A program made the position numbers and the translations under genes. Below the pieces are notes generated by a model. The model was given only the letters and a program-made list of their open reading frames with translations. It ran no database searches and had not been told where the DNA came from. 64,000 nt of DNA, taken from positions 1-64,000 of IMG/VR virus record IMGVR_UViG_3300028027_000047, one strand, 5' to 3'. How positions within the stretch are numbered: position 1 is the stretch's first letter; each line of letters starts with the position of its first letter. The stretch is from a virus. This document shows, piece by piece, positions 1 to 64,000 of the stretch.

Positions 1-135
1 GCAACTGGTCCACAAGGATTAAAAGGTGACACTGGCGCAACAGGCGCAACTGGTCCACAAGGATTAAAAGGTGACACTGGCGCAACAGGCGCAACTGGTC
101 CACAAGGATTAAAAGGTGACACTGGCGAAACAGGC
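1..135 (+). repeat. 45-bp tandem repeat encoding collagen triplets
   Basis: Three consecutive 45-base units (1-45, 46-90, 91-135) are nearly identical at the nucleotide level and each encodes 15 residues, [12 protein letters not shown](A/E)TG. The third unit differs mainly by one Ala-to-Glu codon. The array runs off the left edge, so the copy number is unknown. Near identity in DNA as well as protein points to recent expansion, so rod length may vary between relatives. Confidence 0.95.
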
Positions 136-1500
136 GCAACTGGCCCACAAGGATCTAGCGGCACAGCTGCAACAGTAGCACTAGGATCAGTTACAACAGG
201 CTTAGCTGGATCTTCAGTGTCTATAACAAACTCTGGAACCACATCCGCGGCAATACTTAATTTTACAATTCCTCGTGGAGACACAGGGGCTTCGGGTACT
301 GGAGGATCAACGTTTTCTGGAACAACAGATTCTGTAACTGAAGGAACAGCAAATCTTTATTTTACAAATGAAAGAGCATCTGTTGCAAACAATCAAAGAT
401 TTACAGATGTTTATGTAAACATAAATCAGGCCACAGACGACTTGATGGCATACACAGCAAATAATTATGTAACAATATCAAATCTAGACAACAGATTAGG
501 TGGATATGTTATGGAAGCTGATGCGGATCTAGCGGGAGGGTATGCAAAAATTGGAGTTGCTAGCGGTAAGATATTAGACTCAGTTATTCCTACTACAATT
601 GCAAGAACCTCAGATATAACAGCAGCAATAGCAAATGTTGTAAATGCAGCACCAGACTCATTTGATACTCTTAAAGAAATTGCAGATTATATTTCTACAG
701 ATCAAACAGCTGCATCTTCATTAACTACATTAGTTGGAACTAAGCTTTCTTCTTCAACTGCCGCATCAACATATGCGCCACTTGCTTCACCAACATTTAC
801 TGGAACAGTTTCTGGTATTACAAAATCAATGGTAGGGCTTGGAAATGTGGATAACACTACAGATGCCTTAAAACCAATTTCCCAAGCTACTCAGACAGCA
901 TTAGATGCTAAATTAGCAGTAGCAACCGCATCAACAACATATGCGCCAAAAGCATCACCAACATTTACTGGAACAGTAGATTTTTCTGGTGCAGATGTAG
1001 TTCTAGGAGTACTACCAGCTCAAAGCTTTTCTTCCGTAGGTAAGTATTTAACAAGTAACGGTTCTCAGGCTTCTTGGTCTACAATAAACCTTGCAGACTA
1101 TGCAACTAAATTAAATCCAGTATTTTTGGGAACAGTAGACTTTACCAACGCAACAGTAACTGGAATACAGACTGGTGTGGCAGACAACTCAATAACATCA
1201 GCTAAAATTGCTGATGGAACAATTGTAGACAATGACATTAGCTCCTCAGCAGCAATAGATAAAACAAAAATTTATGGCACAGCGGTTACTAGAACAGACA
1301 TCGGTACAGTAGATAACGCTATGCTTGCTGGATCAATTGCAAATGCAAAGCTTGCAAATTCATCAATTACAATAAACGGAACCTCTGTTGCACTTGGAGG
1401 CTCAACAACAATTTCAGCAGGAGCAAAAACATTCTATAACAATACTGGCGCACTACCTGCTACGGGTATGGTTGCTGGAGATCTTTATATACAGTACTAG
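1..1500 (+). CDS. Collagen-like tail fibre protein, 5' end outside window
   Basis: The reading frame is open from base 1, so the gene starts to the left. The first ~50 visible residues are Gly-X-Y collagen triplets (repeats of [15 protein letters not shown]). They are followed by a beta-rich stretch with the SNSGTT...[11 protein letters not shown] pattern also found in the collagen-like gene at 17460. The rest carries fibre repeats typical of tailed phages, such as [24 protein letters not shown] and [17 protein letters not shown]. The likely role is a trimeric receptor-binding or decoration fibre, with the collagen part as a stiff rod. The next gene begins 7 bases downstream with no clear Shine-Dalgarno, so translation may be coupled. 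Function is inferred from repeats only. Confidence 0.85.
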
Positions 1501-1507
1501 GATATAA

Positions 1508-3313
1508 ATGAAAATACATGATGGAACGACCTGGCAAGAGGCTAAATCATTAAGAATTAATAATGGTTCTAGCTGGGTTTCTGCTGCCAAAGGCTGGGTG
1601 TACGACAATGGATGGAAGTTATCATATCCAAACTACCCTGTACTATCTTCTGGTTTTCTTTCAATTTCTGGAACACCAGTGGCTACAGTAGGAACAACTT
1701 ATACTGCAAATATAGTATGGCTAGTAGATCCAGCATATTTAGCATCTTCATATTCTTATAAATGGTACAGAAGCGGAACATTAATTTCTGGAGCAACTTC
1801 ACAAACGTACCTAACAGTAGTTGCTGATGTTGATAAAATAATATCATGTAGAGTAGAAGCAACTAATGCTAGAGGCACGACCTCGGTTTTACTGGAAACT
1901 GGAGCAACAATACTTCCAAGAATAGCAACCATGGAAGCAGCATTTGACACGACCCTAACCCCCACAGCTACAGTATCTTTAAGTGTAAATGGCTTGTCAT
2001 ATTCAGGATCTTGGTCTTCTAGCAATGCCACAACAGTTTCAATTAGCTCAACTAACGGTCAAGCCTACCCAGATTCATCTGGTGCATCTGGTACGTATTC
2101 TGGAATTGGCTCAGCTGGACCGATTAGAGTAGATGCAAGCTTAACAAATACTAGAAAAAGAGTTTACCTTCAGTGGTCTGCAGCACCAGGAGCAGCATCT
2201 TACGATGTAATCAAGTATGGCAATAATGTTGAAACAAAAGTAAATATTCCATCAAATCAAACAAGCTATATATGGGATAACATTGCAGACGGCAACGAAA
2301 CAAATTATTTTTCAGTATATCCAAAGTCAGCAGTAGCTGGAACAGGATATGGTGTTGTGCAGACTGTCACAGCTTCAAATAAATATGGATCAGCTTCAGC
2401 CTCATCTTCTCTTTACGAGCCATATCCTACTGCCCCAACTAATGTAATTGGTAGTGATGATTCCAGTGCAGATAGTGGATCTTTTTCTTGGTCTGCCTCA
2501 ACTTCGCCAATAGGTAGAACCATACTATATCATTCATATACAATAAATCGAGATGGTTCATATTATACATCTGGAACTACTACTGGTACAAGCGTGGCAG
2601 TTGCTTCAACAGGATCATTCACTATATCTGTAACTGGTTTTGATGGAATATGGACATCAAATGCAGGAACTGGCAGTGGAACTTTTACGGTAAAATCTCC
2701 AGGAACTCCATCTCCTTCTACAAGCGGAGCAGCATATAACCAATTTAACGTATCATGGACTGCAATTACAGGTGCATCATCTTACTCCGTAAAGGTTGGA
2801 ACATCTGCATGGGGAAGCAATATTTTAGACACAACAACAACAAATACCTCTGCAACAATTTCAGGTCTATCTGCCAGCACAACATATTATGTAACAATTG
2901 CTGCTTATAAAAATGGATATGGGTATGGATCAAATGGATATACCACAGGAACTACTACGGTAGATCCAACAGTTAATATATCTGCCCCCAACGTTCAATT
3001 TGAAAGAACTGCAACGCAGATAAAATGGGGAATAGATAATGGATATTGGACAGGACCTTTTGATGCATATGGCATAGAGTGGGAAGTTAGAACAGGGGCA
3101 GGCAGCGGAACAGTTATAACTTCTGGAAACACTATAAACTATACAACAACCATGACAAAGGGACCCGTAAACGGCTATTCTTGGAACTACTGGGTTAGAT
3201 CCACCACAGACCTCCCATACAGCTCCTCTCCAAGATATCTAAGAGCAAGAATGTATGGGTATAATTCGGCTACAAATACATTTGTAGATGGCACTTGGTC
3301 AGGTTGGTCTTAA
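1508..3313 (+). CDS. Tail fibre/adhesin with Ig-like and Fn3-like domains
   Basis: This 601-residue protein starts with a short Trp-rich motif (W-x5-L-x-I-x2-GSSW, then KGWVYDNGW) that resembles N-termini of other phage tail accessory proteins and may be a virion docking element. An Ig-like segment follows (YKWYRSG...ISCRVEATN, about residues 85-120). After it come at least three fibronectin-III-like segments, recognisable by sequences such as SWTAITGASSYSVKV and TTYYVTIAAY. No enzyme motif is visible. It sits among fibre genes and probably contributes to host-surface binding. Its stop codon overlaps the next start as TAATG. Confidence 0.75.
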   Translation: MKIHDGTTWQEAKSLRINNGSSWVSAAKGWVYDNGWKLSYPNYPVLSSGFLSISGTPVATVGTTYTANIVWLVDPAYLASSYSYKWYRSGTLISGATSQTYLTVVADVDKIISCRVEATNARGTTSVLLETGATILPRIATMEAAFDTTLTPTATVSLSVNGLSYSGSWSSSNATTVSISSTNGQAYPDSSGASGTYSGIGSAGPIRVDASLTNTRKRVYLQWSAAPGAASYDVIKYGNNVETKVNIPSNQTSYIWDNIADGNETNYFSVYPKSAVAGTGYGVVQTVTASNKYGSASASSSLYEPYPTAPTNVIGSDDSSADSGSFSWSASTSPIGRTILYHSYTINRDGSYYTSGTTTGTSVAVASTGSFTISVTGFDGIWTSNAGTGSGTFTVKSPGTPSPSTSGAAYNQFNVSWTAITGASSYSVKVGTSAWGSNILDTTTTNTSATISGLSASTTYYVTIAAYKNGYGYGSNGYTTGTTTVDPTVNISAPNVQFERTATQIKWGIDNGYWTGPFDAYGIEWEVRTGAGSGTVITSGNTINYTTTMTKGPVNGYSWNYWVRSTTDLPYSSSPRYLRARMYGYNSATNTFVDGTWSGWS

Positions 3314-3516
3314 TGATGTATAATATTATAACAGCAGAAGAAAAGATTTTTATTATAAACACATACTTAAAAAACCTAAATGGTGAAAAGTATACGCTTA
3401 ATAATAAAATAAACGTAGATTTGACTCAAGATGAGATTTCAGAGATAAACTCTGCCATATCTTTAATTGAAGAAAAGATTCAAGCTATTGAATCGGAAAA
3501 AAGAAATATAAACTAA
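3313..3516 (+). CDS. Small helical protein of unknown function
   Basis: This 67-residue charged, helix-rich protein (ITAEEKIFIINTYLKNL...ISEINSAISLIEEKI) has no recognised family. The start chosen is the ATG overlapping the upstream stop (TAATG); a second ATG follows immediately. A reading frame 18 bases longer is possible but lacks support. The heptad-like C-terminal half suggests a coiled coil. The next gene is a similar small helical protein, so the two may be partners or fibre accessory proteins. Confidence 0.6.
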   Translation: MMYNIITAEEKIFIINTYLKNLNGEKYTLNNKINVDLTQDEISEINSAISLIEEKIQAIESEKRNIN

Positions 3517-3526
3517 GGAGAATACA

Positions 3527-3730
3527 ATGACTACATACACAGCCCTAACTAATGATGAAAAAGCAGCAATTGCTCAAGGAGAAATAAGAAACCTAGAGTA
3601 CCAGATGTATGCACTTGAGGTAAAGCTTATTGCAGAAAATGCAAAGTCCACCCCAGATGCAGAAACAATTGCAGCACTAAACACATCAATTGCAGAAAAG
3701 CAAAGTCAAATTGCAGCGGTTATTGCTTAA
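3527..3730 (+). CDS. Small coiled-coil protein in fibre cluster
   Basis: A good Shine-Dalgarno (AAGGAG) precedes this 67-residue Ala/Glu-rich protein. Residues 10-65 look almost entirely helical (IRNLEYQMYALEVKL, then TIAALNTSIAEKQSQIAAVIA). No known domain is recognised. Its size and composition match the preceding gene, and both lie between fibre genes. A structural or chaperone role for fibres is possible but not demonstrated. Confidence 0.65.
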   Translation: MTTYTALTNDEKAAIAQGEIRNLEYQMYALEVKLIAENAKSTPDAETIAALNTSIAEKQSQIAAVIA

Positions 3731-3738
3731 ATTATAAT
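3711..3738 (+). promoter_or_regulatory. Candidate sigma70-type promoter
   Basis: TTGCAG (3711-3716) and TATAAT (3733-3738) are separated by 16 bases, upstream of the gene at 3784. A second TATAAT lies at 3750-3755. The 53-base intergenic gap is one of the few in this cluster. Confidence 0.5.
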
Positions 3739-3783
3739 TATACATAAGATATAATTAGTTTATGCAATACGCCAGGAGGCAAC

Positions 3784-4338
3784 ATGGCAAGTACTTTTCC
3801 AACAACTAAAGATAATCTATCTAATCCACTTTCAACAGATGAGTTATCTGGACACGCAGCACAGCATGCTAACGCTAATGACGCAATTGAAGCATTAGAA
3901 AATGTAGTCGGTATAACAAACTCAGTAGACTCAAATTCTTTGACATATAAAATAAATGCATTGTCGGAGTCAGTCGGCACACTTTCAAATACAGCAACAA
4001 GCATAGAAACACTTATGGGCCTAGAAGGAAATAATGATCTAACAATTTCTGGTATACAGAATAAGACAACTGTTGACTCCTATGCCTCTGCAGATTATCG
4101 GACAGCATCTTATGCCCTACAGATTGTAAAGGCATCTACTGGAGAGTCCTATTTTTCAAACATCACAGCACTCAGAGGATCTTCTGATATCTATGTATCA
4201 GAATCTAACATTGTAACTAACGCTAATTCATCAATTGCAACGACAGCTTTTGAATCTGCGAATGGTATAATTAGTTTAACAGTCACCCCAGTATCAGGCG
4301 AAGTAACTGTAAGATATTTCAGAACAGCGTTAAAATAA
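3784..4338 (+). CDS. Phage structural protein, fibre/head accessory type
   Basis: This 184-residue protein follows a strong Shine-Dalgarno (CAGGAGG). Its N-terminus (FPTTKDNLSNPLSTDELSG, then QHANANDAIEALENVVG) is a pattern I recognise from structural proteins of several tailed phages. The middle is helical and heptad-like (INALSESVGTLSNTATSIETL). The C-terminal ~90 residues are beta-rich and end in VTVRYFRTALK, similar to the C-terminus of the next gene. That suggests a shared head-fibre or tail-fibre tip fold. The precise location in the virion is unknown. Confidence 0.7.
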   Translation: MASTFPTTKDNLSNPLSTDELSGHAAQHANANDAIEALENVVGITNSVDSNSLTYKINALSESVGTLSNTATSIETLMGLEGNNDLTISGIQNKTTVDSYASADYRTASYALQIVKASTGESYFSNITALRGSSDIYVSESNIVTNANSSIATTAFESANGIISLTVTPVSGEVTVRYFRTALK

Positions 4339-4361
4339 AGCAGTAAGAGGAGTCATAAAAT

Positions 4362-5969
4362 ATGGCAATAGTAAATAAGAATTTTAGAGTAAAAAATGGT
4401 CTTATCGTCGACGGTTCCGTCGCAACGGTAAATGGCTATAACGTATTAACAGAGGCATCAACAGCCTTTATCATCAGCACAGTTGGCGGATCAGCAGATA
4501 CAGCCAATACTCCTAATACTGTAGTAAAGCGTGACGGCTCAGGAAACTTTGCAGCAGGCACAATTACAGCATCTATCGTTGGTAACTTAACTGGTAACGT
4601 AACAGGAACAGTTTCAAGCCTTTCAAACCATGATACTGCCGATCTTGCAGAAGGATCAAATCTATATTTCACAAATGCTCGTGCATTAGCAGCAACAGCT
4701 GCCGCATACGATGCAGCAGGTGCAGCATCAAGCGCACAGGCAAATGCAGCAACAGATGCCACAGCTAAGGTAGCGGCAGAAGCAACAGCACGTAGCTCAG
4801 CAATTGCAACAGCAATTGCAACAGAGGTTACAGACCGAAATGCAGCAATTGCAACAGCAAAAACCGCAGCAGAGGCAACTGCATCAGCAGATGCAACAGC
4901 TAAAGTAGCCGCAGAAGCAGCTCTTAGAATATCAGGAGATGCCGCTTCAGTTTCAACTGCAGCAGCAGATGCCAGTACAAAGGCAGATGCCGCTCAAGCA
5001 GCAGCAATATCTGCTGCAGCAGCTGACGCAACTTCTAAGGCCAACGCCGCTAAATCTGGAGCAGAAGCGACAGCAGCAACAGCGCTCTCAGCTGCAATCG
5101 CAACAGAAGTTTCAAACCGTAACACAGCAATTTCAGATGCAGTAGATTCATTAGTTGATGGCGCACCAGGAATTCTTGACACTTTAAATGAATTAGCAGA
5201 CGCAATTAATAATGATGCTAATTATTCAACAACATTAACAACAGCTCTTGGTACAAAGGCAAACGCAGCAGATGTAGCTTCAAGTTTAGCATCAGCAGCT
5301 TCAACCGCAGCAGCAGATGCAACAGATAAGGTAGCAGCAGAAGCAGCCCTTAGAGTCTCAGGCGATGCAGCCTCAGTCTCAACTGCAGCAGCTGACGCAA
5401 CTTCTAAGGCCAGCGCCGCTCAAGCAGCAGCAATATCTGCAGCAGCAACAGACGCTACTACAAAGGTAGCAGCGGAAGCTACAGCCCGTAACTCAGCAAT
5501 TTCAACAGCAATCTCAGGTGAAGTTACTGATAGAAATGCAGCAATAGCAACAGCCCAGGCTGCTGCACAATCTGCAGCAGAAGCAACAGCAGCAGATGCA
5601 CTTGCAGATGCTAAAGACGGAACAGCACCGTTTACAGTAGTAAATGTAAATGATGTAGCAGCGGTACGAGCAGCGACTACAACAGTTTCTTCAGCTGGAA
5701 CTGTAAATGCTTTAACATGGTCAGGATCTGACTACCGTACAGCAAAGGCACTTGTTAAGCTAAAGAATGGTGTTAATACTCAGGTTTCTGAGGTTCTACT
5801 TACACTTGATACTAGCAATAACGTTTCAGTAACAGAATTTGGTTCAATTAATACAGGAACCGATCTAGGAACAATATCAGCAGCATATGCTTCAGGTAGC
5901 GTTTCAATATCAGTAACAACAACCTACGCATCAACAGATGTAATGGTTTATGCAACACTAATTAAATAA
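4362..5969 (+). CDS. Alanine-rich coiled-coil tail fibre
   Basis: This 535-residue protein has three parts. The N-terminus MAIVNKNFRVKNGLIVDG is shared with the gene at 6034 and is probably a docking motif. Next is a fibre repeat (NLYFTNARALAAT), then about 300 residues of Ala-rich pseudo-repeats (AAADATSKA, TEVTDRNAAIATA) expected to form a long trimeric coiled coil. It is interrupted by the phage fibre motif GAPGILDTLNELADAINND. The C-terminal ~110 residues are beta-rich and end DVMVYATLIK, possibly a receptor-binding tip. A Shine-Dalgarno AAGAGGAG precedes the ATG. Confidence 0.8.
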   Translation: MAIVNKNFRVKNGLIVDGSVATVNGYNVLTEASTAFIISTVGGSADTANTPNTVVKRDGSGNFAAGTITASIVGNLTGNVTGTVSSLSNHDTADLAEGSNLYFTNARALAATAAAYDAAGAASSAQANAATDATAKVAAEATARSSAIATAIATEVTDRNAAIATAKTAAEATASADATAKVAAEAALRISGDAASVSTAAADASTKADAAQAAAISAAAADATSKANAAKSGAEATAATALSAAIATEVSNRNTAISDAVDSLVDGAPGILDTLNELADAINNDANYSTTLTTALGTKANAADVASSLASAASTAAADATDKVAAEAALRVSGDAASVSTAAADATSKASAAQAAAISAAATDATTKVAAEATARNSAISTAISGEVTDRNAAIATAQAAAQSAAEATAADALADAKDGTAPFTVVNVNDVAAVRAATTTVSSAGTVNALTWSGSDYRTAKALVKLKNGVNTQVSEVLLTLDTSNNVSVTEFGSINTGTDLGTISAAYASGSVSISVTTTYASTDVMVYATLIK

Positions 5970-6033
5970 TTAATAAAAGGTATGGGGTCCTTTCAAAACC
6001 CCACCAAAACAATTAGGGGATATGTGAACTTAA

Positions 6034-6405
6034 ATGGCAATAGTAAATAAAAACTTCAAGGTTAAAAATGGCCTTAACGTAGCAGGACCTGCAACATTTG
6101 ATGCAGCAGTAAATGTAGACAACTTAGTCTTAAATTCAACCCCCCTTGCCTTCGATTCATCAACTGGAAGATTAAAGATCCAGATTAATGGTGCTTGGAA
6201 GGAAATTGCCCTTCTAACAGATGCGGCGGAAGACACAAGCGCTTTAACATTTATGGATATTGGATTGGCTATGGATTATAACGGCCAGCCAATCTATACA
6301 GTTTATGCAAACGGAGTAAATACAACAGCCACAAAATTTGCGGATGGTGGAGATTACTCAACAGATACATACAGCATGACCTTTGATTCTGGAACAATTA
6401 ACTAA
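6034..6405 (+). CDS. Short fibre-like protein sharing the MAIVNKNF N-terminus
   Basis: The first 14 residues (MAIVNKNFKVKNGL) repeat the start of the 535-residue fibre just upstream, but the protein is only 123 residues long and lacks the coiled coil. A middle segment (VDNLVLNSTPLAFDSSTGRLKIQINGAWKEI) resembles phage fibre modules. It may be a short fibre, a capping protein or an alternative tip using the same dock. AGGGGA lies 13 bases upstream of the ATG, a little far for a Shine-Dalgarno. Confidence 0.7.
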   Translation: MAIVNKNFKVKNGLNVAGPATFDAAVNVDNLVLNSTPLAFDSSTGRLKIQINGAWKEIALLTDAAEDTSALTFMDIGLAMDYNGQPIYTVYANGVNTTATKFADGGDYSTDTYSMTFDSGTIN

Positions 6406-6434
6406 TTGTTTTGGAATTATTGTAGTGCTATAAT
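6406..6434 (+). promoter_or_regulatory. Candidate promoter with extended -10
   Basis: TTGTTT (6406-6411), a 17-base spacer and TATAAT (6429-6434) preceded by TGC (extended -10) lie directly upstream of the 737-residue fibre gene. It is one of the best -35/-10 pairs in the window. Confidence 0.65.
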
Positions 6435-6466
6435 TACCAAATAAGTCTAAATAAGGGGTGGCAAAT

Positions 6467-8680
6467 ATGTCAACAGTAAGAATTCAAGTAAGAAGAGGTA
6501 CAGCTTCACAGTGGACCTCAGTTAATCCAATTTTGGCAGCAGGAGAAATGGGTGTCGAGTCAGACACCAACCTATTTAAATTCGGTAACGGATCCTCTAC
6601 ATGGACTGCCCTTGCATATGCAAACAATTCAGATGTAGCGATTGGTGAAATATCCCAAGACGCAATTAACACCGCCCTTTCAATGGGAGCGGGACTCACA
6701 AAGTCATACAACGATGGAACAAATACAATCCAGATAACAGTGGACTCAACAGTAGTAGCACTTAAGTCATATGTAGATTCAGCAATCAGCGCATCAGCGA
6801 CAGCAATTGAAAATACAGCAGACTCGACATATTTGCTAGCAGCAGATCTTGGACAAGCAAATGGAGTAGCTTCACTTAATTCTTCTGGTAAAGTTCCAGC
6901 AGGTCAACTAGATATTGCAGAGGCAGTTCAAGACAATATTGCAGGAGCAATAGTTGCAGGTTCAGGCGTTACAAAAGCTTATGACGATACATTAAATACA
7001 ATAACATTAGAAGTAGACACATCAACGATTGCTTCAAAGTCTTATGTTGATTCAGGCATTTCAGCAGAATCAACAACTAGACAGTCTGGCTTAAATTCAG
7101 CTATAAATGCTGAAGTAACTGCTAGAACTTCAGCAATAGCTCTTGCAAAGTCTCAGGCAATCACAACAGCAGGAACATACACAGATACAGCAATTACTAA
7201 TTTAGTAAATGGCGCACCTGCAGTTCTAGATACCCTTAATGAGCTTTCAGCAGCACTTGGAGCAGATGCAAATTTTGCAACTACGGTTGCTACAAATATT
7301 TCAACAGCAGTAACAACTGCAGCTTCTTACACAGATGCACAGGTAAATATCGCAGTAGGAAATGCTCAAACTGTACAGACTGCACATGCAAATAAGACAA
7401 CATCTGTTCATGGTATTGCAGACACTTCTTTGCTTGCAACCACTTCAGATGTTGCAACTGCTAAATCAGAAGCAATTGCAGCAGCATCTACAGATGCCAC
7501 TACAAAAGCTAGCGCAGCACAGGCAGCAGCAATATCAACAGCAGCAACCGCGTCAGCAGCAGCAGTATCAACAGCAGCTTCAACCGCAGCAGCAGATGCA
7601 ACTACAAAAGCTAATGCAGCACAGGCAGCAGCAGTTGTAACAGCAGGAACTTATACAGATACATCTATTGGTGCAGAAGTAACTGCAAGAAACTCTGCTA
7701 TAACTGCAGCAGTCTCCGCAGAAACAGCAGATCGCTCTTCAGCAATCTCTGCAGCAGTAGCAACAGAAGTATCAAATAGAAATTCAGCGATTGCATCACA
7801 TGAAGCAGACACAACAAATGTTCATGGTATTGCAGACACTTCAGCGCTTGCAACCACAGCACATATCACAACACATAATTCAGATACCACAGATGTTCAC
7901 GGTATTGCAGACACTTCAGTTCTTGCAACAGATACAACAGTTGCAACTGCTAAATCAGAAGCAATTGCAGCAGCGGGAACAGCAGCTGATACAAAGGTTT
8001 CAACTGCGGTAGCAGCACTTACAAAGTCTTCAGTAGGACTTGCAAATGTTGACAATACAGCAGATGCATCAAAGCCAGTTTCAACAGCACAGGCTACAGC
8101 AATTGCAACTGCTAAATCAGAAGCAATCGCAGATGCAACATCACAAGTAAATGCACTATTAACAGGAGCTCCAGCAGCACTCAATACACTTGATGAACTT
8201 GCAGCAGCACTTGGTGATGACGCAAACTTCGCATCAACAGTTACAACTAATTTAGCAGCAAAAGCACCTCTTGCTTCACCAACATTTACTGGTACAGTAA
8301 CAGTTGCAGCAGCAGGAGTAGCATTTACAGACGGAACACAAACAAAAGCTGGAGTGCCGTCATTAACAACTACAACAACTACAGTTTCAGGAGCTTATAA
8401 CTTGTCAACTGGTGGACTTGCTCTGCGGGATCAGCTAGTTAATATTGCTGGAGCATTTGCAATTACAGTTCCAACGAATACAACAACAGCATATCCAGTT
8501 GGAACATCAATTGATTTCTGGCAATCATCTGGCGCAGGCGGAGCAAGCTTTGCACCAGTAGATGGCACAGTTACAATTTATTCAACACCAGGATCAACAT
8601 TAAGAGCACTATATTCATCAGCAACACTAACTAAAGTTGGAGCTAATGCATGGTTACTTGCTGGAGATCTAAAAGCTTAA
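6467..8680 (+). CDS. Long tail fibre with RGT-type N-terminal domain and Ala-rich shaft
   Basis: The N-terminus (VRIQVRRGTASQW...NPILAAGEMGVESDTNLFKFGNGSSTW, split here) is the common phage-fibre N-terminal module also seen in major tropism determinant-type proteins. An Ala-rich coiled-coil shaft follows, with repeated NVHGIADTSALATT, TEVSNRNSAIA and GAP(A)xLDTLNELSAALG motifs. The C-terminal ~110 residues are beta-rich (AITVPTNTTTAYPVGTSIDFWQ) and probably form the tip. I chose the ATG at 6467, 8 bases after AAGGGG; a GTG at 6458 is in frame but overlaps the Shine-Dalgarno. Length is 737 residues. Confidence 0.85.
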   Translation: MSTVRIQVRRGTASQWTSVNPILAAGEMGVESDTNLFKFGNGSSTWTALAYANNSDVAIGEISQDAINTALSMGAGLTKSYNDGTNTIQITVDSTVVALKSYVDSAISASATAIENTADSTYLLAADLGQANGVASLNSSGKVPAGQLDIAEAVQDNIAGAIVAGSGVTKAYDDTLNTITLEVDTSTIASKSYVDSGISAESTTRQSGLNSAINAEVTARTSAIALAKSQAITTAGTYTDTAITNLVNGAPAVLDTLNELSAALGADANFATTVATNISTAVTTAASYTDAQVNIAVGNAQTVQTAHANKTTSVHGIADTSLLATTSDVATAKSEAIAAASTDATTKASAAQAAAISTAATASAAAVSTAASTAAADATTKANAAQAAAVVTAGTYTDTSIGAEVTARNSAITAAVSAETADRSSAISAAVATEVSNRNSAIASHEADTTNVHGIADTSALATTAHITTHNSDTTDVHGIADTSVLATDTTVATAKSEAIAAAGTAADTKVSTAVAALTKSSVGLANVDNTADASKPVSTAQATAIATAKSEAIADATSQVNALLTGAPAALNTLDELAAALGDDANFASTVTTNLAAKAPLASPTFTGTVTVAAAGVAFTDGTQTKAGVPSLTTTTTTVSGAYNLSTGGLALRDQLVNIAGAFAITVPTNTTTAYPVGTSIDFWQSSGAGGASFAPVDGTVTIYSTPGSTLRALYSSATLTKVGANAWLLAGDLKA

Positions 8681-8707
8681 TTAATATAAAATAAAAAGGG
8701 GTATAAG

Positions 8708-10285
8708 ATGGCAAAACACATAGGTAAGAAATCATCTGCACAAGATAACTTTGTTGGTCCAAATCCAGTGACTGGAGTTTCAGCATCAGATATAGGAACA
8801 GGACGGGCATACAATGATGGTGCAATTAGTGTTTCATGGACAGCGCCAGTAGGTGGAAATACCCCAACAGGATATAAGGTGTATGAGGGGGCCTCTGTAG
8901 TTGCTACAATTGCGTATGGAACAAATACTGCAACAATTACAGGGCTTGCTTCTGAATCAAGCCACACTTATTCTGTAGCATCATATGATTCATATAAAGA
9001 TAATAATACTAATGCAGTTGCTGCGTCAGCAGTAACTGCTACTACAGTTCCACAGGCACCATCAGTTTCTGCAACAGATGTTGGAACAGGTAGACCGTTT
9101 AATAATGGAGCAGCAACTGTTATAGTTACAGCAAATGCAACTGGAGGAAAAGCAATTTCAACATATGCAGCAACTCCAAACGGATTATCAGAAGTTACAG
9201 GTGCTTCAAGCACATTAACACCAACAGGAATGGCATCTGGAACAGGATATACATTTACTGGTAGAGTATCAAATGCAAATGGTTTTTCTGCAGCATCATC
9301 TGCAACAGCATCAATTACAATTACAACAGTTCCAGCTGCACCAACTGGATTATCTGCTGCAAATAATGGTCAAAATAATAACCGTGCATCTTGGACTGCG
9401 CCAGCAACTGGTGGGAAAGCAATTTCTAGCTACAATGTTTTTGATAATGGCGGCAATGCCCCAGACTCAATAAATACTGCAGGAACAACGGCTGACTTTA
9501 CAGGCCAGGCAGACAATTTTGGTTGGTACTTTAATGTCGAAGCTATAAATGCAAATGGAACTTCAGCAAGATCAACAAATTCAAGCACAATTACAACAAC
9601 GCCTTTTAGCTTTGTTCCATTTAGCTTTACGCCATTTGGCTTTACACCATTCGGCTTTACACCATTCGGCTTTACACCATTCGGCTTTACGCCATTTGGC
9701 TTTACACCATTCGGCTTTACACCATTCGGATTTACTCCATTTGGATTTACTCCATATGGGTTCTCTGGTGGTCTTTGCTTTAAATCACTTGGCGCAACAA
9801 CAATGGTACAGACAACAAATGGATTAGTAGCAGCTCACGATTTAGCAGTAGGAGACGTTCTTCTATCAGCAGATATTGAAACAATGCCTACAGAATTCCC
9901 TGGACCTCAGTCTGAATATCCAGACTGGTCTGTGGTTGATCCAACAGTAACACCAAAGACTACAACAATTACATCAATTGCAACTCGAAACTCTTCAACA
10001 ATTATAGTTGTAAATGGAGAGACATACGCAGACTCACACTACATATTTGTAAAAAGAGATGGCTTATCTAAGTTTGTAAATGTTAGCGAACTACTACTAA
10101 CAGACTTAGTCTTCTCTTCAGATACAAAAGAATGGGTTGAGGTTATACAGGTAGATGTAATTCCAAATGTATCTTACCCAGTAGTATGTATAAACACAGA
10201 GCCTTACGATGTATTTTATACCGAAAGATTCCTTGTTCACGATTCTTATACAATCGCCTCAGACAACCCAGTCGTAGGACAGTAA
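8708..10285 (+). CDS. Fn3 adhesin with FGFTP repeats and C-terminal Hint (intein-like) domain
   Basis: This 525-residue protein has three fibronectin-III-like domains (about residues 15-115, 115-205 and 205-298). Ten pentapeptide repeats (FSFVP, FSFTP, then eight FGFTP) cover about residues 300-349, and a Hint-like domain runs from Cys357 to Asp512. Hint hallmarks are C-F-K-S-L-G-A-T-T-M-V, then LAVGDVLLS, then ADSHYIFVKRDG with LLLTDLVFS, and finally ERFLVHDS near the C-terminus. Residues 513-525 would be a 13-residue C-extein. A Shine-Dalgarno AAAGGGG precedes the ATG. The probable role is a host-binding fibre that processes itself. The terminal Asp replaces the Asn usual in inteins, so splicing may be altered to cleavage only. 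Confidence 0.8.
   Translation: MAKHIGKKSSAQDNFVGPNPVTGVSASDIGTGRAYNDGAISVSWTAPVGGNTPTGYKVYEGASVVATIAYGTNTATITGLASESSHTYSVASYDSYKDNNTNAVAASAVTATTVPQAPSVSATDVGTGRPFNNGAATVIVTANATGGKAISTYAATPNGLSEVTGASSTLTPTGMASGTGYTFTGRVSNANGFSAASSATASITITTVPAAPTGLSAANNGQNNNRASWTAPATGGKAISSYNVFDNGGNAPDSINTAGTTADFTGQADNFGWYFNVEAINANGTSARSTNSSTITTTPFSFVPFSFTPFGFTPFGFTPFGFTPFGFTPFGFTPFGFTPFGFTPFGFTPYGFSGGLCFKSLGATTMVQTTNGLVAAHDLAVGDVLLSADIETMPTEFPGPQSEYPDWSVVDPTVTPKTTTITSIATRNSSTIIVVNGETYADSHYIFVKRDGLSKFVNVSELLLTDLVFSSDTKEWVEVIQVDVIPNVSYPVVCINTEPYDVFYTERFLVHDSYTIASDNPVVGQ
9605..9754 (+). repeat. 15-bp tandem repeat, ten units, encoding FGFTP-type pentapeptides
   Basis: Ten in-frame 15-base units encode FSFVP, FSFTP and eight FGFTP. 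Synonymous changes (TTT/TTC, ACA/ACG/ACT) occur between otherwise identical units, showing selection on the protein. Aromatic-Gly-Pro repeats of this type could form a rigid, sticky surface loop array. Confidence 0.95.
9776..10243 (+). other. Hint/intein-like autoprocessing domain (within adhesin)
   Basis: The domain is 156 residues, the size of a Hint or mini-intein fold without a homing endonuclease. The first residue is Cys357. The block-A-like GATTMVQTTNG and LAVGDVLL, the block-B-like ADSH (His444, where inteins have TxxH) and the C-terminal LVHD followed by Ser513 are all in the expected order and spacing. The Asp at the last position is unusual; Asn is normal. Confidence 0.7.
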
Positions 10286-10301
10286 TTAGAAAGTAAGGTT
10301 T

Positions 10302-10856
10302 ATGTCAGATACTTCTGAAAAACCATATGAAGTTATTGATGGAATGATATTTCCTAAAATCCAGGAGTACCCAAAAGAACTTGGGGATTCCTGGATACAG
10401 GTGACTAAATTTAGTAATGACTCAGCGATGTATGGGGTTATTTCTTTATATCTTGATAATAAGCATGATAAAGGAACAACTATTTTTTCGTCTTTTATCA
10501 GAAACAAGCACCCAGATGCATATATATCATTTCAACCAACTGGCAACGTAGATAGAGTTTATACCTCACCAGACCTTAGAAAAAAAGGAATCCTAGCAGC
10601 ACTCGGTGGTTATGGAAGAAATTTAATATTCTATCCTTATGAAAAAATATTGCTAGACCACTCTAGATCGTCTAGTCCAGCCGCAGATGAAACGCATGCA
10701 AGAGCAATAGGTAAAGCATTAGGCATTAACAATAAAGATGAGGTAAGAGAAACTAAACATTTTTTAAAACCACAGATTTTATATGAAGTAGAAAAGTCTC
10801 CACCGAGAGACGCCATATATCCGTGCATATGGGCAGAGAAAAGAATATGGGAATAA
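10302..10856 (+). CDS. GNAT-like acetyltransferase candidate
   Basis: This 184-residue protein has a segment (VDRVYTSPDLRKKGILAALGG, about residues 83-103) that resembles the acetyl-CoA-binding motif A of GNAT N-acetyltransferases. That motif is usually a beta strand followed by R/Q-x-x-G-x-G/A. The last glycine pattern is imperfect here, so the family assignment is tentative. A Shine-Dalgarno-like AAGTAAGG precedes the ATG. It is the first gene of the modification cassette, between the Hint adhesin and the dioxygenase genes. Acetylation of a fibre or of a host component is conceivable but not shown. Confidence 0.5.
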   Translation: MSDTSEKPYEVIDGMIFPKIQEYPKELGDSWIQVTKFSNDSAMYGVISLYLDNKHDKGTTIFSSFIRNKHPDAYISFQPTGNVDRVYTSPDLRKKGILAALGGYGRNLIFYPYEKILLDHSRSSSPAADETHARAIGKALGINNKDEVRETKHFLKPQILYEVEKSPPRDAIYPCIWAEKRIWE

Positions 10857-10857
10857 G

Positions 10858-11427
10858 ATGATTAAGAATATTATTAACATAAATAATGATTTATTGAAAA
10901 AAGATATCAATATAATTTTTTCTCAAATGAATGAAAAGATGCATATAGGTTCAAATGGTCTGCTTGTAAAATATTCTTTTGATAAAGAGTATTCATTTTT
11001 TAACGAAGATCAGTTTAATATTTTTACTACCTATAACAAGCAAATAAACCATATTTATCAAAATATAGCAAAATGCTTAAAAGAGCTAAATTTAGAATCT
11101 AAATTAAATTCAGAAAAAAGCATGCAGCATATTACTGGCAATCTGTTTTATGCTCACAGGTCTTTTAAAACACATGAGTATGATTATGTTTCATCACTTC
11201 CTGGATGCTATTTTGGATTATATGTAATAGATTCTAACAATTCTACAATATATATTAATGATGAAGAAACAAATCTAAATGATAAAGACCTTCTAATAAT
11301 TAGTGGAAATAAAAAAATTAACTTTAAAGACTTAGGTGAAAACTTTAATGCAATTGAATTTTATATTATGCCACTACATTATTTAAACGGACAATATTAC
11401 CAAAAATGGTGTCCAGTTATATGCTAA
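10858..11427 (+). CDS. Unknown protein of the modification cassette
   Basis: This 189-residue, Asn/Ile/Lys-rich protein is not a recognised family. The C-terminal half (GCYFGLYVIDSNNSTIYI, then DLLIISGNKKINFKDL) looks like a beta-sandwich or cupin, and the end (GQYYQKWCPVI) resembles the ends of the dioxygenase-like proteins downstream (QHWIPLL, QRWIPLA). It may be a divergent double-stranded beta-helix protein, but no metal-binding HxD/E...H set can be assigned. It starts 1 base after the previous stop and overlaps the next gene. Confidence 0.55.
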   Translation: MIKNIININNDLLKKDINIIFSQMNEKMHIGSNGLLVKYSFDKEYSFFNEDQFNIFTTYNKQINHIYQNIAKCLKELNLESKLNSEKSMQHITGNLFYAHRSFKTHEYDYVSSLPGCYFGLYVIDSNNSTIYINDEETNLNDKDLLIISGNKKINFKDLGENFNAIEFYIMPLHYLNGQYYQKWCPVIC

Positions 11428-12014
11428 AAAAATCTAAAGAAAATTTTCATTTTAAATATATAAATATATTTAATATAGATAATTTGCAGAATATTGTAAA
11501 AAATATTACCTTTGACAAAAATCAATCAGAGTATGACAGAAGAGACAGTACCTTTTCTGGTGCTCTCGGCGGATCTAGAAATGTTTATGATAGCGTAACG
11601 CCAATAACTATAAATGAAACTAATTTAAGCTGGACATACGGAGAAGATATACACTCAGATCAAAAATGCGACATTGCCTTGGCAGAAGAGATAGATCCGA
11701 TAATTAAACATTTAGAAAAACATGTAAACGGCAAAGTTGCTGAAGTTTCTTTAAATAATTTAAAAGCAGGAAACAATATAATTGGTCACTACGACACAGG
11801 GGACTACTATGAATACATGAGAAGATTCCACATACCTCTAGAAACAAATCCAGATGTTGTTTTCCATATCGAAAAGTCCTCTGTAATGATGTCTATTGGA
11901 CAATGCTGGGAAGTTAATAATGCAAAATATCACTCTGTTCGAAATGATGGGGAGTATGATAGAATACACTTAGTAGTTGACATTATGCCAAATGAAGCCA
12001 TGAGAAAAGAATGA
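11421..12014 (+). CDS. Aspartyl/asparaginyl beta-hydroxylase-like dioxygenase
   Basis: The sequence (IGHYDTGDYYEYMRRFHIPL, then CWEVNNAKYHSVRN and DRIHLVVDI) matches the Asp/Asn beta-hydroxylase family, a 2-oxoglutarate/Fe(II) enzyme fold. Candidate iron ligands are His123 and His171, with Arg181 as 2-oxoglutarate ligand (numbering from the ATG at 11421). That ATG overlaps the upstream stop (ATGCTAA); an in-frame ATG at 11406 would add five residues. Family members hydroxylate Asp, Asn or related side chains, and the substrate here is unknown. It is the first of five dioxygenase-type genes in the cluster. Confidence 0.8.
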   Translation: MLKKSKENFHFKYINIFNIDNLQNIVKNITFDKNQSEYDRRDSTFSGALGGSRNVYDSVTPITINETNLSWTYGEDIHSDQKCDIALAEEIDPIIKHLEKHVNGKVAEVSLNNLKAGNNIIGHYDTGDYYEYMRRFHIPLETNPDVVFHIEKSSVMMSIGQCWEVNNAKYHSVRNDGEYDRIHLVVDIMPNEAMRKE

Positions 12015-12015
12015 T

Positions 12016-12732
12016 ATGAAAAAAATAGAATTTTTCCCCAAGAGAAAAGATTTTGCCGAAGTCTTTCCCCAGCCAATACCAATTGTATCCTCAATGCCAT
12101 CCTGGTGGAAAACACAGCCATCTATTCTTGATAATAGCCAGAATCCAGTAAGTGGAGTTTTAAAGTTAACTGTAAAAAAATGCCAAGCAGTTTTTGATTC
12201 GATGACTGCGGGATACTACTTGCTATGCCCAGTAGATATTCATATAGATGCCACTGGGCCTAGGCTGCAAATTCAAATACCAATAAGTCAGTTTTCTCAA
12301 TATGGAGAAATAATAGCTCACCATACGCCAGAGCAAGTTGAAAAATATCCAAAAAAAGAATATTATCACCCTGAAGTGTTAAGGGTTCATCCAATGTGGC
12401 TAGTTCATACTCCTAAAAACTATAGCGCTCTATTTATCGAACCAATACACTCAGATGGAATACCCATACACTCTATTCCAGGAATTATTGATACAGATGC
12501 ATATATATCAGACGGGTACCTATCATTTTTTGTAGAAAAGGGTTTTAAGGGAACAATTAAGCAAGGAACACCAATAATTCAAGTCCTTCCATTTAAAAGA
12601 GATAGCTGGACAAGCTTCATTACAAAAGATAAAAATTCAGATAACACCATATTAAGCCAGCAATTAAAAGTAAGAACTGTTTTTCAAAATGGGTATAGGC
12701 TGAAGTTCTGGACAAAGAAAATATTTAAATAA
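12016..12732 (+). CDS. DUF6065-like protein (paralogue of the gene at 13363)
   Basis: This 238-residue protein shows a set of motifs that recurs in the gene at 13363. They are PxWW near the N-terminus, KKCQAVFDSMTAGYYLLCPVD, a W-x-HTPKNYSALFIEPIH segment, a GIIDTDxY segment, and GTIKQGTPIIQVLPFKRDSW. I recognise this pattern from a DUF6065-type family found in marine and freshwater phages, whose biochemical activity I do not know. It starts 1 base after the previous stop and its last base overlaps the next start, so it is translated with the cassette. Confidence 0.65.
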   Translation: MKKIEFFPKRKDFAEVFPQPIPIVSSMPSWWKTQPSILDNSQNPVSGVLKLTVKKCQAVFDSMTAGYYLLCPVDIHIDATGPRLQIQIPISQFSQYGEIIAHHTPEQVEKYPKKEYYHPEVLRVHPMWLVHTPKNYSALFIEPIHSDGIPIHSIPGIIDTDAYISDGYLSFFVEKGFKGTIKQGTPIIQVLPFKRDSWTSFITKDKNSDNTILSQQLKVRTVFQNGYRLKFWTKKIFK

Positions 12733-13373
12733 TGTTAGAGCAATCCCAGTCCTGGATTGAGATGCAAGATCTTAATTTTATTGATATATCTAGCAAGTCG
12801 CTACTTCCTCCAAAATGGAAAAACTGGTCTTTTGTTTTATCTGAGCATAAAGATGATCCTATTAAGCCAATCAACATGTATTCTGGAATATTTGGAGAAA
12901 GGCCGAAATTAATTTCAATTAAAGAAAACGTCATTACTTTAGAGCAGCACACCTACTCAGACATATACCTATTAATTAATTTTGATAAAAGCATATATGC
13001 AATAGATAAAGCACACCAAAGACAATTTTATATGTCTAGGAATAAATATAATATTGATAGTACTGGCATGCTGTCAAACCAATGCTTTAGAATGTTTATG
13101 CCATGGATAGTAGACTATAATGTGGACGCAAAGATTTACTCAGATAAACCAACATCGTTTAACATAATGCCAAAAGAAGTTAAGTTTTTTAAAAGAAACC
13201 CAGATCTGGATCAACAAGATACAGAGTTTATAGATTTTTATTTTACCAATAGCCCAGAGCACATGATTGAAAATGATTGTGGGATAATAGAAAAAGGATC
13301 TTACATTTATACAATTTCTTTTATAGCAGATGACATTCTTTTAAAACAAATACAGGAAATGTATGACAAATAA
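12732..13373 (+). CDS. Unknown protein between two DUF6065-like genes
   Basis: This 213-residue protein is not recognised. Parts (CFRMFMPWIVDYNVDAKIYSD, split in meaning; later NDCGIIEKGSYIYTISFI) occupy positions like the VDIH and G-x-I-x2-GTP-x-Q segments of its two neighbours. It may therefore be a diverged copy of the same fold. It overlaps the upstream gene by 1 base (TAATG) and the downstream gene by 11 bases. Codon use is AT-rich like the surrounding cassette. Confidence 0.55.
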   Translation: MLEQSQSWIEMQDLNFIDISSKSLLPPKWKNWSFVLSEHKDDPIKPINMYSGIFGERPKLISIKENVITLEQHTYSDIYLLINFDKSIYAIDKAHQRQFYMSRNKYNIDSTGMLSNQCFRMFMPWIVDYNVDAKIYSDKPTSFNIMPKEVKFFKRNPDLDQQDTEFIDFYFTNSPEHMIENDCGIIEKGSYIYTISFIADDILLKQIQEMYDK

Positions 13374-14091
13374 ACTAAAAATTATTTTTAGCCCGTCAGC
13401 AATTGAGCTAAAGGACAGTCTCCTTCAACCAGAGCCAGCAATTAAATTTATTCCTGAGTGGTATAAAAAAATATCTAGATTTTATAAAAACAATACCATT
13501 TCCTCATTAAATCCAATTAACGACAGAGGAACAGATGGAAGCGCATCCTCGACCAAACTGTGTATGCCATTTTTTGATGCAATTACTTCTGGTTATATAT
13601 ATAGGCTGGACACAGATGTTGAAGTGTCTTTGGACGATAACGGGAAACCAATTTTAAATTGGGGCGGAGATGTAATGGTTTGCGATAAAAGATTGATGAT
13701 AGATGTCGCAGTACCGTACCAGCATCACCCAGTACATTTTGGATTTAAAATGCATTGGTATTATGAGACACCCCCAGGCTATTCTTTGTTGATTACACAC
13801 CCAATGAATAGACACGATCTTCCGTTTACTGTTCTGTCTGGAATTGTCGACTCAGACATATGGGGCTTGCCAGTGTTCATATCATTTTTTGTAAAAAGAA
13901 ATTTTGTTGGCATTATTCCAAAAGGGACCCCTTTATTCCAAATGATCCCAATTAAAAGGGATGAGTGGGAAATGGAAATAGATTACTCTGTAAAGAAACA
14001 TTTAATCAATAAGGTTGATGAAGAGAGAAGAAGATCTAAGATATTTGCATATTATAAAAGCCACGCCTGGAGAAGAAAGAAATACGAATAG
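13363..14091 (+). CDS. DUF6065-like protein (second copy)
   Basis: This 242-residue protein repeats the motif order of the gene at 12016: PEWYKK near the N-terminus, CMPFFDAITSGYIYRLDTDVEV, TPPGYSLLITHPMNRHDLPF, GIVDSDIWGLPV and GIIPKGTPLFQMIPIKRDEW. This is the clearer DUF6065-like match of the two. The C-terminus is basic. Function is unknown; its position among dioxygenases and a glycosyltransferase suggests a role in the same pathway. A short gap with a promoter-like sequence follows. Confidence 0.7.
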   Translation: MTNKLKIIFSPSAIELKDSLLQPEPAIKFIPEWYKKISRFYKNNTISSLNPINDRGTDGSASSTKLCMPFFDAITSGYIYRLDTDVEVSLDDNGKPILNWGGDVMVCDKRLMIDVAVPYQHHPVHFGFKMHWYYETPPGYSLLITHPMNRHDLPFTVLSGIVDSDIWGLPVFISFFVKRNFVGIIPKGTPLFQMIPIKRDEWEMEIDYSVKKHLINKVDEERRRSKIFAYYKSHAWRRKKYE

Positions 14092-14093
14092 CA

Positions 14094-14122
14094 TTGCAAT
14101 TATTTACATTAAATGCTAACAT
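14094..14122 (+). promoter_or_regulatory. Candidate promoter inside the modification cassette
   Basis: TTGCAA (14094-14099), a 17-base spacer and TAACAT (14117-14122) preceded by TGC lie in the only sizeable gap of the cassette. A Shine-Dalgarno AAGGAG and the ATG at 14141 follow. Confidence 0.5.
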
Positions 14123-14140
14123 ATATATAAGGAGACTAAA

Positions 14141-14791
14141 ATGAATAATAATTATCAATTACCACCCCACCCAACAGGTGCAGAGCATAAATTTTTTGAA
14201 AGGTATTTAGACAATGACCTAGATTCTTTATCTGATTTCTTGCAAAAACAATACGGAAGAATTGAAAGGCGTGAGCTACCAGGAACTACTGCTGTTACTG
14301 AAAAAGATGCATGGCTATCTTCTTCAAGTGTTTCAACAATTAAGTGGACTGAGTATAATGTATTTCAGTTTTACGATAAGGGTATTTATAATTTATATAA
14401 AAACATTTCTGATGTCGTTAAAGAGGCTTGCGAATACTACAAAGTTAATTTTGAAGATCAGAAATATATGATCCAAGGATGGTTCAACATAAACCACAAC
14501 AAAAAAGGAAGATTGGATTGGCATGACCATGGAGGACCGTGGGCGCCATATTTTCACGGATACTATTGCGTAAAGGCTGAACCATCAACGACATGGTATA
14601 AAGTTTTTGACAAAGATGTTCCAAATGAAAATAAAGACAATAGACTTATTATATCTGAAATGGGTCATCCACATGCAATGCAAGACTGGGACTGGGAAGG
14701 CCCAAGAATAACAATAGCCTATGACATAGTTCCACTAAGCAATTTAATTGCAATAGACGCACAACCACAACATTGGATACCTTTGCTATAA
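14141..14791 (+). CDS. 2-oxoglutarate/Fe(II) dioxygenase-like protein (2OG-FeII_Oxy_5-like), copy A
   Basis: This 216-residue protein contains WHDHGG (His128, Asp129, His130), then HGYYCVKAEPSTTWYKV, GHPHAM (His176, His178) and PRITIAYDIVPLS (Arg189). This order (metal-binding His/Asp pair, jelly-roll strands, distal His, Arg in an R-I-x-I-A-Y/F motif) fits the putative 2OG-Fe(II) oxygenase family PF13759. The gene at 15612 is a clear paralogue with the same motifs. It has its own Shine-Dalgarno (AAGGAG) and promoter candidate and overlaps the glycosyltransferase-like gene as TAATG. Substrate is unknown; a fibre protein is plausible. Confidence 0.75.
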   Translation: MNNNYQLPPHPTGAEHKFFERYLDNDLDSLSDFLQKQYGRIERRELPGTTAVTEKDAWLSSSSVSTIKWTEYNVFQFYDKGIYNLYKNISDVVKEACEYYKVNFEDQKYMIQGWFNINHNKKGRLDWHDHGGPWAPYFHGYYCVKAEPSTTWYKVFDKDVPNENKDNRLIISEMGHPHAMQDWDWEGPRITIAYDIVPLSNLIAIDAQPQHWIPLL

Positions 14792-15612
14792 TGTCAACAA
14801 TTGCTTTATTTATATATAGTTTTCAAAATAACGATTTGATTAATGTCGTTAATGATATTATAAGTAAATCTAGCGGTAACAATATTATAGCGATTTCTAT
14901 AATAGATCAAAATTCAATAAACCATTATAAAAAATTTAATATAAGACAAAAAAATATTTATATGAATTATCAGCACAAAGTTTGGGACGCAATAGATAGC
15001 CCAATAAAATATAAAAAACATTTTTTAGATTCCATAAATACTGACTATGCAATGATATGTTCAGACGGAATTAATTTATGCGACCAGTGGGACATGGTCC
15101 TAATAGATAGCATAAATAAAAAAGATTTTATTTTGTCTGGCAATGCGATCAAATCTCTGGAGGTATATAATGATATGGTGTATAAAACACAATCAGTCTA
15201 TAGTGATGAATACGCTTTATCAAATAATATAGATAGGTCATTTATTTTTGGCAAAACAGAATTATTAAAAAAGATCGATTGGCCAGTGCAGCTAAAATAT
15301 TATGGAGAAGAAGAGGTTCTATATATGTCTTGTGTAAAAAATAATATACAAGTTCATAAGGTGCCCACTTATATCTATAAAGACAGCGGCAAAAAACTTA
15401 ACGAATACGACTATGTGCCATTTTCTTTAACCCATAAATACAACACTATAATAAAACAAATTGATGAATACAATATAAAAGACAATATTATATTTAATAA
15501 TTTAAAAGAAATAAAATATCAAAATGATGATGTAGAGTATGACCCGTTCGAATCAGATTTTAATAAAATTGCAGGAGAAAGATACTTAAATAAAACAAGG
15601 AGCATAGATTAA
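14791..15612 (+). CDS. GT-A glycosyltransferase-like protein
   Basis: This 273-residue protein resembles GlcNAc-type GT-A transferases (PF11397-like). The parts are TIALFIYSFQN at the start, a central INTDYAMICSDGINLCDQWD (candidate nucleotide-sugar/metal region, SDG replacing the usual DxD), and a later FIFGKTELLKKIDWP with YYGEEEVLYMSC, like the GEE motif of the family. The start at 14791 overlaps the upstream stop as TAATG; 18 bases upstream another ATG is in frame. It lies exactly between two paralogous dioxygenases and ends in TAATG with the second. Glycosylation of hydroxylated residues is a reasonable hypothesis. Confidence 0.6.
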   Translation: MSTIALFIYSFQNNDLINVVNDIISKSSGNNIIAISIIDQNSINHYKKFNIRQKNIYMNYQHKVWDAIDSPIKYKKHFLDSINTDYAMICSDGINLCDQWDMVLIDSINKKDFILSGNAIKSLEVYNDMVYKTQSVYSDEYALSNNIDRSFIFGKTELLKKIDWPVQLKYYGEEEVLYMSCVKNNIQVHKVPTYIYKDSGKKLNEYDYVPFSLTHKYNTIIKQIDEYNIKDNIIFNNLKEIKYQNDDVEYDPFESDFNKIAGERYLNKTRSID

Positions 15613-16247
15613 TGAGCATAGAGCATAGATTTTTTGAAAAACATTTAAACAATGACTTAGATTCATTGTATAATTTTTTAATGTCCAAAAAGGAAGATAT
15701 TAAAAATGAGTCATTAGAAGGAATAGATTTATCAAAAGCTCCCAAGCACTATTTTGAAAATTATAATCCGCAAAGAGTTGATTTCATGTTCAATGTATTC
15801 CAGTTCTATAATCCAGAGATATACAACCTGTATGTCGGCCTCAGAGATCTCACAAAAGAGGCTTGCCAACACTATGGCCTTGATTTTGAAAAAGAAAAGT
15901 TTATGATTCATGGATGGTTTAATTCAGATAACGGGAAAAAAGAGATTGACCTTAATAATGAAAACCTTTATCACGATCACTCTGGTGGTACTGGTGCGCC
16001 ATATTTTCATGGATATTACTGCGTAAAGGCTGAGCCATCAAGTACGTATTATAAAATAAATAGAGATAGGCCTTTTGAAAATATAAATATAAACAACCGT
16101 GCTATTATTTCTGAGACTGGGCACCCACATGCAATAGGGGTATGGGATCAGCCAGAACAAAGAGTTACAATTGCATATGATATAACACCGCTTTCAATGA
16201 TATCTGGCGGCGGTTACCCAGAACAAAGGTGGATACCACTAGCATGA
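15612..16247 (+). CDS. 2-oxoglutarate/Fe(II) dioxygenase-like protein, copy B
   Basis: This 211-residue paralogue of the gene at 14141 shares the N-terminal FFEKHLNNDLDSLYNFL and the central FHGYYCVKAEPSSTYYKI. The candidate metal-binding and cosubstrate residues are His121, Asp122 and His123 in YHDHSG, His171 and His173 in GHPHA, and Arg184 in QRVTIAYD. Conservation of all these positions in both copies argues that each is active. It is fused by a TAATG overlap to the glycosyltransferase upstream and by ATGA to the prolyl-hydroxylase-like gene downstream. Confidence 0.75.
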   Translation: MSIEHRFFEKHLNNDLDSLYNFLMSKKEDIKNESLEGIDLSKAPKHYFENYNPQRVDFMFNVFQFYNPEIYNLYVGLRDLTKEACQHYGLDFEKEKFMIHGWFNSDNGKKEIDLNNENLYHDHSGGTGAPYFHGYYCVKAEPSSTYYKINRDRPFENININNRAIISETGHPHAIGVWDQPEQRVTIAYDITPLSMISGGGYPEQRWIPLA

Positions 16248-16786
16248 AGATAAAAATAATTGAAGATTTTATTACTGATTACGACGCACATTCATTGATA
16301 TCTGAAATAAATAACCCATCATCCGTAAATGAATACCCAGACTACTATGCTGATAGAAATGGCGGAACGGCATTCCCATACAACAATACAGTGATAAGCA
16401 TACTTAGAAAGTATGCAAAGGAAGCTAATTTAATTCAAAAAGAATTTTTTGAAACAGACAGGGATGTAATAATTACTAAGTCTTTTGGTTCTGGATGGGG
16501 CCCAGGTATGAGCGGAAACCCACACATAGACGCAATAGAAAAAGAGCCTTTTATAGAATATAGCTCTGTAATATATCTTAATGATGGGTACACTGGAGGA
16601 GACATATACTTTCCAAAACAAAACTTTACGCATAGCCCTAAAAAGTACTCAGCAATATTTTTTCCAGGAAACGACTATGAGTATTTGCATGGTGTTTCAA
16701 AAATTGAAACTGGCAACAGGTACACAGCACTCTTTATGCAATCAACGCAAAAAGAATTTATGGATCCAGATTTTGAGGGATGTTAA
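16244..16786 (+). CDS. Prolyl-4-hydroxylase-like 2OG/Fe(II) dioxygenase (first)
   Basis: The 180-residue protein has a standard P4H-type core: NPHIDA (His94, Asp96), SSVIYLNDGYTGGDIYFP, then SAIFFPGND, LHGV (His149) and NRYTALF (Arg159). The HxD...H iron triad and the Arg for 2-oxoglutarate are all present, and the LNDxYxGGxxxFP segment is characteristic of prolyl hydroxylases. The chosen ATG overlaps the upstream stop (ATGA). An extended N-terminus of five residues is possible. Collagen-like fibres encoded on either side of the cassette are natural candidate substrates. Confidence 0.85.
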   Translation: MKIKIIEDFITDYDAHSLISEINNPSSVNEYPDYYADRNGGTAFPYNNTVISILRKYAKEANLIQKEFFETDRDVIITKSFGSGWGPGMSGNPHIDAIEKEPFIEYSSVIYLNDGYTGGDIYFPKQNFTHSPKKYSAIFFPGNDYEYLHGVSKIETGNRYTALFMQSTQKEFMDPDFEGC

Positions 16787-17439
16787 TGGAATTTAAACAG
16801 CTTGCATTGGGCGTAGTTCAGTATAATGGGATAATTAAAAGCCCACAACTTATTATTGATAAGATTGAAGATTTAGAAATAAAAAGACAGGAAGACCCTT
16901 CTTACAAATCAGAGTTTGTTAAAGAATGGACTGCCTGGGATTATGATCATGGCGGACCAGAGAAAACTGTTTTTTGCTGGCAAAAGTTTTTACCAAAACC
17001 AGAAGATATTAGTTTAGATGACAAGTTTTACAAAGAGCAACACTTCATATCGTCAGAGCTTTTTGGTTCTTTAGAAACAGCTCTAAAACATTACTTTACA
17101 ATTTACCCTTATGCTGAAAAAAATATTAAGGCTAGAGAAAAAACAATGCACGTTTTAAAGTACAAGGAAAGCGGATTCCTCCCAGCTCATTCTGACCACG
17201 GAATTAGCAGTAGGGTTTTATCTGCACTTCTTTATTTAAACGATGATTACGAAGGAGGGACGTTAAGGTTTCCACACCTTGGCCTTGAGCTAAAGCCACA
17301 GGCAGGCACAATATTGTTTTTCCCATCAAACTTTGTGTATGTCCATGAAGTAGATGCAGTTACTTCTGGCACAAGGTATTCCCTGCCAAATTGGTATCAT
17401 AATAGAAAGCACCCCTACTACTCAGATGGCACTGAGTAG
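16786..17439 (+). CDS. Prolyl-4-hydroxylase-like 2OG/Fe(II) dioxygenase (second)
   Basis: This 217-residue protein has the same core as the previous gene: HSDHG (His135, Asp137), SALLYLNDDYEGGTLRFP, GTILFFPSN, VHEV (His187) and GTRYSLPNWY (Arg197). The N-terminal 110 residues differ from its neighbour, so the two are not simple duplicates. It starts at a TAATG overlap. Twenty bases after its stop the collagen-like fibre at 17460 begins, the tightest physical link between a prolyl hydroxylase and a collagen-like substrate in the window. Confidence 0.85.
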   Translation: MEFKQLALGVVQYNGIIKSPQLIIDKIEDLEIKRQEDPSYKSEFVKEWTAWDYDHGGPEKTVFCWQKFLPKPEDISLDDKFYKEQHFISSELFGSLETALKHYFTIYPYAEKNIKAREKTMHVLKYKESGFLPAHSDHGISSRVLSALLYLNDDYEGGTLRFPHLGLELKPQAGTILFFPSNFVYVHEVDAVTSGTRYSLPNWYHNRKHPYYSDGTE

Positions 17440-17444
17440 TTTTA

Positions 17445-17453
17445 TGGTATAAT
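17445..17453 (+). promoter_or_regulatory. Extended -10 element of a probable leaderless transcript
   Basis: TGGTATAAT ends 6 bases before the ATG at 17460, and no Shine-Dalgarno is present. Transcription would start at or next to the A of the ATG. No good -35 is visible at 17 bases upstream. Confidence 0.6.
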
Positions 17454-17459
17454 TAAAAA

Positions 17460-18611
17460 ATGGCTACTACAGGTATAAACGGTTGGCACTTCCCAACATA
17501 CACGGACTCCCCAGACGTACCTAGAGATCTAGGTGTTCTTGGTGCAGATATAGCTGCATTTATTGCAGCAAACCCTGGACCACAAGGATCATCAGGACCA
17601 GCAAATGTTATAACGGTTGCTGCCACAAACACTATTGCTCCAGGACAAAATGCTTCAGTAACTATTAGCGGAACGTCCCCATCTCAATCATTAACATTTA
17701 ATATTCCAAGAGGTGTAGATGGCGTTTTAGGCGGACCAGGACCAGCAAACGTATTAAGTGTTGGAACCGTGGCATCAGGAGCTTCTGGAACACAACCGCA
17801 GGTAACTATAACAGGAACTGCCCCCTCTCAAACAATAAATTTTACAATTCCTCGTGGAGATACTGGATTGACTGGAATTACTGGCGCAACAGGCGCTACT
17901 GGTCCCAAAGGTGATGCGGCAGCAACAATAACAGTCGCTCCAACAGTCACAACATCAGCAGCTGGCACAAATGCGGAAGTAACAAATTCTGGAACATCTA
18001 GCGATGTAATTTTAAACTTTACAATACCTCGTGGAGCAGACGGATTGCCTGGAGCAGATGGAGCTCCTGGAGCTCCTGGAGCAACAGGACCAGCTGGAAC
18101 AAATGCAAACATTGATCCAATCGCTACAAGAATCTCATTAAACTTTTCAGCAACAGATCTTTCACCAGTTGGAGTTAATTCAAACTGGTTTCCACTGTCT
18201 AACAACACATTCACCTTGGGTCTCATGGGACCGCTAAACGCAGGACCCCCAGAGCAGCGTACAACAAGAGGCTGGAAAAATATATATTCGAATAACAGTG
18301 CCACAACAATTTCTGATGCAAGAACAAAAGAAAACATAGCCACATCAGATCTAGGGCTAGATTTTATAAATGATTTGCATCCTGTTAAATATAATAAAAT
18401 TGAAGGAAATAGAACACACTACGGTTTAATTGCACAAGAAGTCAAATCAGTAGTAGATGCTTCTGGGGTTGCCGATTTTGGTGGATGGCTAATATCTGAT
18501 GTTAATGATTTAGAAGGACAGCAAGCGCTAAGATATGAAGAGTTTATATCCCCATTAATTAAAGCGGTGCAAGAGCTTACAGCAAGAGTAAAAATACTAG
18601 AAGAGCAGTAG
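17460..18611 (+). CDS. Collagen-like fibre with C-terminal S74 chaperone domain
   Basis: This 383-residue protein begins with INGWHFPTYTDSPDVPRDLG and contains repeated beta modules ([33 protein letters not shown]). Short collagen triplets follow, including [16 protein letters not shown] and GAPGAPGATGPAG (around residues 137-219). The C-terminal ~100 residues form an intramolecular chaperone of the peptidase S74 type: SDARTKENI with the expected Ser, LGLDFINDLHPVKY, HYGLIAQEV and PLIKAVQELTARVKILE. S74 domains trimerise fibres and then cleave themselves off. The start is probably leaderless. Confidence 0.9.
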   Translation: MATTGINGWHFPTYTDSPDVPRDLGVLGADIAAFIAANPGPQGSSGPANVITVAATNTIAPGQNASVTISGTSPSQSLTFNIPRGVDGVLGGPGPANVLSVGTVASGASGTQPQVTITGTAPSQTINFTIPRGDTGLTGITGATGATGPKGDAAATITVAPTVTTSAAGTNAEVTNSGTSSDVILNFTIPRGADGLPGADGAPGAPGATGPAGTNANIDPIATRISLNFSATDLSPVGVNSNWFPLSNNTFTLGLMGPLNAGPPEQRTTRGWKNIYSNNSATTISDARTKENIATSDLGLDFINDLHPVKYNKIEGNRTHYGLIAQEVKSVVDASGVADFGGWLISDVNDLEGQQALRYEEFISPLIKAVQELTARVKILEEQ

Positions 18612-18618
18612 GTCCTGG

Positions 18619-20424
18619 ATGTCATATAAAAGCGTAGTCTTAAATGACCATCCAACATCGTTTTATCTATTAGATGAAGTTAGATCTGGAAGCGTTGGAT
18701 CATACTCTGGAATAATCTCACAATTTGCAACATACCAGGCTTTAAAAGACAGTGGCCTCACATATTCTGCCCTTAGCGGACTTCCAGTTTATGATTATTC
18801 TGGAAATGTTAATGATGGCTATGCGGTAAACACTTCAAACAAAGAACTAATGCCTTTAATTTCTGGCGGGATAAGAGGAACCCAGGTACTCGCAGATACA
18901 GGAATTCACTATACCCCCAAAGGAATTGCAAACGAATATAATAGCGATGATTCTTTTACAATTGAAGCCTGGTGCCTTTTACCGACAGTTGAAAGTGATA
19001 TAACAATAGTTGCAGACACATCAATTAATGCAGGTCTTTTTTATAAAAATGGAAATATTATTTTTAGAATAGGTTCTATTGAAGCACAACATACCGTGTC
19101 AAATATAGAGTCACTATATATTGCTGGAGTATATCAAAACGATTCAATTTCTCTTTATATAAATGGATACATTGTTGATTCAGTATCAACAGAAGGGTAT
19201 AGATTTTCTAACTCGGATATTGATTTTAAAACAGGCCCAGCAGATGGTAAATTTATAATAGATTGTGTAGGATTTTATAAATTTAATCTTTCAGATAGCC
19301 AAATTAAAAATCATTATGTTGAAGGTATAAAAGAAATTAACTCATCTCAAATAGTTGATACAGATGGAGGATACATGTTTAGCATGAACTCTTTCCCTAT
19401 AAGACCTAAATTTAAATTCTCTTATCCAGGCTCTAAATCTTGGTCTGATGTTGTGGGAAGTGGAATATCTGTATCTGACGATGGGTCGTATATATATTTC
19501 CCAAAGACAGATGTATCAGTAGCAGCAACCCACTCATTTATAGATTATTTTATTGTCCCCGATTATTTAAATATATCAACCAGCCAAATACACTGGTCAA
19601 ATGATGTAAAAGGCATAAAGGTACATGTAAAAATAAGCGGAGAAGAATGGGCGGAATGTAAAAATGGAAGCCCAATGCCATACTTTAATAAGAACAGTAA
19701 TAAAATAGGAACCGTTATATACATTAGGGTTACCATGTCATCAGACGATACAAGTAAGTATCAGCCTATATTAAAAAATTTAGAAATCATGTTCTATAGT
19801 TCAAAAAACTTTTATAGCGATAATTCTGGTTACTATGTATCTTCAAGCTTTGATTATGCTTTGCCTAAAAACAATAGCAGAGTCTTGTCTTATAACAAAA
19901 ATAATGGATTAAGGATGCATGCTGGCCACGGCTTCTCATTAAATAATGTACCTCCAGTAAGATCGGTAGAAATGATATTCACACCAGAATCTGGAGAAAA
20001 TGTTCTAGTCTCAGCATCTTCAAAAATATATGAGTGGTCATCTTTAGGAGCCATATCAAAAACAGCGGTTGCATCAATATATGTAAATGGTATAAATAGG
20101 ACATCCGAAACAAATGTATTTGATTTTCTAGCAATAGGCCTACCTCATCATATTGTAATTACCTTTACCTCCGATGCGACAAATCTTAAATTTAATCAAA
20201 ATCAGTCTGACTCAAAATACGGCATAGGCCATATGTATAACAACCTGGCCATATATGAATCTGCTCTATCAGAGGCCAAAGTATTAAATCATTACCTGCT
20301 CTATACTGGAAATATTGTAAATACAGTAAACGACACAAGCATGACCATCCTTGAAGCAACAACTGGCAATAACCTTACCCCCTTCACATTGACTTCTGTA
20401 GAGCCTTTGTCAATAAGCCTTTAA
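18619..20424 (+). CDS. LamG/concanavalin-like adhesin
   Basis: This 601-residue protein has two lectin-like jelly-roll segments. The first (about residues 105-245) contains DDSFTIEAWCLLP, GLFYKNGNIIFRIG and DSISLYINGYIVDS, typical of the LamG/concanavalin A-like superfamily. The second (about residues 440-585) contains RSVEMIFTPESGENVLVSAS and LPHHIVITFTSD. A beta-rich linker lies between. It is probably a sugar-binding virion protein. It follows the S74 fibre by 7 bases and precedes the head genes. Confidence 0.75.
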   Translation: MSYKSVVLNDHPTSFYLLDEVRSGSVGSYSGIISQFATYQALKDSGLTYSALSGLPVYDYSGNVNDGYAVNTSNKELMPLISGGIRGTQVLADTGIHYTPKGIANEYNSDDSFTIEAWCLLPTVESDITIVADTSINAGLFYKNGNIIFRIGSIEAQHTVSNIESLYIAGVYQNDSISLYINGYIVDSVSTEGYRFSNSDIDFKTGPADGKFIIDCVGFYKFNLSDSQIKNHYVEGIKEINSSQIVDTDGGYMFSMNSFPIRPKFKFSYPGSKSWSDVVGSGISVSDDGSYIYFPKTDVSVAATHSFIDYFIVPDYLNISTSQIHWSNDVKGIKVHVKISGEEWAECKNGSPMPYFNKNSNKIGTVIYIRVTMSSDDTSKYQPILKNLEIMFYSSKNFYSDNSGYYVSSSFDYALPKNNSRVLSYNKNNGLRMHAGHGFSLNNVPPVRSVEMIFTPESGENVLVSASSKIYEWSSLGAISKTAVASIYVNGINRTSETNVFDFLAIGLPHHIVITFTSDATNLKFNQNQSDSKYGIGHMYNNLAIYESALSEAKVLNHYLLYTGNIVNTVNDTSMTILEATTGNNLTPFTLTSVEPLSISL

Positions 20425-20449
20425 ATATTGCATTTCTTTGTCACAAATC

Positions 20450-20478
20450 TGGACTTTGGTCTTATATAATGGTATGAT
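20450..20478 (+). promoter_or_regulatory. Candidate promoter before the head module
   Basis: TGGACT (20450-20455), a 17-base spacer and TATGAT (20473-20478) preceded by TGG lie upstream of the gene at 20487. A second TATAAT is at 20465-20470. The -10 to ATG distance is 8 bases and no Shine-Dalgarno is seen, so the transcript may be leaderless or nearly so. Confidence 0.55.
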
Positions 20479-20486
20479 TGTGGTCT

Positions 20487-20825
20487 ATGGATATCTTAAA
20501 TAAAAATACCAGGATTGTTGAAGAGACAACCCTAGGAATCTATGTGTGGGAAATGCCTGATGGCAGATGGATTGGGGATGACGATGGCAATTTTCTTTCG
20601 ATCACATCAATCAAAGGCAATAGATCCAGAATCGATGCTTTGGCTAGAGAAGTTCGCTCATACGGTATTCATGAGGGCCAGCCTAAATTCCTTTCTGGGA
20701 GAAGAAAGATCAATGACGAAGAGCTTGAAGAGCAAGAACAAAGACTTAGATGGGGACTCCCCCCAGATCCATACGACATAGGAGTTTACAAGGACTCTGT
20801 ATCAAGAGGCGGTAAAGTGCAATGA
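20487..20825 (+). CDS. Small protein upstream of portal
   Basis: The protein is 112 residues from the ATG at 20487; TTG at 20478 is in frame but lies in the -10 region. It has a compact N-terminal segment (LGIYVWEMPDGRWIGDDDGNFL) and a charged C-terminus (DEELEEQEQRLRWGLPPDPYD). Small proteins of this kind are found directly before portal genes in some actinophages; their function is unknown to me. Its stop overlaps the portal start (ATGA), so portal translation is probably coupled to it. Confidence 0.7.
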   Translation: MDILNKNTRIVEETTLGIYVWEMPDGRWIGDDDGNFLSITSIKGNRSRIDALAREVRSYGIHEGQPKFLSGRRKINDEELEEQEQRLRWGLPPDPYDIGVYKDSVSRGGKVQ

Positions 20826-22411
20826 CACGTAATATAGAAGTTTTAGAAGATGATGAGTCATCTAATACAATTGATATTTCAAATACATCTGACTGGTTTC
20901 ATTTTCAAAAAGCAGAAGAATCTGAAGACCCATTTAAAATGGGACTAGAAGAAATTAAAAAGCTTAGAGGTTTAGGAACAAACTTTAAACGCAAAATCAA
21001 CCGTGATTTTTCAAAAGCATTTGTTGGAAAAGATGACGCTGGTACTCAACAAAATCTTTTGCAGCAAGCAATTAGCGGATATGCATTATTTGATCTTGTA
21101 GAACCAACCTATAACCTAGAATACCTTTCAAAAATTTATGAGGTTTCAACATATAACTACGCAGCAATTAATGCCAAGGTTTCAAATATTGTTGGTCTAG
21201 GATATATGTTTACGGAGACATCAAAAGCAAAAGATGCAATGGATGCCATAACCGATCAAAAGCAGGTCGACAGAGCACGTGCAAAAATTGATAGAATTAA
21301 AACACAGCTAGATCGCTGGCTTGATGATTGCAACGAAGAAGAGTCATTTACAGAGACCCTTATAAAGGCCTACACGGACCTTGAGGCGACTGGAAACGGC
21401 TACATAGAGATTGGACGTACAACTGCTGGAGACATAGGCTACATAGGCCACATACCAGCCAAGACAATGCGTGTACGCAGATTCCGTGATGGATTTATTC
21501 AATTGCTTTATGGCAAGGCGGTTTACTTCCGCAATTTTGGAGACCTTGAAACACCAAGCCCAATTGCTGGTCAAGAAGATCGACCAAATGAAATTATACA
21601 TTTAAAGAAATACACTCCAATGAATAACTACTACGGAGTCCCAGATATTATTGCAGCACAACAAGCGCTGGCAGGAAACGAATTTGCTGGAAGATACAAC
21701 TTAGACTACTTTGAAAACAAGGCGGTCCCAAGATATATTATTACAGTAAAGGGAGCAAAGCTTTCACCAGAGTCAGAAAGAAAATTGCTTGAGTTTTTCC
21801 AGGTTGGACTAAAAGGCAAGAATCACAGATCCCTCTATATCCCACTTCCAGCCGATACACCAGACTCAAAGACTGAATTTAAGATGGAGCCAATTGAAGC
21901 AGGAGAGCAAGAGTCTTCATTTAATATCTATCGTAAGTCTAATAGAGATGAAATTCTATTGGCTCACCGTGTTCCAATTAGCAAGATCGGTATCCCAGAG
22001 GGAGTTAACCTAGCAGCTGCCAGAGATGCAGATAAAACATTTAAAGAGCAGGTTTGTAGACCATCACAAGACAGACTTGAAAAGAAATTAAATTATTTAA
22101 TTGCAGAAAAAACAGATGTTGTACAATTAAAATTCAACGAGCTTAGCCTTACTGATGAAGAGACTCAAAGCCGTATTGATGAAATTTATTTAAGAATGCA
22201 GGTAATAACTCCAAACGAAGTTCGTATTAGAAAGAATATGACAACCGTTGACGGCGGGGACGAAATGGTAGATTTAAAGCCGCAGCAGGTGGCTGACCAG
22301 AAAGCAAAATCCACTGGAAATAAAAAGCGAGATCAGCAAAGATCCGCTAATGCCCCAGATAAAAGCGGAGAAGCCAGAAACCCCAAGGGCGATGGTCCAA
22401 AAGTCAAATAA
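20822..22411 (+). CDS. Portal protein
   Basis: This 529-residue protein matches HK97/PBSX-type portals. The typical blocks are NYAAINAKVSNIVGLGY, an IEIGRTTAGDIGYIGHIPAKTMRV wing segment, EIIHLKKYTPMNNYYGVPDI, a stretch of LAGNEFAGRYNLDYFENKAVPRYI (cited in parts), and DEILLAHRVPISKIGI before the clip/stem region. The C-terminus is charged and disordered. The portal forms the dodecameric DNA entry vertex of the capsid. It is the first certain head gene; no terminase lies upstream in this window. Confidence 0.92.
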   Translation: MTRNIEVLEDDESSNTIDISNTSDWFHFQKAEESEDPFKMGLEEIKKLRGLGTNFKRKINRDFSKAFVGKDDAGTQQNLLQQAISGYALFDLVEPTYNLEYLSKIYEVSTYNYAAINAKVSNIVGLGYMFTETSKAKDAMDAITDQKQVDRARAKIDRIKTQLDRWLDDCNEEESFTETLIKAYTDLEATGNGYIEIGRTTAGDIGYIGHIPAKTMRVRRFRDGFIQLLYGKAVYFRNFGDLETPSPIAGQEDRPNEIIHLKKYTPMNNYYGVPDIIAAQQALAGNEFAGRYNLDYFENKAVPRYIITVKGAKLSPESERKLLEFFQVGLKGKNHRSLYIPLPADTPDSKTEFKMEPIEAGEQESSFNIYRKSNRDEILLAHRVPISKIGIPEGVNLAAARDADKTFKEQVCRPSQDRLEKKLNYLIAEKTDVVQLKFNELSLTDEETQSRIDEIYLRMQVITPNEVRIRKNMTTVDGGDEMVDLKPQQVADQKAKSTGNKKRDQQRSANAPDKSGEARNPKGDGPKVK

Positions 22412-22464
22412 GTTTAATCAACTGTTATTTGCGTTATAGTAGATAAACCACTAAAATTAACCAT

Positions 22465-23817
22465 ATGAACATTGAAAAAGGCCATTGGTCTAGTAATGGC
22501 GAAAATCTACATTTGTCGATTCCGTTTACTAAGGTCAATCGAGAAAATAGAACTGTATCTGGTTTTGCAACATTAGACAATGTTGACCAGACAGGCGATG
22601 TAGTCACAGCAGAAGCAAGCGTAAAAGCTTTTGAAAACTTCAGAGGAAATCTTCGTGAGATGCATCAGTCAAATGCAGTTGGTAAAGTTGTTTCATTCAA
22701 GCCAGAAACATACTACGATCAAAAGTCTCAAACTTTTTACAATGGCGTTTATGTAACTTCATACATTTCAAAGGGTGCACAAGATACTTGGGAAAAAGTT
22801 CTTGATGGCACTCTTTCTGGTTTTTCAATCGGCGGAAAGATTAAAGAGTCAGACAACGAAGTTAACAAAGCAACAGGAGAAGCAGTTAGATTTATTAAGG
22901 ACTATGATCTAGTTGAACTTTCAATTGTTGACTCACCAGCAAATGAGCTATGTAATATCTTGTCAATTGAAAAGGTTAATGGACAAATGATTTACAAAGG
23001 CCTTGCTACAAATGTAGTAACAGAAAATATTTTTTATTGCGAAGACAGCGACTCAGTGTTTATGTCTACAGAAAAAACTTTTGATTCACCTATATCTGGA
23101 AAACCAGCCTCGCTAATTGGTTGGGTAGAAAGTTCAGATATTAACAAGTCAAAAGAAATAGATAAGATTCTTGCTTCATTTAAGAAGTCAAGATTACCGT
23201 TGCCTGAAACACAATTAGCAAAACAGGCAAACGTAGAAGGAGGTAATAAAATGTCAGATACAAACATTGATAATGTTGTAGAAGCTCCAGTAGCAGAAGC
23301 AGCAATCGAATCAACTGACGCAGTAGCCGTAGAAGCTCCAGCAGCAGATGAAGCAAATGTCGATCTTTTTGACAAATCATCAGAAGTTGCAGAAGTTGCA
23401 ACTGAAGAAGCCTCTGCCGACAACGTTGAAAAAGCAGCCGATACAGTAGAAGTTATGGTTGATGAACCTGATTTTGCAAAAATGTTAGGCGATCTCAAAG
23501 GCTTTTTCGCAGAGACACTCACAAAAGCTACAGAAGCAAATGCTGCACAAGTTACAGAGATTAAGACATCTGTAGAAGCTTTCAGCAAAAGCGTCGACGA
23601 TAGAATTTCTGAGTTGGCAGAAAAGCACAGCGCACTTAGTGCTGCTGTGACAGAAATAAAGGGCACCATTGATGGTGTTCAAAAGCAGGTTGATGCCGTA
23701 GAAGGCGATACCGCAATTAAGAAGTCCTCTGACCTTGGCGGGTCTGAGGTATTTACCAAATCAAAATCAAAATGGTCTGGAGCTTTCCTCGGTTCCGTAA
23801 ATGAAATCTTTAACTAA
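22465..23817 (+). CDS. Capsid maturation protease fused to scaffold (XkdF-type)
   Basis: Residues 1-170 resemble phage prohead proteases of the XkdF type: SGFATLDNVDQTGDVV, LREMHQSNAVGKV with a candidate catalytic His, LDGTLSGFSIGGKIKE with a candidate Ser, and VELSIVDSPAN. Residues ~260-450 are Ala/Glu-rich and then helical (FFAETLTKATEANAAQVTEI), as expected for a scaffolding region. The fusion of protease and scaffold resembles lambda C/Nu3. A TATAGT box (22435-22440) lies upstream. An in-frame internal start with a strong Shine-Dalgarno is annotated separately. Confidence 0.85.
   Translation: MNIEKGHWSSNGENLHLSIPFTKVNRENRTVSGFATLDNVDQTGDVVTAEASVKAFENFRGNLREMHQSNAVGKVVSFKPETYYDQKSQTFYNGVYVTSYISKGAQDTWEKVLDGTLSGFSIGGKIKESDNEVNKATGEAVRFIKDYDLVELSIVDSPANELCNILSIEKVNGQMIYKGLATNVVTENIFYCEDSDSVFMSTEKTFDSPISGKPASLIGWVESSDINKSKEIDKILASFKKSRLPLPETQLAKQANVEGGNKMSDTNIDNVVEAPVAEAAIESTDAVAVEAPAADEANVDLFDKSSEVAEVATEEASADNVEKAADTVEVMVDEPDFAKMLGDLKGFFAETLTKATEANAAQVTEIKTSVEAFSKSVDDRISELAEKHSALSAAVTEIKGTIDGVQKQVDAVEGDTAIKKSSDLGGSEVFTKSKSKWSGAFLGSVNEIFN
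23251..23817 (+). CDS. Scaffolding protein from internal in-frame start
   Basis: AAGGAGGT (23237-23244) lies 6 bases before an in-frame ATG at 23251 inside the protease gene. This is the strongest ribosome binding site near any start in the window, and it falls just where the protease part ends and the Ala/Glu-rich scaffold part begins (MSDTNIDNVV). The product would be a 188-residue free scaffold sharing its C-terminus with the full protease, exactly the arrangement of lambda Nu3 within C. Expression from it is inferred. Confidence 0.75.
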   Translation: MSDTNIDNVVEAPVAEAAIESTDAVAVEAPAADEANVDLFDKSSEVAEVATEEASADNVEKAADTVEVMVDEPDFAKMLGDLKGFFAETLTKATEANAAQVTEIKTSVEAFSKSVDDRISELAEKHSALSAAVTEIKGTIDGVQKQVDAVEGDTAIKKSSDLGGSEVFTKSKSKWSGAFLGSVNEIFN

Positions 23818-23838
23818 AATAAGGTAGGTGAAATAAAA

Positions 23839-24888
23839 ATGAGTAATGAATTATTAGAAAAGGCCGCAGCAGCTGGTACAACAGTATCAACTGGGTTCGG
23901 TTCTTCAACAGGTGGTTCAGGCGTTCATGTTGCTTCAGAAAATGGCAACGGTGGACTTCTAAACCCAGAACAATCAGCAAGATTCTTGGACTATATGTTC
24001 GATGCTACCGTAATTGGTAAGGTTGCACGTACGGTTCGTATGAAATCCGACACAACAGAAATTGATCGCATGTCAGTAGGAGAAAAGCTTGTAAAGCTTG
24101 CATCCGAAGGAGAAAACACAGCCATAAACCAAGGCGTAACATTCTCAAAGATCTCTCTCACAACAAAGAAGCTCCGCATGGACTGGGAACTTTCAACTGA
24201 GTCTCTAGAAGACAACATCGAAGGTGCAGATCTTGAAGATCATATTGCACGTATGATGGCAACACAAGCTGGAAATGACATCGAAGATCTTATTCTTAAC
24301 GGTGATACATCACTTTCAAGCGATGCGCTGTACAAGTCATTTGACGGTGCAGTTAAGAAGGCAAAGACACATGGTCGCGTAGTAGATGCAGCAGGTGCGG
24401 GAATTTCTCGTGACATCTTCAACAAGGCTCTTAAGGCAATGCCACGTAAGTACAAGCAACGTCGTACAGACCTTCGCTTCCTTTCTGGATCAAACTTGAT
24501 CCAAGATTACTTGTTCTCTAACTCACAGAACATTCAGAACGTTACTCCACAAGATATTGCCTCTGGCATTATCCGTGGCGATGTTCCTGTTCTTGGAGGC
24601 CCAGCAGGATATGTAGCTCCATACGCATTTGGTATTCCAATCGTTGAAGTTCCATTGCTTCCTGAGACACAGACAGGTACATACGCAAGCCCATCAGGTT
24701 CACACGGAGACGTCCACTTGACATTCCCAAATAACGTAGTTATTGGTATCAAGCGTGATGTAACTGTTTACCGCTTCTTCCAGCCACGTAAGGACACAAT
24801 CGAGTACACAATGTATACTCGTGTTGGCGTTCAAATCGAGCAGGCAGACGCTTGGGTCGTTGTAAAGAACGTTAAGGTTGCTTCTTAA
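23839..24888 (+). CDS. Major capsid protein (HK97 fold)
   Basis: This 349-residue protein follows the protease/scaffold gene after a Shine-Dalgarno (AAGGTAGG). Its sequence fits HK97-fold capsids: an N-terminal arm rich in Gly/Ser, LLNPEQSARFLDYMFDATVIGKVART, SLTTKKLRMDWELSTESLED (E-loop to spine helix) and DIEDLILNGD. Later parts include the P-domain-like FLSGSNLIQDYLF and a terminal YRFFQPRKDTIEYTMYTRVGVQI. Codon choice appears more optimised (CGT, GTT) than in the fibre genes, consistent with high expression. A strong terminator follows. Confidence 0.92.
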   Translation: MSNELLEKAAAAGTTVSTGFGSSTGGSGVHVASENGNGGLLNPEQSARFLDYMFDATVIGKVARTVRMKSDTTEIDRMSVGEKLVKLASEGENTAINQGVTFSKISLTTKKLRMDWELSTESLEDNIEGADLEDHIARMMATQAGNDIEDLILNGDTSLSSDALYKSFDGAVKKAKTHGRVVDAAGAGISRDIFNKALKAMPRKYKQRRTDLRFLSGSNLIQDYLFSNSQNIQNVTPQDIASGIIRGDVPVLGGPAGYVAPYAFGIPIVEVPLLPETQTGTYASPSGSHGDVHLTFPNNVVIGIKRDVTVYRFFQPRKDTIEYTMYTRVGVQIEQADAWVVVKNVKVAS

Positions 24889-24910
24889 TTAATTAAGAAT
24901 TAGACTACAG

Positions 24911-24940
24911 AAAGGCCCCCAATTAATTTTGGGGGCTTTT
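24911..24940 (+). terminator. Rho-independent terminator after major capsid gene
   Basis: The stem GCCCCCAA / TTGGGGGC (24915-24922 with 24929-24936) closes on a six-base loop and is followed by TTTT. It ends the capsid transcript 22 bases after the stop codon. Confidence 0.9.
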
Positions 24941-24965
24941 CATTTAAATTTAACAATGCTATAAT
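24937..24965 (+). promoter_or_regulatory. Candidate promoter after the capsid terminator
   Basis: TATAAT (24960-24965) preceded by TGC forms an extended -10. TTTTCA (24937-24942) is a weak -35 at 17 bases and overlaps the T-tract of the terminator. A Shine-Dalgarno AAAAGGAG and the ATG at 24996 follow. Confidence 0.6.
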
Positions 24966-24995
24966 TAAAGGACCTAGAAAAAGGAGAAATAAAAT

Positions 24996-25388
24996 ATGTC
25001 GTTTGACACATTAAAGGTGGCTGAATTAAAAGTAATTGCAACAGATTTTGCAGTTGATACAGAAGGCCTAAAGAATAAAAAAGACATTATTGCAGCTCTA
25101 GCAGAAGAAGGCGTTACCTGGAGTGTATATCAAAGTACGGTAGAGGCAATTGAAAGAGACACAGAAGAAATTGAAATTCTTCCAAAGTTTGATCCAAAAG
25201 CGCAACCAGAAGATACCCTGCTTGTAAGAATGACAAGAGATAATCACAGATACGATATCCACGGATATACCTTTACAAAAGATCATCCTTTTATAGCAAT
25301 GTCTGAAGATGATGCTCAAAAAATCTTTGATACAGAGGAGGGTTTTCGTTTAGCGACACCAAAGGAAGTTCAAGACTTCTACAACTAA
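24996..25388 (+). CDS. Head protein with SAP/Rho-N-like N-terminus
   Basis: The first ~40 residues (LKVAELKVIATDFAVDTEG, then KKDIIAALAEEGV) match the short helix-extended-helix pattern of SAP or Rho N-terminal domains. Phages often carry this domain in small proteins between capsid and connector genes. The rest (TLLVRMTRDNHRYDIHGYTF, then HPFIAMSEDDAQKIFD) resembles other head-to-tail region proteins that pass through a beta-barrel. A capsid decoration or connector accessory role is inferred from position. Confidence 0.65.
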   Translation: MSFDTLKVAELKVIATDFAVDTEGLKNKKDIIAALAEEGVTWSVYQSTVEAIERDTEEIEILPKFDPKAQPEDTLLVRMTRDNHRYDIHGYTFTKDHPFIAMSEDDAQKIFDTEEGFRLATPKEVQDFYN

Positions 25389-25404
25389 ACGTTAACATAA
25401 GCTA

Positions 25405-26373
25405 ATGGCAGAAATATATGTAAAGCAAGCTTCACCAGTAAGATTTAAATTATACTGGGGTGGAGAAATAACAGATGCAACTGGTAATGTAACTGCAGTA
25501 GTAAAAGAAGCATTGCCATCTGGTACTCTAAGCGCTACAATAGCAACTTATACTGCCACAAAACTAGATACAGATATTGGAACTTATGAGATTATAATTC
25601 CACATACAATTGCAAGCCAACCTAAAAAGCTTAGAATTGAATGGACTTACTCAGTATCTGGCGTATCCTCTTCAAACATTCAAATGGTAGATATTGTTAT
25701 GCCGTATGTAAATATATACGATGTAATTGACGATTTAAATATTGGGACAGACCCTTCTGACCCGAATCATAGAACATACAATGATCTACAGCAAGCAGAG
25801 AAGTATGCTAGAAAATTAATTGAAGCGTATACAAATCAATTTTTTCATAGTTATATTGGTACACAAATTGCACAAGGACATGGGTCAGACATTCTCCCAC
25901 TTCCAATTAGAATAGAGCAAATTACAAAACTTTATGAGCAAGACGTTAAAGTATTTGATTCTGAACTTTCCGTAAACAACTGGTTTTATATACCAATAGT
26001 TTCTGAATCAAATTATGGAGTCAGAGTTAATCTACAAGATCTTCAAGACGACACAATATACTCGGCAAACGGAATGGTTACCCCATCAGTTAATAGCAGG
26101 GGCCATTCTGGAACATTTAAGAAAGACTTGAGATATCAGGTTGAAGGCTTATTTGGCTGGAACTATGTGCCAGACAATGTTAAAGAGGCCTGTAAAATTT
26201 TAATGAAACAATACTTCGAGCAAGACCGTGCATGGAAAGATAAATACGTAAAAAACATAAGCACATTTGACTGGAAGTTTGAGTTCATGGAAGACGCACA
26301 CAGAGGAACTGGAAACTTATACGCGGATCAACTGCTTGCGCCATATGTAACAAATGGCATGGTCGTATTCTAA
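25405..26373 (+). CDS. Head-tail connector (adaptor) protein
   Basis: This 322-residue protein has an N-terminal beta domain (FKLYWGGEITDATG...SGTLSATIATYTATKLD). Its C-terminal part is typical of helical adaptor proteins (DLQQAEKYARKLIEAYTNQFF, and YVPDNVKEACKILMKQYFEQD). Such proteins form a ring below the portal. No Shine-Dalgarno is seen; TAACAT ends 6 bases before the ATG, so a leaderless transcript is possible in addition to read-through. The next gene follows directly (TAAATG). Confidence 0.75.
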   Translation: MAEIYVKQASPVRFKLYWGGEITDATGNVTAVVKEALPSGTLSATIATYTATKLDTDIGTYEIIIPHTIASQPKKLRIEWTYSVSGVSSSNIQMVDIVMPYVNIYDVIDDLNIGTDPSDPNHRTYNDLQQAEKYARKLIEAYTNQFFHSYIGTQIAQGHGSDILPLPIRIEQITKLYEQDVKVFDSELSVNNWFYIPIVSESNYGVRVNLQDLQDDTIYSANGMVTPSVNSRGHSGTFKKDLRYQVEGLFGWNYVPDNVKEACKILMKQYFEQDRAWKDKYVKNISTFDWKFEFMEDAHRGTGNLYADQLLAPYVTNGMVVF

Positions 26374-26799
26374 ATGAGCCTGGCAACTTCATTAATGCCA
26401 ATGAAGCTAGACATCTATCTTCAATTAGACACCCAAGATGAAAATACTGGTGCTATTAAAAAAGAATGGATATTCACTAGGTCTGTTCCATGTTCTGCAA
26501 AAGGAATGATTTCAAATTCTGGTACAGGAAGAGGCGGGGACAAGCAAACGTTTAACAACAAGTATATGAATGAGCAGATGCTTGAGATAAGAACGCCAGA
26601 CCCAATAACGTATAGAGAAAAAATTACTAACGTTAGAGATATGAATGGCAATGTAGTATGGAAAGAAATAAACTATCCAAATAACACTCCAACAGTATTT
26701 GAAGTTATAAGCTCTACCCCGATTACCGATCCATTTGGTAATGTCCTTGCATACAACTCTATTGCAAAGAGATCGGAGAATCAGGAAATTGGATTCTAG
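26374..26799 (+). CDS. Head-tail stopper/joining protein
   Basis: This 141-residue, beta-rich protein contains MKLDIYLQLDTQDENTGAIKKEW, a loop with KGMISNSGTGRGGDKQTFN and a C-terminal TVFEVISSTPITDPFGN. This is the layout of small head-completion (stopper) proteins that close the connector after DNA packaging. The gene order adaptor, stopper, unknown, tail terminator is the usual one in siphoviruses. Its end overlaps the next reading frame. Confidence 0.7.
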   Translation: MSLATSLMPMKLDIYLQLDTQDENTGAIKKEWIFTRSVPCSAKGMISNSGTGRGGDKQTFNNKYMNEQMLEIRTPDPITYREKITNVRDMNGNVVWKEINYPNNTPTVFEVISSTPITDPFGNVLAYNSIAKRSENQEIGF

Positions 26800-27577
26800 C
26801 GTAGCCTTAATTCAAACAGCAAGCGGCCTAGAAAGATTAATGGCAGGCTCAGTTCCAGGAGTTATCAAGGACAGTACTGTTGCACAGATATCCGCATTCC
26901 TATATTATGAAGCAGCAGTAATATCTAAATTGACTACAAATGAATCATTCAAGAATTTATTTAAAACAACTATCTTTAATCAGATAGAAAAAGATTTTGG
27001 ACTATATATGGATTCACAAGCAAGAACAAAGCCTAGGTCCTTGCACCATGTTTATGAATGGAATAAAACAGGCATGCCTTCTGCTAGACTATTTAAACTT
27101 TATGCAATTGAAATGGAAGGCTTGTCATTTAGAATAAACTATAATTTTAAATTATCAAAATCATCTGTACCCACCAAAAATAAAAAACAAAAGAAAAAAT
27201 ATGTATTTGGAAACAAGGCTGACGTGATGGAAGCTGGAATGCCCATAGTAATCCGCCCAAGGTCCGCTGAGCGCCTTGTATTCGAGATGGATGGTGAAAC
27301 AGTCTTTATGCCCAAAGGCACCTCAGTGACCGTTAGGAAGCCTGGTGGAGCACAAGCATCCCATCAGTTCTCACTATCTTATGGAAGATTTTTTGGCGGG
27401 CAATTAGTAAACTCTTCAATAAAATCATCAGGCCTACAAAGAATATTTAATTTAAAAATGGCAAAGGCTTTGGACGTACCCATGAATATTAAAAAGGTGC
27501 AATATAGCTTTACCCCTGGTAAAATAAGGATACAGGCAGACGCATCCTTGGATGCAGCATTTGGAGGCTCACTATGA
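26789..27577 (+). CDS. Neck/tail-completion region protein (HK97 gp10 position)
   Basis: This protein is 262 residues if translation starts at the TTG at 26789, which follows GGAG and AGGA purine stretches and overlaps the upstream stop by 11 bases. An ATG at 26840 is an alternative. The sequence has a helical N-terminal part (VAQISAFLYYEAAVISKL), a basic tract (TKNKKQKKKYVFG) and a C-terminal beta-rich part. Its position between stopper and tail terminator equals that of HK97 gp10-type proteins, but sequence similarity is not obvious to me. Confidence 0.6.
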   Translation: MDSSVALIQTASGLERLMAGSVPGVIKDSTVAQISAFLYYEAAVISKLTTNESFKNLFKTTIFNQIEKDFGLYMDSQARTKPRSLHHVYEWNKTGMPSARLFKLYAIEMEGLSFRINYNFKLSKSSVPTKNKKQKKKYVFGNKADVMEAGMPIVIRPRSAERLVFEMDGETVFMPKGTSVTVRKPGGAQASHQFSLSYGRFFGGQLVNSSIKSSGLQRIFNLKMAKALDVPMNIKKVQYSFTPGKIRIQADASLDAAFGGSL

Positions 27578-28083
27578 CCGTAGACTATAAAATAGACGCA
27601 ATGTTTGAGCTCCGTAAATTTTTGTGGAAAGAACTAAAAGATTCTTTTATATTTGATGCCTACGACTATTATTCAGATAATCTTGGTACGGAAATAATAC
27701 CCATAATCCCAGTACAGCAATCCCCAGAAATGGATCAATTTTTAAACGGCAAGAAGCATATAATCTATGACAAGATAGGGATGTCATATGAAGAGAACTG
27801 GTTAATATGCTGCGAGAAGATCCTATTTACAATATACTCCACAGACGTCACGGAAATATATGAGATTAGAAACCTCATGACTGATCTATTTAGAAGAATG
27901 GACGAATCGGCAGTAGATGTAAATGATCAAAATAGGCCTAGCAAGCTAAAGTTTCACAGCATCCATATTGTAGAGACATCCCCCATAGATCCGTCCATGG
28001 AGCTAAAGGGCTTTATGTCCACAGATGTGATCCTAGAAGTCAAGTATTCAAGGACCACAGACAAAAGCGGCAGATTCAACTAG
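27574..28083 (+). CDS. Tail terminator protein
   Basis: This 169-residue protein begins in an ATGA overlap with the previous gene. The alternating helix and strand sequence (DAMFELRKFLWKEL, WLICCEKILFTIYSTDVTEIYEIRNLMTDLFRRMDE, STDVILEVKYSRT; cited in parts) fits the alpha/beta fold of lambda U-like tail terminators. The gene lies just before the major tail protein, the standard place. It would cap the tail tube and bind the head connector. Confidence 0.7.
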   Translation: MTVDYKIDAMFELRKFLWKELKDSFIFDAYDYYSDNLGTEIIPIIPVQQSPEMDQFLNGKKHIIYDKIGMSYEENWLICCEKILFTIYSTDVTEIYEIRNLMTDLFRRMDESAVDVNDQNRPSKLKFHSIHIVETSPIDPSMELKGFMSTDVILEVKYSRTTDKSGRFN

Positions 28084-28201
28084 TTGCTTTTAGTATAGTT
28101 ATCCAGTAAAATTAGGCAAGAGGAAAAAGAGAGCCTAGCCAGCTTTGATTTAGATTTAAAAGTAAGTCAATATATATATTTATTTAATGGAGGTAATACA
28201 A

Positions 28202-28897
28202 ATGGCATCAGCCAAAAATATTCTAGTTGGAGCTTCTCCACTATTCTTGTCAGCACTTGATTCAACATCACAGGGCTACAAGGCAGACATGGAGCCAGGT
28301 TCAACCGACGGTGTAGCATTCGTTACAAAGAACGCAGCAGCAACACCACCAGTTCCAGCAACAGTTTCATACGCAGACACACTTAACGCAGCAGCAAATG
28401 CAGCAAAGTGGAGAAACGTAGGTTTCACAAATAACGGTCTTCAAATTACTTACAACCCATCATACGGTTCAGTAACAGTAGATCAGCTTCTTGACTCAGC
28501 AAAGCTTTTCAAAGAGTCAATGGAAGTTATGATCGCAACAGAGCTTGCAGAAGGTACTCTTGAGAACGTTCTTGCAGTATTCGGTCAGTCAGGATCAGCA
28601 GCAGTAACAGGCACTGGAGACTCAAAGAAGTCTACAATTGGTCTAGAAGCAGGAGCTCTTGGTATTGCACCAACAGAGCGCCAGCTAGTAGCAGTTGGAC
28701 AGGCACCTACAGAAGATGCAACAAAAGCAGAGCGTGTATACTATGCACGTCGTGTTCTTTCTGTACAACAGTCACAGTTCTCACTATCACGTAACGCAGC
28801 AACAACATTCCCAGTAACCTTCCGTCTACTACCAGTAGAGGCAAAGTCTGGCGCTGAATACGGTATTATCGTTGATCGTACCCTAGTAGCACTATAA
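28202..28897 (+). CDS. Major tail (tube) protein
   Basis: The 231-residue protein starts at the ATG at 28202, 6 bases after GGAGGT; an in-frame ATG at 28187 precedes the ribosome binding site and is unlikely. Codon use is strongly biased (GCA, CTT, CGT), as in the capsid gene, consistent with a very abundant protein. Elements such as WRNVGFTNNGLQITYNPSYGSVTVDQL and SQFSLSRNAATTFPVTFRLLPVEA (cited in parts) fit tube proteins of siphoviruses. A strong terminator follows. The 118-base leader upstream contains TATAGT (28094-28099) and a TAGGC/GCCTA inverted repeat. Confidence 0.85.
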   Translation: MASAKNILVGASPLFLSALDSTSQGYKADMEPGSTDGVAFVTKNAAATPPVPATVSYADTLNAAANAAKWRNVGFTNNGLQITYNPSYGSVTVDQLLDSAKLFKESMEVMIATELAEGTLENVLAVFGQSGSAAVTGTGDSKKSTIGLEAGALGIAPTERQLVAVGQAPTEDATKAERVYYARRVLSVQQSQFSLSRNAATTFPVTFRLLPVEAKSGAEYGIIVDRTLVAL

Positions 28898-28921
28898 TTA
28901 ATATTAATTAATTAATAGATT

Positions 28922-28946
28922 GCCCCCCAAGAAATTGGGGGGTTTT
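28922..28946 (+). terminator. Rho-independent terminator after major tail gene
   Basis: CCCCCCAA (28923-28930) pairs with TTGGGGGG (28935-28942) around a GAAA tetraloop, followed by TTTT. It separates tube protein expression from the tail assembly genes. Confidence 0.92.
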
Positions 28947-28949
28947 CTA

Positions 28950-28978
28950 TTGCTCTTGTATTTTGAATATGATACAAT
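28950..28978 (+). promoter_or_regulatory. Candidate promoter for tail assembly genes
   Basis: TTGCTC (28950-28955), a 17-base spacer and TACAAT (28973-28978) preceded by TGA (extended -10) follow the terminator directly. AGGAGG lies upstream of the ATG at 29008. Confidence 0.6.
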
Positions 28979-29007
28979 AATTAAGACAAGATCCTAGGAG
29001 GATTAAA

Positions 29008-29340
29008 ATGGCAAGTACAGTATATGATGTTGAAGAAATTCAACTAGCAAATGGCGCAACAGTTAAACTTAAGCCTTTAACAATTAAAGAGCTTCGTAAG
29101 TTTATGATAGTCATTCAAAAGACAGCAGAAGTAACATCAGAAGACGAAACACTAACAATTTTAATTGAAGCATGTGCAGTGGCTTTAGAAAAGCAACTCC
29201 CAGAGCTAGTTAAAGATATTGACGCATTTGAAGACACACTTGACGTTCCAACAATCAATCGCATTCTTGAAGTATGCGGAGGAATTAAGATGGACGACCC
29301 AAACCTACTAGCGGCAACAGTACTGGCTGGTCAGAACTAG
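29008..29340 (+). CDS. Tail assembly chaperone (G-type, short form)
   Basis: This 110-residue protein has the usual tail chaperone look: VEEIQLANGATVKLKPLTIKELRKFM at the start, then helices. It lies between the major tail protein and the tape measure gene. A canonical slippery heptamer near its 3' end lets a fraction of ribosomes enter the -1 frame and make the longer G-T form. The protein coats the tape measure during tail assembly and is not part of the virion. AGGAGG is a strong Shine-Dalgarno. Confidence 0.88.
   Translation: MASTVYDVEEIQLANGATVKLKPLTIKELRKFMIVIQKTAEVTSEDETLTILIEACAVALEKQLPELVKDIDAFEDTLDVPTINRILEVCGGIKMDDPNLLAATVLAGQN
29298..29304 (+). other. Programmed -1 frameshift site, C CCA AAC
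   Basis: CCCAAAC fits the X_XXY_YYZ rule in the zero frame (C CCA AAC). After slippage the -1 frame is open through 29672 without a stop. The site lies 36 bases before the zero-frame stop. Confidence 0.8.
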
Positions 29341-29672
29341 ATTTAGCCGCTTTAGAAGGGGAAGTATTTCTTTTAGGTAATTGGAAAAATTACGAAGAAC
29401 TAGAAGATAGTCTTTCAATGCCAGAGATGGTCCAGACTTTTAAGTCAATGCAAAAAACTGAAGAAGAGAAAAGAAAGTTCTTAGCTTTAATTCAGGGTGT
29501 TGAATTAAATGAAAGCAGTAATCAAAATGGGGAGGGATCAACCTTCGAAGACGTTAGAAGAAGAGCACTTGGTATTAACGCATCAGCAGATGATGTTGTT
29601 TCATTACAAGGTGGCTTTGCAGCGGAAGCTGGATTTGGTGTCGGAGCGGGATTAGGATACTCTATAGAGTAA
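29304..29672 (+). CDS. Tail assembly chaperone C-terminal (T-type) extension made by -1 frameshift
   Basis: In the -1 frame after the slippery site the sequence reads ...SELDLAALEGEVFLLGNWKNYEELED and continues to SMPEMVQTFKSMQKTEEEKRKFL and a Gly-rich C-terminus (cited in parts). The first in-frame ATG is at 29418, without a good ribosome binding site, and the coding part between 29304 and 29418 looks genuine. A frameshifted G-T fusion of about 222 residues (29008-29672) is thus more likely than an independent gene. Confidence 0.8.
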   Translation, partial: PTSGNSTGWSELDLAALEGEVFLLGNWKNYEELEDSLSMPEMVQTFKSMQKTEEEKRKFLALIQGVELNESSNQNGEGSTFEDVRRRALGINASADDVVSLQGGFAAEAGFGVGAGLGYSIE

Positions 29673-29681
29673 CATATATAT

Positions 29682-32600
29682 ATGGCAGATAATATAATAA
29701 CGACCAATATTACAGCCCACGCAGACTTCACGAGCTTAAGAGCTCAGCTAGCTGCGGTTACTGCCCAACTCATAAAACTGCAAGAAACAACAGCGGGAAC
29801 AAACGCAAAACTAGCAAATCAAATTGCTGTAATGAACAAGTCGTTTGCAACAACGCTAACATCAACAGGACAGTTCTCGCAACACTTTGTATCCCTATCA
29901 TCAGACGTAGACAAGTTCGGAAAGAACTTAGATAGAGGCCGTCTCAAGCTCAACGATTATTACAACGCTTGGAGCGGCCATACAAAGAAGACAAGCAATT
30001 TAATTAGAGACTTAGCTAAGCAGCAGGTAATGCTGCAACAGGCTATAGTTCAGCCTGTAGGCAAAAATGCACAAGGACAAATGCAATACAATGTCATGGT
30101 TGCAAAAGGTCTTGATGAAATAAAGAACAAGATGGCTATTGCTCGACAAGAAGCCGCAATAATGAACAAGGTAATGCTTGACGGATCAACAGGTCTTATT
30201 AACTGGGGTAAAAATACTCAATGGGCTGGTCGTCAGCTTACAGTAGGACTAACTGTTCCTTTGGTTATGTTCGGAGCGGCAGCACAAAAAGCATTCAGAG
30301 AAGCAGACGCAGAATTAGTAAGATTAACAAAAGTTTATGGAGGGCTTGCAGCAACTTCATCTGCAGATCTGGCACAGGTAAGAAAAGATGTAACAGCCAC
30401 AGCTAGGGAAATTGCTGGATCCTACGGTGTTGCTTATAAAGAAACAATTGCACTCGCTGCAGACCTAGCAGCAACTGGACAACAGGGTAATGAATTAATC
30501 GCAGCCACACAGCAAACAACTAGACTTGCAGTTCTTGGTGAAGTTGATAGACAAGATGCAATGAAAGCAACTCTTGCTATTCAGAATGCATTTAAGCAAA
30601 ACACAGATGAACTCGCACAATCAATCGATTTCCTTAACGCAGTTGAAAACCAGACTTCCACAAGCCTTGCAGACCTGACAGAAGCTATTCCAAAGGCAGG
30701 GCCTGTAATTAAATCTCTTGGCGGAGATGTAAAAGATTTAGCTCTCTACCTTACTGCAATGAAAGAAGGCGGAGTAAATGCATCAGAAGGTGCAAACGCA
30801 ATTAAGTCAGCAATGGCATCACTTATTAACCCAACTAAAGTTGCAACAGAGCAGTTTGCTGGATTTGGAATTGATCTAAAAGGAATTGTAAATAGTAATG
30901 CTGGAGACTTAACTGCAACAATATTAGAATTGCAAGGAGCTCTAGACAAACTTAATCCTCTAGATAAATCAAGAGCAATTGAACAGCTATTTGGCAAGTT
31001 CCAGTTTGCAAGAATGTCGGCGTTATTTGAAAACCTAGGAAAGTCTGGATCACAAACACTTCAGGTAATGGACTTAATGAAGGCTAGCGTAACAGACCTA
31101 GCAGCAATTTCAGATCGAGAATTAAAGATGATGACAGAATCAGCCTCTGGGCAGTTCAAGAGAGCTTGGGCATCAGTTCAAGCAGACCTAGCTGGCGCAG
31201 GAGAGCAATTCTTAAGAATAAGCACAAAGGTATTAAAAGTTGTCGACTCAATTATAAAGTTTTTCCAGAAGCTTCCAGAGCCAGTTAAAACATTATTAAA
31301 TGTATTAGGAGGTTTCACAGCAATTGCTGGACCTCTTATTATGTTGGCTGGTGTTATGGGCAACTTTATTGGATATGTAATCAAGGGAATATTCCATCTA
31401 AGACAATTAGCAAAGGGTGGGCAAGGATTTAAATTATTAACACCAGAGATCATCGCCGCAGATGCTGCTGCTAAAGGTCTTGCAACATCGTTCTACTCGG
31501 ATACAGAAGCAACTATTGTTTTATCTAATGCAGTAAATACACTTGCAGAATCATTTATAAATCTAGAAGCAAAAGCAAATGCAGCCAAAGTATCTGTTCA
31601 GCCAGCAGTATCAACAGTAGCAGGCGGAGTAATTATGGCAGCAGGACCCGCTGGAAGAATGGTAGATAAAAATAATCCACTAGTTGGTGCACCATATTCT
31701 AGAGATATGTCTCACTTAATTCCATCTGGAAATCCACAGGCAGGAACAATATTTGGAACAGTACCAGGATCAAAGCCAGTAAATATAAGAGTTGGCAGAA
31801 ATCCACAGGCTTATATGGACAGTGATCTACCAAAAATCCCTGGACTAACATCAATAGGAGGAACCTCCACAGGAATTGTTGCAGCAGAAGCTGCAAAATG
31901 GCATGCAATGACAGCCGCTATTGCTATGCAATCTGAAGCAGAGCTTAAGATGCTAAAGGCGGAAGTGATGGCAACAGGAACTGTTACATCAAGCTTATCT
32001 GATTCTTACCAAGCATTGTTGCCAGAGTTTAGCCAGATAACAGACCTTGCAGCAAAAGAAACTGCAGCAATTGTTCAGCAAGTTCAGCAAAGTAAAATAA
32101 CAGTAGAACAAGCTAGAGCAAGAATTATTTCATTAAATGCAACCGTAGAAGCAATGCTTGCAGAAACAACAAGACTAACTGCAGCGGGAATGGGCAGAAC
32201 AGCAAACCTAGGAACAGTACCACTAACCTCTCAGCCAGTAGTAGATCCAGTTACAGGAAAGTCTAATATGAAAGAGATGTTTCATAAAGGACCTACAAAA
32301 GCAATGGTTGATAGAATCGCAAGAGCTCTTGGCGGGGTAAGAACTTCTGGTGCTGGATACAACATAGAAACAACAAAGCCAAAGTTTGCAAAAGGTGGTT
32401 TTGTTCCAGGAACTGGCGACACAGATACATACCATACAACAGCTGAGCCTGGATCATTTGTAATCAATAAAGCTGCTACTGAAAAGCATCTACCATTAAT
32501 AACAAATATTCTTGGAGGCAAATCTTATTATGCACAAGAAGGTGGTCAGGTCCCAGTTGTATTAACACCTGGAGAAGCAGTAATACCAGCGCACATTGCA

Positions 32601-35600
32601 CAAAGAAATATGCCTTTAATGTACGAGCTAAACGGCGGACCAGGAAATACATCTGGGAGCGGTATGCACGAATTTGGTGGAGAAACAGCTTTTGAAAGAA
32701 GTCACGTTTCTGAAGCATCTGCTGCCGATCTAAAAAGAGTACGGGCAACAAGAGGATACGCTAATTCAGTAAGTGTTGGTAGAGGAATTCCGATTTGGAT
32801 GAGCAGAGATGCAAATCAACAAACTCGATCAGTCGGCAGCGGAATGACTGGACCGCAGCTAGCAAAAGAATTTAGAAAAGCAATTGCAGCAGGAAGACAC
32901 CCATTTGAGCCATGGATGACTGCAGCCCAAGGGCTGGGTGGAGATCCAAGAAATAACGCTCAATTTAATAAAGTATTTAACGAAATGCTTAAAAATCTTG
33001 AAAAAGATACAAGAGTATTTGGCGGTAAAAATGGAGTAATGACATTTGAAAAATGGTTTGAAAAAGAAGTAATTGGTTCTAAATCATTTAAAGATATAAG
33101 AGTTGGAGACAGGTCTTTTAGATCAATATTTAATTCAGTGCTACAGCCTATGGGGCCAAGAGATGGAAAGCCTATCGCGGCATTAGAAACGCTTGTTAAA
33201 TCCAGAAATGGTTTAACTACAATTGAAAATTCAAAATTGGCTGGCCTTGCAAAAGGAATGCTTGGAACATTCAGCGGAAGCTCATTTAATGCAAGCAGAC
33301 AAAGACTTGCCATAATGATGTCAAGAGCATTTCTTAAAAGAAATGCTGGAGGATCTATTCCTGGAGGAACTGTAGAAAAGGGAAGATACGGATACGGTAA
33401 GCCTTTCTTTATTGGTATGCCTAAAACTATCAAACAAGTTGAAGAACAAAGAGCAAAAAGAGTTGCAATGGAAAAAGCAAACGAGGCAGTTACCAATTCT
33501 AGATTTGCAAAGACTCCAGTAACTCAATACGGAGAGATGCTATCCCCTACTTCAGGACGCAGCTTCCCTGTTCCAGGAGTTGGCGGACTCTATATGAAGG
33601 GCGATGAAAAAGTATTTGTAAAGCCAGTGTTAGACGAAAGAGCGGCAGTTGCAGAAATGAGAGCAACACAAATTGCTCGTGAGGTTCATGGATTACATGC
33701 TCCAACACAAAAAGTTGTTGTAATGAGAGACCCTACCGATCCAACTGGTAGAAGAAAGCTGTTAGCACTAGAATCTAAATTTGATCCAAAGATTGCAGCG
33801 ACAGATGCTAAGTTTACGACAGACGAATACTTTAGACAGCTAGTTGCATCAGCTTTACGTGGAGATAAAGATTTAGCAAGAGGTAATTTATCTGGAAACA
33901 TACTTTCAGACGTAGGGCCAGCTGGAGTATTCTCAGCAGCTTCTGGCCTCAGAGGATATTCAGCTGTCATGCCGTCAGTAAAAGATCAGGCTTATATAAA
34001 TCTATTAGGAAGAAAAGGCAGCGGAGCTAAGAAATTCTTTGCTGAGTCAACTCATCAAATACCAAAAGGTATGACCGCAGATGAATATCATAGCCGTATG
34101 CTTAAAGAAATTGAAAGCGCTTTGCCAAAGCTTAAGCAGACAGTCTCAAGATTTGATTTAAACCCAGAAGAAAAAGTTGTCTATGAGGCAATGATTAAAA
34201 GACTGTCTGATGCAAGAGGCGTCAATTGGAAAGAGCTTCATGGAATACACTCTGGTTTGCAGATGTCACCAGAAAAACAAATGACACCAGCGGCTATAGC
34301 AAAGATGGTAGCAGCAGATGAACTAAAGCGTAGACAAACTGGTCATTCAGCAAGTCTTTCAGACAATGCATTTAAAACTGATGCAAACGGATTTAGATTT
34401 GGCGGATTGCTTGAAGCATTAACAAAAGGCAAAGCAATGCATAAAATTGGTGCAGGATTTGGAAAAGATTCTACTGGCGGATGGGGAGTAACGTCCTTGC
34501 AAATAGGAATGGCCGAAAAGCTTTTTGGGTCTACTGGACTAACTAAGAGAACTCAAAAAATTCTATACGATAAATTTGCAGCCGAGCTTGCTAAAGAAAT
34601 GCCGTATGGATACTCAAAGAATGCACAAGGACATTTAGTAAAAGCATTAGAGCCAGACATTATGGACTCTGTAATAAGATCCGCAGCCTCATCCACTCTA
34701 TCTGCACCAGAGGGAAGAAAGGTTCTTTCTGTTATAGATAGAGAAATACTTAGAAAGAAGTTTGCAAATTGGGAATCTAAAAAAGATACACCGTTAACAG
34801 AAACTTTAAAACAGTTGGTTTTCGGAATAGAAAAAAGAGAAATGGGCGGACCAGTTAATGCAGGCCAGCCATACATTGTTGGAGAGAAGGGGCCAGAACT
34901 ATTTGTTCCAAGAAATGCTGGTGGAATAATTCCAAATGGATATAAAGCTGGAGGATCTATTCCAAATGGCTTTAGGTTTGGTGGAATAATCCCAATGCTA
35001 AAGCAGCTATTATTATTTTTTGGAATACAGCAAGGTGCAAATTATGCTGGCGATAAAGTTGGCGGAACCAGCGGAGATGCAATTAAACAAGTTGGAAACA
35101 TCCTTCCATACTTGGCTATGGGAAATATGATGAATGCAGGTGCAGGAAAAGGCGCAAGCGTTATGGGCGATAAATTTATAAAAGCAAGAACCCCAATGTT
35201 TGCAGTTGGATCTAATAAAGTTCTTGGTACACCACAGTTAACTAAATACGGAACAATGTTAAGCAAGCTAACTGGAAGCTCAAACCTTTTCAGCAAAGCA
35301 CTCGGAAAATCATTAAGTATATTTACACGATTTAATCTTGCACTCGGCACAGTCGCTACAGTAGGAAAGATTGCGTGGGATAGATGGCAGGCTCACAAAG
35401 AAGCCCTTAGACTAAATGCATTAGGATATGGCATGACTGCAGAAGCTGCAGAAAAAGCAGGCCTTAAGTTTACAAACTTTAATGACAAAATCAAAGAAGC
35501 GATCAATAATGCAAAGGCATTGAAAGAAAGAAATACTCTTTTATACGAAAGCATGCAAGGGTCTGGAACACCTATAGATGTAACTATTGAGGAGTATAAA

Positions 35601-38600
35601 AAGTTAAAAAAAGAAGTTAAAACTAATTATTCTGATCAAGTAGATTTAATTAATCAAACAGTTGATAAAGATCCAGAAAAACAAGCACAAAAACAAAGAG
35701 AGCTTGCCATAAGACTTAAAGAACAGTTAATTGCTATGGGCATGTCAGCAGAAGATGCGGCTAAAAAGATATATACGATGTACGCATTATCAGACCAGTC
35801 AGCAAATGCCGCTGCCTACACAGTTCGATCACAAGGATTTAATGACATAAAGGATACAGCGTCTGCTGCAGCATCTGCAATTGATAGTTTGACTACTGCA
35901 ATGGCAACTAACCGTAATGCCACAGAACAAGCAAATCAGCTAAATACTGCAATGATGGCTTTGTCTACGGATGTCGAGTCTAGACAAGCAAAAGCTTTAA
36001 AGGAAGCACGTAAAAAAGCAGCTAAGGATGGAACATACTTTTCAAGTGGTCAAGAAAAGCAATTAATGCTTGATCAAGAAAAAATTGCTATTGACGAAAT
36101 TAATAGACAAGTTAAAGATCAAGTTTACTTAACCAAAGAGGTCGTTGATGAGATGGCAAAAATTGACCCATCAATTAGACAAATAGTTAACGAGCAAGAA
36201 ACTGCTTTATCTTTATGGCAAAAAACAAGAATTCAGGTTAAGGGATACACGGGAGACTTAAGAGCCCTTAACGCAGAGCAGACAAATGATCTTTATAACC
36301 TTCAGATATCTTTAGGTAAAAAAGTTGAATCTGCCAACAGAGAAGGCGTATTGAAAAAGCAATATGCTGATCTAGACAGAATGTTACAGCTTCAGGCAAA
36401 ATATCAAAAGGCAGCAAGAGGACAATCTGTAGCAGATCAAATATCAGATAGAGATAAGATTGCTTCACTTCAAAAACAAATAGATGCAAACAATAAGCTT
36501 GCAGATGCAAGACTTAAGGCGCTAGATGCAGCAAAGCAAGAAGGCGATATAGGAAGAGAGATTGCAAAGAAGCAGGCAGAATATGATGCCGCACTTGCAA
36601 CTGGAAACATTGCTGGTGCTCAACAAGCAAGCCTTGATATACAAGGATACCAAAGTGAGCTTCAATATAACGCACAGAAAAAATCAATTGAAGATTCAAA
36701 TATTCTAAAGAATGTTCCACTTCAAAAACTAATTGAAGCCATACAGAGCAAGCAGCAAGGAATCTCAGACAATGCTCAATTAGCAGGAGAAAAGCTTGGG
36801 GATCTAAGTGGCAAAATTACTAATGCAGAAAGTTCTATTTCAGCAATAAATACTGCAATGCTTAATTGGCAAATTGAATTGCTAAAGCAGCCAGAAGCAA
36901 CAAGAGGCGCTTGGAAGTCAAGCGAAGCATCAAAGAAGATGCTCGCAGCAGTTGCTGACGCAGCAGAAAAAGCTGGAGTTAAACTTAATGGATTAAAAGA
37001 TCTAGACTTAGGCGCTGCAGTGGTTGCTAGCCTTGAAGGCAAGCTTGGCGCAATGAGCACTATAGATGTTAAAGGAAATGTTAGCATCTATGTCGATGGC
37101 AAAAAGTTTGAAATTGGTGGAAGAGGATCTGGAACAAAAGATGCTCCTTATGATTTAGGAAAAGCTGGTGTCGGAACAAACACGATCAGTAAAACAACTT
37201 TGGCAGATTGGTCAGGTCTTGGCGGGTTTGGTAAGTTAGGAACTAGACAAAAGGTTAAGAACATTGCAGAAGAAAGAGGAATTTTGCCTGGACAATTTTT
37301 CTCATTAACTGATAAAGATGAAAAAGTATTTGTATACAAGATGGACGACAGGGGCCAGATAATTGAAGTAACTGATCCTTACAAAAAAGCAGATGGTGGA
37401 CATATTAGGGGAGCAGGAACTGCAACATCTGATTCTATCCCAGCCTACTTATCAAATGGTGAATATGTAATTAAAGCAGACTCCGTAGCTAAGTATGGAG
37501 TAGACACATTTGATGCATTAAATGCTGGCAAGTATGCACAAGGTGGCCCTATAAATCCAACCCCTCAATCTAAGCATAATAGCTCATTTGGAACTGGCAC
37601 ATCAAATATAAATGTAAACATGCAGGGCGGAAAGCTAATGGGCCCAATAGAGGCATGGCAAGATGCTAATAAGCAGGTTATTAAAATTGAAGTTCCACCA
37701 ATCACAGCTAATTTTGCTACAAACTCTTACACATTAAATAAAGAGCAAAGACTAGAACTTCAGGCAATCGCTAAAGATCTTATTAAACATAAGCTGGCAT
37801 CAATAGTTGTTCAAGGACACACAGACTCTGTAGGTAAAGGAAAAGACAACAAGATCCTTTCACAAAATAGAGCAAATGCTATTGCAGAATATATGTCAAA
37901 GTTTGTTCCTGGTACAGCATTTACGCCAGTGGGATACGGGGAGTACAGACCTCTTGTTCCAAATACAACTGCCGAGAACAGAGCCAGAAACAGAAGAGCA
38001 GAATTATTCCTGCCTGATAAATACAAAACAATTTATCCAGAGTTTATTCCAGAAAAGCATAAAAACTTTTTAAGTAAAGGCAAAATAGAAGGCGGCGGAA
38101 GCATTGGTCCAAGCGGCGGAAGCATTGGTCCAAATGGTACATTAGTTTCTGGCGGATCTATGGAGTCTGTTATTGACTGGGGCAAGCTATTTAAGAAAGT
38201 TAAAAAAGCTATTGGTTTCCACACAGGCGGCGAAGTGGGTCATCGTCACGGAAGAAATCTGCCGAAGACTAAGAGTAAGTATAAGACAGTAGATCAATAC
38301 CGTGAAGAAAATGGCATTGGCTCTCCAAATGCTGTGACACCAAATGGCAACACGTCAGGTATGCAACCTGGGGATAAATGGAATAATAGACATCTAACCG
38401 AATCATTTATAAAACTAATGCTTACCAGTGCAATGCCAGGATCTTCATTGCTTAATCTCTTGCCAAAAAATATAACAAATTCTATGGTAGATCCAGCGTA
38501 CTCAATTTTAGGGCAGCCATTTGAAGAAATATTTGCAGGAAGCGGAACCAAGGGAGATTGGTTAAATGCAGGCTTAACCTTTATTCCATTTGGAAAACTT

Positions 38601-41360
38601 GGATCATTAGTAAAAGCAGTTCCTAAAGCACTAAAAACAATTAAGCAAATACCTACAGCAATTAAAGTTGGACAAAAATTAAAGGCTGGAAACTTTGACG
38701 ATCTAATAAATATAGGAAAGTCCACAGCAGGAAAGTCAAGGCCGTCTATAATGCAGGCAGCCGATGGATCTGTACATTACATGAAGATTATGCAGGATGT
38801 AATGGAAGGTGCATTTGAAGTAACTGGCTCTACAATAGCTAAAAGATTTAAAATGCCAAGTACCGACAACATCTTGGGCACGTGGAAGAATTTATCTGTC
38901 ATATTAAGTAAAGATTTTGCATCAAAGGGAATGAAAACACTAGAAGACGCTGGTGCGATGTTGCCACATGGATTCCTTGACATGGATTGGCTTAAAGCCA
39001 ATGCTTCAATGAAGAGCTTTGGAAAGATGAGAGCAGTTTCATCTATACTAGGCCACGGAGACATGCATCCAGGAAACCTACTGCTTAAGGGCAAAAAAAC
39101 TCTTGGAGCATTTGACTGGGGAATAATAGATAATTTAACCAACCCAGCTGAAACAGCATTAAAGGCTGGCAGCACTTTAGTTGGAAAACAAGCTTCTCAA
39201 TTTACTAAAGGATTTGCTTCTGTAAGAAAGTCAATAGCAAAGCAGGGCCCAGAAAAATTTATAGACGATATCTTAACTAAGAGCGGAATAACTGATGAGG
39301 GTCAGCTAAAGGTCCTTCGTATTGTACTTGAAAGAAATATAAAGTCATTATTAGACTTAAAGATTCCTGGCAGACTGCATAAGGGTGGAGCAGTAGGACA
39401 CAGACATGGAAGATCTGTTCCAGAAAAGAAAAATTGGTTTCAGAATTATGTTTCTAAATTAACAAAATCTCAACAGGATGCAGGAAAGATGCTCCCGTCT
39501 TTTATGAGAATGAATGGTAAAGCAGATGCTTTAGGTGCAGGGTCCATATTAAGAAATTTAGCTGGACAAGGCGAGAAAGGAGATACTTTAAATTCAATAC
39601 TTTTCCCATTAAACTTTATGGGAATGGGGTCTGCCAAATCGGCACTGGCAAAGCCGACAGCAAATGTAGCAAAACAGGCATCTTCAGTTGGTGCACCTTT
39701 AATTAGAGCGCTTAGTAAAATACCGTCTCTTGGAAAGGATCTGTTAAAGTTAGGCACCTGGAACACTTTAGGTAAAGTAAAGCCACTTCAAAGTAGTTTA
39801 TATAAAGCAATAGGCTTTAAACCAGATAGTCTAATTCGTAAGTTTAAAAATGCTTTTGACTATACATCAAAAACTGGAAAATCTTATTTTGAAGATATAA
39901 TTAATAAACCAACCCCACCGCCAAGGCGCGGCGGACCAGGTGCCCCACCAGGGCCTGTAACTGACGCCACAAGCGAGGTTGATGATTGGTTAGCAAACTT
40001 GCCTCCATCTACACTACATCCCATGCAAGCATTGGGAGAGGCCGCAGCGGCAATGAAAAATAAATTTATAAACCCAGTCATGACTCCATTAAAAAATGGA
40101 GTTGGTAAATTAACTTCAATGTTCTCAAAAGACAATATCTCACAAAAACTTTTAAAGTTTTCACCAAAAATGATATCTGATTTTCTTTACAGATACACCC
40201 CCATAGGAAGTATTCAGGCACTAAGATCAACACAAAAGATGAATATGAGCAAAACTACAGCCGACACAGGCTTAGGTCTAGACCTTTCATTAGAAGAACT
40301 TTTTAAACAAGATTTTTATCATGGAGGAAGCTTACCAGAAGACCTTTTAAATAGATTAACGCCATCTTCTAAAAATGTTTCTTTAAACGGAAACATATTT
40401 AATTTTGATTTATTTGCTACTGTAGAAAAAATAATGGCAAGAGAGTATGCAATAGGCAAAAATGCAGAAAGTGGCGGATCGTTATGGAAAACTTTATTTA
40501 GAGTCCCAGAAGACATGTCAAAGGTATGGGATATGCGAGGTGGAGCTCCTTCTCTATGGTCACAAAACAAAAAAGGTTATGCGGCTGTAGAAAAATATTT
40601 TATTGATGTTTTAAAAATGTCAAGAGAAGAAGCAAGAGAGATGCTAGCTGGAGAAAGGGTACCAGGCGTAGCAAGGCTTAGCAAAGCGTTAATAGACAGG
40701 CTATCTTTATTCCAGGGAGAACATTTAAACGAAGCATTTTCCGTAAATGGAAAAGGTGGTCCAAAATGGTTAATGGACACTATTGTTCATACTGGTGGAA
40801 AACTAACAAATTCCGACACATTCCATGCCGTTGTTGCCACTCTAGACCCAGAAAACCGTATAAAATTATTAAAAAATATATTGCCAAAAACAGAACTTAT
40901 AAAAAGCCATGGAGTTCTTGATGAATTTTTGCCTTCTACTCTTGAAAGATTTATAGAGCAGTATGCAAAATATGGAAAATCTTTTAAACCACTGCTAGAA
41001 GGAATCTGGCCAGCTAGACATAACTCAACAGCCGTTGCTACAGGCGGATATGTTAGTAATGGAAAAATTTCTATTCCTAAATTTGAAACTGGAATAAATA
41101 GTGTTCCTGTAGATATGCTTGCTATGCTTCATAAGAATGAAGCAGTAGTTCCTGCTAACATGAACCCCTTTAATCCAAACGCTAATAATGCTACAATGGG
41201 TGGAGCAACATATAATATTACAAATAACATTAATGGATTCGATGGGGATATAAATCAATTGTCAAATATAGTAACACAGAAGACTATCACAGCAATCAAG
41301 ACTCTTGATTCCCGCAATTCTAAAATGTCTGGCACATCAATGACAGTAGGAGTTAAATAA
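29682..41360 (+). CDS. Giant tape measure protein with OmpA-like and kinase-like domains
   Basis: At 3892 residues this is far longer than most tape measure proteins. The N-terminal 600 residues are classical: coiled coil, then GRQLTVGLTVPLVMFGAAA, AIPKAGPVIKSLGGDVKDLA and a hydrophobic region at about 535-573. Many Gly-rich linkers with VLTPGEAVIPA, YIVGEKGPELFVPRNAGG and AYLSNGEYVIKADSV follow, common in phage tape measures. Embedded modules are a kinase-like domain at ~1300-1520, coiled coil at ~1950-2450, an OmpA-like domain at ~2677-2775, a second kinase-like domain at ~3025-3200, and a possible ADP-ribosyltransferase-like segment near 3545-3600. The protein sets tail length and probably enters the host envelope during DNA injection. 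Confidence 0.92.
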   Translation: MADNIITTNITAHADFTSLRAQLAAVTAQLIKLQETTAGTNAKLANQIAVMNKSFATTLTSTGQFSQHFVSLSSDVDKFGKNLDRGRLKLNDYYNAWSGHTKKTSNLIRDLAKQQVMLQQAIVQPVGKNAQGQMQYNVMVAKGLDEIKNKMAIARQEAAIMNKVMLDGSTGLINWGKNTQWAGRQLTVGLTVPLVMFGAAAQKAFREADAELVRLTKVYGGLAATSSADLAQVRKDVTATAREIAGSYGVAYKETIALAADLAATGQQGNELIAATQQTTRLAVLGEVDRQDAMKATLAIQNAFKQNTDELAQSIDFLNAVENQTSTSLADLTEAIPKAGPVIKSLGGDVKDLALYLTAMKEGGVNASEGANAIKSAMASLINPTKVATEQFAGFGIDLKGIVNSNAGDLTATILELQGALDKLNPLDKSRAIEQLFGKFQFARMSALFENLGKSGSQTLQVMDLMKASVTDLAAISDRELKMMTESASGQFKRAWASVQADLAGAGEQFLRISTKVLKVVDSIIKFFQKLPEPVKTLLNVLGGFTAIAGPLIMLAGVMGNFIGYVIKGIFHLRQLAKGGQGFKLLTPEIIAADAAAKGLATSFYSDTEATIVLSNAVNTLAESFINLEAKANAAKVSVQPAVSTVAGGVIMAAGPAGRMVDKNNPLVGAPYSRDMSHLIPSGNPQAGTIFGTVPGSKPVNIRVGRNPQAYMDSDLPKIPGLTSIGGTSTGIVAAEAAKWHAMTAAIAMQSEAELKMLKAEVMATGTVTSSLSDSYQALLPEFSQITDLAAKETAAIVQQVQQSKITVEQARARIISLNATVEAMLAETTRLTAAGMGRTANLGTVPLTSQPVVDPVTGKSNMKEMFHKGPTKAMVDRIARALGGVRTSGAGYNIETTKPKFAKGGFVPGTGDTDTYHTTAEPGSFVINKAATEKHLPLITNILGGKSYYAQEGGQVPVVLTPGEAVIPAHIAQRNMPLMYELNGGPGNTSGSGMHEFGGETAFERSHVSEASAADLKRVRATRGYANSVSVGRGIPIWMSRDANQQTRSVGSGMTGPQLAKEFRKAIAAGRHPFEPWMTAAQGLGGDPRNNAQFNKVFNEMLKNLEKDTRVFGGKNGVMTFEKWFEKEVIGSKSFKDIRVGDRSFRSIFNSVLQPMGPRDGKPIAALETLVKSRNGLTTIENSKLAGLAKGMLGTFSGSSFNASRQRLAIMMSRAFLKRNAGGSIPGGTVEKGRYGYGKPFFIGMPKTIKQVEEQRAKRVAMEKANEAVTNSRFAKTPVTQYGEMLSPTSGRSFPVPGVGGLYMKGDEKVFVKPVLDERAAVAEMRATQIAREVHGLHAPTQKVVVMRDPTDPTGRRKLLALESKFDPKIAATDAKFTTDEYFRQLVASALRGDKDLARGNLSGNILSDVGPAGVFSAASGLRGYSAVMPSVKDQAYINLLGRKGSGAKKFFAESTHQIPKGMTADEYHSRMLKEIESALPKLKQTVSRFDLNPEEKVVYEAMIKRLSDARGVNWKELHGIHSGLQMSPEKQMTPAAIAKMVAADELKRRQTGHSASLSDNAFKTDANGFRFGGLLEALTKGKAMHKIGAGFGKDSTGGWGVTSLQIGMAEKLFGSTGLTKRTQKILYDKFAAELAKEMPYGYSKNAQGHLVKALEPDIMDSVIRSAASSTLSAPEGRKVLSVIDREILRKKFANWESKKDTPLTETLKQLVFGIEKREMGGPVNAGQPYIVGEKGPELFVPRNAGGIIPNGYKAGGSIPNGFRFGGIIPMLKQLLLFFGIQQGANYAGDKVGGTSGDAIKQVGNILPYLAMGNMMNAGAGKGASVMGDKFIKARTPMFAVGSNKVLGTPQLTKYGTMLSKLTGSSNLFSKALGKSLSIFTRFNLALGTVATVGKIAWDRWQAHKEALRLNALGYGMTAEAAEKAGLKFTNFNDKIKEAINNAKALKERNTLLYESMQGSGTPIDVTIEEYKKLKKEVKTNYSDQVDLINQTVDKDPEKQAQKQRELAIRLKEQLIAMGMSAEDAAKKIYTMYALSDQSANAAAYTVRSQGFNDIKDTASAAASAIDSLTTAMATNRNATEQANQLNTAMMALSTDVESRQAKALKEARKKAAKDGTYFSSGQEKQLMLDQEKIAIDEINRQVKDQVYLTKEVVDEMAKIDPSIRQIVNEQETALSLWQKTRIQVKGYTGDLRALNAEQTNDLYNLQISLGKKVESANREGVLKKQYADLDRMLQLQAKYQKAARGQSVADQISDRDKIASLQKQIDANNKLADARLKALDAAKQEGDIGREIAKKQAEYDAALATGNIAGAQQASLDIQGYQSELQYNAQKKSIEDSNILKNVPLQKLIEAIQSKQQGISDNAQLAGEKLGDLSGKITNAESSISAINTAMLNWQIELLKQPEATRGAWKSSEASKKMLAAVADAAEKAGVKLNGLKDLDLGAAVVASLEGKLGAMSTIDVKGNVSIYVDGKKFEIGGRGSGTKDAPYDLGKAGVGTNTISKTTLADWSGLGGFGKLGTRQKVKNIAEERGILPGQFFSLTDKDEKVFVYKMDDRGQIIEVTDPYKKADGGHIRGAGTATSDSIPAYLSNGEYVIKADSVAKYGVDTFDALNAGKYAQGGPINPTPQSKHNSSFGTGTSNINVNMQGGKLMGPIEAWQDANKQVIKIEVPPITANFATNSYTLNKEQRLELQAIAKDLIKHKLASIVVQGHTDSVGKGKDNKILSQNRANAIAEYMSKFVPGTAFTPVGYGEYRPLVPNTTAENRARNRRAELFLPDKYKTIYPEFIPEKHKNFLSKGKIEGGGSIGPSGGSIGPNGTLVSGGSMESVIDWGKLFKKVKKAIGFHTGGEVGHRHGRNLPKTKSKYKTVDQYREENGIGSPNAVTPNGNTSGMQPGDKWNNRHLTESFIKLMLTSAMPGSSLLNLLPKNITNSMVDPAYSILGQPFEEIFAGSGTKGDWLNAGLTFIPFGKLGSLVKAVPKALKTIKQIPTAIKVGQKLKAGNFDDLINIGKSTAGKSRPSIMQAADGSVHYMKIMQDVMEGAFEVTGSTIAKRFKMPSTDNILGTWKNLSVILSKDFASKGMKTLEDAGAMLPHGFLDMDWLKANASMKSFGKMRAVSSILGHGDMHPGNLLLKGKKTLGAFDWGIIDNLTNPAETALKAGSTLVGKQASQFTKGFASVRKSIAKQGPEKFIDDILTKSGITDEGQLKVLRIVLERNIKSLLDLKIPGRLHKGGAVGHRHGRSVPEKKNWFQNYVSKLTKSQQDAGKMLPSFMRMNGKADALGAGSILRNLAGQGEKGDTLNSILFPLNFMGMGSAKSALAKPTANVAKQASSVGAPLIRALSKIPSLGKDLLKLGTWNTLGKVKPLQSSLYKAIGFKPDSLIRKFKNAFDYTSKTGKSYFEDIINKPTPPPRRGGPGAPPGPVTDATSEVDDWLANLPPSTLHPMQALGEAAAAMKNKFINPVMTPLKNGVGKLTSMFSKDNISQKLLKFSPKMISDFLYRYTPIGSIQALRSTQKMNMSKTTADTGLGLDLSLEELFKQDFYHGGSLPEDLLNRLTPSSKNVSLNGNIFNFDLFATVEKIMAREYAIGKNAESGGSLWKTLFRVPEDMSKVWDMRGGAPSLWSQNKKGYAAVEKYFIDVLKMSREEAREMLAGERVPGVARLSKALIDRLSLFQGEHLNEAFSVNGKGGPKWLMDTIVHTGGKLTNSDTFHAVVATLDPENRIKLLKNILPKTELIKSHGVLDEFLPSTLERFIEQYAKYGKSFKPLLEGIWPARHNSTAVATGGYVSNGKISIPKFETGINSVPVDMLAMLHKNEAVVPANMNPFNPNANNATMGGATYNITNNINGFDGDINQLSNIVTQKTITAIKTLDSRNSKMSGTSMTVGVK
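33583..34270 (+). other. Kinase-like domain 1 of tape measure (atypical)
   Basis: Residues ~1301-1530 contain KVFVKPVLDERAAVAEM with Lys1314 and Glu1325, 11 residues apart, then IAREVHGLHAP, and a possible catalytic loop D-K-D-L-A-R-G-N (Asp1395, Asp1397, Asn1402). The pattern resembles HipA or PI4K-like atypical kinases. No clear Mg-binding aspartate can be named, so the call is tentative. Confidence 0.4.
37710..38006 (+). other. OmpA-like peptidoglycan-binding domain of tape measure
   Basis: Residues ~2677-2775 contain GHTDSVG, then NKILSQNRANAIAEYM, VGYGEYRPLVPN and ENRARNRRAEL. This is the full OmpA C-terminal signature. Asp2715 and Arg2730 are spaced 15 apart, as in the diaminopimelate-binding pair of OmpA (D271/R286 in Acinetobacter). 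Confidence 0.9.
38730..39200 (+). other. Kinase/APH-like domain 2 of tape measure
   Basis: Lys3035 in HYMKIM and Glu3046 in GAFEV are 11 residues apart. HGD-M-HPGN provides Asp3127 and Asn3132, and FDWG provides Asp3145. This is the complete K-E-D-N-D set of kinase-fold phosphotransferases such as APH and ABC1/PI4K-like proteins. The domain is flanked on both sides by a repeated GHRHGR motif. Confidence 0.65.
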
Positions 41361-42046
41361 TGGCACTAACCCTTCCGCTTGGATCCCTTATAACATTTGA
41401 AAACACATCGGTTACCCCTGTAGTCTGGCAGGCATTAAGCGAGCACAATAGGGCAAGTGCTACATTGGATATACAGAGAATTGAAAAAACCCAGAGAATG
41501 TCAAATGGAACATTAAGAAAGATATTTATTGCTGATAAAGACATGCTTTCAGTTAGTTGGGTAGGCTTGCCAACATATTCTTCTATGACTGTAGATGGAG
41601 CCTGGGGAGCTATGAACATTAAAGAGTTCTATGAGTCAGTTGCTGGTCAGGGTGCGTTTAATGTAAAAGTTTCTCCAAACGGAACCGCCTCAAGAGAAAA
41701 AACAATGATGATGTCATTCACATCTTGTAGTTTTACTGTTACAAAAAGAAATTTAAAAACGGGTGGAGTATTTAAAAATTCAAACATAACCGCTATATCG
41801 TATGCTGCTGGAGTAACAACATATACTGGTAGAAATAGTTTTGCAGTTGGAAATAAGATTAGCGTATCTGGAGCAACATTTGCAGCATATAACGGAGTAT
41901 TTACTATCACCGCAGCAACTCCAACATCATTTACTGTTGCAGGAACTATATCTGGAACACCTGCCTCATCAACGGCATCTGCTGTTACGGTTCTGCCAGA
42001 GGCGCAAGAATTCTGGGATGTATCTATAGCACTGGAAGAAGTTTAA
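41360..42046 (+). CDS. Distal tail-like minor tail protein with inserted Ig-like domain
   Basis: This 228-residue protein starts in a TAATG overlap with the tape measure gene. The N-terminal 140 residues are beta-rich (TLDIQRIEKTQRMSNGTLRKIFIADKDMLSVSWVGLP, cited in parts). A ~65-residue insertion (TYTGRNSFAVGNKISVSG, AYNGVFTITAATPTSFTVAG) is a small beta module that recurs in phage tail proteins. The C-terminus EFWDVSIALEEV completes the first domain. Position directly after the tape measure favours a distal tail (Dit-like) role. Confidence 0.7.
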   Translation: MALTLPLGSLITFENTSVTPVVWQALSEHNRASATLDIQRIEKTQRMSNGTLRKIFIADKDMLSVSWVGLPTYSSMTVDGAWGAMNIKEFYESVAGQGAFNVKVSPNGTASREKTMMMSFTSCSFTVTKRNLKTGGVFKNSNITAISYAAGVTTYTGRNSFAVGNKISVSGATFAAYNGVFTITAATPTSFTVAGTISGTPASSTASAVTVLPEAQEFWDVSIALEEV

Positions 42047-45000
42047 TGATTACAGGATCACCAGGCTTACTTGGATATTTAAACACGTCACAGTCATTTA
42101 AAATGACTAATGGGTGCTTCGTAGAATATAACATGAATGATTTAATTGATGGCGTTACTATGCGTGGCCCAAATGGAACAGCCGCAAATCCTTCTGGTGA
42201 TCTTCAGGTAACAAAAACAGATGCTTATGGAAATACTTATAGACCATTTGAAAAGCTATTTCCAATAACCAGCATAATAGATCCAAGAAGACCAAAGCTG
42301 GCTGGCATTCAGTATATCATTGACGGAGACAGAAGCGTAAAGGCAAACTTAGAAAGTGGAATAGGGTCAAAGCAGTCATATGCATCGTCAAGTTCTTTTA
42401 ATAAAAGATTATACTTTTCAAGCATGCAGCTGCCATATAAATATTGGGTATCCCCATCTGTAGTGCTTAGCCCAACAGGAGATACATCTCTAACCAATTG
42501 CATATTAACTGTAGAGTACCCAATTTTAAAAACAGCGGCGGCTAATAAAATAGTTGTTAAGTTTGAAACATCACACTCAACTCCAACAGAATGGAACCTA
42601 AAAGCAACAACTAAGGACGGGGTCGAAACAACAATCTATAATGGAACATCTGCTGGGATTGTTAATGGTGTTATAAACATATACTATAACGGACTTCCAA
42701 CATGGACAACTGTTGAGGCAGATTTAGATACTCAAAAATCTATTGACATTCATAAATTAAAGCTAGAAGTAAAAAAGATAAGTGTTCCAATATCAACCAA
42801 ACCAGATACAAGCACTGCGCCTAAATTAGGATTTCTCGGAATGGTCGAGCTGTCAGCAAGATATGTTATTGATATAGGAGATAGGGTAGAGTCTTTTAAT
42901 ATATCAGCAAACTCATCTGACAAAGTTGACGGCATAGTCCCAGTCGGAGATGTAACAGCAAACTCAATGAGAATTTCAGTAAATGCATACGACAAAGGAT
43001 ATGAAAACTACGATAAGATAAATTCATTTAATAAAAATAAAATCAATTTATATAAAAATGTTATCCTTAAGCCATACGTAAGAGTTGATATGGAGATTGT
43101 AAAGCTTGGAACATTCTACATAGATTCTTATAGCGTTGATGAATTTGGCTTGGTAGACATAATGTCCTTGGACGGTGCTAGAGAACTTCAATACATAAAG
43201 CCACCAGACATAGTAACATCAGACATGTCTTCCGTTGCAATAATCAGAAGGCTCTTAGATTCAATTGGATTTACAAATTATCAATTTAATTTAGCCGATA
43301 GCGATACTTCTACTATAACTCCTTTCCACTGGTATACAGATAAAGAAAAAACTGTATGGCAGCACATACAAGATTTATGTAAAGACACACAAATGGTAGC
43401 AATATTTGATCACAATGACATCCTGCAGTTTTATCCTAGAGATAAGATATTCTCAAAAGATAATCCCATAAGAGCATCGTTTAGATATTCCCCAAAATAT
43501 TCTGGCTCCGTTACGAACCTAGCAAACATAGCTTCTTTATCTATTGACAACGTACCATCAGTAAAGGCGATTAAAATTTTATATAGCCCACAACTAAGCT
43601 CTTCTTATTTAGTAAACGCTGACAATCTTTATACTTCCCCAGTAGTAACACTGGGTGCGGCAGCATTGATGGACGAATTGCTTCCAGTAGCTCCAAAATG
43701 GAATGAAGATAAACCAGAGCTCTATGCAAAAGACGGTGTAATAAGATTACAGCCAGTAGTTATATCGGGACAAGAAAAACAATTCTATTCATTTACTGGA
43801 TACTTAGTTGTAGAAAAAGAAATTATTGAATACGATGCCATCCTGTATGAATACATACCAATTGGAGGAGAAGCCTCTGAATCTAAATGGATAACATCTG
43901 AAACCGATATTCAAAAATATCAAGGCTTGGCACAACCAAACACATTTAAGCCAACTGGCATATACAGAATAAAAGCTAGAAATGTTTTTGAAGTAGTAAA
44001 GCCTACAGACACAGCGTCATTAACCCATAACGTAGATACAGATTCACTTGCCAATGAATGGGAAGGTAGAAAGTGGACCTCAGCCGAAGGAACATTTAGC
44101 AATGTAGATCAATCTATTTTTAAATTAACAGAGACAGAAGTAAAAAGAGATGAAAAGGGCAACCCTATAAAAAATAAAGACAACCTTTTAAACTCTATAC
44201 CAAGATCAATGATGACAATCAATGCCCCACTGCACACAGAAAAAACAAATGAAGATCCATCCAAACCAAACATAATTGTACCAAACACAGTATACTCGCT
44301 AGTAACAACTAAAGAGGATGCAGAGTTTTTAGGAAATGTAACACCAACCAGCAATAACAGCTTTGCAATTGGAACTAATATGTATTTCCCGCTATTAGTT
44401 GATGAGGTATCTCAAAAGGCCACAGGAAATCAAAAAACAATATCTGGTATTGCATTTGCTTTAAGCCCAGACAATAAAAGTGGATATATGCTTACAATAG
44501 GAACTTCACAGAACGCAACAGTTGACAAAAACTATAGAGATGTTAATTTTTATAAAATAACTGCTGGCAAGCCTATCAAGATGACAACGTCTCAAAAAGA
44601 AACAGACGGCACAATTATAACCAACATTAATGGCGGAGAGCTTTATAGAATTGATATAAAGGCTAACTGGTCCATTCCAGCGAATGGAACAAAAAAAGCT
44701 TTAGCCCTTAAAATATCAATTAACAATGCTGTCATCGCAGTAATTGACACAGACCCAATAAATATAACAGAAAAAATTGGCCTGTTGTCTTTGCAAGGAG
44801 TGTCAGCATTTGACTATGTTTACACAACATCAATTTCAAAAGAAGAATTTCTTTCAAAAGATGAGTATAGTTTATACAAAGGATTTGTTGGTGGAACTTC
44901 CTCTGTAATAAAAACTTTTGGGGATTTCATATTCAATAAAGGTGAAACAACATCTACCGTTTCATGGCTAAAAGAATTTGGGCCAGTTGCAAGAGAACTA

Positions 45001-45564
45001 AGAAGAATTAAGGCAAGATACACAACGCCAGGATTTCCAAGATATACGAAGCTGGTAAATAATGAAGATGTAACGATTGTCGGGGCATCCCTTGATCCAT
45101 TTACCATGGATACGTTTGTATTAAATAACACTGGTGCGTTTACATCTCTTGCTAACGGAGAAGAAAAACAATTTATTGTTGTCGGGGACTTTATAACTCC
45201 TTCAGATCAGTTTGAATATATTAACCCAGACCTAACAGATGAGGATAAAAAGGAGCAGGTGGCGTTTGACTCTACTTGGATCCAGAGAGAGGACGAGGCA
45301 AAAGCCCTTGCAAAATGGATGACAGACCAATGGTCAAAACAGCAGAAAGTGTTATCTCTTCAAACTTTTATTAACCCTCTTTTGCAGGTCGGAGATGTTA
45401 TTGAGATATCGTATCCAGAGAATAAAATATATTCCACAGAAGATGTTGGTATACCTACAGGATATTCGGCTAGCAAATTTGTAATATTATCGTTAGACAA
45501 CACTTATGACTCTACTTCTGCACCAACCACAAGCATCGTCTGTAGATCGATTTATACTGGATGA
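42046..45564 (+). CDS. Tail hub / large minor tail protein
   Basis: This 1172-residue protein follows in a TAATG overlap. The central part (KINLYKNVILKPYVRVDME, IVTSDMSSVAIIRRLLDSIGF, TVWQHIQDLCKDTQMVAIFD) resembles the hub (Tal/gp27-like) proteins that close the tail tube. A jelly-roll insertion near residues 740-960 (TISGIAFALSPDNKSGYMLTIG, GLLSLQGVSAFDYVYTTSI) looks lectin-like. The C-terminal part (WSKQQKVLSLQTFINPLLQVGDVIEISY) matches the end of many minor tail proteins. No peptidase motif was found. Confidence 0.75.
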   Translation: MITGSPGLLGYLNTSQSFKMTNGCFVEYNMNDLIDGVTMRGPNGTAANPSGDLQVTKTDAYGNTYRPFEKLFPITSIIDPRRPKLAGIQYIIDGDRSVKANLESGIGSKQSYASSSSFNKRLYFSSMQLPYKYWVSPSVVLSPTGDTSLTNCILTVEYPILKTAAANKIVVKFETSHSTPTEWNLKATTKDGVETTIYNGTSAGIVNGVINIYYNGLPTWTTVEADLDTQKSIDIHKLKLEVKKISVPISTKPDTSTAPKLGFLGMVELSARYVIDIGDRVESFNISANSSDKVDGIVPVGDVTANSMRISVNAYDKGYENYDKINSFNKNKINLYKNVILKPYVRVDMEIVKLGTFYIDSYSVDEFGLVDIMSLDGARELQYIKPPDIVTSDMSSVAIIRRLLDSIGFTNYQFNLADSDTSTITPFHWYTDKEKTVWQHIQDLCKDTQMVAIFDHNDILQFYPRDKIFSKDNPIRASFRYSPKYSGSVTNLANIASLSIDNVPSVKAIKILYSPQLSSSYLVNADNLYTSPVVTLGAAALMDELLPVAPKWNEDKPELYAKDGVIRLQPVVISGQEKQFYSFTGYLVVEKEIIEYDAILYEYIPIGGEASESKWITSETDIQKYQGLAQPNTFKPTGIYRIKARNVFEVVKPTDTASLTHNVDTDSLANEWEGRKWTSAEGTFSNVDQSIFKLTETEVKRDEKGNPIKNKDNLLNSIPRSMMTINAPLHTEKTNEDPSKPNIIVPNTVYSLVTTKEDAEFLGNVTPTSNNSFAIGTNMYFPLLVDEVSQKATGNQKTISGIAFALSPDNKSGYMLTIGTSQNATVDKNYRDVNFYKITAGKPIKMTTSQKETDGTIITNINGGELYRIDIKANWSIPANGTKKALALKISINNAVIAVIDTDPINITEKIGLLSLQGVSAFDYVYTTSISKEEFLSKDEYSLYKGFVGGTSSVIKTFGDFIFNKGETTSTVSWLKEFGPVARELRRIKARYTTPGFPRYTKLVNNEDVTIVGASLDPFTMDTFVLNNTGAFTSLANGEEKQFIVVGDFITPSDQFEYINPDLTDEDKKEQVAFDSTWIQREDEAKALAKWMTDQWSKQQKVLSLQTFINPLLQVGDVIEISYPENKIYSTEDVGIPTGYSASKFVILSLDNTYDSTSAPTTSIVCRSIYTG

Positions 45565-45566
45565 AA

Positions 45567-45575
45567 TGGTAGAAT
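45567..45575 (+). promoter_or_regulatory. Extended -10 element of a probable leaderless transcript
   Basis: TGGTAGAAT ends 6 bases before the ATG at 45582, and no Shine-Dalgarno is present. It lies directly after the hub gene stop. No good -35 is visible. Confidence 0.55.
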
Positions 45576-45581
45576 GTAGAT

Positions 45582-45926
45582 ATGACTAATAGACAGCCCT
45601 CCTCAGCCTCGGCAAAGCCTCAAAAGCTTTTCCTTTTCCCAGGAGACCCATTAATTAAAACACTTAAGCCAGACTACTATGTTATAGTTGACCCATATTC
45701 TTTTGAGCAGGTTGTTGTGTCTGACGGAGAAGGCGGCGAGGGCGGGGAAGTTGTAGATCCACCACCGCTACCAAATGAATTTGAGCCACCTAACCTTGAA
45801 GACATTACCTTGGTAAGCAAAAAGCTTGTTACCGATAAAAATAAAAATCAGTATATTGAATTTGTTTTTAATGTTAAAAATCACGTAGGGGATTCAGTTG
45901 TGGGGGCAAATGTATATGGACAGTAA
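45582..45926 (+). CDS. Small minor tail protein, Pro/Gly-rich
   Basis: This 114-residue protein contains KLFLFPGDPLIKTLKPDYYVIVD, an acidic Gly-rich linker (GEGGEGGEVVDPPPLPNEFEPPN) and a C-terminal beta segment (YIEFVFNVKNHVGDSVVGANVYG). These three pieces are cited separately. It is not a recognised family. The start follows a probable leaderless promoter. The next gene begins within its last codons. Confidence 0.6.
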   Translation: MTNRQPSSASAKPQKLFLFPGDPLIKTLKPDYYVIVDPYSFEQVVVSDGEGGEGGEVVDPPPLPNEFEPPNLEDITLVSKKLVTDKNKNQYIEFVFNVKNHVGDSVVGANVYGQ

Positions 45927-46890
45927 TATTTACGGAGAATACGTATTCTATGAAGATGGAAAAGAGATCGCAAGGTCTAAAAATATTTTAACTAAGTTTG
46001 GTAAAAGATATATAACTGAATACTTAGCTGGCCAGGCGGTAACCACAGCAAAAGACATTGCTTTGGGAATTGGCTCGACACCAGCAACAGTAAATGACAC
46101 GCAGCTTAATTTTGAATTCTATAGATCACAAGTAAATATAACAAGCGTAGATATCCAAACAAGCCAAATAACTGGCCAAAGCACATATGGTGTTGTGTAT
46201 AAAACAACAATCCCAGTAGATGTATCTGGAATAATAAATGAGATTGGTTTATTCCCAAACATAACTCTTGGAACAACTGACTTTGCAAGCAGGTCCATAT
46301 CTTCATTTGAAGACAATCAGTCCTGGGTTGACAGTTCTGGAAATTACCCAAGTTTAGTTACCGTGTCATCCCCTAAAATAGGTCCGTACTATATGTCAAT
46401 GGGCGCTTCATCGTCACAGACAAAAGAGTATTTTTATGATTTTAATTTAGATATTTCTGGCTATAGCGCAAACGATAGCATGACTTTAGCATATTATCAA
46501 AGCGATTTAAATTTAGACTACATTTTTTTAAGAGCATATGATTCAAACAACAACTACTATGAAATTAGATATCCTGGCGAGACATCGACACAGTATACGG
46601 GAGATTCCGCAATAGGATATAAGGTTAAGCCATTAAAGCTAAGCAATCTGTACACTAGCGGTTTTACATCTGGCACACCAGACAAATCATCAATAGTTAA
46701 AATATCAATTGGAGTTAAGGCAAAAAGCTCTGGAGCAACAACAGTCTTGCTAGACGGACTTAGAATAAACGATGAAGATTCTTTTAGAACAGATTATGGA
46801 ATGATAAGTAGATCCGTACTTACTGATGTTATTACAAAAACTTTAGGCAAACAGATGGATATTGAATATAGGTTGGGCTTGGGCTTTTAA
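45916..46890 (+). CDS. Minor tail protein, baseplate/fibre region
   Basis: The protein is 324 residues from the ATG at 45916, 9 bases after GGGGG; an ATG at 45910 is also possible. The N-terminal third (EYVFYEDGKEIARSKNILTKFG, then AKDIALGIGSTPATVNDTQLNFEF, then INEIGLF) matches a widespread phage tail module with a GxG-T-P-A core. The remaining part is a beta-sandwich of carbohydrate-binding type (MTLAYYQSDLNLDYIFLRAYDS). A receptor or fibre-attachment role is likely. The stop is followed directly by the next ATG. Confidence 0.7.
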   Translation: MDSNIYGEYVFYEDGKEIARSKNILTKFGKRYITEYLAGQAVTTAKDIALGIGSTPATVNDTQLNFEFYRSQVNITSVDIQTSQITGQSTYGVVYKTTIPVDVSGIINEIGLFPNITLGTTDFASRSISSFEDNQSWVDSSGNYPSLVTVSSPKIGPYYMSMGASSSQTKEYFYDFNLDISGYSANDSMTLAYYQSDLNLDYIFLRAYDSNNNYYEIRYPGETSTQYTGDSAIGYKVKPLKLSNLYTSGFTSGTPDKSSIVKISIGVKAKSSGATTVLLDGLRINDEDSFRTDYGMISRSVLTDVITKTLGKQMDIEYRLGLGF

Positions 46891-49800
46891 ATGGTATACA
46901 CAGGCCCAATGATGACTGACGGCGGCGGAATTCCAGCCGATCTCGAAAAAGACGCCGATGCCGCAGCAGAAGCAGCTGGCGCAACATCTGCAAACTCATA
47001 TACAAAAACAATAAGAATGGTGCCAGTAAAAGACAAAAATCATAACTATAGGTTTTTTTTCACCTATCTCTATGAAGATGAAGACACTAAATTAATAACT
47101 GAAAGTGAAAGGTCTCCTGCATATTTAGTAAAGCATATTATAGAAAACGAGACACTCCCAGTTAAAAATCTAACATTGACTTCAGGATTTAAATCCTATG
47201 GAGTTAAATTTGATTTAGATCCGCTTAGTGTACAAGAAGATGTAGTTATATTTGAAAGTCTTACAAGTGATTTTGCTGTCCAGAATATTGTTTATGTTGG
47301 AACTTCAACTAACGTTACCATACAAGCCTCTAGCTATGCCCCAAGATGGGTAAAGGTTAGATCAAGAGATAGGTGGGATGATCTAAATATATCAGAAGTA
47401 ACGGCGGGGCCTGTAGAGATTCTTAATTCTGAAATAGATACAACAAAAGTTCCAAAGGCACCTACAGGAGTTGCAGTAACTCCTTCAATTGATCCTGAAG
47501 ATAAAAGTGGGTTTAGTATAAAAATTGATGTGTCGTGGACAGCAAGTACAGACGCAGATACAAATGGCTATGTAATTAGATGGTCCCCTAATAATCCCGC
47601 AACCGTTACAAATCCATTATGGGAATATGGGCAGGTAGATGGAAAAGCAACAACAAAGTTTTCTATAACAGGGTTAACTCCAAACACAGTTTACTACTGG
47701 CAGGTTACAGCAAAAAGCCCGTTCAACAGCATATCTTGGAATACTGGAATATCTGGACAAGTAGCATCTGGAAGTTTTGGTCCAGTTTCAGACCCAAATG
47801 CACCAGCAGGAAATTTACAATTAAGATCTATATTATCTATTGGCGGGAAAACATCTGACCTATTTAAAATAGGAACTGGTATAGCTCAATCTATAAATAC
47901 ATCTACAACAATTACTCCAACACAAACAGCTGGTACATATAACGGAATTATATTAGACAGATCAACAACAAATTTTGGACACAACTACTGGCTAAACACT
48001 GGCCAATTTAGAGTTGGAAGCTCAAGCTCATTCCTGTACTGGGACGGGTCTGATATATATACAACTGGTAAAATAAACGCAACTGGTGGAACGTTTACTG
48101 GAAACGTCAGAGTAACTACAGGAAGCATAATTGCTGGTGGAACATTTGCAGCAGATGGATCTGTATCTGGAGCCAGAGTTGTTATGCAATCTGGCGGCTT
48201 ATATGCACATGATGCCGCAGGCGCACAAAGTGTTTTCATTCAATCGTCAGATGGACTAATTGATGCCCGCAAAGGGTACATAGGCGGATGGACTCTAAAT
48301 GCAACAGATAAAACAGTAGGGTACATTCAAAGTGCAAACACAAAAATTGAAAGTAATGGAACCATAACTTTAGGAGACATAACAGGAACACTCGGCTCTA
48401 TAGTTAGATTAAGCGCCACCGACGATTATAGATTATGGATTGGAAGCCAAACTTCTTCAAATGCAGCTTTTAAAGTTTCAAAAGATGGAACCTTATATGC
48501 AAGCAACGCTGTTATTTCATCGACTAGCGGCGGACTATATGACTCAATTGTTGCTGCACAAAATGCAGCAAATTCAGCAAACAGCACAGCAGGTTTAGCA
48601 AATACTACTGCGGGAAATGCATTAACAACTGCAAGTGGAAAAAATTCAATATTTAGATCTTCCTCTACTCCAAGTGCTTTAAAGGCTGGAGACATATGGA
48701 TTAATTTTAATGATGAAAATAAGCTGTATGTTGCAACAGCAGCAGGTACAGGTAGCTGGGTTTTATCTAGAGACACGTCAATTGCCGCAGCAGTAACTAA
48801 GGCAGATACGGCATATGACAAAGCAGTTGCAGCAGTAACCAAAGCAGAGGCTGCCGTCCCATATGGCAGTTTTAATAAATCAGCAATTCTTCAAGCTATT
48901 AATGAAAGCACAAATGGTGCTAATTTATTAGGAGGAGTTGTTGAGGCTGGAACTGTTGTTGCAGGTTCAGTAATTGCAGATTGGATTTATGCTGGATATA
49001 TTGATGCAGAAAAAATTAAAGTTGGAACTCTTACTGGACAGAGATTAAAAGCTGGATCAGATACCTATGCTACTGGATTCATTGACACTGGAGCAACTAA
49101 AACTATTAGTGGATACGGCACAGTTAATTATTTAAAGATTAAAGCAATTGGCCTAGAGTCAGTATCAAACTCAGGATTTGTTAGCAATGTTTATCCATGG
49201 TTAGATAACTCTGCAAACTTGGGATACAATAGCTTTAGCTGGGGGGCAATTTATATTGGGTCTAATGCTTATTTTGCTAATGGCACTACGTATAAGATTG
49301 GCTCTACGGGAGATGCTTATTTAAACGGTTATGGTGTTTCAGGAGGGTACGGAATTACATCTGACTGGTCTCCAAGAACAGATGGCACCGAATCGCTTGG
49401 AATATCTGGTCATAAGTGGAAAGATGTTTGGGCAGTGGACAGCACTATTAATACATCAGATATCAGGCTAAAAAAAGATATAACTAATTCAAGCTTAGGA
49501 TTAAACTTCATTAATTTACTAAGACCAGTATCCTATAAATGGAAAAAGACTGGCGTTAAAGAAGTTCTTATAGATAAAGAGATTGAGCACTTAGATCAGC
49601 AAGGCAATATTGATGTGATTGAAATTGAAAAAATTCCAAAGATAATCGGTGTTGATGAAAATGGTCAGGATATTATTGAAACAACATCAAGAGAAGGATC
49701 AAGAAATCACTATGGGTTTGTAGCCCAAGAGGTAAAAGAAGCCTTAGATCAAGTTGGCATTGGGGATAATTTTGCTGGCTGGATTATAGAAAACTTAGAG

Positions 49801-49926
49801 GACCCAGAGTCAACACAAAATCTAAGATATGCTGAATTTATATCTCCATTAGTTAAGGCTGTACAAGAACTATCGGATATGGTAGAATCATTACAACAAG
49901 AAATAAATACACTGAAAGGTATATAA
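46891..49926 (+). CDS. Tail spike/fibre with Fn3 domain and C-terminal S74 chaperone
   Basis: This 1011-residue protein contains an N-terminal beta region, then a clear Fn3 domain (about residues 190-290; VSWTASTDADTNGYVIRW, ITGLTPNTVYYWQVTA). Beta-helix-like repeats follow (KINATGGTFTGNVRVTTGSIIAGG, GGWTLNATDKTVGYI), then a coiled coil, and a second beta part (GTVVAGSVIADWIYAGYIDAEKIKVGTL). The last ~150 residues are an S74 intramolecular chaperone (SDIRLKKDI with the catalytic Ser, NHYGFVAQEVKEAL, PLVKAVQELSDMVESLQ). It has an insertion of ~45 residues compared with the S74 domain at 17460. Confidence 0.88.
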   Translation: MVYTGPMMTDGGGIPADLEKDADAAAEAAGATSANSYTKTIRMVPVKDKNHNYRFFFTYLYEDEDTKLITESERSPAYLVKHIIENETLPVKNLTLTSGFKSYGVKFDLDPLSVQEDVVIFESLTSDFAVQNIVYVGTSTNVTIQASSYAPRWVKVRSRDRWDDLNISEVTAGPVEILNSEIDTTKVPKAPTGVAVTPSIDPEDKSGFSIKIDVSWTASTDADTNGYVIRWSPNNPATVTNPLWEYGQVDGKATTKFSITGLTPNTVYYWQVTAKSPFNSISWNTGISGQVASGSFGPVSDPNAPAGNLQLRSILSIGGKTSDLFKIGTGIAQSINTSTTITPTQTAGTYNGIILDRSTTNFGHNYWLNTGQFRVGSSSSFLYWDGSDIYTTGKINATGGTFTGNVRVTTGSIIAGGTFAADGSVSGARVVMQSGGLYAHDAAGAQSVFIQSSDGLIDARKGYIGGWTLNATDKTVGYIQSANTKIESNGTITLGDITGTLGSIVRLSATDDYRLWIGSQTSSNAAFKVSKDGTLYASNAVISSTSGGLYDSIVAAQNAANSANSTAGLANTTAGNALTTASGKNSIFRSSSTPSALKAGDIWINFNDENKLYVATAAGTGSWVLSRDTSIAAAVTKADTAYDKAVAAVTKAEAAVPYGSFNKSAILQAINESTNGANLLGGVVEAGTVVAGSVIADWIYAGYIDAEKIKVGTLTGQRLKAGSDTYATGFIDTGATKTISGYGTVNYLKIKAIGLESVSNSGFVSNVYPWLDNSANLGYNSFSWGAIYIGSNAYFANGTTYKIGSTGDAYLNGYGVSGGYGITSDWSPRTDGTESLGISGHKWKDVWAVDSTINTSDIRLKKDITNSSLGLNFINLLRPVSYKWKKTGVKEVLIDKEIEHLDQQGNIDVIEIEKIPKIIGVDENGQDIIETTSREGSRNHYGFVAQEVKEALDQVGIGDNFAGWIIENLEDPESTQNLRYAEFISPLVKAVQELSDMVESLQQEINTLKGI

Positions 49927-50084
49927 TGGATAAAGCAGAACTAGTAATACAAGCATTGCAGCAAAGAATTGGTGACCTAGTCTCACAATATGAGACACAT
50001 ATAGCAATTCTTCGTGCTGAGATAACACAACTATCTGATGCAAATAAGTCACAGGAAGTTCCAGCGGAACAGCCAAAGGAGTAA
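49926..50084 (+). CDS. Small coiled-coil protein (52 aa)
   Basis: This short gene begins in a TAATG overlap with the S74 fibre gene. The product starts MDKAELVIQALQQRIGDLV, continues as a single amphipathic helix (ETHIAILRAEITQLSDANK) and ends in a Glu/Pro-rich tail. It resembles the small coiled-coil proteins that follow fibre genes in other phages. Function is unknown; it may assist fibre trimerisation. AAAGGAG near its 3' end serves the next start at 50088. Confidence 0.7.
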   Translation: MDKAELVIQALQQRIGDLVSQYETHIAILRAEITQLSDANKSQEVPAEQPKE

Positions 50085-50087
50085 AGA

Positions 50088-50525
50088 ATGGCAATAAAAT
50101 CAAGAGCTATAACTCCTGGAGATCCAGTAACAGCAGAGATCATTAATAATCTTATTATAGATCTAGGAGCAATAGAAGCAAAAAGTACAGCCCAAAGCAT
50201 CATATTACAAAATGCTCAAGAAGAAGGAAAGAAAGATCAAGTTACAACCATGCTGTGGAATTCTGGCCCTGTTTCAGTCACTGTAGAATCAGGTACACCC
50301 AAACCAAAAGAATTTAAATTTGGCACACAAAAGTGGGCTTCAGCGCCAACAGTATGGGTTCAATTTTATATTGAGGGTATTAGCCAGCCAACATGGGCAC
50401 AGTCTCAAATATTTACACAGGTTTCCAAGGTAACAACCACCGCAGCATTTGTTTTATTTAGATCAGCAACTAAATCAAATATCAAAGTAGTTGTATTTGC
50501 TACTGGAACACCAGCATCCGCTTAA
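50088..50525 (+). CDS. Small beta-rich virion protein, possible fibre tip
   Basis: This 145-residue protein has a short helical N-terminus (PVTAEIINNLIIDLGAIEAKS). A beta-rich C-terminal part (WASAPTVWVQFYIEGISQP, VTTTAAFVLFRSATKSNIKVVVFATG) resembles H-type-lectin or fibre-head folds. It is not assigned to a family. It is the last gene of the late region; the terminator lies 45 bases after its stop. Confidence 0.65.
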   Translation: MAIKSRAITPGDPVTAEIINNLIIDLGAIEAKSTAQSIILQNAQEEGKKDQVTTMLWNSGPVSVTVESGTPKPKEFKFGTQKWASAPTVWVQFYIEGISQPTWAQSQIFTQVSKVTTTAAFVLFRSATKSNIKVVVFATGTPASA

Positions 50526-50529
50526 CCTA

Positions 50530-50567
50530 TTGACAATCTTAACCAATATGTTACACTTACTGTAACA
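50530..50567 (+). promoter_or_regulatory. Promoter candidate overlapped by a perfect inverted repeat
   Basis: A consensus TTGACA (50530-50535) and TACACT (50552-50557) are spaced by 16 bases. TGTTACA (50549-50555) and TGTAACA (50561-50567) form a perfect 7-bp inverted repeat with a 5-bp centre lying over the -10. The arrangement is that of an operator. It begins 5 bases after the last late gene. Confidence 0.55.
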
Positions 50568-50569
50568 TC

Positions 50570-50594
50570 AAAGTCACGTACCCGTGACTTTTTT
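50570..50594 (+). terminator. Rho-independent terminator at the late/early boundary
   Basis: AAAGTCACG (50570-50578) pairs perfectly with CGTGACTTT (50583-50591) around a TACC loop and ends in a T-run. It terminates the structural operon and also lies just downstream of the promoter candidate, where it could act as an attenuator. Confidence 0.88.
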
Positions 50595-50610
50595 CGTATG
50601 AAGGCAGATA

Positions 50611-51411
50611 ATGAGCAACGATTTAAAGTGGATGATTTCATCCGACCAGCAGTTTCCATATCAGGATGACAAGATGATTGCACTTTGGTTTAAAGTGATG
50701 AAGTGGTTTAAGCCAGATGTCGTTGACTACCTTGGAGATACAGATGATCAGGCATGCTATAGCAAGTACACAGAAGGAAGATCAGCAGAGTTTTTAAATC
50801 TTCACAAAACAGATAGCCGTGATCTTATTGTTCCAATGATGCGTCACGAAGCAAAGGGCGCAAGAGACTTTTATGCGAAGACAAGAGACATGCTCCCAGA
50901 AGCGCAGCTATTTTCAGCGCTTGGTAATCACGATGTTAGAATTTTTAATTATGTAGATGCAAAATTGCCAGACTATATAAACGAAGTAACTCCAGAAGCT
51001 TTATGGGGCCTTGACTCCTTGGGATACGAGTACATTCATTACAACGAATTGCCAAAACGACGCTTTGGAGATATTCACGTACACCACGGCCTTTCAATTG
51101 CAGCAACAGGCTCAGTCCGTAAAGATATGGAAGACCTACAGATATCATTAATTAGAGGACACTCACACAGAATTGCCTCACATTTAGTCACATACGAGTT
51201 AAGGAATAATGGCGAAGGAGAAACACTTCGTGGTTATGAGCTTGGCCATATGTGTGATGAAAAGGGTCCAGGGATGAAGTACATGCAGCACCATGACTGG
51301 CAAAAGGGATTTGCAATTGCTCACATCGTTAATGACTATCCACATATTCAGATGATTCACGTCGCTCCTGATTATTCATGTGTCGTTGACGGGAAGTTGT
51401 TTACTTTATAA
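50611..51411 (+). CDS. Calcineurin-like metallophosphoesterase
   Basis: The 266-residue protein carries the metallophosphoesterase motifs in order: SSDQQFPYQ (motif I, Asp and Gln rather than DxH), VDYLGDTDD (GDxxD), ALGNHDVR (GNHD), VHHGLS and RGHSHR (GHxH). Phage members of this family include nucleases and phosphodiesterases of unknown substrate. It is the first gene after the late terminator, and its stop overlaps the next start (TAATG). The substrate cannot be read from the sequence. Confidence 0.88.
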   Translation: MSNDLKWMISSDQQFPYQDDKMIALWFKVMKWFKPDVVDYLGDTDDQACYSKYTEGRSAEFLNLHKTDSRDLIVPMMRHEAKGARDFYAKTRDMLPEAQLFSALGNHDVRIFNYVDAKLPDYINEVTPEALWGLDSLGYEYIHYNELPKRRFGDIHVHHGLSIAATGSVRKDMEDLQISLIRGHSHRIASHLVTYELRNNGEGETLRGYELGHMCDEKGPGMKYMQHHDWQKGFAIAHIVNDYPHIQMIHVAPDYSCVVDGKLFTL

Positions 51412-51596
51412 TGTGGTGCGGAAAATGCAATGGACGAGTTTTTGTAGACAGAGTCTTCTCTCAAAAACTACATATGGAATTATTCTGTATCATGTGCGGC
51501 AAACGCTGGATGTGCAATAAAGAAACGAGTGCTTTCGGAAAATGGCTGGAATCAAAAGAGACGGCAAATCAAAAAGCTTACGGTATTTCTTCTTAA
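51411..51596 (+). CDS. Small zinc-ribbon protein
   Basis: This 61-residue protein has CGKC near the N-terminus and CIMC about 20 residues later, a four-Cys zinc ribbon, with one extra Cys. Its start overlaps the phosphoesterase stop and its 3' part overlaps the next gene by 55 bases in another frame. A DNA- or RNA-binding role is likely but not known. Confidence 0.65.
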   Translation: MWCGKCNGRVFVDRVFSQKLHMELFCIMCGKRWMCNKETSAFGKWLESKETANQKAYGISS

Positions 51597-52027
51597 ACGA
51601 TAAGATACATAAGGTTTTAAAAGCATCCAGATCAAAGGATGAGATGGTTGCCTGGTGTTATCCAGACAAGAAAAGAGTTATGTATTCGTATTCTCAGGTT
51701 AAAAAGAATATGGAAACCGCTTACACTGTTGTAGAAGTTGCCTCTATGCTTAATAAGCATAGGGTAACTATACAAGAATATATATTGAATGAGAAGGTTG
51801 CTACCCCTCAAAAGATATATCCAATCGGACAGCCAGATAGCGAAAATTGGTCTCAGTATATGTTTAATCAAAAGAACATATTAGATATACACCAACATAT
51901 ATTAGACTCAGGGCACTCAAAAGAAGTTCCTTCAAAGGCAGAGGTCCAGGCCCTTCTCAAAAACAACTTAGTATTGTATACTAAGACAGAAGACGGAAAG
52001 TTTGTTCCAGTATGGAAGGCGGAGTAA
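51542..52027 (+). CDS. MerR/excisionase-type helix-turn-helix protein
   Basis: This 161-residue protein contains AYTVVEVASMLNKHRVTIQEYILNEKVATPQKIYPIG (cited in parts: VVEVASMLNKHRVTIQEYI is the helix-turn-helix). It is of the winged type seen in excisionases and MerR-like regulators. The N-terminal 60 residues are basic. Similar proteins are common in actinophages next to replication genes. It could regulate early transcription; the inverted repeat at 50549 is a possible target. The next start overlaps as TAATG. Confidence 0.7.
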   Translation: MAGIKRDGKSKSLRYFFLNDKIHKVLKASRSKDEMVAWCYPDKKRVMYSYSQVKKNMETAYTVVEVASMLNKHRVTIQEYILNEKVATPQKIYPIGQPDSENWSQYMFNQKNILDIHQHILDSGHSKEVPSKAEVQALLKNNLVLYTKTEDGKFVPVWKAE

Positions 52028-52158
52028 TGGCTGAAATGGCACGGTACACACTAGAGACAGGCGCTGCAAAAAAACGCAAGCGTGAAGCAGAAGTTGAATA
52101 TTGGAATTCTAAGAACGGCCCTGTGATAGTAAAAAAGGTAGAAGATGGAAAAAAGTAG
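52027..52158 (+). CDS. Small basic protein (43 aa)
   Basis: This short gene starts in a TAATG overlap with the HTH gene and overlaps the next small gene by 14 bases. The product (MAEMARYTLETGAAKKRKRE..., ending VIVKKVEDGKK) is strongly basic in the centre. It is not recognised. Its support is the tight overlap on both sides and the absence of any other gene here. Confidence 0.55.
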   Translation: MAEMARYTLETGAAKKRKREAEVEYWNSKNGPVIVKKVEDGKK

Positions 52159-52258
52159 AGCCGTGACATGCGATATCTGTAAGCGGGACATAGAAGTTCG
52201 TTGGGGCATATTTGCTAGCGATACACTTAGTAGACACAAGAAGGCGGAACACAAATGA
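52145..52258 (+). CDS. Tiny C2H2-type zinc-finger protein (37 aa)
   Basis: The product begins MEKSRAVTCDICKRDIEV and ends SRHKKAEHK. It has CxxC, a spacer of 19 residues and HxxxxxH, close to a classical C2H2 finger. It ends in an ATGA overlap with the next gene. Single-finger proteins of this size occur in actinophages, and DNA binding is inferred. Confidence 0.6.
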   Translation: MEKSRAVTCDICKRDIEVRWGIFASDTLSRHKKAEHK

Positions 52259-52458
52259 CAACGAGAGTAAAAGTAGATCTTTCCTTTACTAGAAATCTTG
52301 GTAACTATGAAAGCATTAAGATTGGCGTAGGCATTGAAGATGATGTAAGGCAGGGAGAGACAGTAGAAGCTGCAACAGAAAGAGTATATACTTTTGTTGA
52401 GAACAAACTAATTCAAAAAACAGAAGAGGTCGAGGAAGAGCTAAAGCGTGGCAAATAG
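52255..52458 (+). CDS. Conserved small phage protein of replication region
   Basis: This 67-residue protein (RVKVDLSFTRNLGNYESIKIGVGIEDD, then ETVEAATERVYTFVENKL, cited in parts) looks like a small family I have seen in actinophage replication modules. In that family a beta strand pair is followed by an amphipathic helix. Function is unknown. ATGA and 11-base overlaps link it to both neighbours. Confidence 0.6.
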   Translation: MTTRVKVDLSFTRNLGNYESIKIGVGIEDDVRQGETVEAATERVYTFVENKLIQKTEEVEEELKRGK

Positions 52459-52771
52459 TAAAGAGCCATATATCCTTCTCTCTCTCTATCAAAACCTTTA
52501 CAAAGAGAAGTATGGTAAGGCCCCATCAATAAACAAGTTCCGTGAAAAATGGGCTATGCAAGATGTGATTGATAGTGTAGGATTTGATCGTGCTAAAGAG
52601 TTGCTTGAATACTATTTCAATCTAACAAAGCACGGACATACTATCCAGTTTTTTTTATACAACTTTGACAAGATGGATACAGTCAGGACTGAGATTGAAA
52701 AGGATAAGGCAAAGCGTCGTTTGTTACTAGAGGAAACGAAGAAGATGGTAGAGCAAGGCGGACTAGAGTGA
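52448..52771 (+). CDS. Putative DnaB helicase partner/loader
   Basis: This 107-residue helical protein uses a GTG start within the previous gene. Its sequence (APSINKFREKWAMQDVIDSVGFDRAKELLEYYFNL, cited in parts) resembles small replisome proteins that precede DnaB in phages. It is coupled to dnaB by a GTGA overlap. A loader or helicase accessory role is inferred from position; no ATPase motif is present, unlike DnaC. Confidence 0.5.
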   Translation: MANSKEPYILLSLYQNLYKEKYGKAPSINKFREKWAMQDVIDSVGFDRAKELLEYYFNLTKHGHTIQFFLYNFDKMDTVRTEIEKDKAKRRLLLEETKKMVEQGGLE

Positions 52772-54030
52772 ATACAGAAGCAGAGTTAATCTCAGCGGTA
52801 TGCAAAAATAAAGATATTAGTACGCTACTTGCGGATAACGTAGACGATTTATTTACATCACATAAAGATATCTGGGATGGCCTAAAGTCATACTACTATA
52901 AGTTTAAAGCCGTACCAGAAGCTGGAATTCTTCAAGAAAAGTTTAAAGACTTTGAGCCAGTAGATGTTAAAGGCCAGACTGGATACTATCTAGACACGCT
53001 TAAGAATGAATTTATTTCAAACAAACTTAAGACTATTATTCTCCGTGCTGGATCATCACTTAAAGAAGATGCTGCCTCAAGAGTTCTTGAGAACATGCAG
53101 TCTCAATTAGCTGGCCTCAGCAGGTTCACAAACAATGTTCGAGATCTAGACATAACGGATGCAGATGCAGCAATTAGATATATGGAATTATTAAAGGTAC
53201 GCTCTGCCGAGATGGGCGGTTCTCCAGGCATCAAGACTGGTTTTGAGGCCATAGATTTAGCATACCCAACAGGTATGGCTCCAGGCCACCTTATCGTCGC
53301 TATTGGCTGGCCAGGACGTGGTAAGACATGGTTTACATCCTACCTTGCCTGTAAAGCGTGGGAGCAAGGGTTTAAGCCTATGATTGTATCCCTTGAAATG
53401 TCACCAGAGAATATGCGTGATCGTATTTATACAATGCTTGGCTCTGGACTATTTAAGGCTTCCGATTTTTCAAAGGGAGATATTAATATAGATGACTTCC
53501 GCTCATGGTCAACAAAGAAATTTGCTGATAAGAATAGCTTTATCCTTATTTCAAATGAGGGCAATACGGAAGTCACACCAGCAACTATTCAAGGAAAGAT
53601 TGATCAGCATAAGCCAGACTTAGTTATCCTTGATTATCATCAATTATTTAATGATAACAAGCGAAGCAATTCTGAAGTTGAAAGAAACCGAAATGTTTCT
53701 CGTGAATTTAAAATGCTAGCAGTATCTAACAATATTCCTATTATCGATATCACAGCAGCCACTGCAGATGATGTATCTGATCAGGACAATCCGCCGATGA
53801 TGTCTCAGGTTGCGTGGTCAAAAGCTATTGAGTACGATGCCGATATGGCTATGGCCGTACACAGATATCCAGGGACTAACATGATTGAGATTGTGTCACG
53901 CAAGAATCGACATGGACATGAATTTGGTTTATACTTAGATTGGGATATCAACAGGGGTATCGTCAAAGAGATTTATGAGAATCCGTTCCAAAATAATGAA
54001 TCACAAACCGATAAAAAGATTCCAGGTTAG
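52768..54030 (+). CDS. dnaB: Replicative DNA helicase, DnaB family
   Basis: This 420-residue protein with a GTG start has an N-terminal helical domain (NTEAELISAVCKNKDISTLL) and a RecA-type C-terminal ATPase. The ATPase has Walker A GWPGRGKTW (near residue 180), EMSPENM (H1a-like) and Walker B DLVILDYHQLF (near 287). The sensor segment SQVAWSKAIEYDADMA and RKNRHG near the C-terminus complete the family signature. It unwinds the fork ahead of the phage polymerase and works with the primase downstream. Confidence 0.92.
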   Translation: MNTEAELISAVCKNKDISTLLADNVDDLFTSHKDIWDGLKSYYYKFKAVPEAGILQEKFKDFEPVDVKGQTGYYLDTLKNEFISNKLKTIILRAGSSLKEDAASRVLENMQSQLAGLSRFTNNVRDLDITDADAAIRYMELLKVRSAEMGGSPGIKTGFEAIDLAYPTGMAPGHLIVAIGWPGRGKTWFTSYLACKAWEQGFKPMIVSLEMSPENMRDRIYTMLGSGLFKASDFSKGDINIDDFRSWSTKKFADKNSFILISNEGNTEVTPATIQGKIDQHKPDLVILDYHQLFNDNKRSNSEVERNRNVSREFKMLAVSNNIPIIDITAATADDVSDQDNPPMMSQVAWSKAIEYDADMAMAVHRYPGTNMIEIVSRKNRHGHEFGLYLDWDINRGIVKEIYENPFQNNESQTDKKIPG

Positions 54031-54286
54031 AGTTGAATTTTTAGATGACTCTGATATGGTTCGCATTAAGTATCAATATGAAAGCATGCTTACGCACCAA
54101 ATGAGAGACAAAGGGTATCTTAGGGTACTTGACATAGACACTAACTTTTCGGTAGAATTTGATGGCACAACATGGATGTTCTTAATGACACTCTATGGCA
54201 CTTATGTAGGAAAGAAGACGGCATGGCGGCACGAAGCAATTACGCAAGGAAAGCTGATACCACGCAATACTCTAAGCAGCATATAA
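53996..54286 (+). CDS. Small protein overlapping dnaB and primase
   Basis: The product is 96 residues from ATG 53996. The start overlaps dnaB by 35 bases and the end overlaps the primase by 64 bases. The sequence (VRVEFLDDSDMVRIKYQYESML, then MRDKGYLRVLDIDTNFSVEFDG) looks like a real protein and resembles a small actinophage protein seen near helicase genes. Without it, 190 bases would be empty. Function is unknown. Confidence 0.65.
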   Translation: MNHKPIKRFQVRVEFLDDSDMVRIKYQYESMLTHQMRDKGYLRVLDIDTNFSVEFDGTTWMFLMTLYGTYVGKKTAWRHEAITQGKLIPRNTLSSI

Positions 54287-55227
54287 AGGCGATTGTAAAA
54301 AGCCTTGGCTTACAGGTAGCGGGTGAAACAGATATAGAGATCTCTTTCTACTGCCCATTTCATTCCAATAGACATAGTGCTAGCTGCAGCATAAGTAAAA
54401 CAACTGGTGCATGGCTATGCTTTAATCCATCCTGTGGTGAAACTGGATCGCTGATAGAGATAGTTAAAAGAGTTTTGCATAAGAATGATTTTGAAGCTAT
54501 GAGATACGTATATTCAAAAGAGGCAGAGACACTAGAAAACTTTGATGATCTTCTAAACGATATGTTAGAAGACAAGCCAGACTTTGTAGAGTTCCCAGAA
54601 GAGATACTAAAGAATTTATATAACGACCTGATTGCCAGTCCAGAGGCACAAAATTATTTTAAGTCTAGGGGCATTGATATGTCTTCGATAGCGCACTTTT
54701 CTTTAGGCTATTCCCCAAAGCAAGACATGGTTACTGTTCCAGTACACAGCCCAGACGGCCTTGCAGTTGGTATTGTTGGCAGATCAATATCAGAAAAGAA
54801 ATTTAAGAACAGTACTAATTTACCAAGAAGTAAAACTATGTTTAACATTCACCGTGCTAAAAAAATAGGTGACAATGTTATTATTGTAGAGTCTAGCTTT
54901 GATGCAATCCGTGTGCATCAGGCTGGATTCCCCAATGTTATTGCAACACTTGGTGGCCATATATCCACAGAAAACTTGGCATTAATAAATAGATATTTTA
55001 ATAAGGTTACTCTAATGACTGATGCGGACCACGCTGGGCGTGAGCTTGCCAATAGCATAGTCTCTAGATTAAACAATAAAGACCTCTTGTGGGCTTCGTA
55101 TGAATATGGTAAGATATATCCACATGATGCAAAAGATGCTGGCGATATGACCGAAGAGGAAATTAAAGCCTGTATTAAAAACGCAGTTTCCAATATTGAA
55201 TATCAATCTTGGACCCATCAAAAATAA
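54223..55227 (+). CDS. dnaG: DnaG-type DNA primase
   Basis: The N-terminal CHC2 zinc finger is visible as FYCPFHSNRHSASCSI and WLCFNPSCGETG. The TOPRIM domain has NVIIVESSFDAIRVHQAG, then ATLGGHIS and VTLMTDADHAGREL. The ATG at 54223 follows AGGAAAG and was preferred; an upstream ATG at 54172 would extend the protein by 17 residues. Length is 334 residues, shorter than bacterial DnaG and lacking a helicase-binding C-terminal domain. It makes primers for the DnaE-type polymerase. Confidence 0.9.
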   Translation: MAARSNYARKADTTQYSKQHIKAIVKSLGLQVAGETDIEISFYCPFHSNRHSASCSISKTTGAWLCFNPSCGETGSLIEIVKRVLHKNDFEAMRYVYSKEAETLENFDDLLNDMLEDKPDFVEFPEEILKNLYNDLIASPEAQNYFKSRGIDMSSIAHFSLGYSPKQDMVTVPVHSPDGLAVGIVGRSISEKKFKNSTNLPRSKTMFNIHRAKKIGDNVIIVESSFDAIRVHQAGFPNVIATLGGHISTENLALINRYFNKVTLMTDADHAGRELANSIVSRLNNKDLLWASYEYGKIYPHDAKDAGDMTEEEIKACIKNAVSNIEYQSWTHQK

Positions 55228-55269
55228 TAAACAGATGGATTTATACCATCAACTACAAAGGAGAAATAT

Positions 55270-55941
55270 ATGGGAATAGTAAAAGGTCTAAAAGATCTTA
55301 ATAAAGTTATGGACAAACCACAATCAAGTGGTGGCGAAGGCACAAAGGGTCGCTGGGTAAAGTTAGAGGATGCAGAAAGCGTAAAGATTCGCTTCTTGCA
55401 GGAACTAGATCCAGACTCACCAACATACAACGAAAAGGCTGGTCTAGGATTTATTGCTGTAGAGCACACAAATCCAAAAGATTATCGCCGTAAGGGTCTT
55501 TGCACAATGGAAGACCAAGGCAAGTGCTACGGATGTGAGCAACACCGTAAAGATTACAAGGCGGGATGGAAGGGTCGTTCACGACTTTACATTAATGTTC
55601 TTGTTGACGATGGCAAGGAAGATCCATACGTGGCTATTCTTTCTCAGGGATCAAGTGGTAAAACAATTACCCCAACACTAATTGAATATGCTGGCGAAAT
55701 GGGAAGCATCACTAATCTGATGTGGCGTGTTAAGCGTTCTGGAACAAAGACAGATACAAGTTACACAATCATTCCTTTAGCAAAAGATGAGGCTGCTTTT
55801 GATGCTTCATCACTAGAACTGTTTGAGCTTGAAACAGCAGCAGTTCGTGACATGCCTTATACAGAACAAGAAGCTTTCTTTGCTGGCGAAAGTACTCATG
55901 CAGATGAGCCTTCAGCAACTAGCAGCAACTTAGACTGGTAA
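55270..55941 (+). CDS. Single-stranded DNA-binding protein-like
   Basis: This 223-residue protein has a beta-rich core (RWVKLEDAESVKIRFLQELD, LYINVLVDD, PYVAILSQG), a Cys pair (CTMEDQGKCYGCEQH) and an acidic tail ending SSNLDW. This layout resembles gp32/SSB-type proteins annotated in several phages. It lies between primase and polymerase, as expected for an SSB. AAAGGAG is a good Shine-Dalgarno. The fold assignment is tentative. Confidence 0.65.
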   Translation: MGIVKGLKDLNKVMDKPQSSGGEGTKGRWVKLEDAESVKIRFLQELDPDSPTYNEKAGLGFIAVEHTNPKDYRRKGLCTMEDQGKCYGCEQHRKDYKAGWKGRSRLYINVLVDDGKEDPYVAILSQGSSGKTITPTLIEYAGEMGSITNLMWRVKRSGTKTDTSYTIIPLAKDEAAFDASSLELFELETAAVRDMPYTEQEAFFAGESTHADEPSATSSNLDW

Positions 55942-55955
55942 AAAATTAAATAGCG

Positions 55956-55987
55956 GGGGCAGTCTATTGACTGCCCCTGTATTATTT
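55956..55987 (+). terminator. Hairpin terminator after SSB-like gene
   Basis: GGGGCAGTC (55956-55964) pairs perfectly with GACTGCCCC (55969-55977) around a TATT loop. The tail (TGTATTATTT) is U-rich but interrupted. It overlaps a promoter -35. Confidence 0.75.
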
Positions 55988-55995
55988 AGTAGAAT
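55967..55995 (+). promoter_or_regulatory. Promoter with -35 inside the terminator; leaderless start
   Basis: TTGACT (55967-55972) lies in the loop and 3' arm of the hairpin. After a 17-base spacer, TAGAAT (55990-55995) forms the -10. The ATG at 56002 is only 6 bases later and has no Shine-Dalgarno. Confidence 0.7.
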
Positions 55996-56001
55996 GACAA
56001 C

Positions 56002-56208
56002 ATGATCTCATACGAAATACCAGATCCTTTTGATACTTTTGTGGCGCACAAGTATAAAGACTATAAGGGAATGCTCTATGACTTCTTTGCAAAAGAATGG
56101 CATTTAAAGGCAGCTTGTTGTGGCGAAGATTTATATGCACCAAATAAAAAAACAATGACAAAGATTAGACTTTATCATACTAGAAACGAATGCATGGGCG
56201 GATATTAA
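56002..56208 (+). CDS. Small protein with degenerate WhiB-like pattern
   Basis: In this 68-residue protein the segment WHLKAACCGEDLYAPN and the later RNECMGGY recall the WhiB pattern (W-x3-AAC-x-G-x-D-L-F-x-P ... C-x2-C-x5-C). However, the two middle cysteines are missing, so an iron-sulfur cluster of the usual type is doubtful. Start is probably leaderless. Its stop overlaps the polymerase start as TAATG, so it precedes and may be coupled to it. Confidence 0.55.
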   Translation: MISYEIPDPFDTFVAHKYKDYKGMLYDFFAKEWHLKAACCGEDLYAPNKKTMTKIRLYHTRNECMGGY

Positions 56209-59200
56209 TGAGTTTTACACACCTACATGTTCATTCATACTATTCATTAATGGATGGACTAAATTCACCTAAAGAATTATGCCAAGCAGCGTTAGATGCT
56301 GGGCAAACTGCGATTGCAATTACAGACCATGGTACTCTCTCGTCACACAGAGATATGCAAATTGCCGCAAAGGAAACTGGCATTAAGCCAATTCTTGGTG
56401 TTGAGGCGTACATTTCTCCAACCGATAGGTTTGACAGATCATCTAAAACAGATAAGTCTATTCAGGCCTACAACCATATTATTTTGCTAGCGAAAAATAA
56501 AAAGGGGCTGGAGAACATAAACATTCTGCAAGAGCTTGCTTGGAACGAAGGCTTTTATCATAAGCCACGCATTGATAGAGAGGTTTTAAATGAGTACAAA
56601 GAAGGCATTATCGTTCTTTCTGGATGTCTTAATGGTCTTATTTCGAAGTGCATTGAAAAGGGTGAGTTCGAAGAAGCAAGGTCTATCTTACAAAATTTTA
56701 AGAAAAATTTTGCTGAGGATTTCTATATTGAAGTGCAGTCTCACAATCCCGAAGAAATAAATTCAAAGCTTCTTGAATTAGCCGATGAACTTAAAATTAA
56801 GGCGGTGGCAACAGGAGATGCCCATTTTGCTAAAGAAGAAGACAGAATTCTAGAAGAAGCATTACTCATTCTATCAACATCTCCAAAGGCTGATAAAGAT
56901 ATGGACTTTGATATCTCCAGAAATATGAAGGATATGTTAGATAGATTTAACTATCTTTATCCTGACCGTAGAATCTCATTCCAGGATATGAATTTGTTTA
57001 TTCAAAGCCGTTCCGAGATAGAGGCAGACTTTAATAAAGCTGGGATTAATCGAACAGACATCTATGAAAATACAATGGAAATTGCAGATAAGGTTGGAGA
57101 CTATGACTTCTACCAGGGCCTGGACCTACTGCCAGTCCCGAAGACTGATGCCGATGAAAGACTAAGGGAGTTGGCTGAAAAGGGCTTACAGAGGCTTCAG
57201 AAGGCTTCAGACCCTATTTATATGGACAGGCTTAACGAAGAGCTTGGGATTATTGCCAAGAAAAATTTTGCTTCGTATTTCCTTGTTGTTGGAGATATGA
57301 TTAATTGGGCTAAAGAAAATAATATTATGGTTGGGCCTGGGCGTGGTTCTGCCGCTGGATCTTTAGTTTGTTATACATTAGGAATTACTGATGTGGATCC
57401 AATTAAGTACGACCTACTGTTCTTTAGATTTATTAATGAAGAGCGTAATGACTTTCCAGATATTGATACTGACTTTGAAGACCGCAGAAGAAAAGAAGTT
57501 AAAGATTATTTAAAGAAAAGGTTCAAGCACGTTGCTTCTATTTCTACATACACTTATTTTAAAGATAAGGGTGTTGTTAGAGATGCTGCTCGTGTATTTA
57601 TGGTTCCTCTTCAAGAAGTTAATCGTGCACTAAAATCTGTAGATACATTTGAAGACTTTATAGATTCTCCAAATACAAAAGAATTTAGAATGCGCTACCC
57701 AGAAGTTGTTTGGCTTGCCGATAGACTTCGTGGAAGAATCAGATCAGTAGGCGTACACGCTGCTGGTGTTGTTGTTGCAAAAGATGATTTAAGAAAGTTT
57801 GCGCCAGTTGAATCTCGTGAAGACTCTCAAGATAAAGTATCGGGAAGAATTCCAGTCGTCGCATACGACATGGATACGGTTGCAGATATAGGTCTTATTA
57901 AGCTAGATGCACTAGGTCTTAAGACTTTGTCTGTGATCTCTGATACATTGAAGTCGATTAAAGATAGGCACGGCAAGACAATTAATCTTTCCGAAATGAC
58001 TATGGATGACGCCAATGTTTACAAGATGTTGAACGATGGGTATACAAAGGGTGTATTCCAAGCAGAAGCAACTCCTTACACAAACCTTTTGATTAAGATG
58101 GGTATAGATAAGTTTGAAGATCTTGCTGCTTCTAATGCACTTGTGCGCCCTGGCGCAATGAATACAGTGGGTGCAGCCTACATTAGTCGCAAGAATGGCA
58201 ACGAAGCTGTGGACTACATGCACACAATCATGAAGCCTTTTACCGAGAATACATATGGTGTTATTATATATCAAGAGCAAGTTATGCAGGCATGCGTACA
58301 CTTGGGCGGTATGACTTGGGCAGAGGCTGATAAGGTCCGCAAGATTATTGGAAAGAAAAAGGATGCAAAAGAGTTTGACCAGTTCAAAGATAAGTTTATT
58401 GCTGGGGCTTCAGAACACATTACTAAGAAAAAAGCCGAAGCGCTATGGCATGATTTTGAAGCGCATGCTGGTTATTCTTTTAACCGTTCCCATGCTGTTG
58501 CTTACTCTATGCTTAGTTATTATACTGCTTGGCTTAAGTTTTATTATCCGCTTGAGTTCATGTTTTCAATTCTTAAAAATGAAAATGATAAAGACGCAAG
58601 AACAGAATATTTAATTGAGTCAAAAAGACTTGGGCTAAAAGTACTGCTACCTCATATCAATGAGTCCCAGGTTTATTTTTCTTTACAAGATAATGCAATT
58701 AGATTTGGATTGGCTGAAGTAAAGTTTATTTCAGACAGTATTGCAAACAAGATAATAGAAAGAAGACCGTTCAGTGACTATGCTGACTTTATTGATAAGG
58801 CATCGAAAAAGGGTTCTGGCATTAATAGCCGTGCTATTGCTGCTCTTAACTCCATCGGCGGTGCTGCGTTTACTGATAACAAAAGGCAAGGAAATGAAAA
58901 AGACAATTACTATGAATACTTAGGTATTCCAACATTTAATCTTGAAGGAATTCCTCCAAGGATTAAAGCTCAGGCAAGACCAATTGAAGAGTTTGACGAT
59001 CTTGGTTCATTTGTAATGTTTGGAATGGCTAAGTCCATCAAGCGTGGAAATGGGTGGGCTAGAGTTGAGCTAGTTGATGAGACTGGTTCTGTTGGTTTAT
59101 TCCATACTGAGCAAACACAAATTGAAACAGGACAGATGTATTTTATTCTAGTTGGAGACAACAGAATAGCTAGGTATATAAAGGTGTCCGATATAAGCCC

Positions 59201-59477
59201 AGACTCTAGTGACCTATTTGTTGATTATCTGTACAGAAAAAAGTATGATCTTGAAGAAGACGAGTACATTGTGGTAAACTTTACACCTTACACAACCAAG
59301 GCTGGGAAGCAAATGAGCCACATCGTCTTATCGGACAGAGACAAAAAGTTAACAAGAGCTATTGCTTTCCCAGCAATGTATAAAATGACTTTAGCAAAAA
59401 TGCGAGAAGGAATGAAATGTAAAGTGACGTTAGCTAAACTAGATGACGGGACATTAAATATCAAGGAGATAAAATGA
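56208..59477 (+). CDS. dnaE: DNA polymerase III alpha subunit (DnaE family)
   Basis: This 1089-residue protein has an N-terminal PHP domain (THLHVHSYYSLMDG, TDHGTLS, GCLNGLISK). The family C polymerase core follows: GPGRGSAAGSLVCYTLGITD near residue 376 and PDIDTDFEDRRR near 415, with a further Asp in DIGLIKLDALGLKTL. The C-terminal part contains FNRSHAVAYSMLSYYTAWLK and an OB-like domain (VMFGMAKSIKRGNGWARVEL). It is somewhat shorter than bacterial DnaE. The start at 56208 overlaps the upstream stop. It replicates phage DNA with the DnaB/DnaG pair. Confidence 0.95.
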   Translation: MSFTHLHVHSYYSLMDGLNSPKELCQAALDAGQTAIAITDHGTLSSHRDMQIAAKETGIKPILGVEAYISPTDRFDRSSKTDKSIQAYNHIILLAKNKKGLENINILQELAWNEGFYHKPRIDREVLNEYKEGIIVLSGCLNGLISKCIEKGEFEEARSILQNFKKNFAEDFYIEVQSHNPEEINSKLLELADELKIKAVATGDAHFAKEEDRILEEALLILSTSPKADKDMDFDISRNMKDMLDRFNYLYPDRRISFQDMNLFIQSRSEIEADFNKAGINRTDIYENTMEIADKVGDYDFYQGLDLLPVPKTDADERLRELAEKGLQRLQKASDPIYMDRLNEELGIIAKKNFASYFLVVGDMINWAKENNIMVGPGRGSAAGSLVCYTLGITDVDPIKYDLLFFRFINEERNDFPDIDTDFEDRRRKEVKDYLKKRFKHVASISTYTYFKDKGVVRDAARVFMVPLQEVNRALKSVDTFEDFIDSPNTKEFRMRYPEVVWLADRLRGRIRSVGVHAAGVVVAKDDLRKFAPVESREDSQDKVSGRIPVVAYDMDTVADIGLIKLDALGLKTLSVISDTLKSIKDRHGKTINLSEMTMDDANVYKMLNDGYTKGVFQAEATPYTNLLIKMGIDKFEDLAASNALVRPGAMNTVGAAYISRKNGNEAVDYMHTIMKPFTENTYGVIIYQEQVMQACVHLGGMTWAEADKVRKIIGKKKDAKEFDQFKDKFIAGASEHITKKKAEALWHDFEAHAGYSFNRSHAVAYSMLSYYTAWLKFYYPLEFMFSILKNENDKDARTEYLIESKRLGLKVLLPHINESQVYFSLQDNAIRFGLAEVKFISDSIANKIIERRPFSDYADFIDKASKKGSGINSRAIAALNSIGGAAFTDNKRQGNEKDNYYEYLGIPTFNLEGIPPRIKAQARPIEEFDDLGSFVMFGMAKSIKRGNGWARVELVDETGSVGLFHTEQTQIETGQMYFILVGDNRIARYIKVSDISPDSSDLFVDYLYRKKYDLEEDEYIVVNFTPYTTKAGKQMSHIVLSDRDKKLTRAIAFPAMYKMTLAKMREGMKCKVTLAKLDDGTLNIKEIK

Positions 59478-59725
59478 CAGAAGACATTAAAGTAAGTACA
59501 GCAGAAGATGTATTTGGCGCACTTAGTGTACCAAAGATTTTGATTGCTGCCCTAGAAACACTTGGCACAATCACTGTGTCAACAGACTTATTTATGAATG
59601 CAGCAACGGATGACCAAGAGCTTAAAGTTGATTATAATTCAGATGATCAAACATTTACATTTACACTAAAAGGAAAAGATGAATCAGGGACAGATAACGA
59701 CCAGCTCATTACAGACTTCGAGTAA
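59474..59725 (+). CDS. Small acidic protein of unknown function
   Basis: This 83-residue protein starts in an ATGA overlap with the polymerase gene. It is acidic, with a helical first half (TAEDVFGALSVPKILIAALETL) and a beta-rich second half (QELKVDYNSDDQTFTFTLKG). I do not recognise a family. Its end overlaps the MazG-like gene by 47 bases. Confidence 0.6.
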   Translation: MTEDIKVSTAEDVFGALSVPKILIAALETLGTITVSTDLFMNAATDDQELKVDYNSDDQTFTFTLKGKDESGTDNDQLITDFE

Positions 59726-60068
59726 AGATCTAGAGCTTGTGACTGATTATGGACTAGACGTCCTGTCAGCATTATTGCATGAGACGGCAATTGAAAAAGG
59801 TTTTTGGGATAAGCCAAAAAACTTTGATGTGCTTGGAAATAAGTTGGCTTTAATACACTCGGAAGTAACTGAAGTTCTTGAAGCTATTAGAAAGAATAAA
59901 GGCTCGGAAGAAATTGTAGAAGAGATGGTCGACATCTTAATTAGAACTCTTGACCTATATGCATCAATGCGTAACGGTGGATTTGTAGAACATAGTTTAG
60001 ATGAAGTTTTATTTAAAAAAATGGAAATTAATAAAGAAAGACCAAGGCTTCACGGCAATTTATTTTAA
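59679..60068 (+). CDS. MazG-like nucleotide pyrophosphohydrolase
   Basis: This 129-residue protein carries the all-alpha NTP pyrophosphatase pattern: LALIHSEVTEVLEAIRK (E-x-x-E/x-x-E helix) and EEIVEEMVDILIRTLDLYA (E-x-x-D helix) for metal binding. Such phage enzymes hydrolyse NTPs/dNTPs or alter alarmone levels. The ATG at 59679 follows AAGGA; a GTG at 59739 would remove 20 residues outside the conserved core. It lies between polymerase and RecA genes. Confidence 0.85.
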   Translation: MNQGQITTSSLQTSSKDLELVTDYGLDVLSALLHETAIEKGFWDKPKNFDVLGNKLALIHSEVTEVLEAIRKNKGSEEIVEEMVDILIRTLDLYASMRNGGFVEHSLDEVLFKKMEINKERPRLHGNLF

Positions 60069-60077
60069 TGATATAAT
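60049..60077 (+). promoter_or_regulatory. Candidate promoter for the recombination genes
   Basis: TTCACG (60049-60054), a 17-base spacer and TATAAT (60072-60077) preceded by TGA lie at the end of the MazG-like gene. A purine-rich Shine-Dalgarno (AAGAAAGAG) and the RecA-like start at 60099 follow. Confidence 0.55.
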
Positions 60078-60098
60078 TGTATAAAAGAAAGAGAATAA

Positions 60099-61103
60099 AT
60101 GACTATAGCGATAGACGATATCCTAGCGGCACTAGATCCAAAAACAAGAGCAAGAGTTAAAGCAGCACAAGATGTAAAAGTAGAAAAGCAAAAGACACCA
60201 AGCATTGGCCTAAACATGGCATTAAAGGGAGGTCTTGGCTACGGAAGACAGGTTCTTGTTTGGGGAAATAAATCCGCAGGAAAGTCTTCATTCTGTTTAC
60301 AGATGATTGCGCTTGCTCAAAAAGAAGGCAAGACTTGTGCATGGATTGACGCCGAAGCATCATACGATCAGGCTTGGGCTGAGATGCTTGGGGTAGATTC
60401 CTCTTCCCTTATCTATTCACCAGCTAAAACAGTTAATGATATGGTTGATGTTGCTACAAAGCTAATGGATGCTGGTGTTGATATTATTGTAGTAGATTCT
60501 ATATCTGCCCTACTGCCAGCCATTTATTTTGAAAAAGATGGTAATGAAATGAAAGATTTGCAAGACACAAAGCAAATCGGCGCTGAAGCAAAGGATATGA
60601 CTCACGCAGTCAAGATGTTAAACTATGCAAACAAGAACACACTATTGGTACTCATCTCACAACAAAGAAATCAGTTTGGATCTATGCATGCCTCCCACAT
60701 ACCGACAGGAGGAATGGCAGTCAAGTTCTTCTCTTCCACCGTCATTAAGCTTTGGTCTTCTGAGGCTGAAGCTAATGCTATCAAAGCAGGCGTTAAGGTT
60801 GGTGACAAGATTATTGAACAAAGAGTTGGCAGACCAGTCAATTGGATTATTGATTACAACAAGCTCGGCCCCCCTAACTTATCTGGACAATACGATTTCT
60901 ACTACCAAGGAGAATCTCTAGGAGTTGATCTTGTTGGAGAGACTCTGGATGTCGCAGAAATGGTTGGCGCTATAGAAAAGGGCGGCGCTTGGTACACTAT
61001 AAATGGAGAAAGATTACAGGGTCGTGCAAAAGCTGTCACATACTTAAAAGATAATCCAAAGGTTGTTGATCAGCTAATTAAGGACATTGATGCCAAATCT
61101 TAA
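60099..61103 (+). CDS. recA: RecA-like recombinase
   Basis: This 334-residue protein shows the RecA core: Walker A WGNKSAGKSSF (near residue 55), CAWIDAEASYDQAWAEMLG, Walker B DIIVVDSISALLP and the loop-2 type segment TGGMAVKFFSSTVIKL. ISQQRNQFG matches the motif before loop 2 (usually NQ-x-R). It promotes strand exchange in phage recombination or repair. It is followed by several nuclease and resolvase genes, giving a full recombination set. Confidence 0.92.
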   Translation: MTIAIDDILAALDPKTRARVKAAQDVKVEKQKTPSIGLNMALKGGLGYGRQVLVWGNKSAGKSSFCLQMIALAQKEGKTCAWIDAEASYDQAWAEMLGVDSSSLIYSPAKTVNDMVDVATKLMDAGVDIIVVDSISALLPAIYFEKDGNEMKDLQDTKQIGAEAKDMTHAVKMLNYANKNTLLVLISQQRNQFGSMHASHIPTGGMAVKFFSSTVIKLWSSEAEANAIKAGVKVGDKIIEQRVGRPVNWIIDYNKLGPPNLSGQYDFYYQGESLGVDLVGETLDVAEMVGAIEKGGAWYTINGERLQGRAKAVTYLKDNPKVVDQLIKDIDAKS

Positions 61104-61287
61104 TGAATTTTTAAAAAATATTAATGTTGAAGAAAATATTCTTGATGAAAATATTCAAATAATAAAACAGATGAGGCCTTGCTCAAAGTGTGATTTATAT
61201 GTTGAGTCATATGAATTCAACACAAATTCCATGGAGATGTACTGGAAATGTAAGGATGGGCATGAGACAAGGTATAGTGTTGGCTGA
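61090..61287 (+). CDS. Small zinc-ribbon protein
   Basis: This 65-residue protein has CSKC (near residue 31) and C-K-D-G-H (near 55), fitting a CxxC...CxxH zinc ribbon. It overlaps the recA 3' end by 14 bases and has AAGGAC upstream; a TTG at 61087 is also in frame. Its stop overlaps the next start (TGATG-type). It may bind nucleic acid with the recombination proteins. Confidence 0.65.
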   Translation: MPNLNEFLKNINVEENILDENIQIIKQMRPCSKCDLYVESYEFNTNSMEMYWKCKDGHETRYSVG

Positions 61288-61589
61288 TGTCAGAAAGATC
61301 AGAAGTCAAAAGGGATGGGGCTAAGGCTCAAAAAAACAGTGGGCGTGGAGATTATCAAAAGGGCGACGCTCAATGGAAACAGTTCCTTGTTGATTATAAA
61401 GAAGCAGGATCATCATTCACTTTAAATAAAGACATCTGGGCAAAGATATGCACAGATACATTTAAAGTAAATAGAGATATGTACCCAGCGTTAAAAATTA
61501 TTATAGGTAAAGACTCCAAGGTTCGACTTGGAATTATCGAGTGGGCAGTTCTTGAAGAGCTGATTCAGTTTTGGGAGAACAACCAGTGA
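61287..61589 (+). CDS. Small protein of recombination module, possible PD-(D/E)XK fold
   Basis: This 100-residue protein has a conserved-looking GRGDYQKGDAQWKQFLVDYKEAGSSF segment (cited in parts as KGDAQWKQFLVDYKEA). An acidic residue followed by D-Y-K resembles the core of some small phage PD-(D/E)XK nucleases. A second conserved-looking stretch is DIWAKICTDTFKVN. The family match is from memory and weak. It is coupled to both neighbours. Confidence 0.45.
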   Translation: MSERSEVKRDGAKAQKNSGRGDYQKGDAQWKQFLVDYKEAGSSFTLNKDIWAKICTDTFKVNRDMYPALKIIIGKDSKVRLGIIEWAVLEELIQFWENNQ

Positions 61590-61690
61590 CTATGTTTTTA
61601 TTTGGATTAATGGTAGGATTTATTATTGGGTATCCAGTCGGACTATTCATTGACAAGTGGGATAAGAGGATTAAAAATGGCGGAAGATAA
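61586..61690 (+). CDS. Tiny single-span membrane protein (34 aa)
   Basis: The GTG start overlaps the preceding stop (GTGA). The product is MTMFLFGLMVGFIIGYPVG, then LFIDKWDKRIKNGGR. It is one hydrophobic helix with a GxxxG-like pattern followed by a basic tail, so N-out/C-in topology is likely. An ATG at 61592 is an alternative start. Its end overlaps the next gene by 14 bases. Function is unknown. Confidence 0.6.
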   Translation: MTMFLFGLMVGFIIGYPVGLFIDKWDKRIKNGGR

Positions 61691-62015
61691 GAACACACTT
61701 CAATTAATTAGTGATATAACAGAGTTCAATGATCTGCACGAATATATGCAAGATGAGCACCTAGACAAAGCATTGGCTATTGTTGTAAAGCTATTGATGA
61801 CACCAGATGTTCCATCAGCAAAAGCCCCTATCCTTATTATGGAACTTCAAGCAATGTCCACCAAGTTTGCCGTAATGTCTTCTGTGTATTCAACCATTGC
61901 TAAGGATAAAGCGGGAACAGTAAATAACAATAAAAAGAACGTTTATTATTCAGTAAAGGAGTCCATAGACAAACTTGTAGATGCACTCAAGTATGTCGTT
62001 AGGTACAACTCATAA
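61677..62015 (+). CDS. Helical protein between RecA and Cas4-like nuclease
   Basis: The product is 112 residues from the ATG at 61677, which follows AAGAGG. It is predicted almost entirely helical (LHEYMQDEHLDKALAIVVKLLM, KAPILIMELQAMSTKFAVMSSVY, cited separately). Position and size recall recombination mediators such as T4 UvsY, but there is no sequence evidence for that. Function remains unassigned. Confidence 0.6.
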   Translation: MAEDKNTLQLISDITEFNDLHEYMQDEHLDKALAIVVKLLMTPDVPSAKAPILIMELQAMSTKFAVMSSVYSTIAKDKAGTVNNNKKNVYYSVKESIDKLVDALKYVVRYNS

Positions 62016-62807
62016 ATGGCTAGAGATATTGTAAAGAACCTTAAGTTTAAGAAACATACTGGAAAGTTCTTTGACCCAGAAAAGTTTGCGTCATTGCTTG
62101 ACGAGTCATATCGTAATACCAAAAGAGCAGACGGACAGATGACAAAGAAGTCATTTAGCCCAAGCTCACTTGGATATGGGCACGGAACATGCCCTAGATA
62201 TTGGTATATGGCTTTTTCTGGTGCAGTATTTATTGATGATAACGATGCTGTAGCGGTTGCCAATATGGCACAAGGAACCCAGGCTCACGAAAGACTTCAA
62301 AAGCTTATTGCTACAATGCCAGAATGGAAAGCGGAAGAAGAGGAGATAATTAATGAGTATCCCCCCATCAGAGGTTTTATAGATCTAATCATGGAGTACG
62401 ATGGCGAGACTGTAATTGGTGAAATCAAAACGGCGAAGCAAGAAGTTTGGGACACCAGACAGTCAGAAATGAAGTCGTCAGCAAACCATATGCTTCAGCT
62501 ATTAACCTATATGAAATTAAAGAATGCTAAAGAAGGATTCTTTCTGTATGAAAACAAAAACACCCAAGAGATATTAATTATTCCTATTTCAATGAATGAT
62601 AAGAATAAAGCAATAATCGAAGAGGCATTTTCTTGGATGGAGCAAGTCTGGGATAACTTTCAAAATGGAGACCTACCAGTAAGGCCATCAGGATCAACTA
62701 AGTCAAAGATGCCCTGTACTTATTGCCCAGTTAAAAAGGAATGCTATGACAAGTCTGGTCCAGTGGGCACAGTAGAAATAGATTTATATAAGGTTCCTAA
62801 GATATGA
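62016..62807 (+). CDS. Cas4/RecB-like PD-(D/E)XK exonuclease
   Basis: This 263-residue protein has the Cas4 arrangement. One Cys (GTCPRYW, near residue 60) is followed by AQGTQAHERL, then the nuclease core GFIDLIME and IGEIKTAK (D...E-x-K), and QLLTYMKLK. The C-terminal cluster PCTYCPVKKEC would complete a four-Cys iron-sulfur site. Phage Cas4 proteins act as 5' or 3' exonucleases in recombination; nothing here suggests CRISPR. The next gene overlaps as ATGA. Confidence 0.88.
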   Translation: MARDIVKNLKFKKHTGKFFDPEKFASLLDESYRNTKRADGQMTKKSFSPSSLGYGHGTCPRYWYMAFSGAVFIDDNDAVAVANMAQGTQAHERLQKLIATMPEWKAEEEEIINEYPPIRGFIDLIMEYDGETVIGEIKTAKQEVWDTRQSEMKSSANHMLQLLTYMKLKNAKEGFFLYENKNTQEILIIPISMNDKNKAIIEEAFSWMEQVWDNFQNGDLPVRPSGSTKSKMPCTYCPVKKECYDKSGPVGTVEIDLYKVPKI

Positions 62808-63082
62808 TTTGTGCTAATAAGGAATGCGCTAAAGATTTTATTGGGAAAACCCATAATCAAAAATATTGTACAGATGAGTGTTGCAGAGTTGCAACAAATA
62901 AAAGAATCATGGAAAAGTATTATGAAAAAAAAGCTATCAAAAAAGGTGCAGTCAGGTTATGTAAAACATGTAAATCTCAGCTTAGCAGATACAACTCAGA
63001 TGAAGTTTGCTCTTCCTGTTTAAAGAAATCAAATTCTAAATCAAAGAAATTATTACAAGGAATAGTAGATGAAATTAGCTAG
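62804..63082 (+). CDS. Protein with two zinc-finger motifs
   Basis: This 92-residue basic protein has C-x4-C with YCTDEC about ten residues later near the N-terminus, and CKTC followed by CSSC in the C-terminal half. Two zinc-binding sites are therefore likely. It overlaps the Cas4-like gene (ATGA) and the RuvC-like gene by 14 bases. It may bind DNA structures together with the resolvase, which is inference from position. Confidence 0.65.
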   Translation: MICANKECAKDFIGKTHNQKYCTDECCRVATNKRIMEKYYEKKAIKKGAVRLCKTCKSQLSRYNSDEVCSSCLKKSNSKSKKLLQGIVDEIS

Positions 63083-63635
63083 CCTCATAAAGACAAAAGC
63101 AAATAGGGTTTTAGGGATAGATGCCTCAACCAACTCTATAGCCTTTTGTTTAATGGAAGACGATATTCCCCTAAAGTGGGGAAAGATAAATCTTGTTGGC
63201 GAAGATATATATGAAAAAATTTATGATGCAAAAAACAAAATGGCAATGATGCTAGATGAATTAAAGAGTGATTATATTGCCGTAGAGGGTGCAATACTTG
63301 TCAGATCACCAGATGCTGTGATAAAATTGTCTTATGTCTATGGAGTTGTTATTGCTGAGCTTATGTCTACTGGTGCTAAGGTTATTACTATTAGCCCATC
63401 ATCGTGGCAGGCGTACATTGGCAACAAAAATCCTACGAAAGATGAGAAGTCTGCAATAAGGTTGGCTAATCCAGGTTATGCTGAGTCTTGGTATAAAAAT
63501 CAGTTAAGAAATATGAGAAAGCAAAGAACTGCTGATTACTTTAATAAAAAATACGGTTTAGAAATTATAGATTTTGATGTTGCAGATAGCTTTGGAATTG
63601 CACACTATAGCAACCAGGTGCTTACTAAGCGATGA
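63069..63635 (+). CDS. RuvC-like Holliday junction resolvase
   Basis: This 188-residue protein has an RNase H-like core with candidate catalytic acids in VLGIDASTNSIAF (Asp17), YIAVEGAIL and the C-terminal DFDVADSFGIAHY. ISPSSWQAYIG resembles the RuvC segment before the C-terminal helix. It would resolve branched phage DNA before packaging and completes the recombination set with RecA and Cas4. It overlaps the neighbouring genes on both sides. Confidence 0.82.
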   Translation: MKLASLIKTKANRVLGIDASTNSIAFCLMEDDIPLKWGKINLVGEDIYEKIYDAKNKMAMMLDELKSDYIAVEGAILVRSPDAVIKLSYVYGVVIAELMSTGAKVITISPSSWQAYIGNKNPTKDEKSAIRLANPGYAESWYKNQLRNMRKQRTADYFNKKYGLEIIDFDVADSFGIAHYSNQVLTKR

Positions 63636-63778
63636 AACTTTATCAAAGCAAAGATTGGCTATACAGAAGATACATAGTTCAAAAGAAAACAGTTACAGAA
63701 ATAGGTAAAGAGTGCGGGGTCTCTGCTATGACTATACAGAGATATTTACAAGAGTTTGGATTGTTGAGAAAAAAATGA
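63632..63778 (+). CDS. Small helix-turn-helix protein (48 aa)
   Basis: This short gene is in an ATGA overlap with the RuvC-like gene and ends in an ATGA overlap with the next. The product contains KTVTEIGKECGVSAMTIQRYL followed by QEFGLLRKK, a clear helix-turn-helix of the type found at the ends of resolvases and in small phage regulators. DNA binding is likely; target unknown. Confidence 0.7.
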   Translation: MKLYQSKDWLYRRYIVQKKTVTEIGKECGVSAMTIQRYLQEFGLLRKK

Positions 63779-64000
63779 GTGAGTACCCAAATAAAGATGG
63801 CGGATACCAGGCTTGGATAACAGACCTTCAGTTGATTGCAACAGATGCTCCTTCTGGACATAAAATCATTAGAGAGTGTTTAGAGATTTCAGAGATGCTC
63901 ATAAAGAAGAATATATCATATGGCAACTCTGCGCTTGATCCAATTCGTATATTTTCCAAGGCGGATTCAACAGAACAAATTCGTGTTCGTATTGATGATA
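63775..64000 (+). CDS. DUF1599-like protein, 3' end outside window
   Basis: The visible 75 residues (ISEMLIKKNISYGNSALDPIRIFSKAD, then QIRVRIDD, cited in parts) match the phage family DUF1599/Nmad1. Its signature is a Lys-x-x-x-YGNSA segment followed by R-x-D-D-K. Members are associated with nucleotide-modification gene sets; activity is not established. The gene is cut by the right edge. Confidence 0.7.
   Translation, partial: MSEYPNKDGGYQAWITDLQLIATDAPSGHKIIRECLEISEMLIKKNISYGNSALDPIRIFSKADSTEQIRVRIDD

Follow-up and report, generated by a model that had tools for sequence, protein, structure and literature searches.

What an intein-like domain does at the very end of a phage tail fibre is the question raised by this locus. 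The window analysed here consists of the first 64 kb (64,000 nucleotides) of a virus record of 116,220 bases, and the portal, protease, capsid and tape-measure genes found in it indicate a tailed phage. The capsid gene weakly resembles those of Streptomyces phages (73% over 329 bases). The features discussed below are listed in Table 1.

Table 1. Positions of the Hint-tipped fibre gene, its predicted functional residues and neighbouring features in the 64,000-nucleotide window.
Feature	Position	Strand	Remarks
Collagen-like (Gly-X-Y) 45-base tandem repeat	1-154		start of the window; 98% matches
Mtd_N-type fibre	6458-8680		upstream of the Hint-fibre gene
Fibre/adhesin-like gene (525 aa)	8708..10285	+	fn3 domains, aromatic-Pro repeat linker, C-terminal Hint domain
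PFSF[VT]/PFGFT/PYGF array	9602..9763	+	residues 299-352 (54 residues); low-complexity linker before the Hint domain
Cys357	9776..9778	+	position -3; unconserved linker residue, rank 156 of 158 columns
Lys359	9782..9784	+	position -1; predicted scissile residue
Hint domain proper	9785..10243	+	residues 360-512 (153 residues); AF2, Foldseek/VIA, profiles
Ser360	9785..9787	+	Hint position 1; predicted nucleophile; 61/61 in the clade
Ala441	10028..10030	+	block B position 7; Ser/Thr in all 72 other relatives
His444	10037..10039	+	block B position 10; invariant in the Ser1 clade
His511-Asp512-Ser513	10238..10246	+	C-terminal junction; weighted conservation: Asp 97%, His and Ser 56% each
C-terminal tail, Tyr514 to Gln525	10247..10282	+	13 residues in all after Asp512
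Partner 1, GNAT-like protein (~180 aa)	10302..10856	+	directly 3' of the Hint gene
Partner 2, A4-family protein (189 aa)	10858..11427	+	co-occurs with partner 1
Collagen-like fibre with C-terminal Peptidase_S74 (endosialidase chaperone)	17460-18608		downstream of the Hint-fibre gene

The fn3 domains of the fibre protein were recognized with a Pfam E value of 4.5e-11. The FGFTP-type array reported for this adhesin in a first-pass annotation was confirmed: it is composed of eight exact PFGFT units, flanked by two PFSF[VT] units and one PYGF unit (10.5 copies according to TRF). The same gene, with the same layout and an identical Hint domain, is present in a near-identical metagenome record (L001). 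Codon comparison of the two records revealed 8 synonymous and 14 non-synonymous differences in the fn3 part, one synonymous and no non-synonymous difference in the Hint part, and 8 synonymous and no non-synonymous differences in the repeat array. Because of this last ratio, the sequence of the array is probably kept by selection and not a product of chance. A low-complexity aromatic/Pro/Gly repeat precedes the Hint domain in most relatives (PFFPPFF, FFAPPG, FGFTP, FGA, NPGF, PPADPP and others), and the FGFTP array can be seen as one case of a general layout in which a repeat is followed by the Hint domain.

The homology of the C-terminal region is visible only with profiles and structure, since the single protein gave no significant match: its Hint region matched no Pfam family, and its best hit in the PDB was a non-significant one (E 1.1) to 2lwy, a BIL domain of C. 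thermocellum. A profile of 25 members matched the same domain with an E value of 4.4e-10, together with many inteins, and Pfam Intein_splicing was matched by 19 of these 25 members (best E 1.9e-8). An AlphaFold2 model of the region (pLDDT 86, pTM 0.82) gave VIA Z scores of 18.3 for BIL2 (6y75), 17.9 for the Ssp DnaB intein, 17.6 for 2lwy, 17.4 for the Mtu RecA intein and 17.1 for Hedgehog (1at0). There were 83 PDB chains with a Z of at least 8, and among the 50 entries listed all were Hint-type proteins. On the evidence of model and profiles, the C-terminal region is a real Hint domain, as the first-pass annotation had proposed; it combines the predicted fold with one of the residues (Cys, Ser or Thr) expected at position 1 (Ser360) and with the block B His (His444).

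A scan with the nearest relative yielded 26 loci, and one of IMG/VR with an alignment of 13 sequences yielded 179, of which 80 were kept. The comparison comprised 73 non-redundant relatives, including 61 (~32 effective) with Ser at position 1. In a tree calculated without the catalytic columns, these 61 form a single group (support 100); the relatives outside it have Cys at position 1 and the usual intein spacing. A separate scan, of GTDB genome contigs, found no relative, and a cellular origin was rejected; the Ser1 type was not found in the cultured phages searched, which yielded only weak Cys1-type relatives. Ser1-type Hint tips end tail-fibre proteins of many uncultured freshwater phages. 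In all relatives read but one, the domain lies at the C-terminus and only a short tail follows it, and the tails that follow the terminal Asp in the Ser1 clade are variable and mostly of 4-13 residues. The exception (L176:2-283) is a Ser-clade domain with an HDS end, followed by ~38 extra residues.

Position 1 was assigned to Ser360 by sequence alignment and by structural alignment. In the latter, model residue 15 (Ser360; protein residue = model residue + 345) is the first to coincide with position 1 of several inteins and matches Hedgehog residue 258; the last intein residue corresponds to Asp512 (model residue 167). Since position 1 is Ser360, the domain has 153 residues (360-512) and not the 156 given in the first-pass annotation, which had correctly placed the His-Asp-Ser end and the 13 residues after the Asp. 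Ten of the 158 columns are invariant in the Ser1 clade, including Ser360, His444 and Asp501, and the conservation of Ser1, of the His at block B position 10 (B:10) and, nearly, of the terminal Asp equals that of structural glycines. The terminal Asp is not a peculiarity of this phage: in the alignment it recurs in 60 of the 61 clade members, even where the preceding His is replaced by Phe or Tyr, whereas the readable ends of the Cys1 type are Asn. The complete HDS end is found in 38 of 61 members, FDN, YDG, FDR and YNL being among the other ends, and the residue at +1 may be Gly, Asn, Arg, His, Thr, Ala or Leu. Position -1 also varies among the relatives (K, G, Y, F or D). Block F position 4 (F:4) is occupied not by the common Asp, but by Ser in most relatives and by Cys494 here. 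All 72 other relatives carry Ser or Thr at block B position 7 (B:7), and we therefore suspect that Ala441 may slow the first step in this copy in comparison with its kin.

In inteins, Cys1 or Ser1, Thr B:7 and His B:10 drive the first acyl shift, and the penultimate His, the terminal Asn and the +1 nucleophile drive splicing (PMC4031507). Asp-ended inteins can use the standard mechanism (PMC4031507), so the Asp alone does not exclude splicing. B-type BIL domains have the intein motifs minus the C-terminal one, and N-terminal cleavage is possible in them (PMC7765530). Our preferred reading, which we hold to be somewhat probable, is that the last 166 residues constitute a C-terminal Hint autoprocessing domain of a Ser1/terminal-Asp type, performing N-terminal cleavage or transfer, with splicing not the main outcome. 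From the predicted fold, the residue assignment, the clade-wide conservation and the gene linkage described below, we infer the chemistry, its purpose and the roles of the partners as follows. Ser360 would attack the carbonyl of Lys359 in an N-to-O acyl shift assisted by His444, leaving the FGFTP linker with an ester at its end. Water or another nucleophile would then break the ester at Lys359, and the fn3-FGFTP fibre would thereby be released from its Hint tip or transferred off it. The same tip of the fibre would probably be the target of the neighbouring GNAT-like and A4-family proteins.

N-terminal chemistry is favoured because Ser360 and His444 are invariant, whereas His511 and Ser513 are relaxed. 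The earlier suggestion that the Asp favours cleavage over splicing is only partly right, and this contrast is a better argument than the Asp; the self-processing role suggested for the adhesin appears probable. The points against N-terminal processing are Ala441 in this copy, the lack of the common Asp at F:4 and the variable residue at -1; the conservation of Ser1 and His could also preserve a fold or a binding site. The strongest alternative is a degenerate, non-cutting Hint fold that caps the fibre tip structurally or assists there in folding or trimerisation. In its favour, the block F Asp is absent, the Ser/Thr at B:7 is missing in this copy, and the C-terminal catalysts are relaxed (56% for His511 and Ser513). 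A pure fold would not need an invariant Ser1 and His B:10 and a nearly invariant terminal Asp. We regard such a cap as unlikely, though it is to be taken seriously.

The Hint-fibre gene, the GNAT-like gene and the A4-family gene form a cassette, newly recognized here from gene order and sequence comparison and missed in the first-pass annotation. Homologues of partner 1 lie directly 3' of the Hint gene in 50 of the 58 Ser1 loci with enough flanking sequence and in none of the 11 such Cys1-type loci. Sorted by the residue at -1, they are present in 45/45 scorable loci with Lys, 5/6 with Gly and 0/7 with Asp, Tyr or Phe. The A4-family gene has the same distribution (46 Ser1 loci, no Cys1 loci). 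A search with partner 1 only, for which a subset of partner alignment A3 was taken because of the diversity of the whole, recovered 71 loci: 66 with a Hint gene upstream, three at a contig edge and two distant ones behind a Hint-less fibre. In the latter (L178:2944-4045 and L179:2884-3937), the distant partner-1 relatives are apparently two in a row. On the tree, Lys at -1 and partner 1 are concordant, changing jointly in 2-3 places; the two supported independent pairs are too few for the association to reach significance. The scarcity of independent events and the distant relatives beside Hint-less fibres are points against a link between the partners and the Hint domain.

Partner 1 looks GNAT-like, an assignment that we consider weak. 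In its AlphaFold2 model (pLDDT 74), nearly all top VIA rows were GNATs (best Z 6.5), and Foldseek returned nothing with an E value below 1e-3. Motif A (Q/R-x-x-G-x-G/A) aligned weakly to that of RibT (E 0.29), with the last Gly/Ala missing; the invariant Pro90 and Arg93 and the near-invariant Gly96 are at the right place relative to the RibT motif. Weak matches to Pfam Acetyltransf_1 were obtained for 5 of 48 members.

Within our preferred reading, a special case is transfer in place of hydrolysis: an outside nucleophile would resolve the Lys359 ester, assisted by the GNAT-like and A4-family proteins in an accessory role, and the fibre tip would become covalently linked to a small molecule, to a different virion protein or to a group on the host surface. 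Hedgehog provides the precedent, since it performs a transfer of this kind with cholesterol as the nucleophile. The tight linkage of the cassette genes and the tracking of the GNAT-like gene by Lys at -1 are in agreement with such a role. The proposal names no candidate acceptor, the GNAT assignment is weak, and Lys(-1) and the partner change together at few places in the tree. We think transfer rather improbable. Carried further, the Ser1/Asp Hint domain and the two partners would be a dedicated cassette that covalently finishes the fibre tip, the partners modifying or conjugating the new C-terminus generated from the ester at Lys(-1). We put this forward as a speculative and rather improbable proposal; if true, the cassette would be a route of virion maturation without an earlier description in the open literature searched.

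Full splicing would involve the Ser360 shift, transfer to Ser513 and cyclisation of Asp512, ligating the fibre to the 13-residue C-terminal peptide (product fibre-SYTIASDNPVVGQ). As in class 1 inteins with a C-terminal Asp, this protein has a Ser1 nucleophile position, His B:10 and an HD-S end, and Asp512-Ser513 fits such a variant, class 1 inteins having Cys, Ser or Thr at +1 and, besides the normal terminal Asn, known variants with Asp or Gln; HDS is retained in more than half of the clade, and terminal-Asp inteins can splice (PMC4031507). The FDN, YDG, FDR or YNL ends of other members and their differing +1 residues argue against it, the penultimate His and +1 being relaxed. Nothing indicates that the domain was inserted into a protein that is otherwise continuous or conserved, and a homing endonuclease is absent. 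The class 1 hallmark of a substantial C-extein is also absent, the would-be extein being 13 residues here and in the clade usually a variable tail of 4-8 residues; tails so short and variable would hardly justify splicing and led us to reject a splicing intein. We judge splicing to be quite unlikely. The first-pass version, with Cys357 as nucleophile of a 156-residue domain, was rejected as very improbable: there is a Cys near the domain start, but structural and sequence alignments place it at -3, in almost the least conserved column.

Of the known systems, B-type BIL domains (Amitai et al. 2003; Dassa et al. 2004, as reviewed in PMC7765530) are similar in (i) the Hint fold, (ii) their variable, surface-type host proteins and (iii) the retention of the N-terminal motifs without the C-terminal His-Asn motif. 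In the phage domain, blocks A, B and F are recognizable, and HD, FD or YD takes the place of the terminal HN. Cys1 is usual in BIL domains; the phage domain differs in its Ser1 and conserved terminal Asp, in its C-terminal position on fibres after a repeat linker and in the linked GNAT-like and A4-family genes. The closest solved sequence relative, 2lwy, ends in His-Asn. An A-type BIL was rejected, as the conserved C-terminal His-Asn is replaced by His-Asp here and Asp prevails in the clade. A class 3 intein (Trp B:12, Cys F:4, Thr G:5) was likewise rejected: only one of the three residues is present (Ile446, Cys494, Val510), and most relatives have Ser at F:4.

The Hog domain of Hedgehog shares the fold, the C-terminal position and the expectation of N-terminal-only chemistry. 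It differs in having Cys1 and a sterol-recognition region, which is absent from the phage protein, where the chain stops 13 residues past Asp512, and the phage domains have Ser or Cys at F:4. The classic self-cleaving C-terminal domain of phage fibres is Peptidase_S74, the endosialidase intramolecular chaperone, which is unrelated to the Hint tip in fold and catalysis. Fibres of both kinds are encoded by this one phage.

The jumbo phages Erwinia pEa_SNUABM_5, Dickeya AD1 and Phage NCTB also have a C-terminal Hint domain on a fibre-like protein; unlike the present one, these tips are of the Cys1/His-Asn type on a collagen-like stem and share only 26-27% identity with the queries used. The Phage NCTB record describes its protein as a "putative phage tail protein, contains intein domain". 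Adjoining this full Hint-tipped tail protein is an "intein domain protein" (L180:3480-3938), a Hint-like protein of 153 aa that lacks the region in which position 1 is normally found. Hint domains on tail fibres were not described in the open literature searched, in which only ordinary inteins in phage enzymes (TerL, ribonucleotide reductase) were encountered; the earlier remark that they are not well described in phage adhesins holds to this extent, despite the NCTB entry.

The surroundings of the Hint-fibre gene constitute a fibre module, with collagen-like repeats upstream and genes for a laminin-G-like protein and 2OG-Fe(II) oxygenases downstream. An aspartyl/asparaginyl hydroxylase-like gene (11406-12014) and a 2OG-Fe(II) oxygenase gene (16780-17439) lie inside this module, in a phage that has collagen-like and Pro-rich fibres, and similar oxygenase genes appear to be found repeatedly next to Hint fibres. 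A pair of related genes (12016-12732 and 13363-14091) is near DUF6065 (E 5e-4 for the second); a DUF6065-like family is found directly 3' of the Hint fibre in L089 and L091, both of which are without the partner genes. A related phage encodes, close to its Hint fibre, a 532-aa FAD-type enzyme (L002:1636-3234) that we take to resemble a tryptophan halogenase.

The chemistry of Hint domains is already known from inteins, BIL domains and Hedgehog. What is added here is a large, clade-wide Hint family (179 loci in one IMG/VR scan) that is fixed to the ends of phage fibres and has its own Ser1/terminal-Asp signature and linked genes. If active, the domain would be a second self-cutting fibre-tip system in phages, besides Peptidase_S74, by which some other moiety might even be attached to the end that binds the receptor. 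Protein engineering, too, would gain a Hint domain of the Ser1/Asp type.

What the first reader, a model, noticed from the sequence alone, without database searches (positions are those of the whole stretch)
10302..18611. Candidate collagen-fibre hydroxylation and glycosylation cassette in a phage
Two prolyl-4-hydroxylase-like genes, two HxH...H dioxygenase paralogues, one Asp/Asn hydroxylase-like gene and one GT-A-like gene form a coupled operon. It is bounded by collagen-like fibre genes at 1-1500 and 17460. The second hydroxylase stops 20 bases before the collagen/S74 fibre starts. Iron and 2-oxoglutarate ligands are intact in all five. By analogy with giant-virus collagen modification, the phage may hydroxylate and then glycosylate its own Gly-X-Y rods. 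The substrate is inference; host surface or free amino acids are alternatives.
Basis: partly seen in the sequence, partly recalled or inferred. Interest (0 to 1): 0.88.

Follow-up and report, generated by a model that had tools for sequence, protein, structure and literature searches.

The report
Phage repeat-protein hydroxylation module
This freshwater phage carries a block of protein-hydroxylating enzymes directly behind a gene for a fibre-like protein built of repeated Phe-Thr-Pro-Phe-Gly units, and across well over a hundred related phages the set of enzymes changes together with the repeat sequence, so the enzymes probably modify that repeat protein rather than collagen.

Summary
The enzyme block is real: two prolyl-hydroxylase-like genes, two HxH...H dioxygenase paralogues and one Asp/Asn-hydroxylase-like gene, all with intact iron/2-oxoglutarate ligands, plus a GT-A-fold transferase, in one tightly packed + strand run (10302-17439). 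In related viral contigs the block follows REP, not collagen: cassette genes fill 202 of 264 slots just downstream of REP and 0 of 231 upstream; collagen-like ORFs lie within 10 kb in 6 of 88 deduplicated loci. Enzyme content tracks repeat chemistry: proline-free (FGA)n loci have no intact dioxygenase (0/23); PF-type loci have intact HxH...H enzymes (38/40); PP-rich loci (FPPF, PPGFF) have 5-10 intact prolyl hydroxylases (18/18, then 28/28 in a replication set). Proline fraction versus hydroxylase number: rho 0.77; phylogenetic contrasts r 0.75; replication rho 0.75. Contigs with 96-100% identical flanking genes have swapped repeat type and enzyme set together. Best reading: a modular repeat-protein hydroxylation (and, in FTPFG phages, probably glycosylation) system. 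Chemistry and site are inferred, not shown. Part of the block also occurs away from REP in other phages, with unknown target.

The parts
8708..10285 (+). REP: putative substrate; N-terminal MxKxxGxxSxxxNDF motif, fn3 region, (FTPFG)n aromatic repeats, Hint-like C-terminal domain
   Evidence: same gene class upstream of the cassette in all 88 deduplicated loci
9599..9759 (+). 15-bp tandem repeat array encoding the FTPFG units (11 Pro in the repeat region, residues about 299-352)
9779..10282 (+). Hint / bacterial-intein-like domain; Ser at the usual nucleophile position, SHY at block-B-like position, VHDS near the end
   Evidence: profile of 9 homologues hits PDB 2lwy (bacterial intein-like domain) E 7.7e-9 over its whole length and gp41-1 intein E 1.4e-6
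10302..10856 (+). Cassette gene 1, 184 aa, weakly GNAT-like by eye (R-x-x-x-G motif); identity unproven
   Evidence: family conserved next to REP in FTPFG and FGA loci
10858..11427 (+). Diverged HxH-family paralogue without the H[DE]H...HxH...R ligand motif (probable pseudoenzyme)
   Evidence: (E 4e-35 to the HxH profile)
11406..12014 (+). Asp/Asn-beta-hydroxylase-like 2OG dioxygenase, ligands intact
   Evidence: PF05118 E 1.6e-12; rare in relatives
12016..12732 (+). phrog_7084 protein (D7084); model resembles the dUTPase fold; the most constant partner of REP
   Evidence: present in 73 of 88 loci
12732..13373 (+). X127, unknown 213 aa, perhaps distantly related to D7084
   Evidence: hhalign probability 31%
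13363..14091 (+). second phrog_7084 (D7084) protein
14141..14791 (+). HxH...H 2OG dioxygenase paralogue A, ligands intact
14773..15612 (+). GT-A-fold glycosyltransferase-like protein
   Evidence: fold only; no sequence match in Pfam or PDB
15612..16247 (+). HxH...H 2OG dioxygenase paralogue B, ligands intact
16229..16786 (+). P4H-like 2OG dioxygenase 1, HID...H...R intact
16780..17439 (+). P4H-like 2OG dioxygenase 2 (PF13640), HSD...H...R intact
17460..18611 (+). short-collagen / S74 chaperone fibre; next gene downstream, possible extra target but not a regular partner

Best explanation
The cassette is the enzyme half of a modular protein-modification unit whose other half is the gene directly upstream (REP, 8708-10285). 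REP is probably a virion or fibre-region protein: fibronectin-III domains, a rod or brush of short Phe-rich repeats, and a Hint-like C-terminal domain. During late expression the P4H-like enzymes hydroxylate prolines in the repeats. The HxH...H enzymes oxidise another site found in PF-type repeats (residue unknown). In FTPFG phages the GT-A enzyme probably adds a sugar to a hydroxylated or Thr side chain. The dUTPase-fold D7084 protein is an accessory of unknown role. Shown by computation: gene content, intact ligands, strict order, co-variation of repeat chemistry with enzyme set, joint swapping. Inferred: that REP is the substrate, which residues are modified, that REP is in the virion, and that the Hint domain is active.
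For: Order: at least one cassette gene among the first 3 genes downstream of REP in 88/88 loci (29/29 in the subset fetched only by a REP query); 202/264 slots downstream versus 0/231 upstream; median gap 22 bases. Co-variation: Pro fraction of the repeat versus P4H number rho 0.775 (n 88), 0.72 in the REP-query subset (n 29). Intact enzymes by class: (FGA)n 0 of 23 loci with any intact P4H, HxH or AspH; PF type 38/40 with intact HxH; PP type 18/18 with 5-10 intact P4H and no intact HxH; PY type (FTPYS) mostly none. Among residues, P4H number tracks P best. Independent contrasts on a portal tree r 0.75 (70 contrasts). Swaps: L015 and L306 share flanking genes at 96-100% identity, yet one has FTPFG + GNAT/HxH/GT/2 P4H and the other PPGFF + D7084 + 5 P4H; L119/L258 likewise at about 98%. 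Predictions written beforehand, tested on 40 new loci: rho 0.746; PP 28/28 with 5-10 P4H and no intact HxH; PF 8/9 with HxH. Where a second repeat protein exists in the same phage its motif type matches REP (about 17 cases by eye).
Against: No biochemical or virion evidence. The core X127-D7084-HxH-GT-P4H-P4H also occurs in about 20 records away from REP, beside a NodU-like carbamoyltransferase; those records mostly lack FTPFG-like repeats, and REP there has its own smaller enzyme set, so these enzymes can have another target. PY-type repeats contain proline yet mostly lack P4H. In the replication set only 3/9 PF loci had an intact P4H, and one proline-free (YNF)n locus had an HxH enzyme, against a stated prediction. 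Independent-pairs counts are small: PP versus P4H 3:0 (p 0.25), P4H presence 4:0 (p 0.125), PF versus HxH about 7:0 (p 0.016). The GT assignment is fold-level only.
Confidence: 0.72

Rival explanations
1. Collagen modification: the enzymes hydroxylate and glycosylate Gly-X-Y segments of the collagen-like fibres.
For: Two collagen-like ORFs in this record, one 20 bases downstream of the second P4H; the P4H and GT fold classes include collagen enzymes (COLGALT1 and mimivirus R699 among the GT fold hits); a mimivirus precedent exists (PMC9546862).
Against: Collagen within 10 kb of only 6 of 88 cassette loci. In 29 whole records, collagen-positive records average 3.3 and collagen-negative 5.3 PF13640 genes. 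P4H number follows the proline content of REP. The Gly-X-Y stretch at 17460 is only 8 triplets.
Confidence: 0.1
2. RiPP-like or secreted product: REP is a multi-core precursor, the cassette tailors the repeats and the Hint domain releases them as a small product rather than a virion part.
For: Gene logic resembles a RiPP cluster: a repeat precursor followed by swappable tailoring enzymes; Hint-like domain right after the repeats.
Against: REP keeps long fn3 domains and a conserved N-terminal motif and lies in the fibre/portal region behind a gene with an Mtd N-terminal domain; no exporter or peptidase of RiPP type was looked for or noticed next to it.
Confidence: 0.07
3. DNA hypermodification: the dioxygenases, GT and dUTPase-fold proteins modify phage DNA bases.
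For: Weak Tet_JBP similarity of 16780 (E 7e-5, below cut-off); D7084 has a dUTPase-like fold; a NodU-like carbamoyltransferase neighbours the core in other phages.
Against: No C5-cytosine methyltransferase in 13 of 13 records, this one included; all Tet_JBP matches below cut-off. DNA modification would not explain why 5-10 P4H genes go with Pro-Pro repeats and none with proline-free repeats.
Confidence: 0.05
4. Auxiliary metabolism or host target: the dioxygenases act on free amino acids, host proteins or host surface glycans, and sit beside REP by chance or for joint late expression.
For: 2OG oxygenases are common in aquatic phages and usually listed as auxiliary genes (e.g. PMC9602691); part of the cassette has a second genomic context.
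Against: Strict adjacency to REP, joint swapping and chemistry-matched enzyme sets.
Confidence: 0.06

Closest known systems
Mimivirus collagen modification (lysyl hydroxylase/glucosyltransferase; R699; PMC9546862, PMC11838735)
   Same: A virus encodes 2OG hydroxylase and GT-A enzymes for its own repetitive structural proteins
   Different: Collagen Gly-X-Y substrate there; here Phe-rich FTPFG / FGA / FPPF repeats with fn3 and Hint-like domains, many P4H-like copies, phages of bacteria, substrate and enzymes swapped as one module
Plant hydroxyproline-rich glycoproteins such as extensins (from general knowledge)
   Same: Short Pro/aromatic tandem repeats, prolyl 4-hydroxylases followed by glycosyltransferases
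   Different: No homology tested; phage operon; Phe rather than Tyr/Ser dominates; some classes have no proline at all
RiPP gene clusters (from general knowledge)
   Same: Repeat-bearing precursor followed by swappable tailoring enzymes
   Different: REP is a large fn3 protein in the phage fibre region, not a short leader-core peptide
2OG-Fe(II) oxygenases of cyanophages (phrog_61)
   Same: Same superfamily; best cultured-phage relatives of the P4H gene
   Different: Identity below 47%; no REP homologue in 50,697 phage records at E 1e-5
Bacterial intein-like (BIL) / Hint domains
   Same: C-terminal domain of REP (PDB 2lwy, E 7.7e-9)
   Different: Ser in place of Cys in most classes, His of block B or terminal HN missing in some; activity unknown

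Membership tests
P4H-type 2OG-Fe(II) dioxygenase (PF13640) | Profile match above cut-off | tested here: met
   16780-17439: 59.5 bits, cut-off 27. 16229-16786 has no Pfam match and is placed by PHROG and by alignment only
P4H-type 2OG-Fe(II) dioxygenase (PF13640) | HxD...H iron ligands and R/K for 2OG | tested here: met
   Both P4H-like proteins
P4H-type 2OG-Fe(II) dioxygenase (PF13640) | Hydroxylates proline in protein | not testable with these tools
   Needs mass spectrometry
Aspartyl/asparaginyl beta-hydroxylase (PF05118) | Profile match above cut-off and ligand motif | tested here: met
   48 bits, cut-off 22.6; HxD...H..R
GT-A glycosyltransferase | GT-A fold | tested here: met
   AlphaFold pLDDT 86; 683 PDB matches at E <= 0.001, led by ppGalNAc-T2
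GT-A glycosyltransferase | Sequence-family match / donor and acceptor | tested here: inconclusive
   No Pfam, NCBIfam or PDB sequence match; donor and acceptor unknown
Hint / bacterial intein-like domain (REP C-terminus) | Profile similarity over the domain | tested here: met
   2lwy E 7.7e-9 full length; gp41-1 intein E 1.4e-6
Hint / bacterial intein-like domain (REP C-terminus) | Catalytic Cys/Ser, block-B His, C-terminal His-Asn | tested here: inconclusive
   Ser or Cys present; His missing in Cys-type members; HN replaced by HD/YD in Ser-type members
Viral collagen-modification cassette | Regular association with Gly-X-Y proteins | tested here: not met
   6 of 88 loci within 10 kb; no positive relation in whole records
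dUTPase superfamily (D7084 / phrog_7084) | dUTPase-like fold | tested here: inconclusive
   Foldseek E 8e-5 to B. subtilis YosS, but TM normalised by query 0.36
TET/JBP DNA oxidation pathway | Tet_JBP match above cut-off plus a C5 methyltransferase | tested here: not met

The most novel reading that the evidence does not exclude
Freshwater phages use a swappable 'repeat plus cognate oxygenase set' code: an aromatic-repeat fibre protein with a Hint domain whose repeat motif is matched to a dedicated set of prolyl, HxH...H and Asp/Asn-type hydroxylases and a glycosyltransferase, giving the virion a chemically customised, hydroxylated aromatic rod or adhesive, possibly linked or trimmed by the Hint domain.
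Probability: 0.45. Interest if true: 0.93.

Novelty: new variant of a known kind. Interest (0 to 1): 0.85.

Why it matters
2OG oxygenases are common in aquatic phage genomes and their targets are largely unknown. Here gene order, chemistry-matched enzyme sets and joint swapping point to a specific substrate class, a hitherto undescribed family (in the library searched) of Phe-rich repeat proteins with a Hint-like domain. If right, it explains the P4H arrays in these phages, gives a natural panel of hydroxylases matched to defined short repeats, and makes the question testable with one co-expression and mass-spectrometry experiment.

Tried and rejected
DNA-level search of the cassette in cultured phages: no match. 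REP and HxH proteins against cultured phages: no match. D7084 against cultured phages: only haloarchaeal tailed viruses at about 28%; in HF2, the one region inspected, no repeat protein or dioxygenase is annotated beside it. GT and D7084 profiles against PDB sequences: none. FTPFG-like DNA pattern in 19 records with the core cassette away from REP: only one positive, which led to the second-context caveat. REP in bacterial genomes: one real match on a 3.2-kb MAG contig, probably phage contamination. X127 as a D7084 homologue: suggestive only. TET/JBP pathway: rejected. Literature searches found no description of Phe-repeat proteins with hydroxylases in phages; the library holds open-access papers only.
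Full report
What is there. The window is the first 64 kb of a 116,220-base virus record. Between 10302 and 17439 lie eleven + strand ORFs, most overlapping or 1 base apart. Five encode dioxygenases with intact ligands: Asp/Asn-hydroxylase type (11406), two HxH...H paralogues (14141, 15612) and two P4H-like proteins (16229, 16780). A third HxH-family protein (10858) lacks the ligand motif. 14773 has no sequence match to known families but models as a GT-A fold, nearest to polypeptide GalNAc-transferases, with COLGALT1 and mimivirus R699 also among the hits. Two genes are phrog_7084 (12016, 13363), whose model resembles the dUTPase fold.

What was missed. The gene directly upstream, 8708-10285, ends 16 bases before the first cassette gene. 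It has a conserved N-terminal motif, an fn3 region (Pfam E 4.5e-11), a 15-bp DNA tandem repeat that encodes FTPFG units and a C-terminal domain whose family profile hits a bacterial intein-like domain (PDB 2lwy, E 7.7e-9) and the gp41-1 intein. I call it REP. The gene before it has an Mtd N-terminal domain, and portal-type genes follow the cassette, so REP lies in the fibre region; that it is in the virion is inferred.

Relatives. Scans of viral contigs with the HxH, phrog_7084, P4H and REP proteins gave some 300 loci. In them the cassette follows REP homologues with different Phe-rich repeats: FTPFG, FGA, FGFSPFGV, FTPYS, FPPF/FPPY, PPGFFS. After removing near-copies (88 loci), at least one cassette gene is among the first three genes downstream of REP in every locus, and none among the three upstream (202/264 versus 0/231 slots). 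The subset fetched with REP alone gives 62/87 versus 0/72. Gly-X-Y proteins occur within 10 kb in 6 of 88.

Chemistry matches enzymes. P4H number correlates with the proline fraction of the repeat (rho 0.775; 0.72 in the REP-query subset). With only ligand-intact enzymes counted: (FGA)n 0/23 loci with any; PF type 38/40 with HxH and 18/40 with GT; PP type 18/18 with 5-10 P4H and no HxH; PY type 2/7 with any. The relation survives independent contrasts on a portal tree (r 0.75, 70 contrasts); strict independent pairs are few (PF versus HxH about 7:0, p 0.016; others below significance though all in the same direction). Near-identical phages show joint replacement: L015/L306 (flanks 96-100% identical) and L119/L258 (98%) differ in both repeat type and enzyme set. 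L263/L247 differ by a few more FTPFG units and one added P4H.

Replication. Predictions were written down, then two new scans made with PY- and PP-type REP queries. Of 40 new loci unlike the first set, 28/28 PP loci had 5-10 intact P4H and no intact HxH; rho 0.746; 8/9 PF loci had HxH. Two predictions were weaker: P4H in only 3/9 PF loci, and one proline-free (YNF)n locus carried an HxH enzyme.

Why not collagen. In 29 large records with the module, PF01391 matched 16; these average 3.3 PF13640 genes against 5.3 in records without collagen, and the three richest records (11-12 genes) have none. The collagen stretch at 17460 is 8 triplets long. Collagen may be an extra target here but does not explain the cassette's distribution.

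Limits. The core X127-phrog_7084-HxH-GT-P4H-P4H also lies away from REP in other phages, next to a NodU-like carbamoyltransferase; in those genomes REP has its own matching smaller set ((FGA)n with phrog_7084 in G001; FGFSPFGV with two HxH in G009). So these enzymes can have another target, and the claim for the window's GT is weaker than for its P4H and HxH genes. Function, site and product are untested. No C5 methyltransferase and no above-threshold TET/JBP were found in 13 records, which speaks against DNA modification.

Verdict. A modular phage system of a Phe-rich repeat protein plus cognate oxygenases is the best-supported reading (0.72). It works like collagen or extensin hydroxylation, but by the association test it is not a collagen-modifying cassette.

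Noticed in passing
window 1-154 and L008 11363-12220: Both ends of the 116-kb record lie in the same 45-bp collagen-coding repeat array, so the record is probably a circular genome broken in this gene; the real collagen fibre is longer than the ORF at 217-1500.
   Followed up: partly
record 66695-67351, 73735-74445, 88400-89005, 89293-90024, 107524-108057: Five further P4H-like genes outside the cassette; targets unknown.
   Followed up: partly
L055 8529-14224, L034 8525-14259, L180 6644-12349, L183 4249-10684: A second genomic context: X127-phrog_7084-HxH-GT-P4H-P4H (variants) beside a NodU-like carbamoyltransferase and away from REP. It may modify another phage or host product.
   Followed up: partly
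G009 (112-kb record) 18048-20691: A protein with (INT)n repeats is directly followed by two P4H-like genes: perhaps another repeat-protein/hydroxylase pair.
   Followed up: no
L006 16013-16825 and L008 4707-5660 (-): Two sulfotransferase-family genes (PF03567, E 1e-4 and 2e-5) in the same phage.
   Followed up: no
L006 17053-17964, L006 18011-18679, L007 3005-3640 (-): Three mutually similar proteins (by eye) with no Pfam match that look like further dioxygenase-type proteins.
   Followed up: no
Halorubrum/Haloarcula tailed viruses, e.g. AF222060 48119-49003: Haloarchaeal viruses are the only cultured ones with a phrog_7084 homologue (49 records, about 28% identity); in HF2 no repeat protein or dioxygenase is annotated beside it.
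   Followed up: partly
window 29682-41360: One ORF of 3892 aa, unusually large for a 116-kb phage.
   Followed up: no
L006 10701-11012: Small protein that looks WhiB-like by eye, hinting at an actinobacterial host.
   Followed up: no
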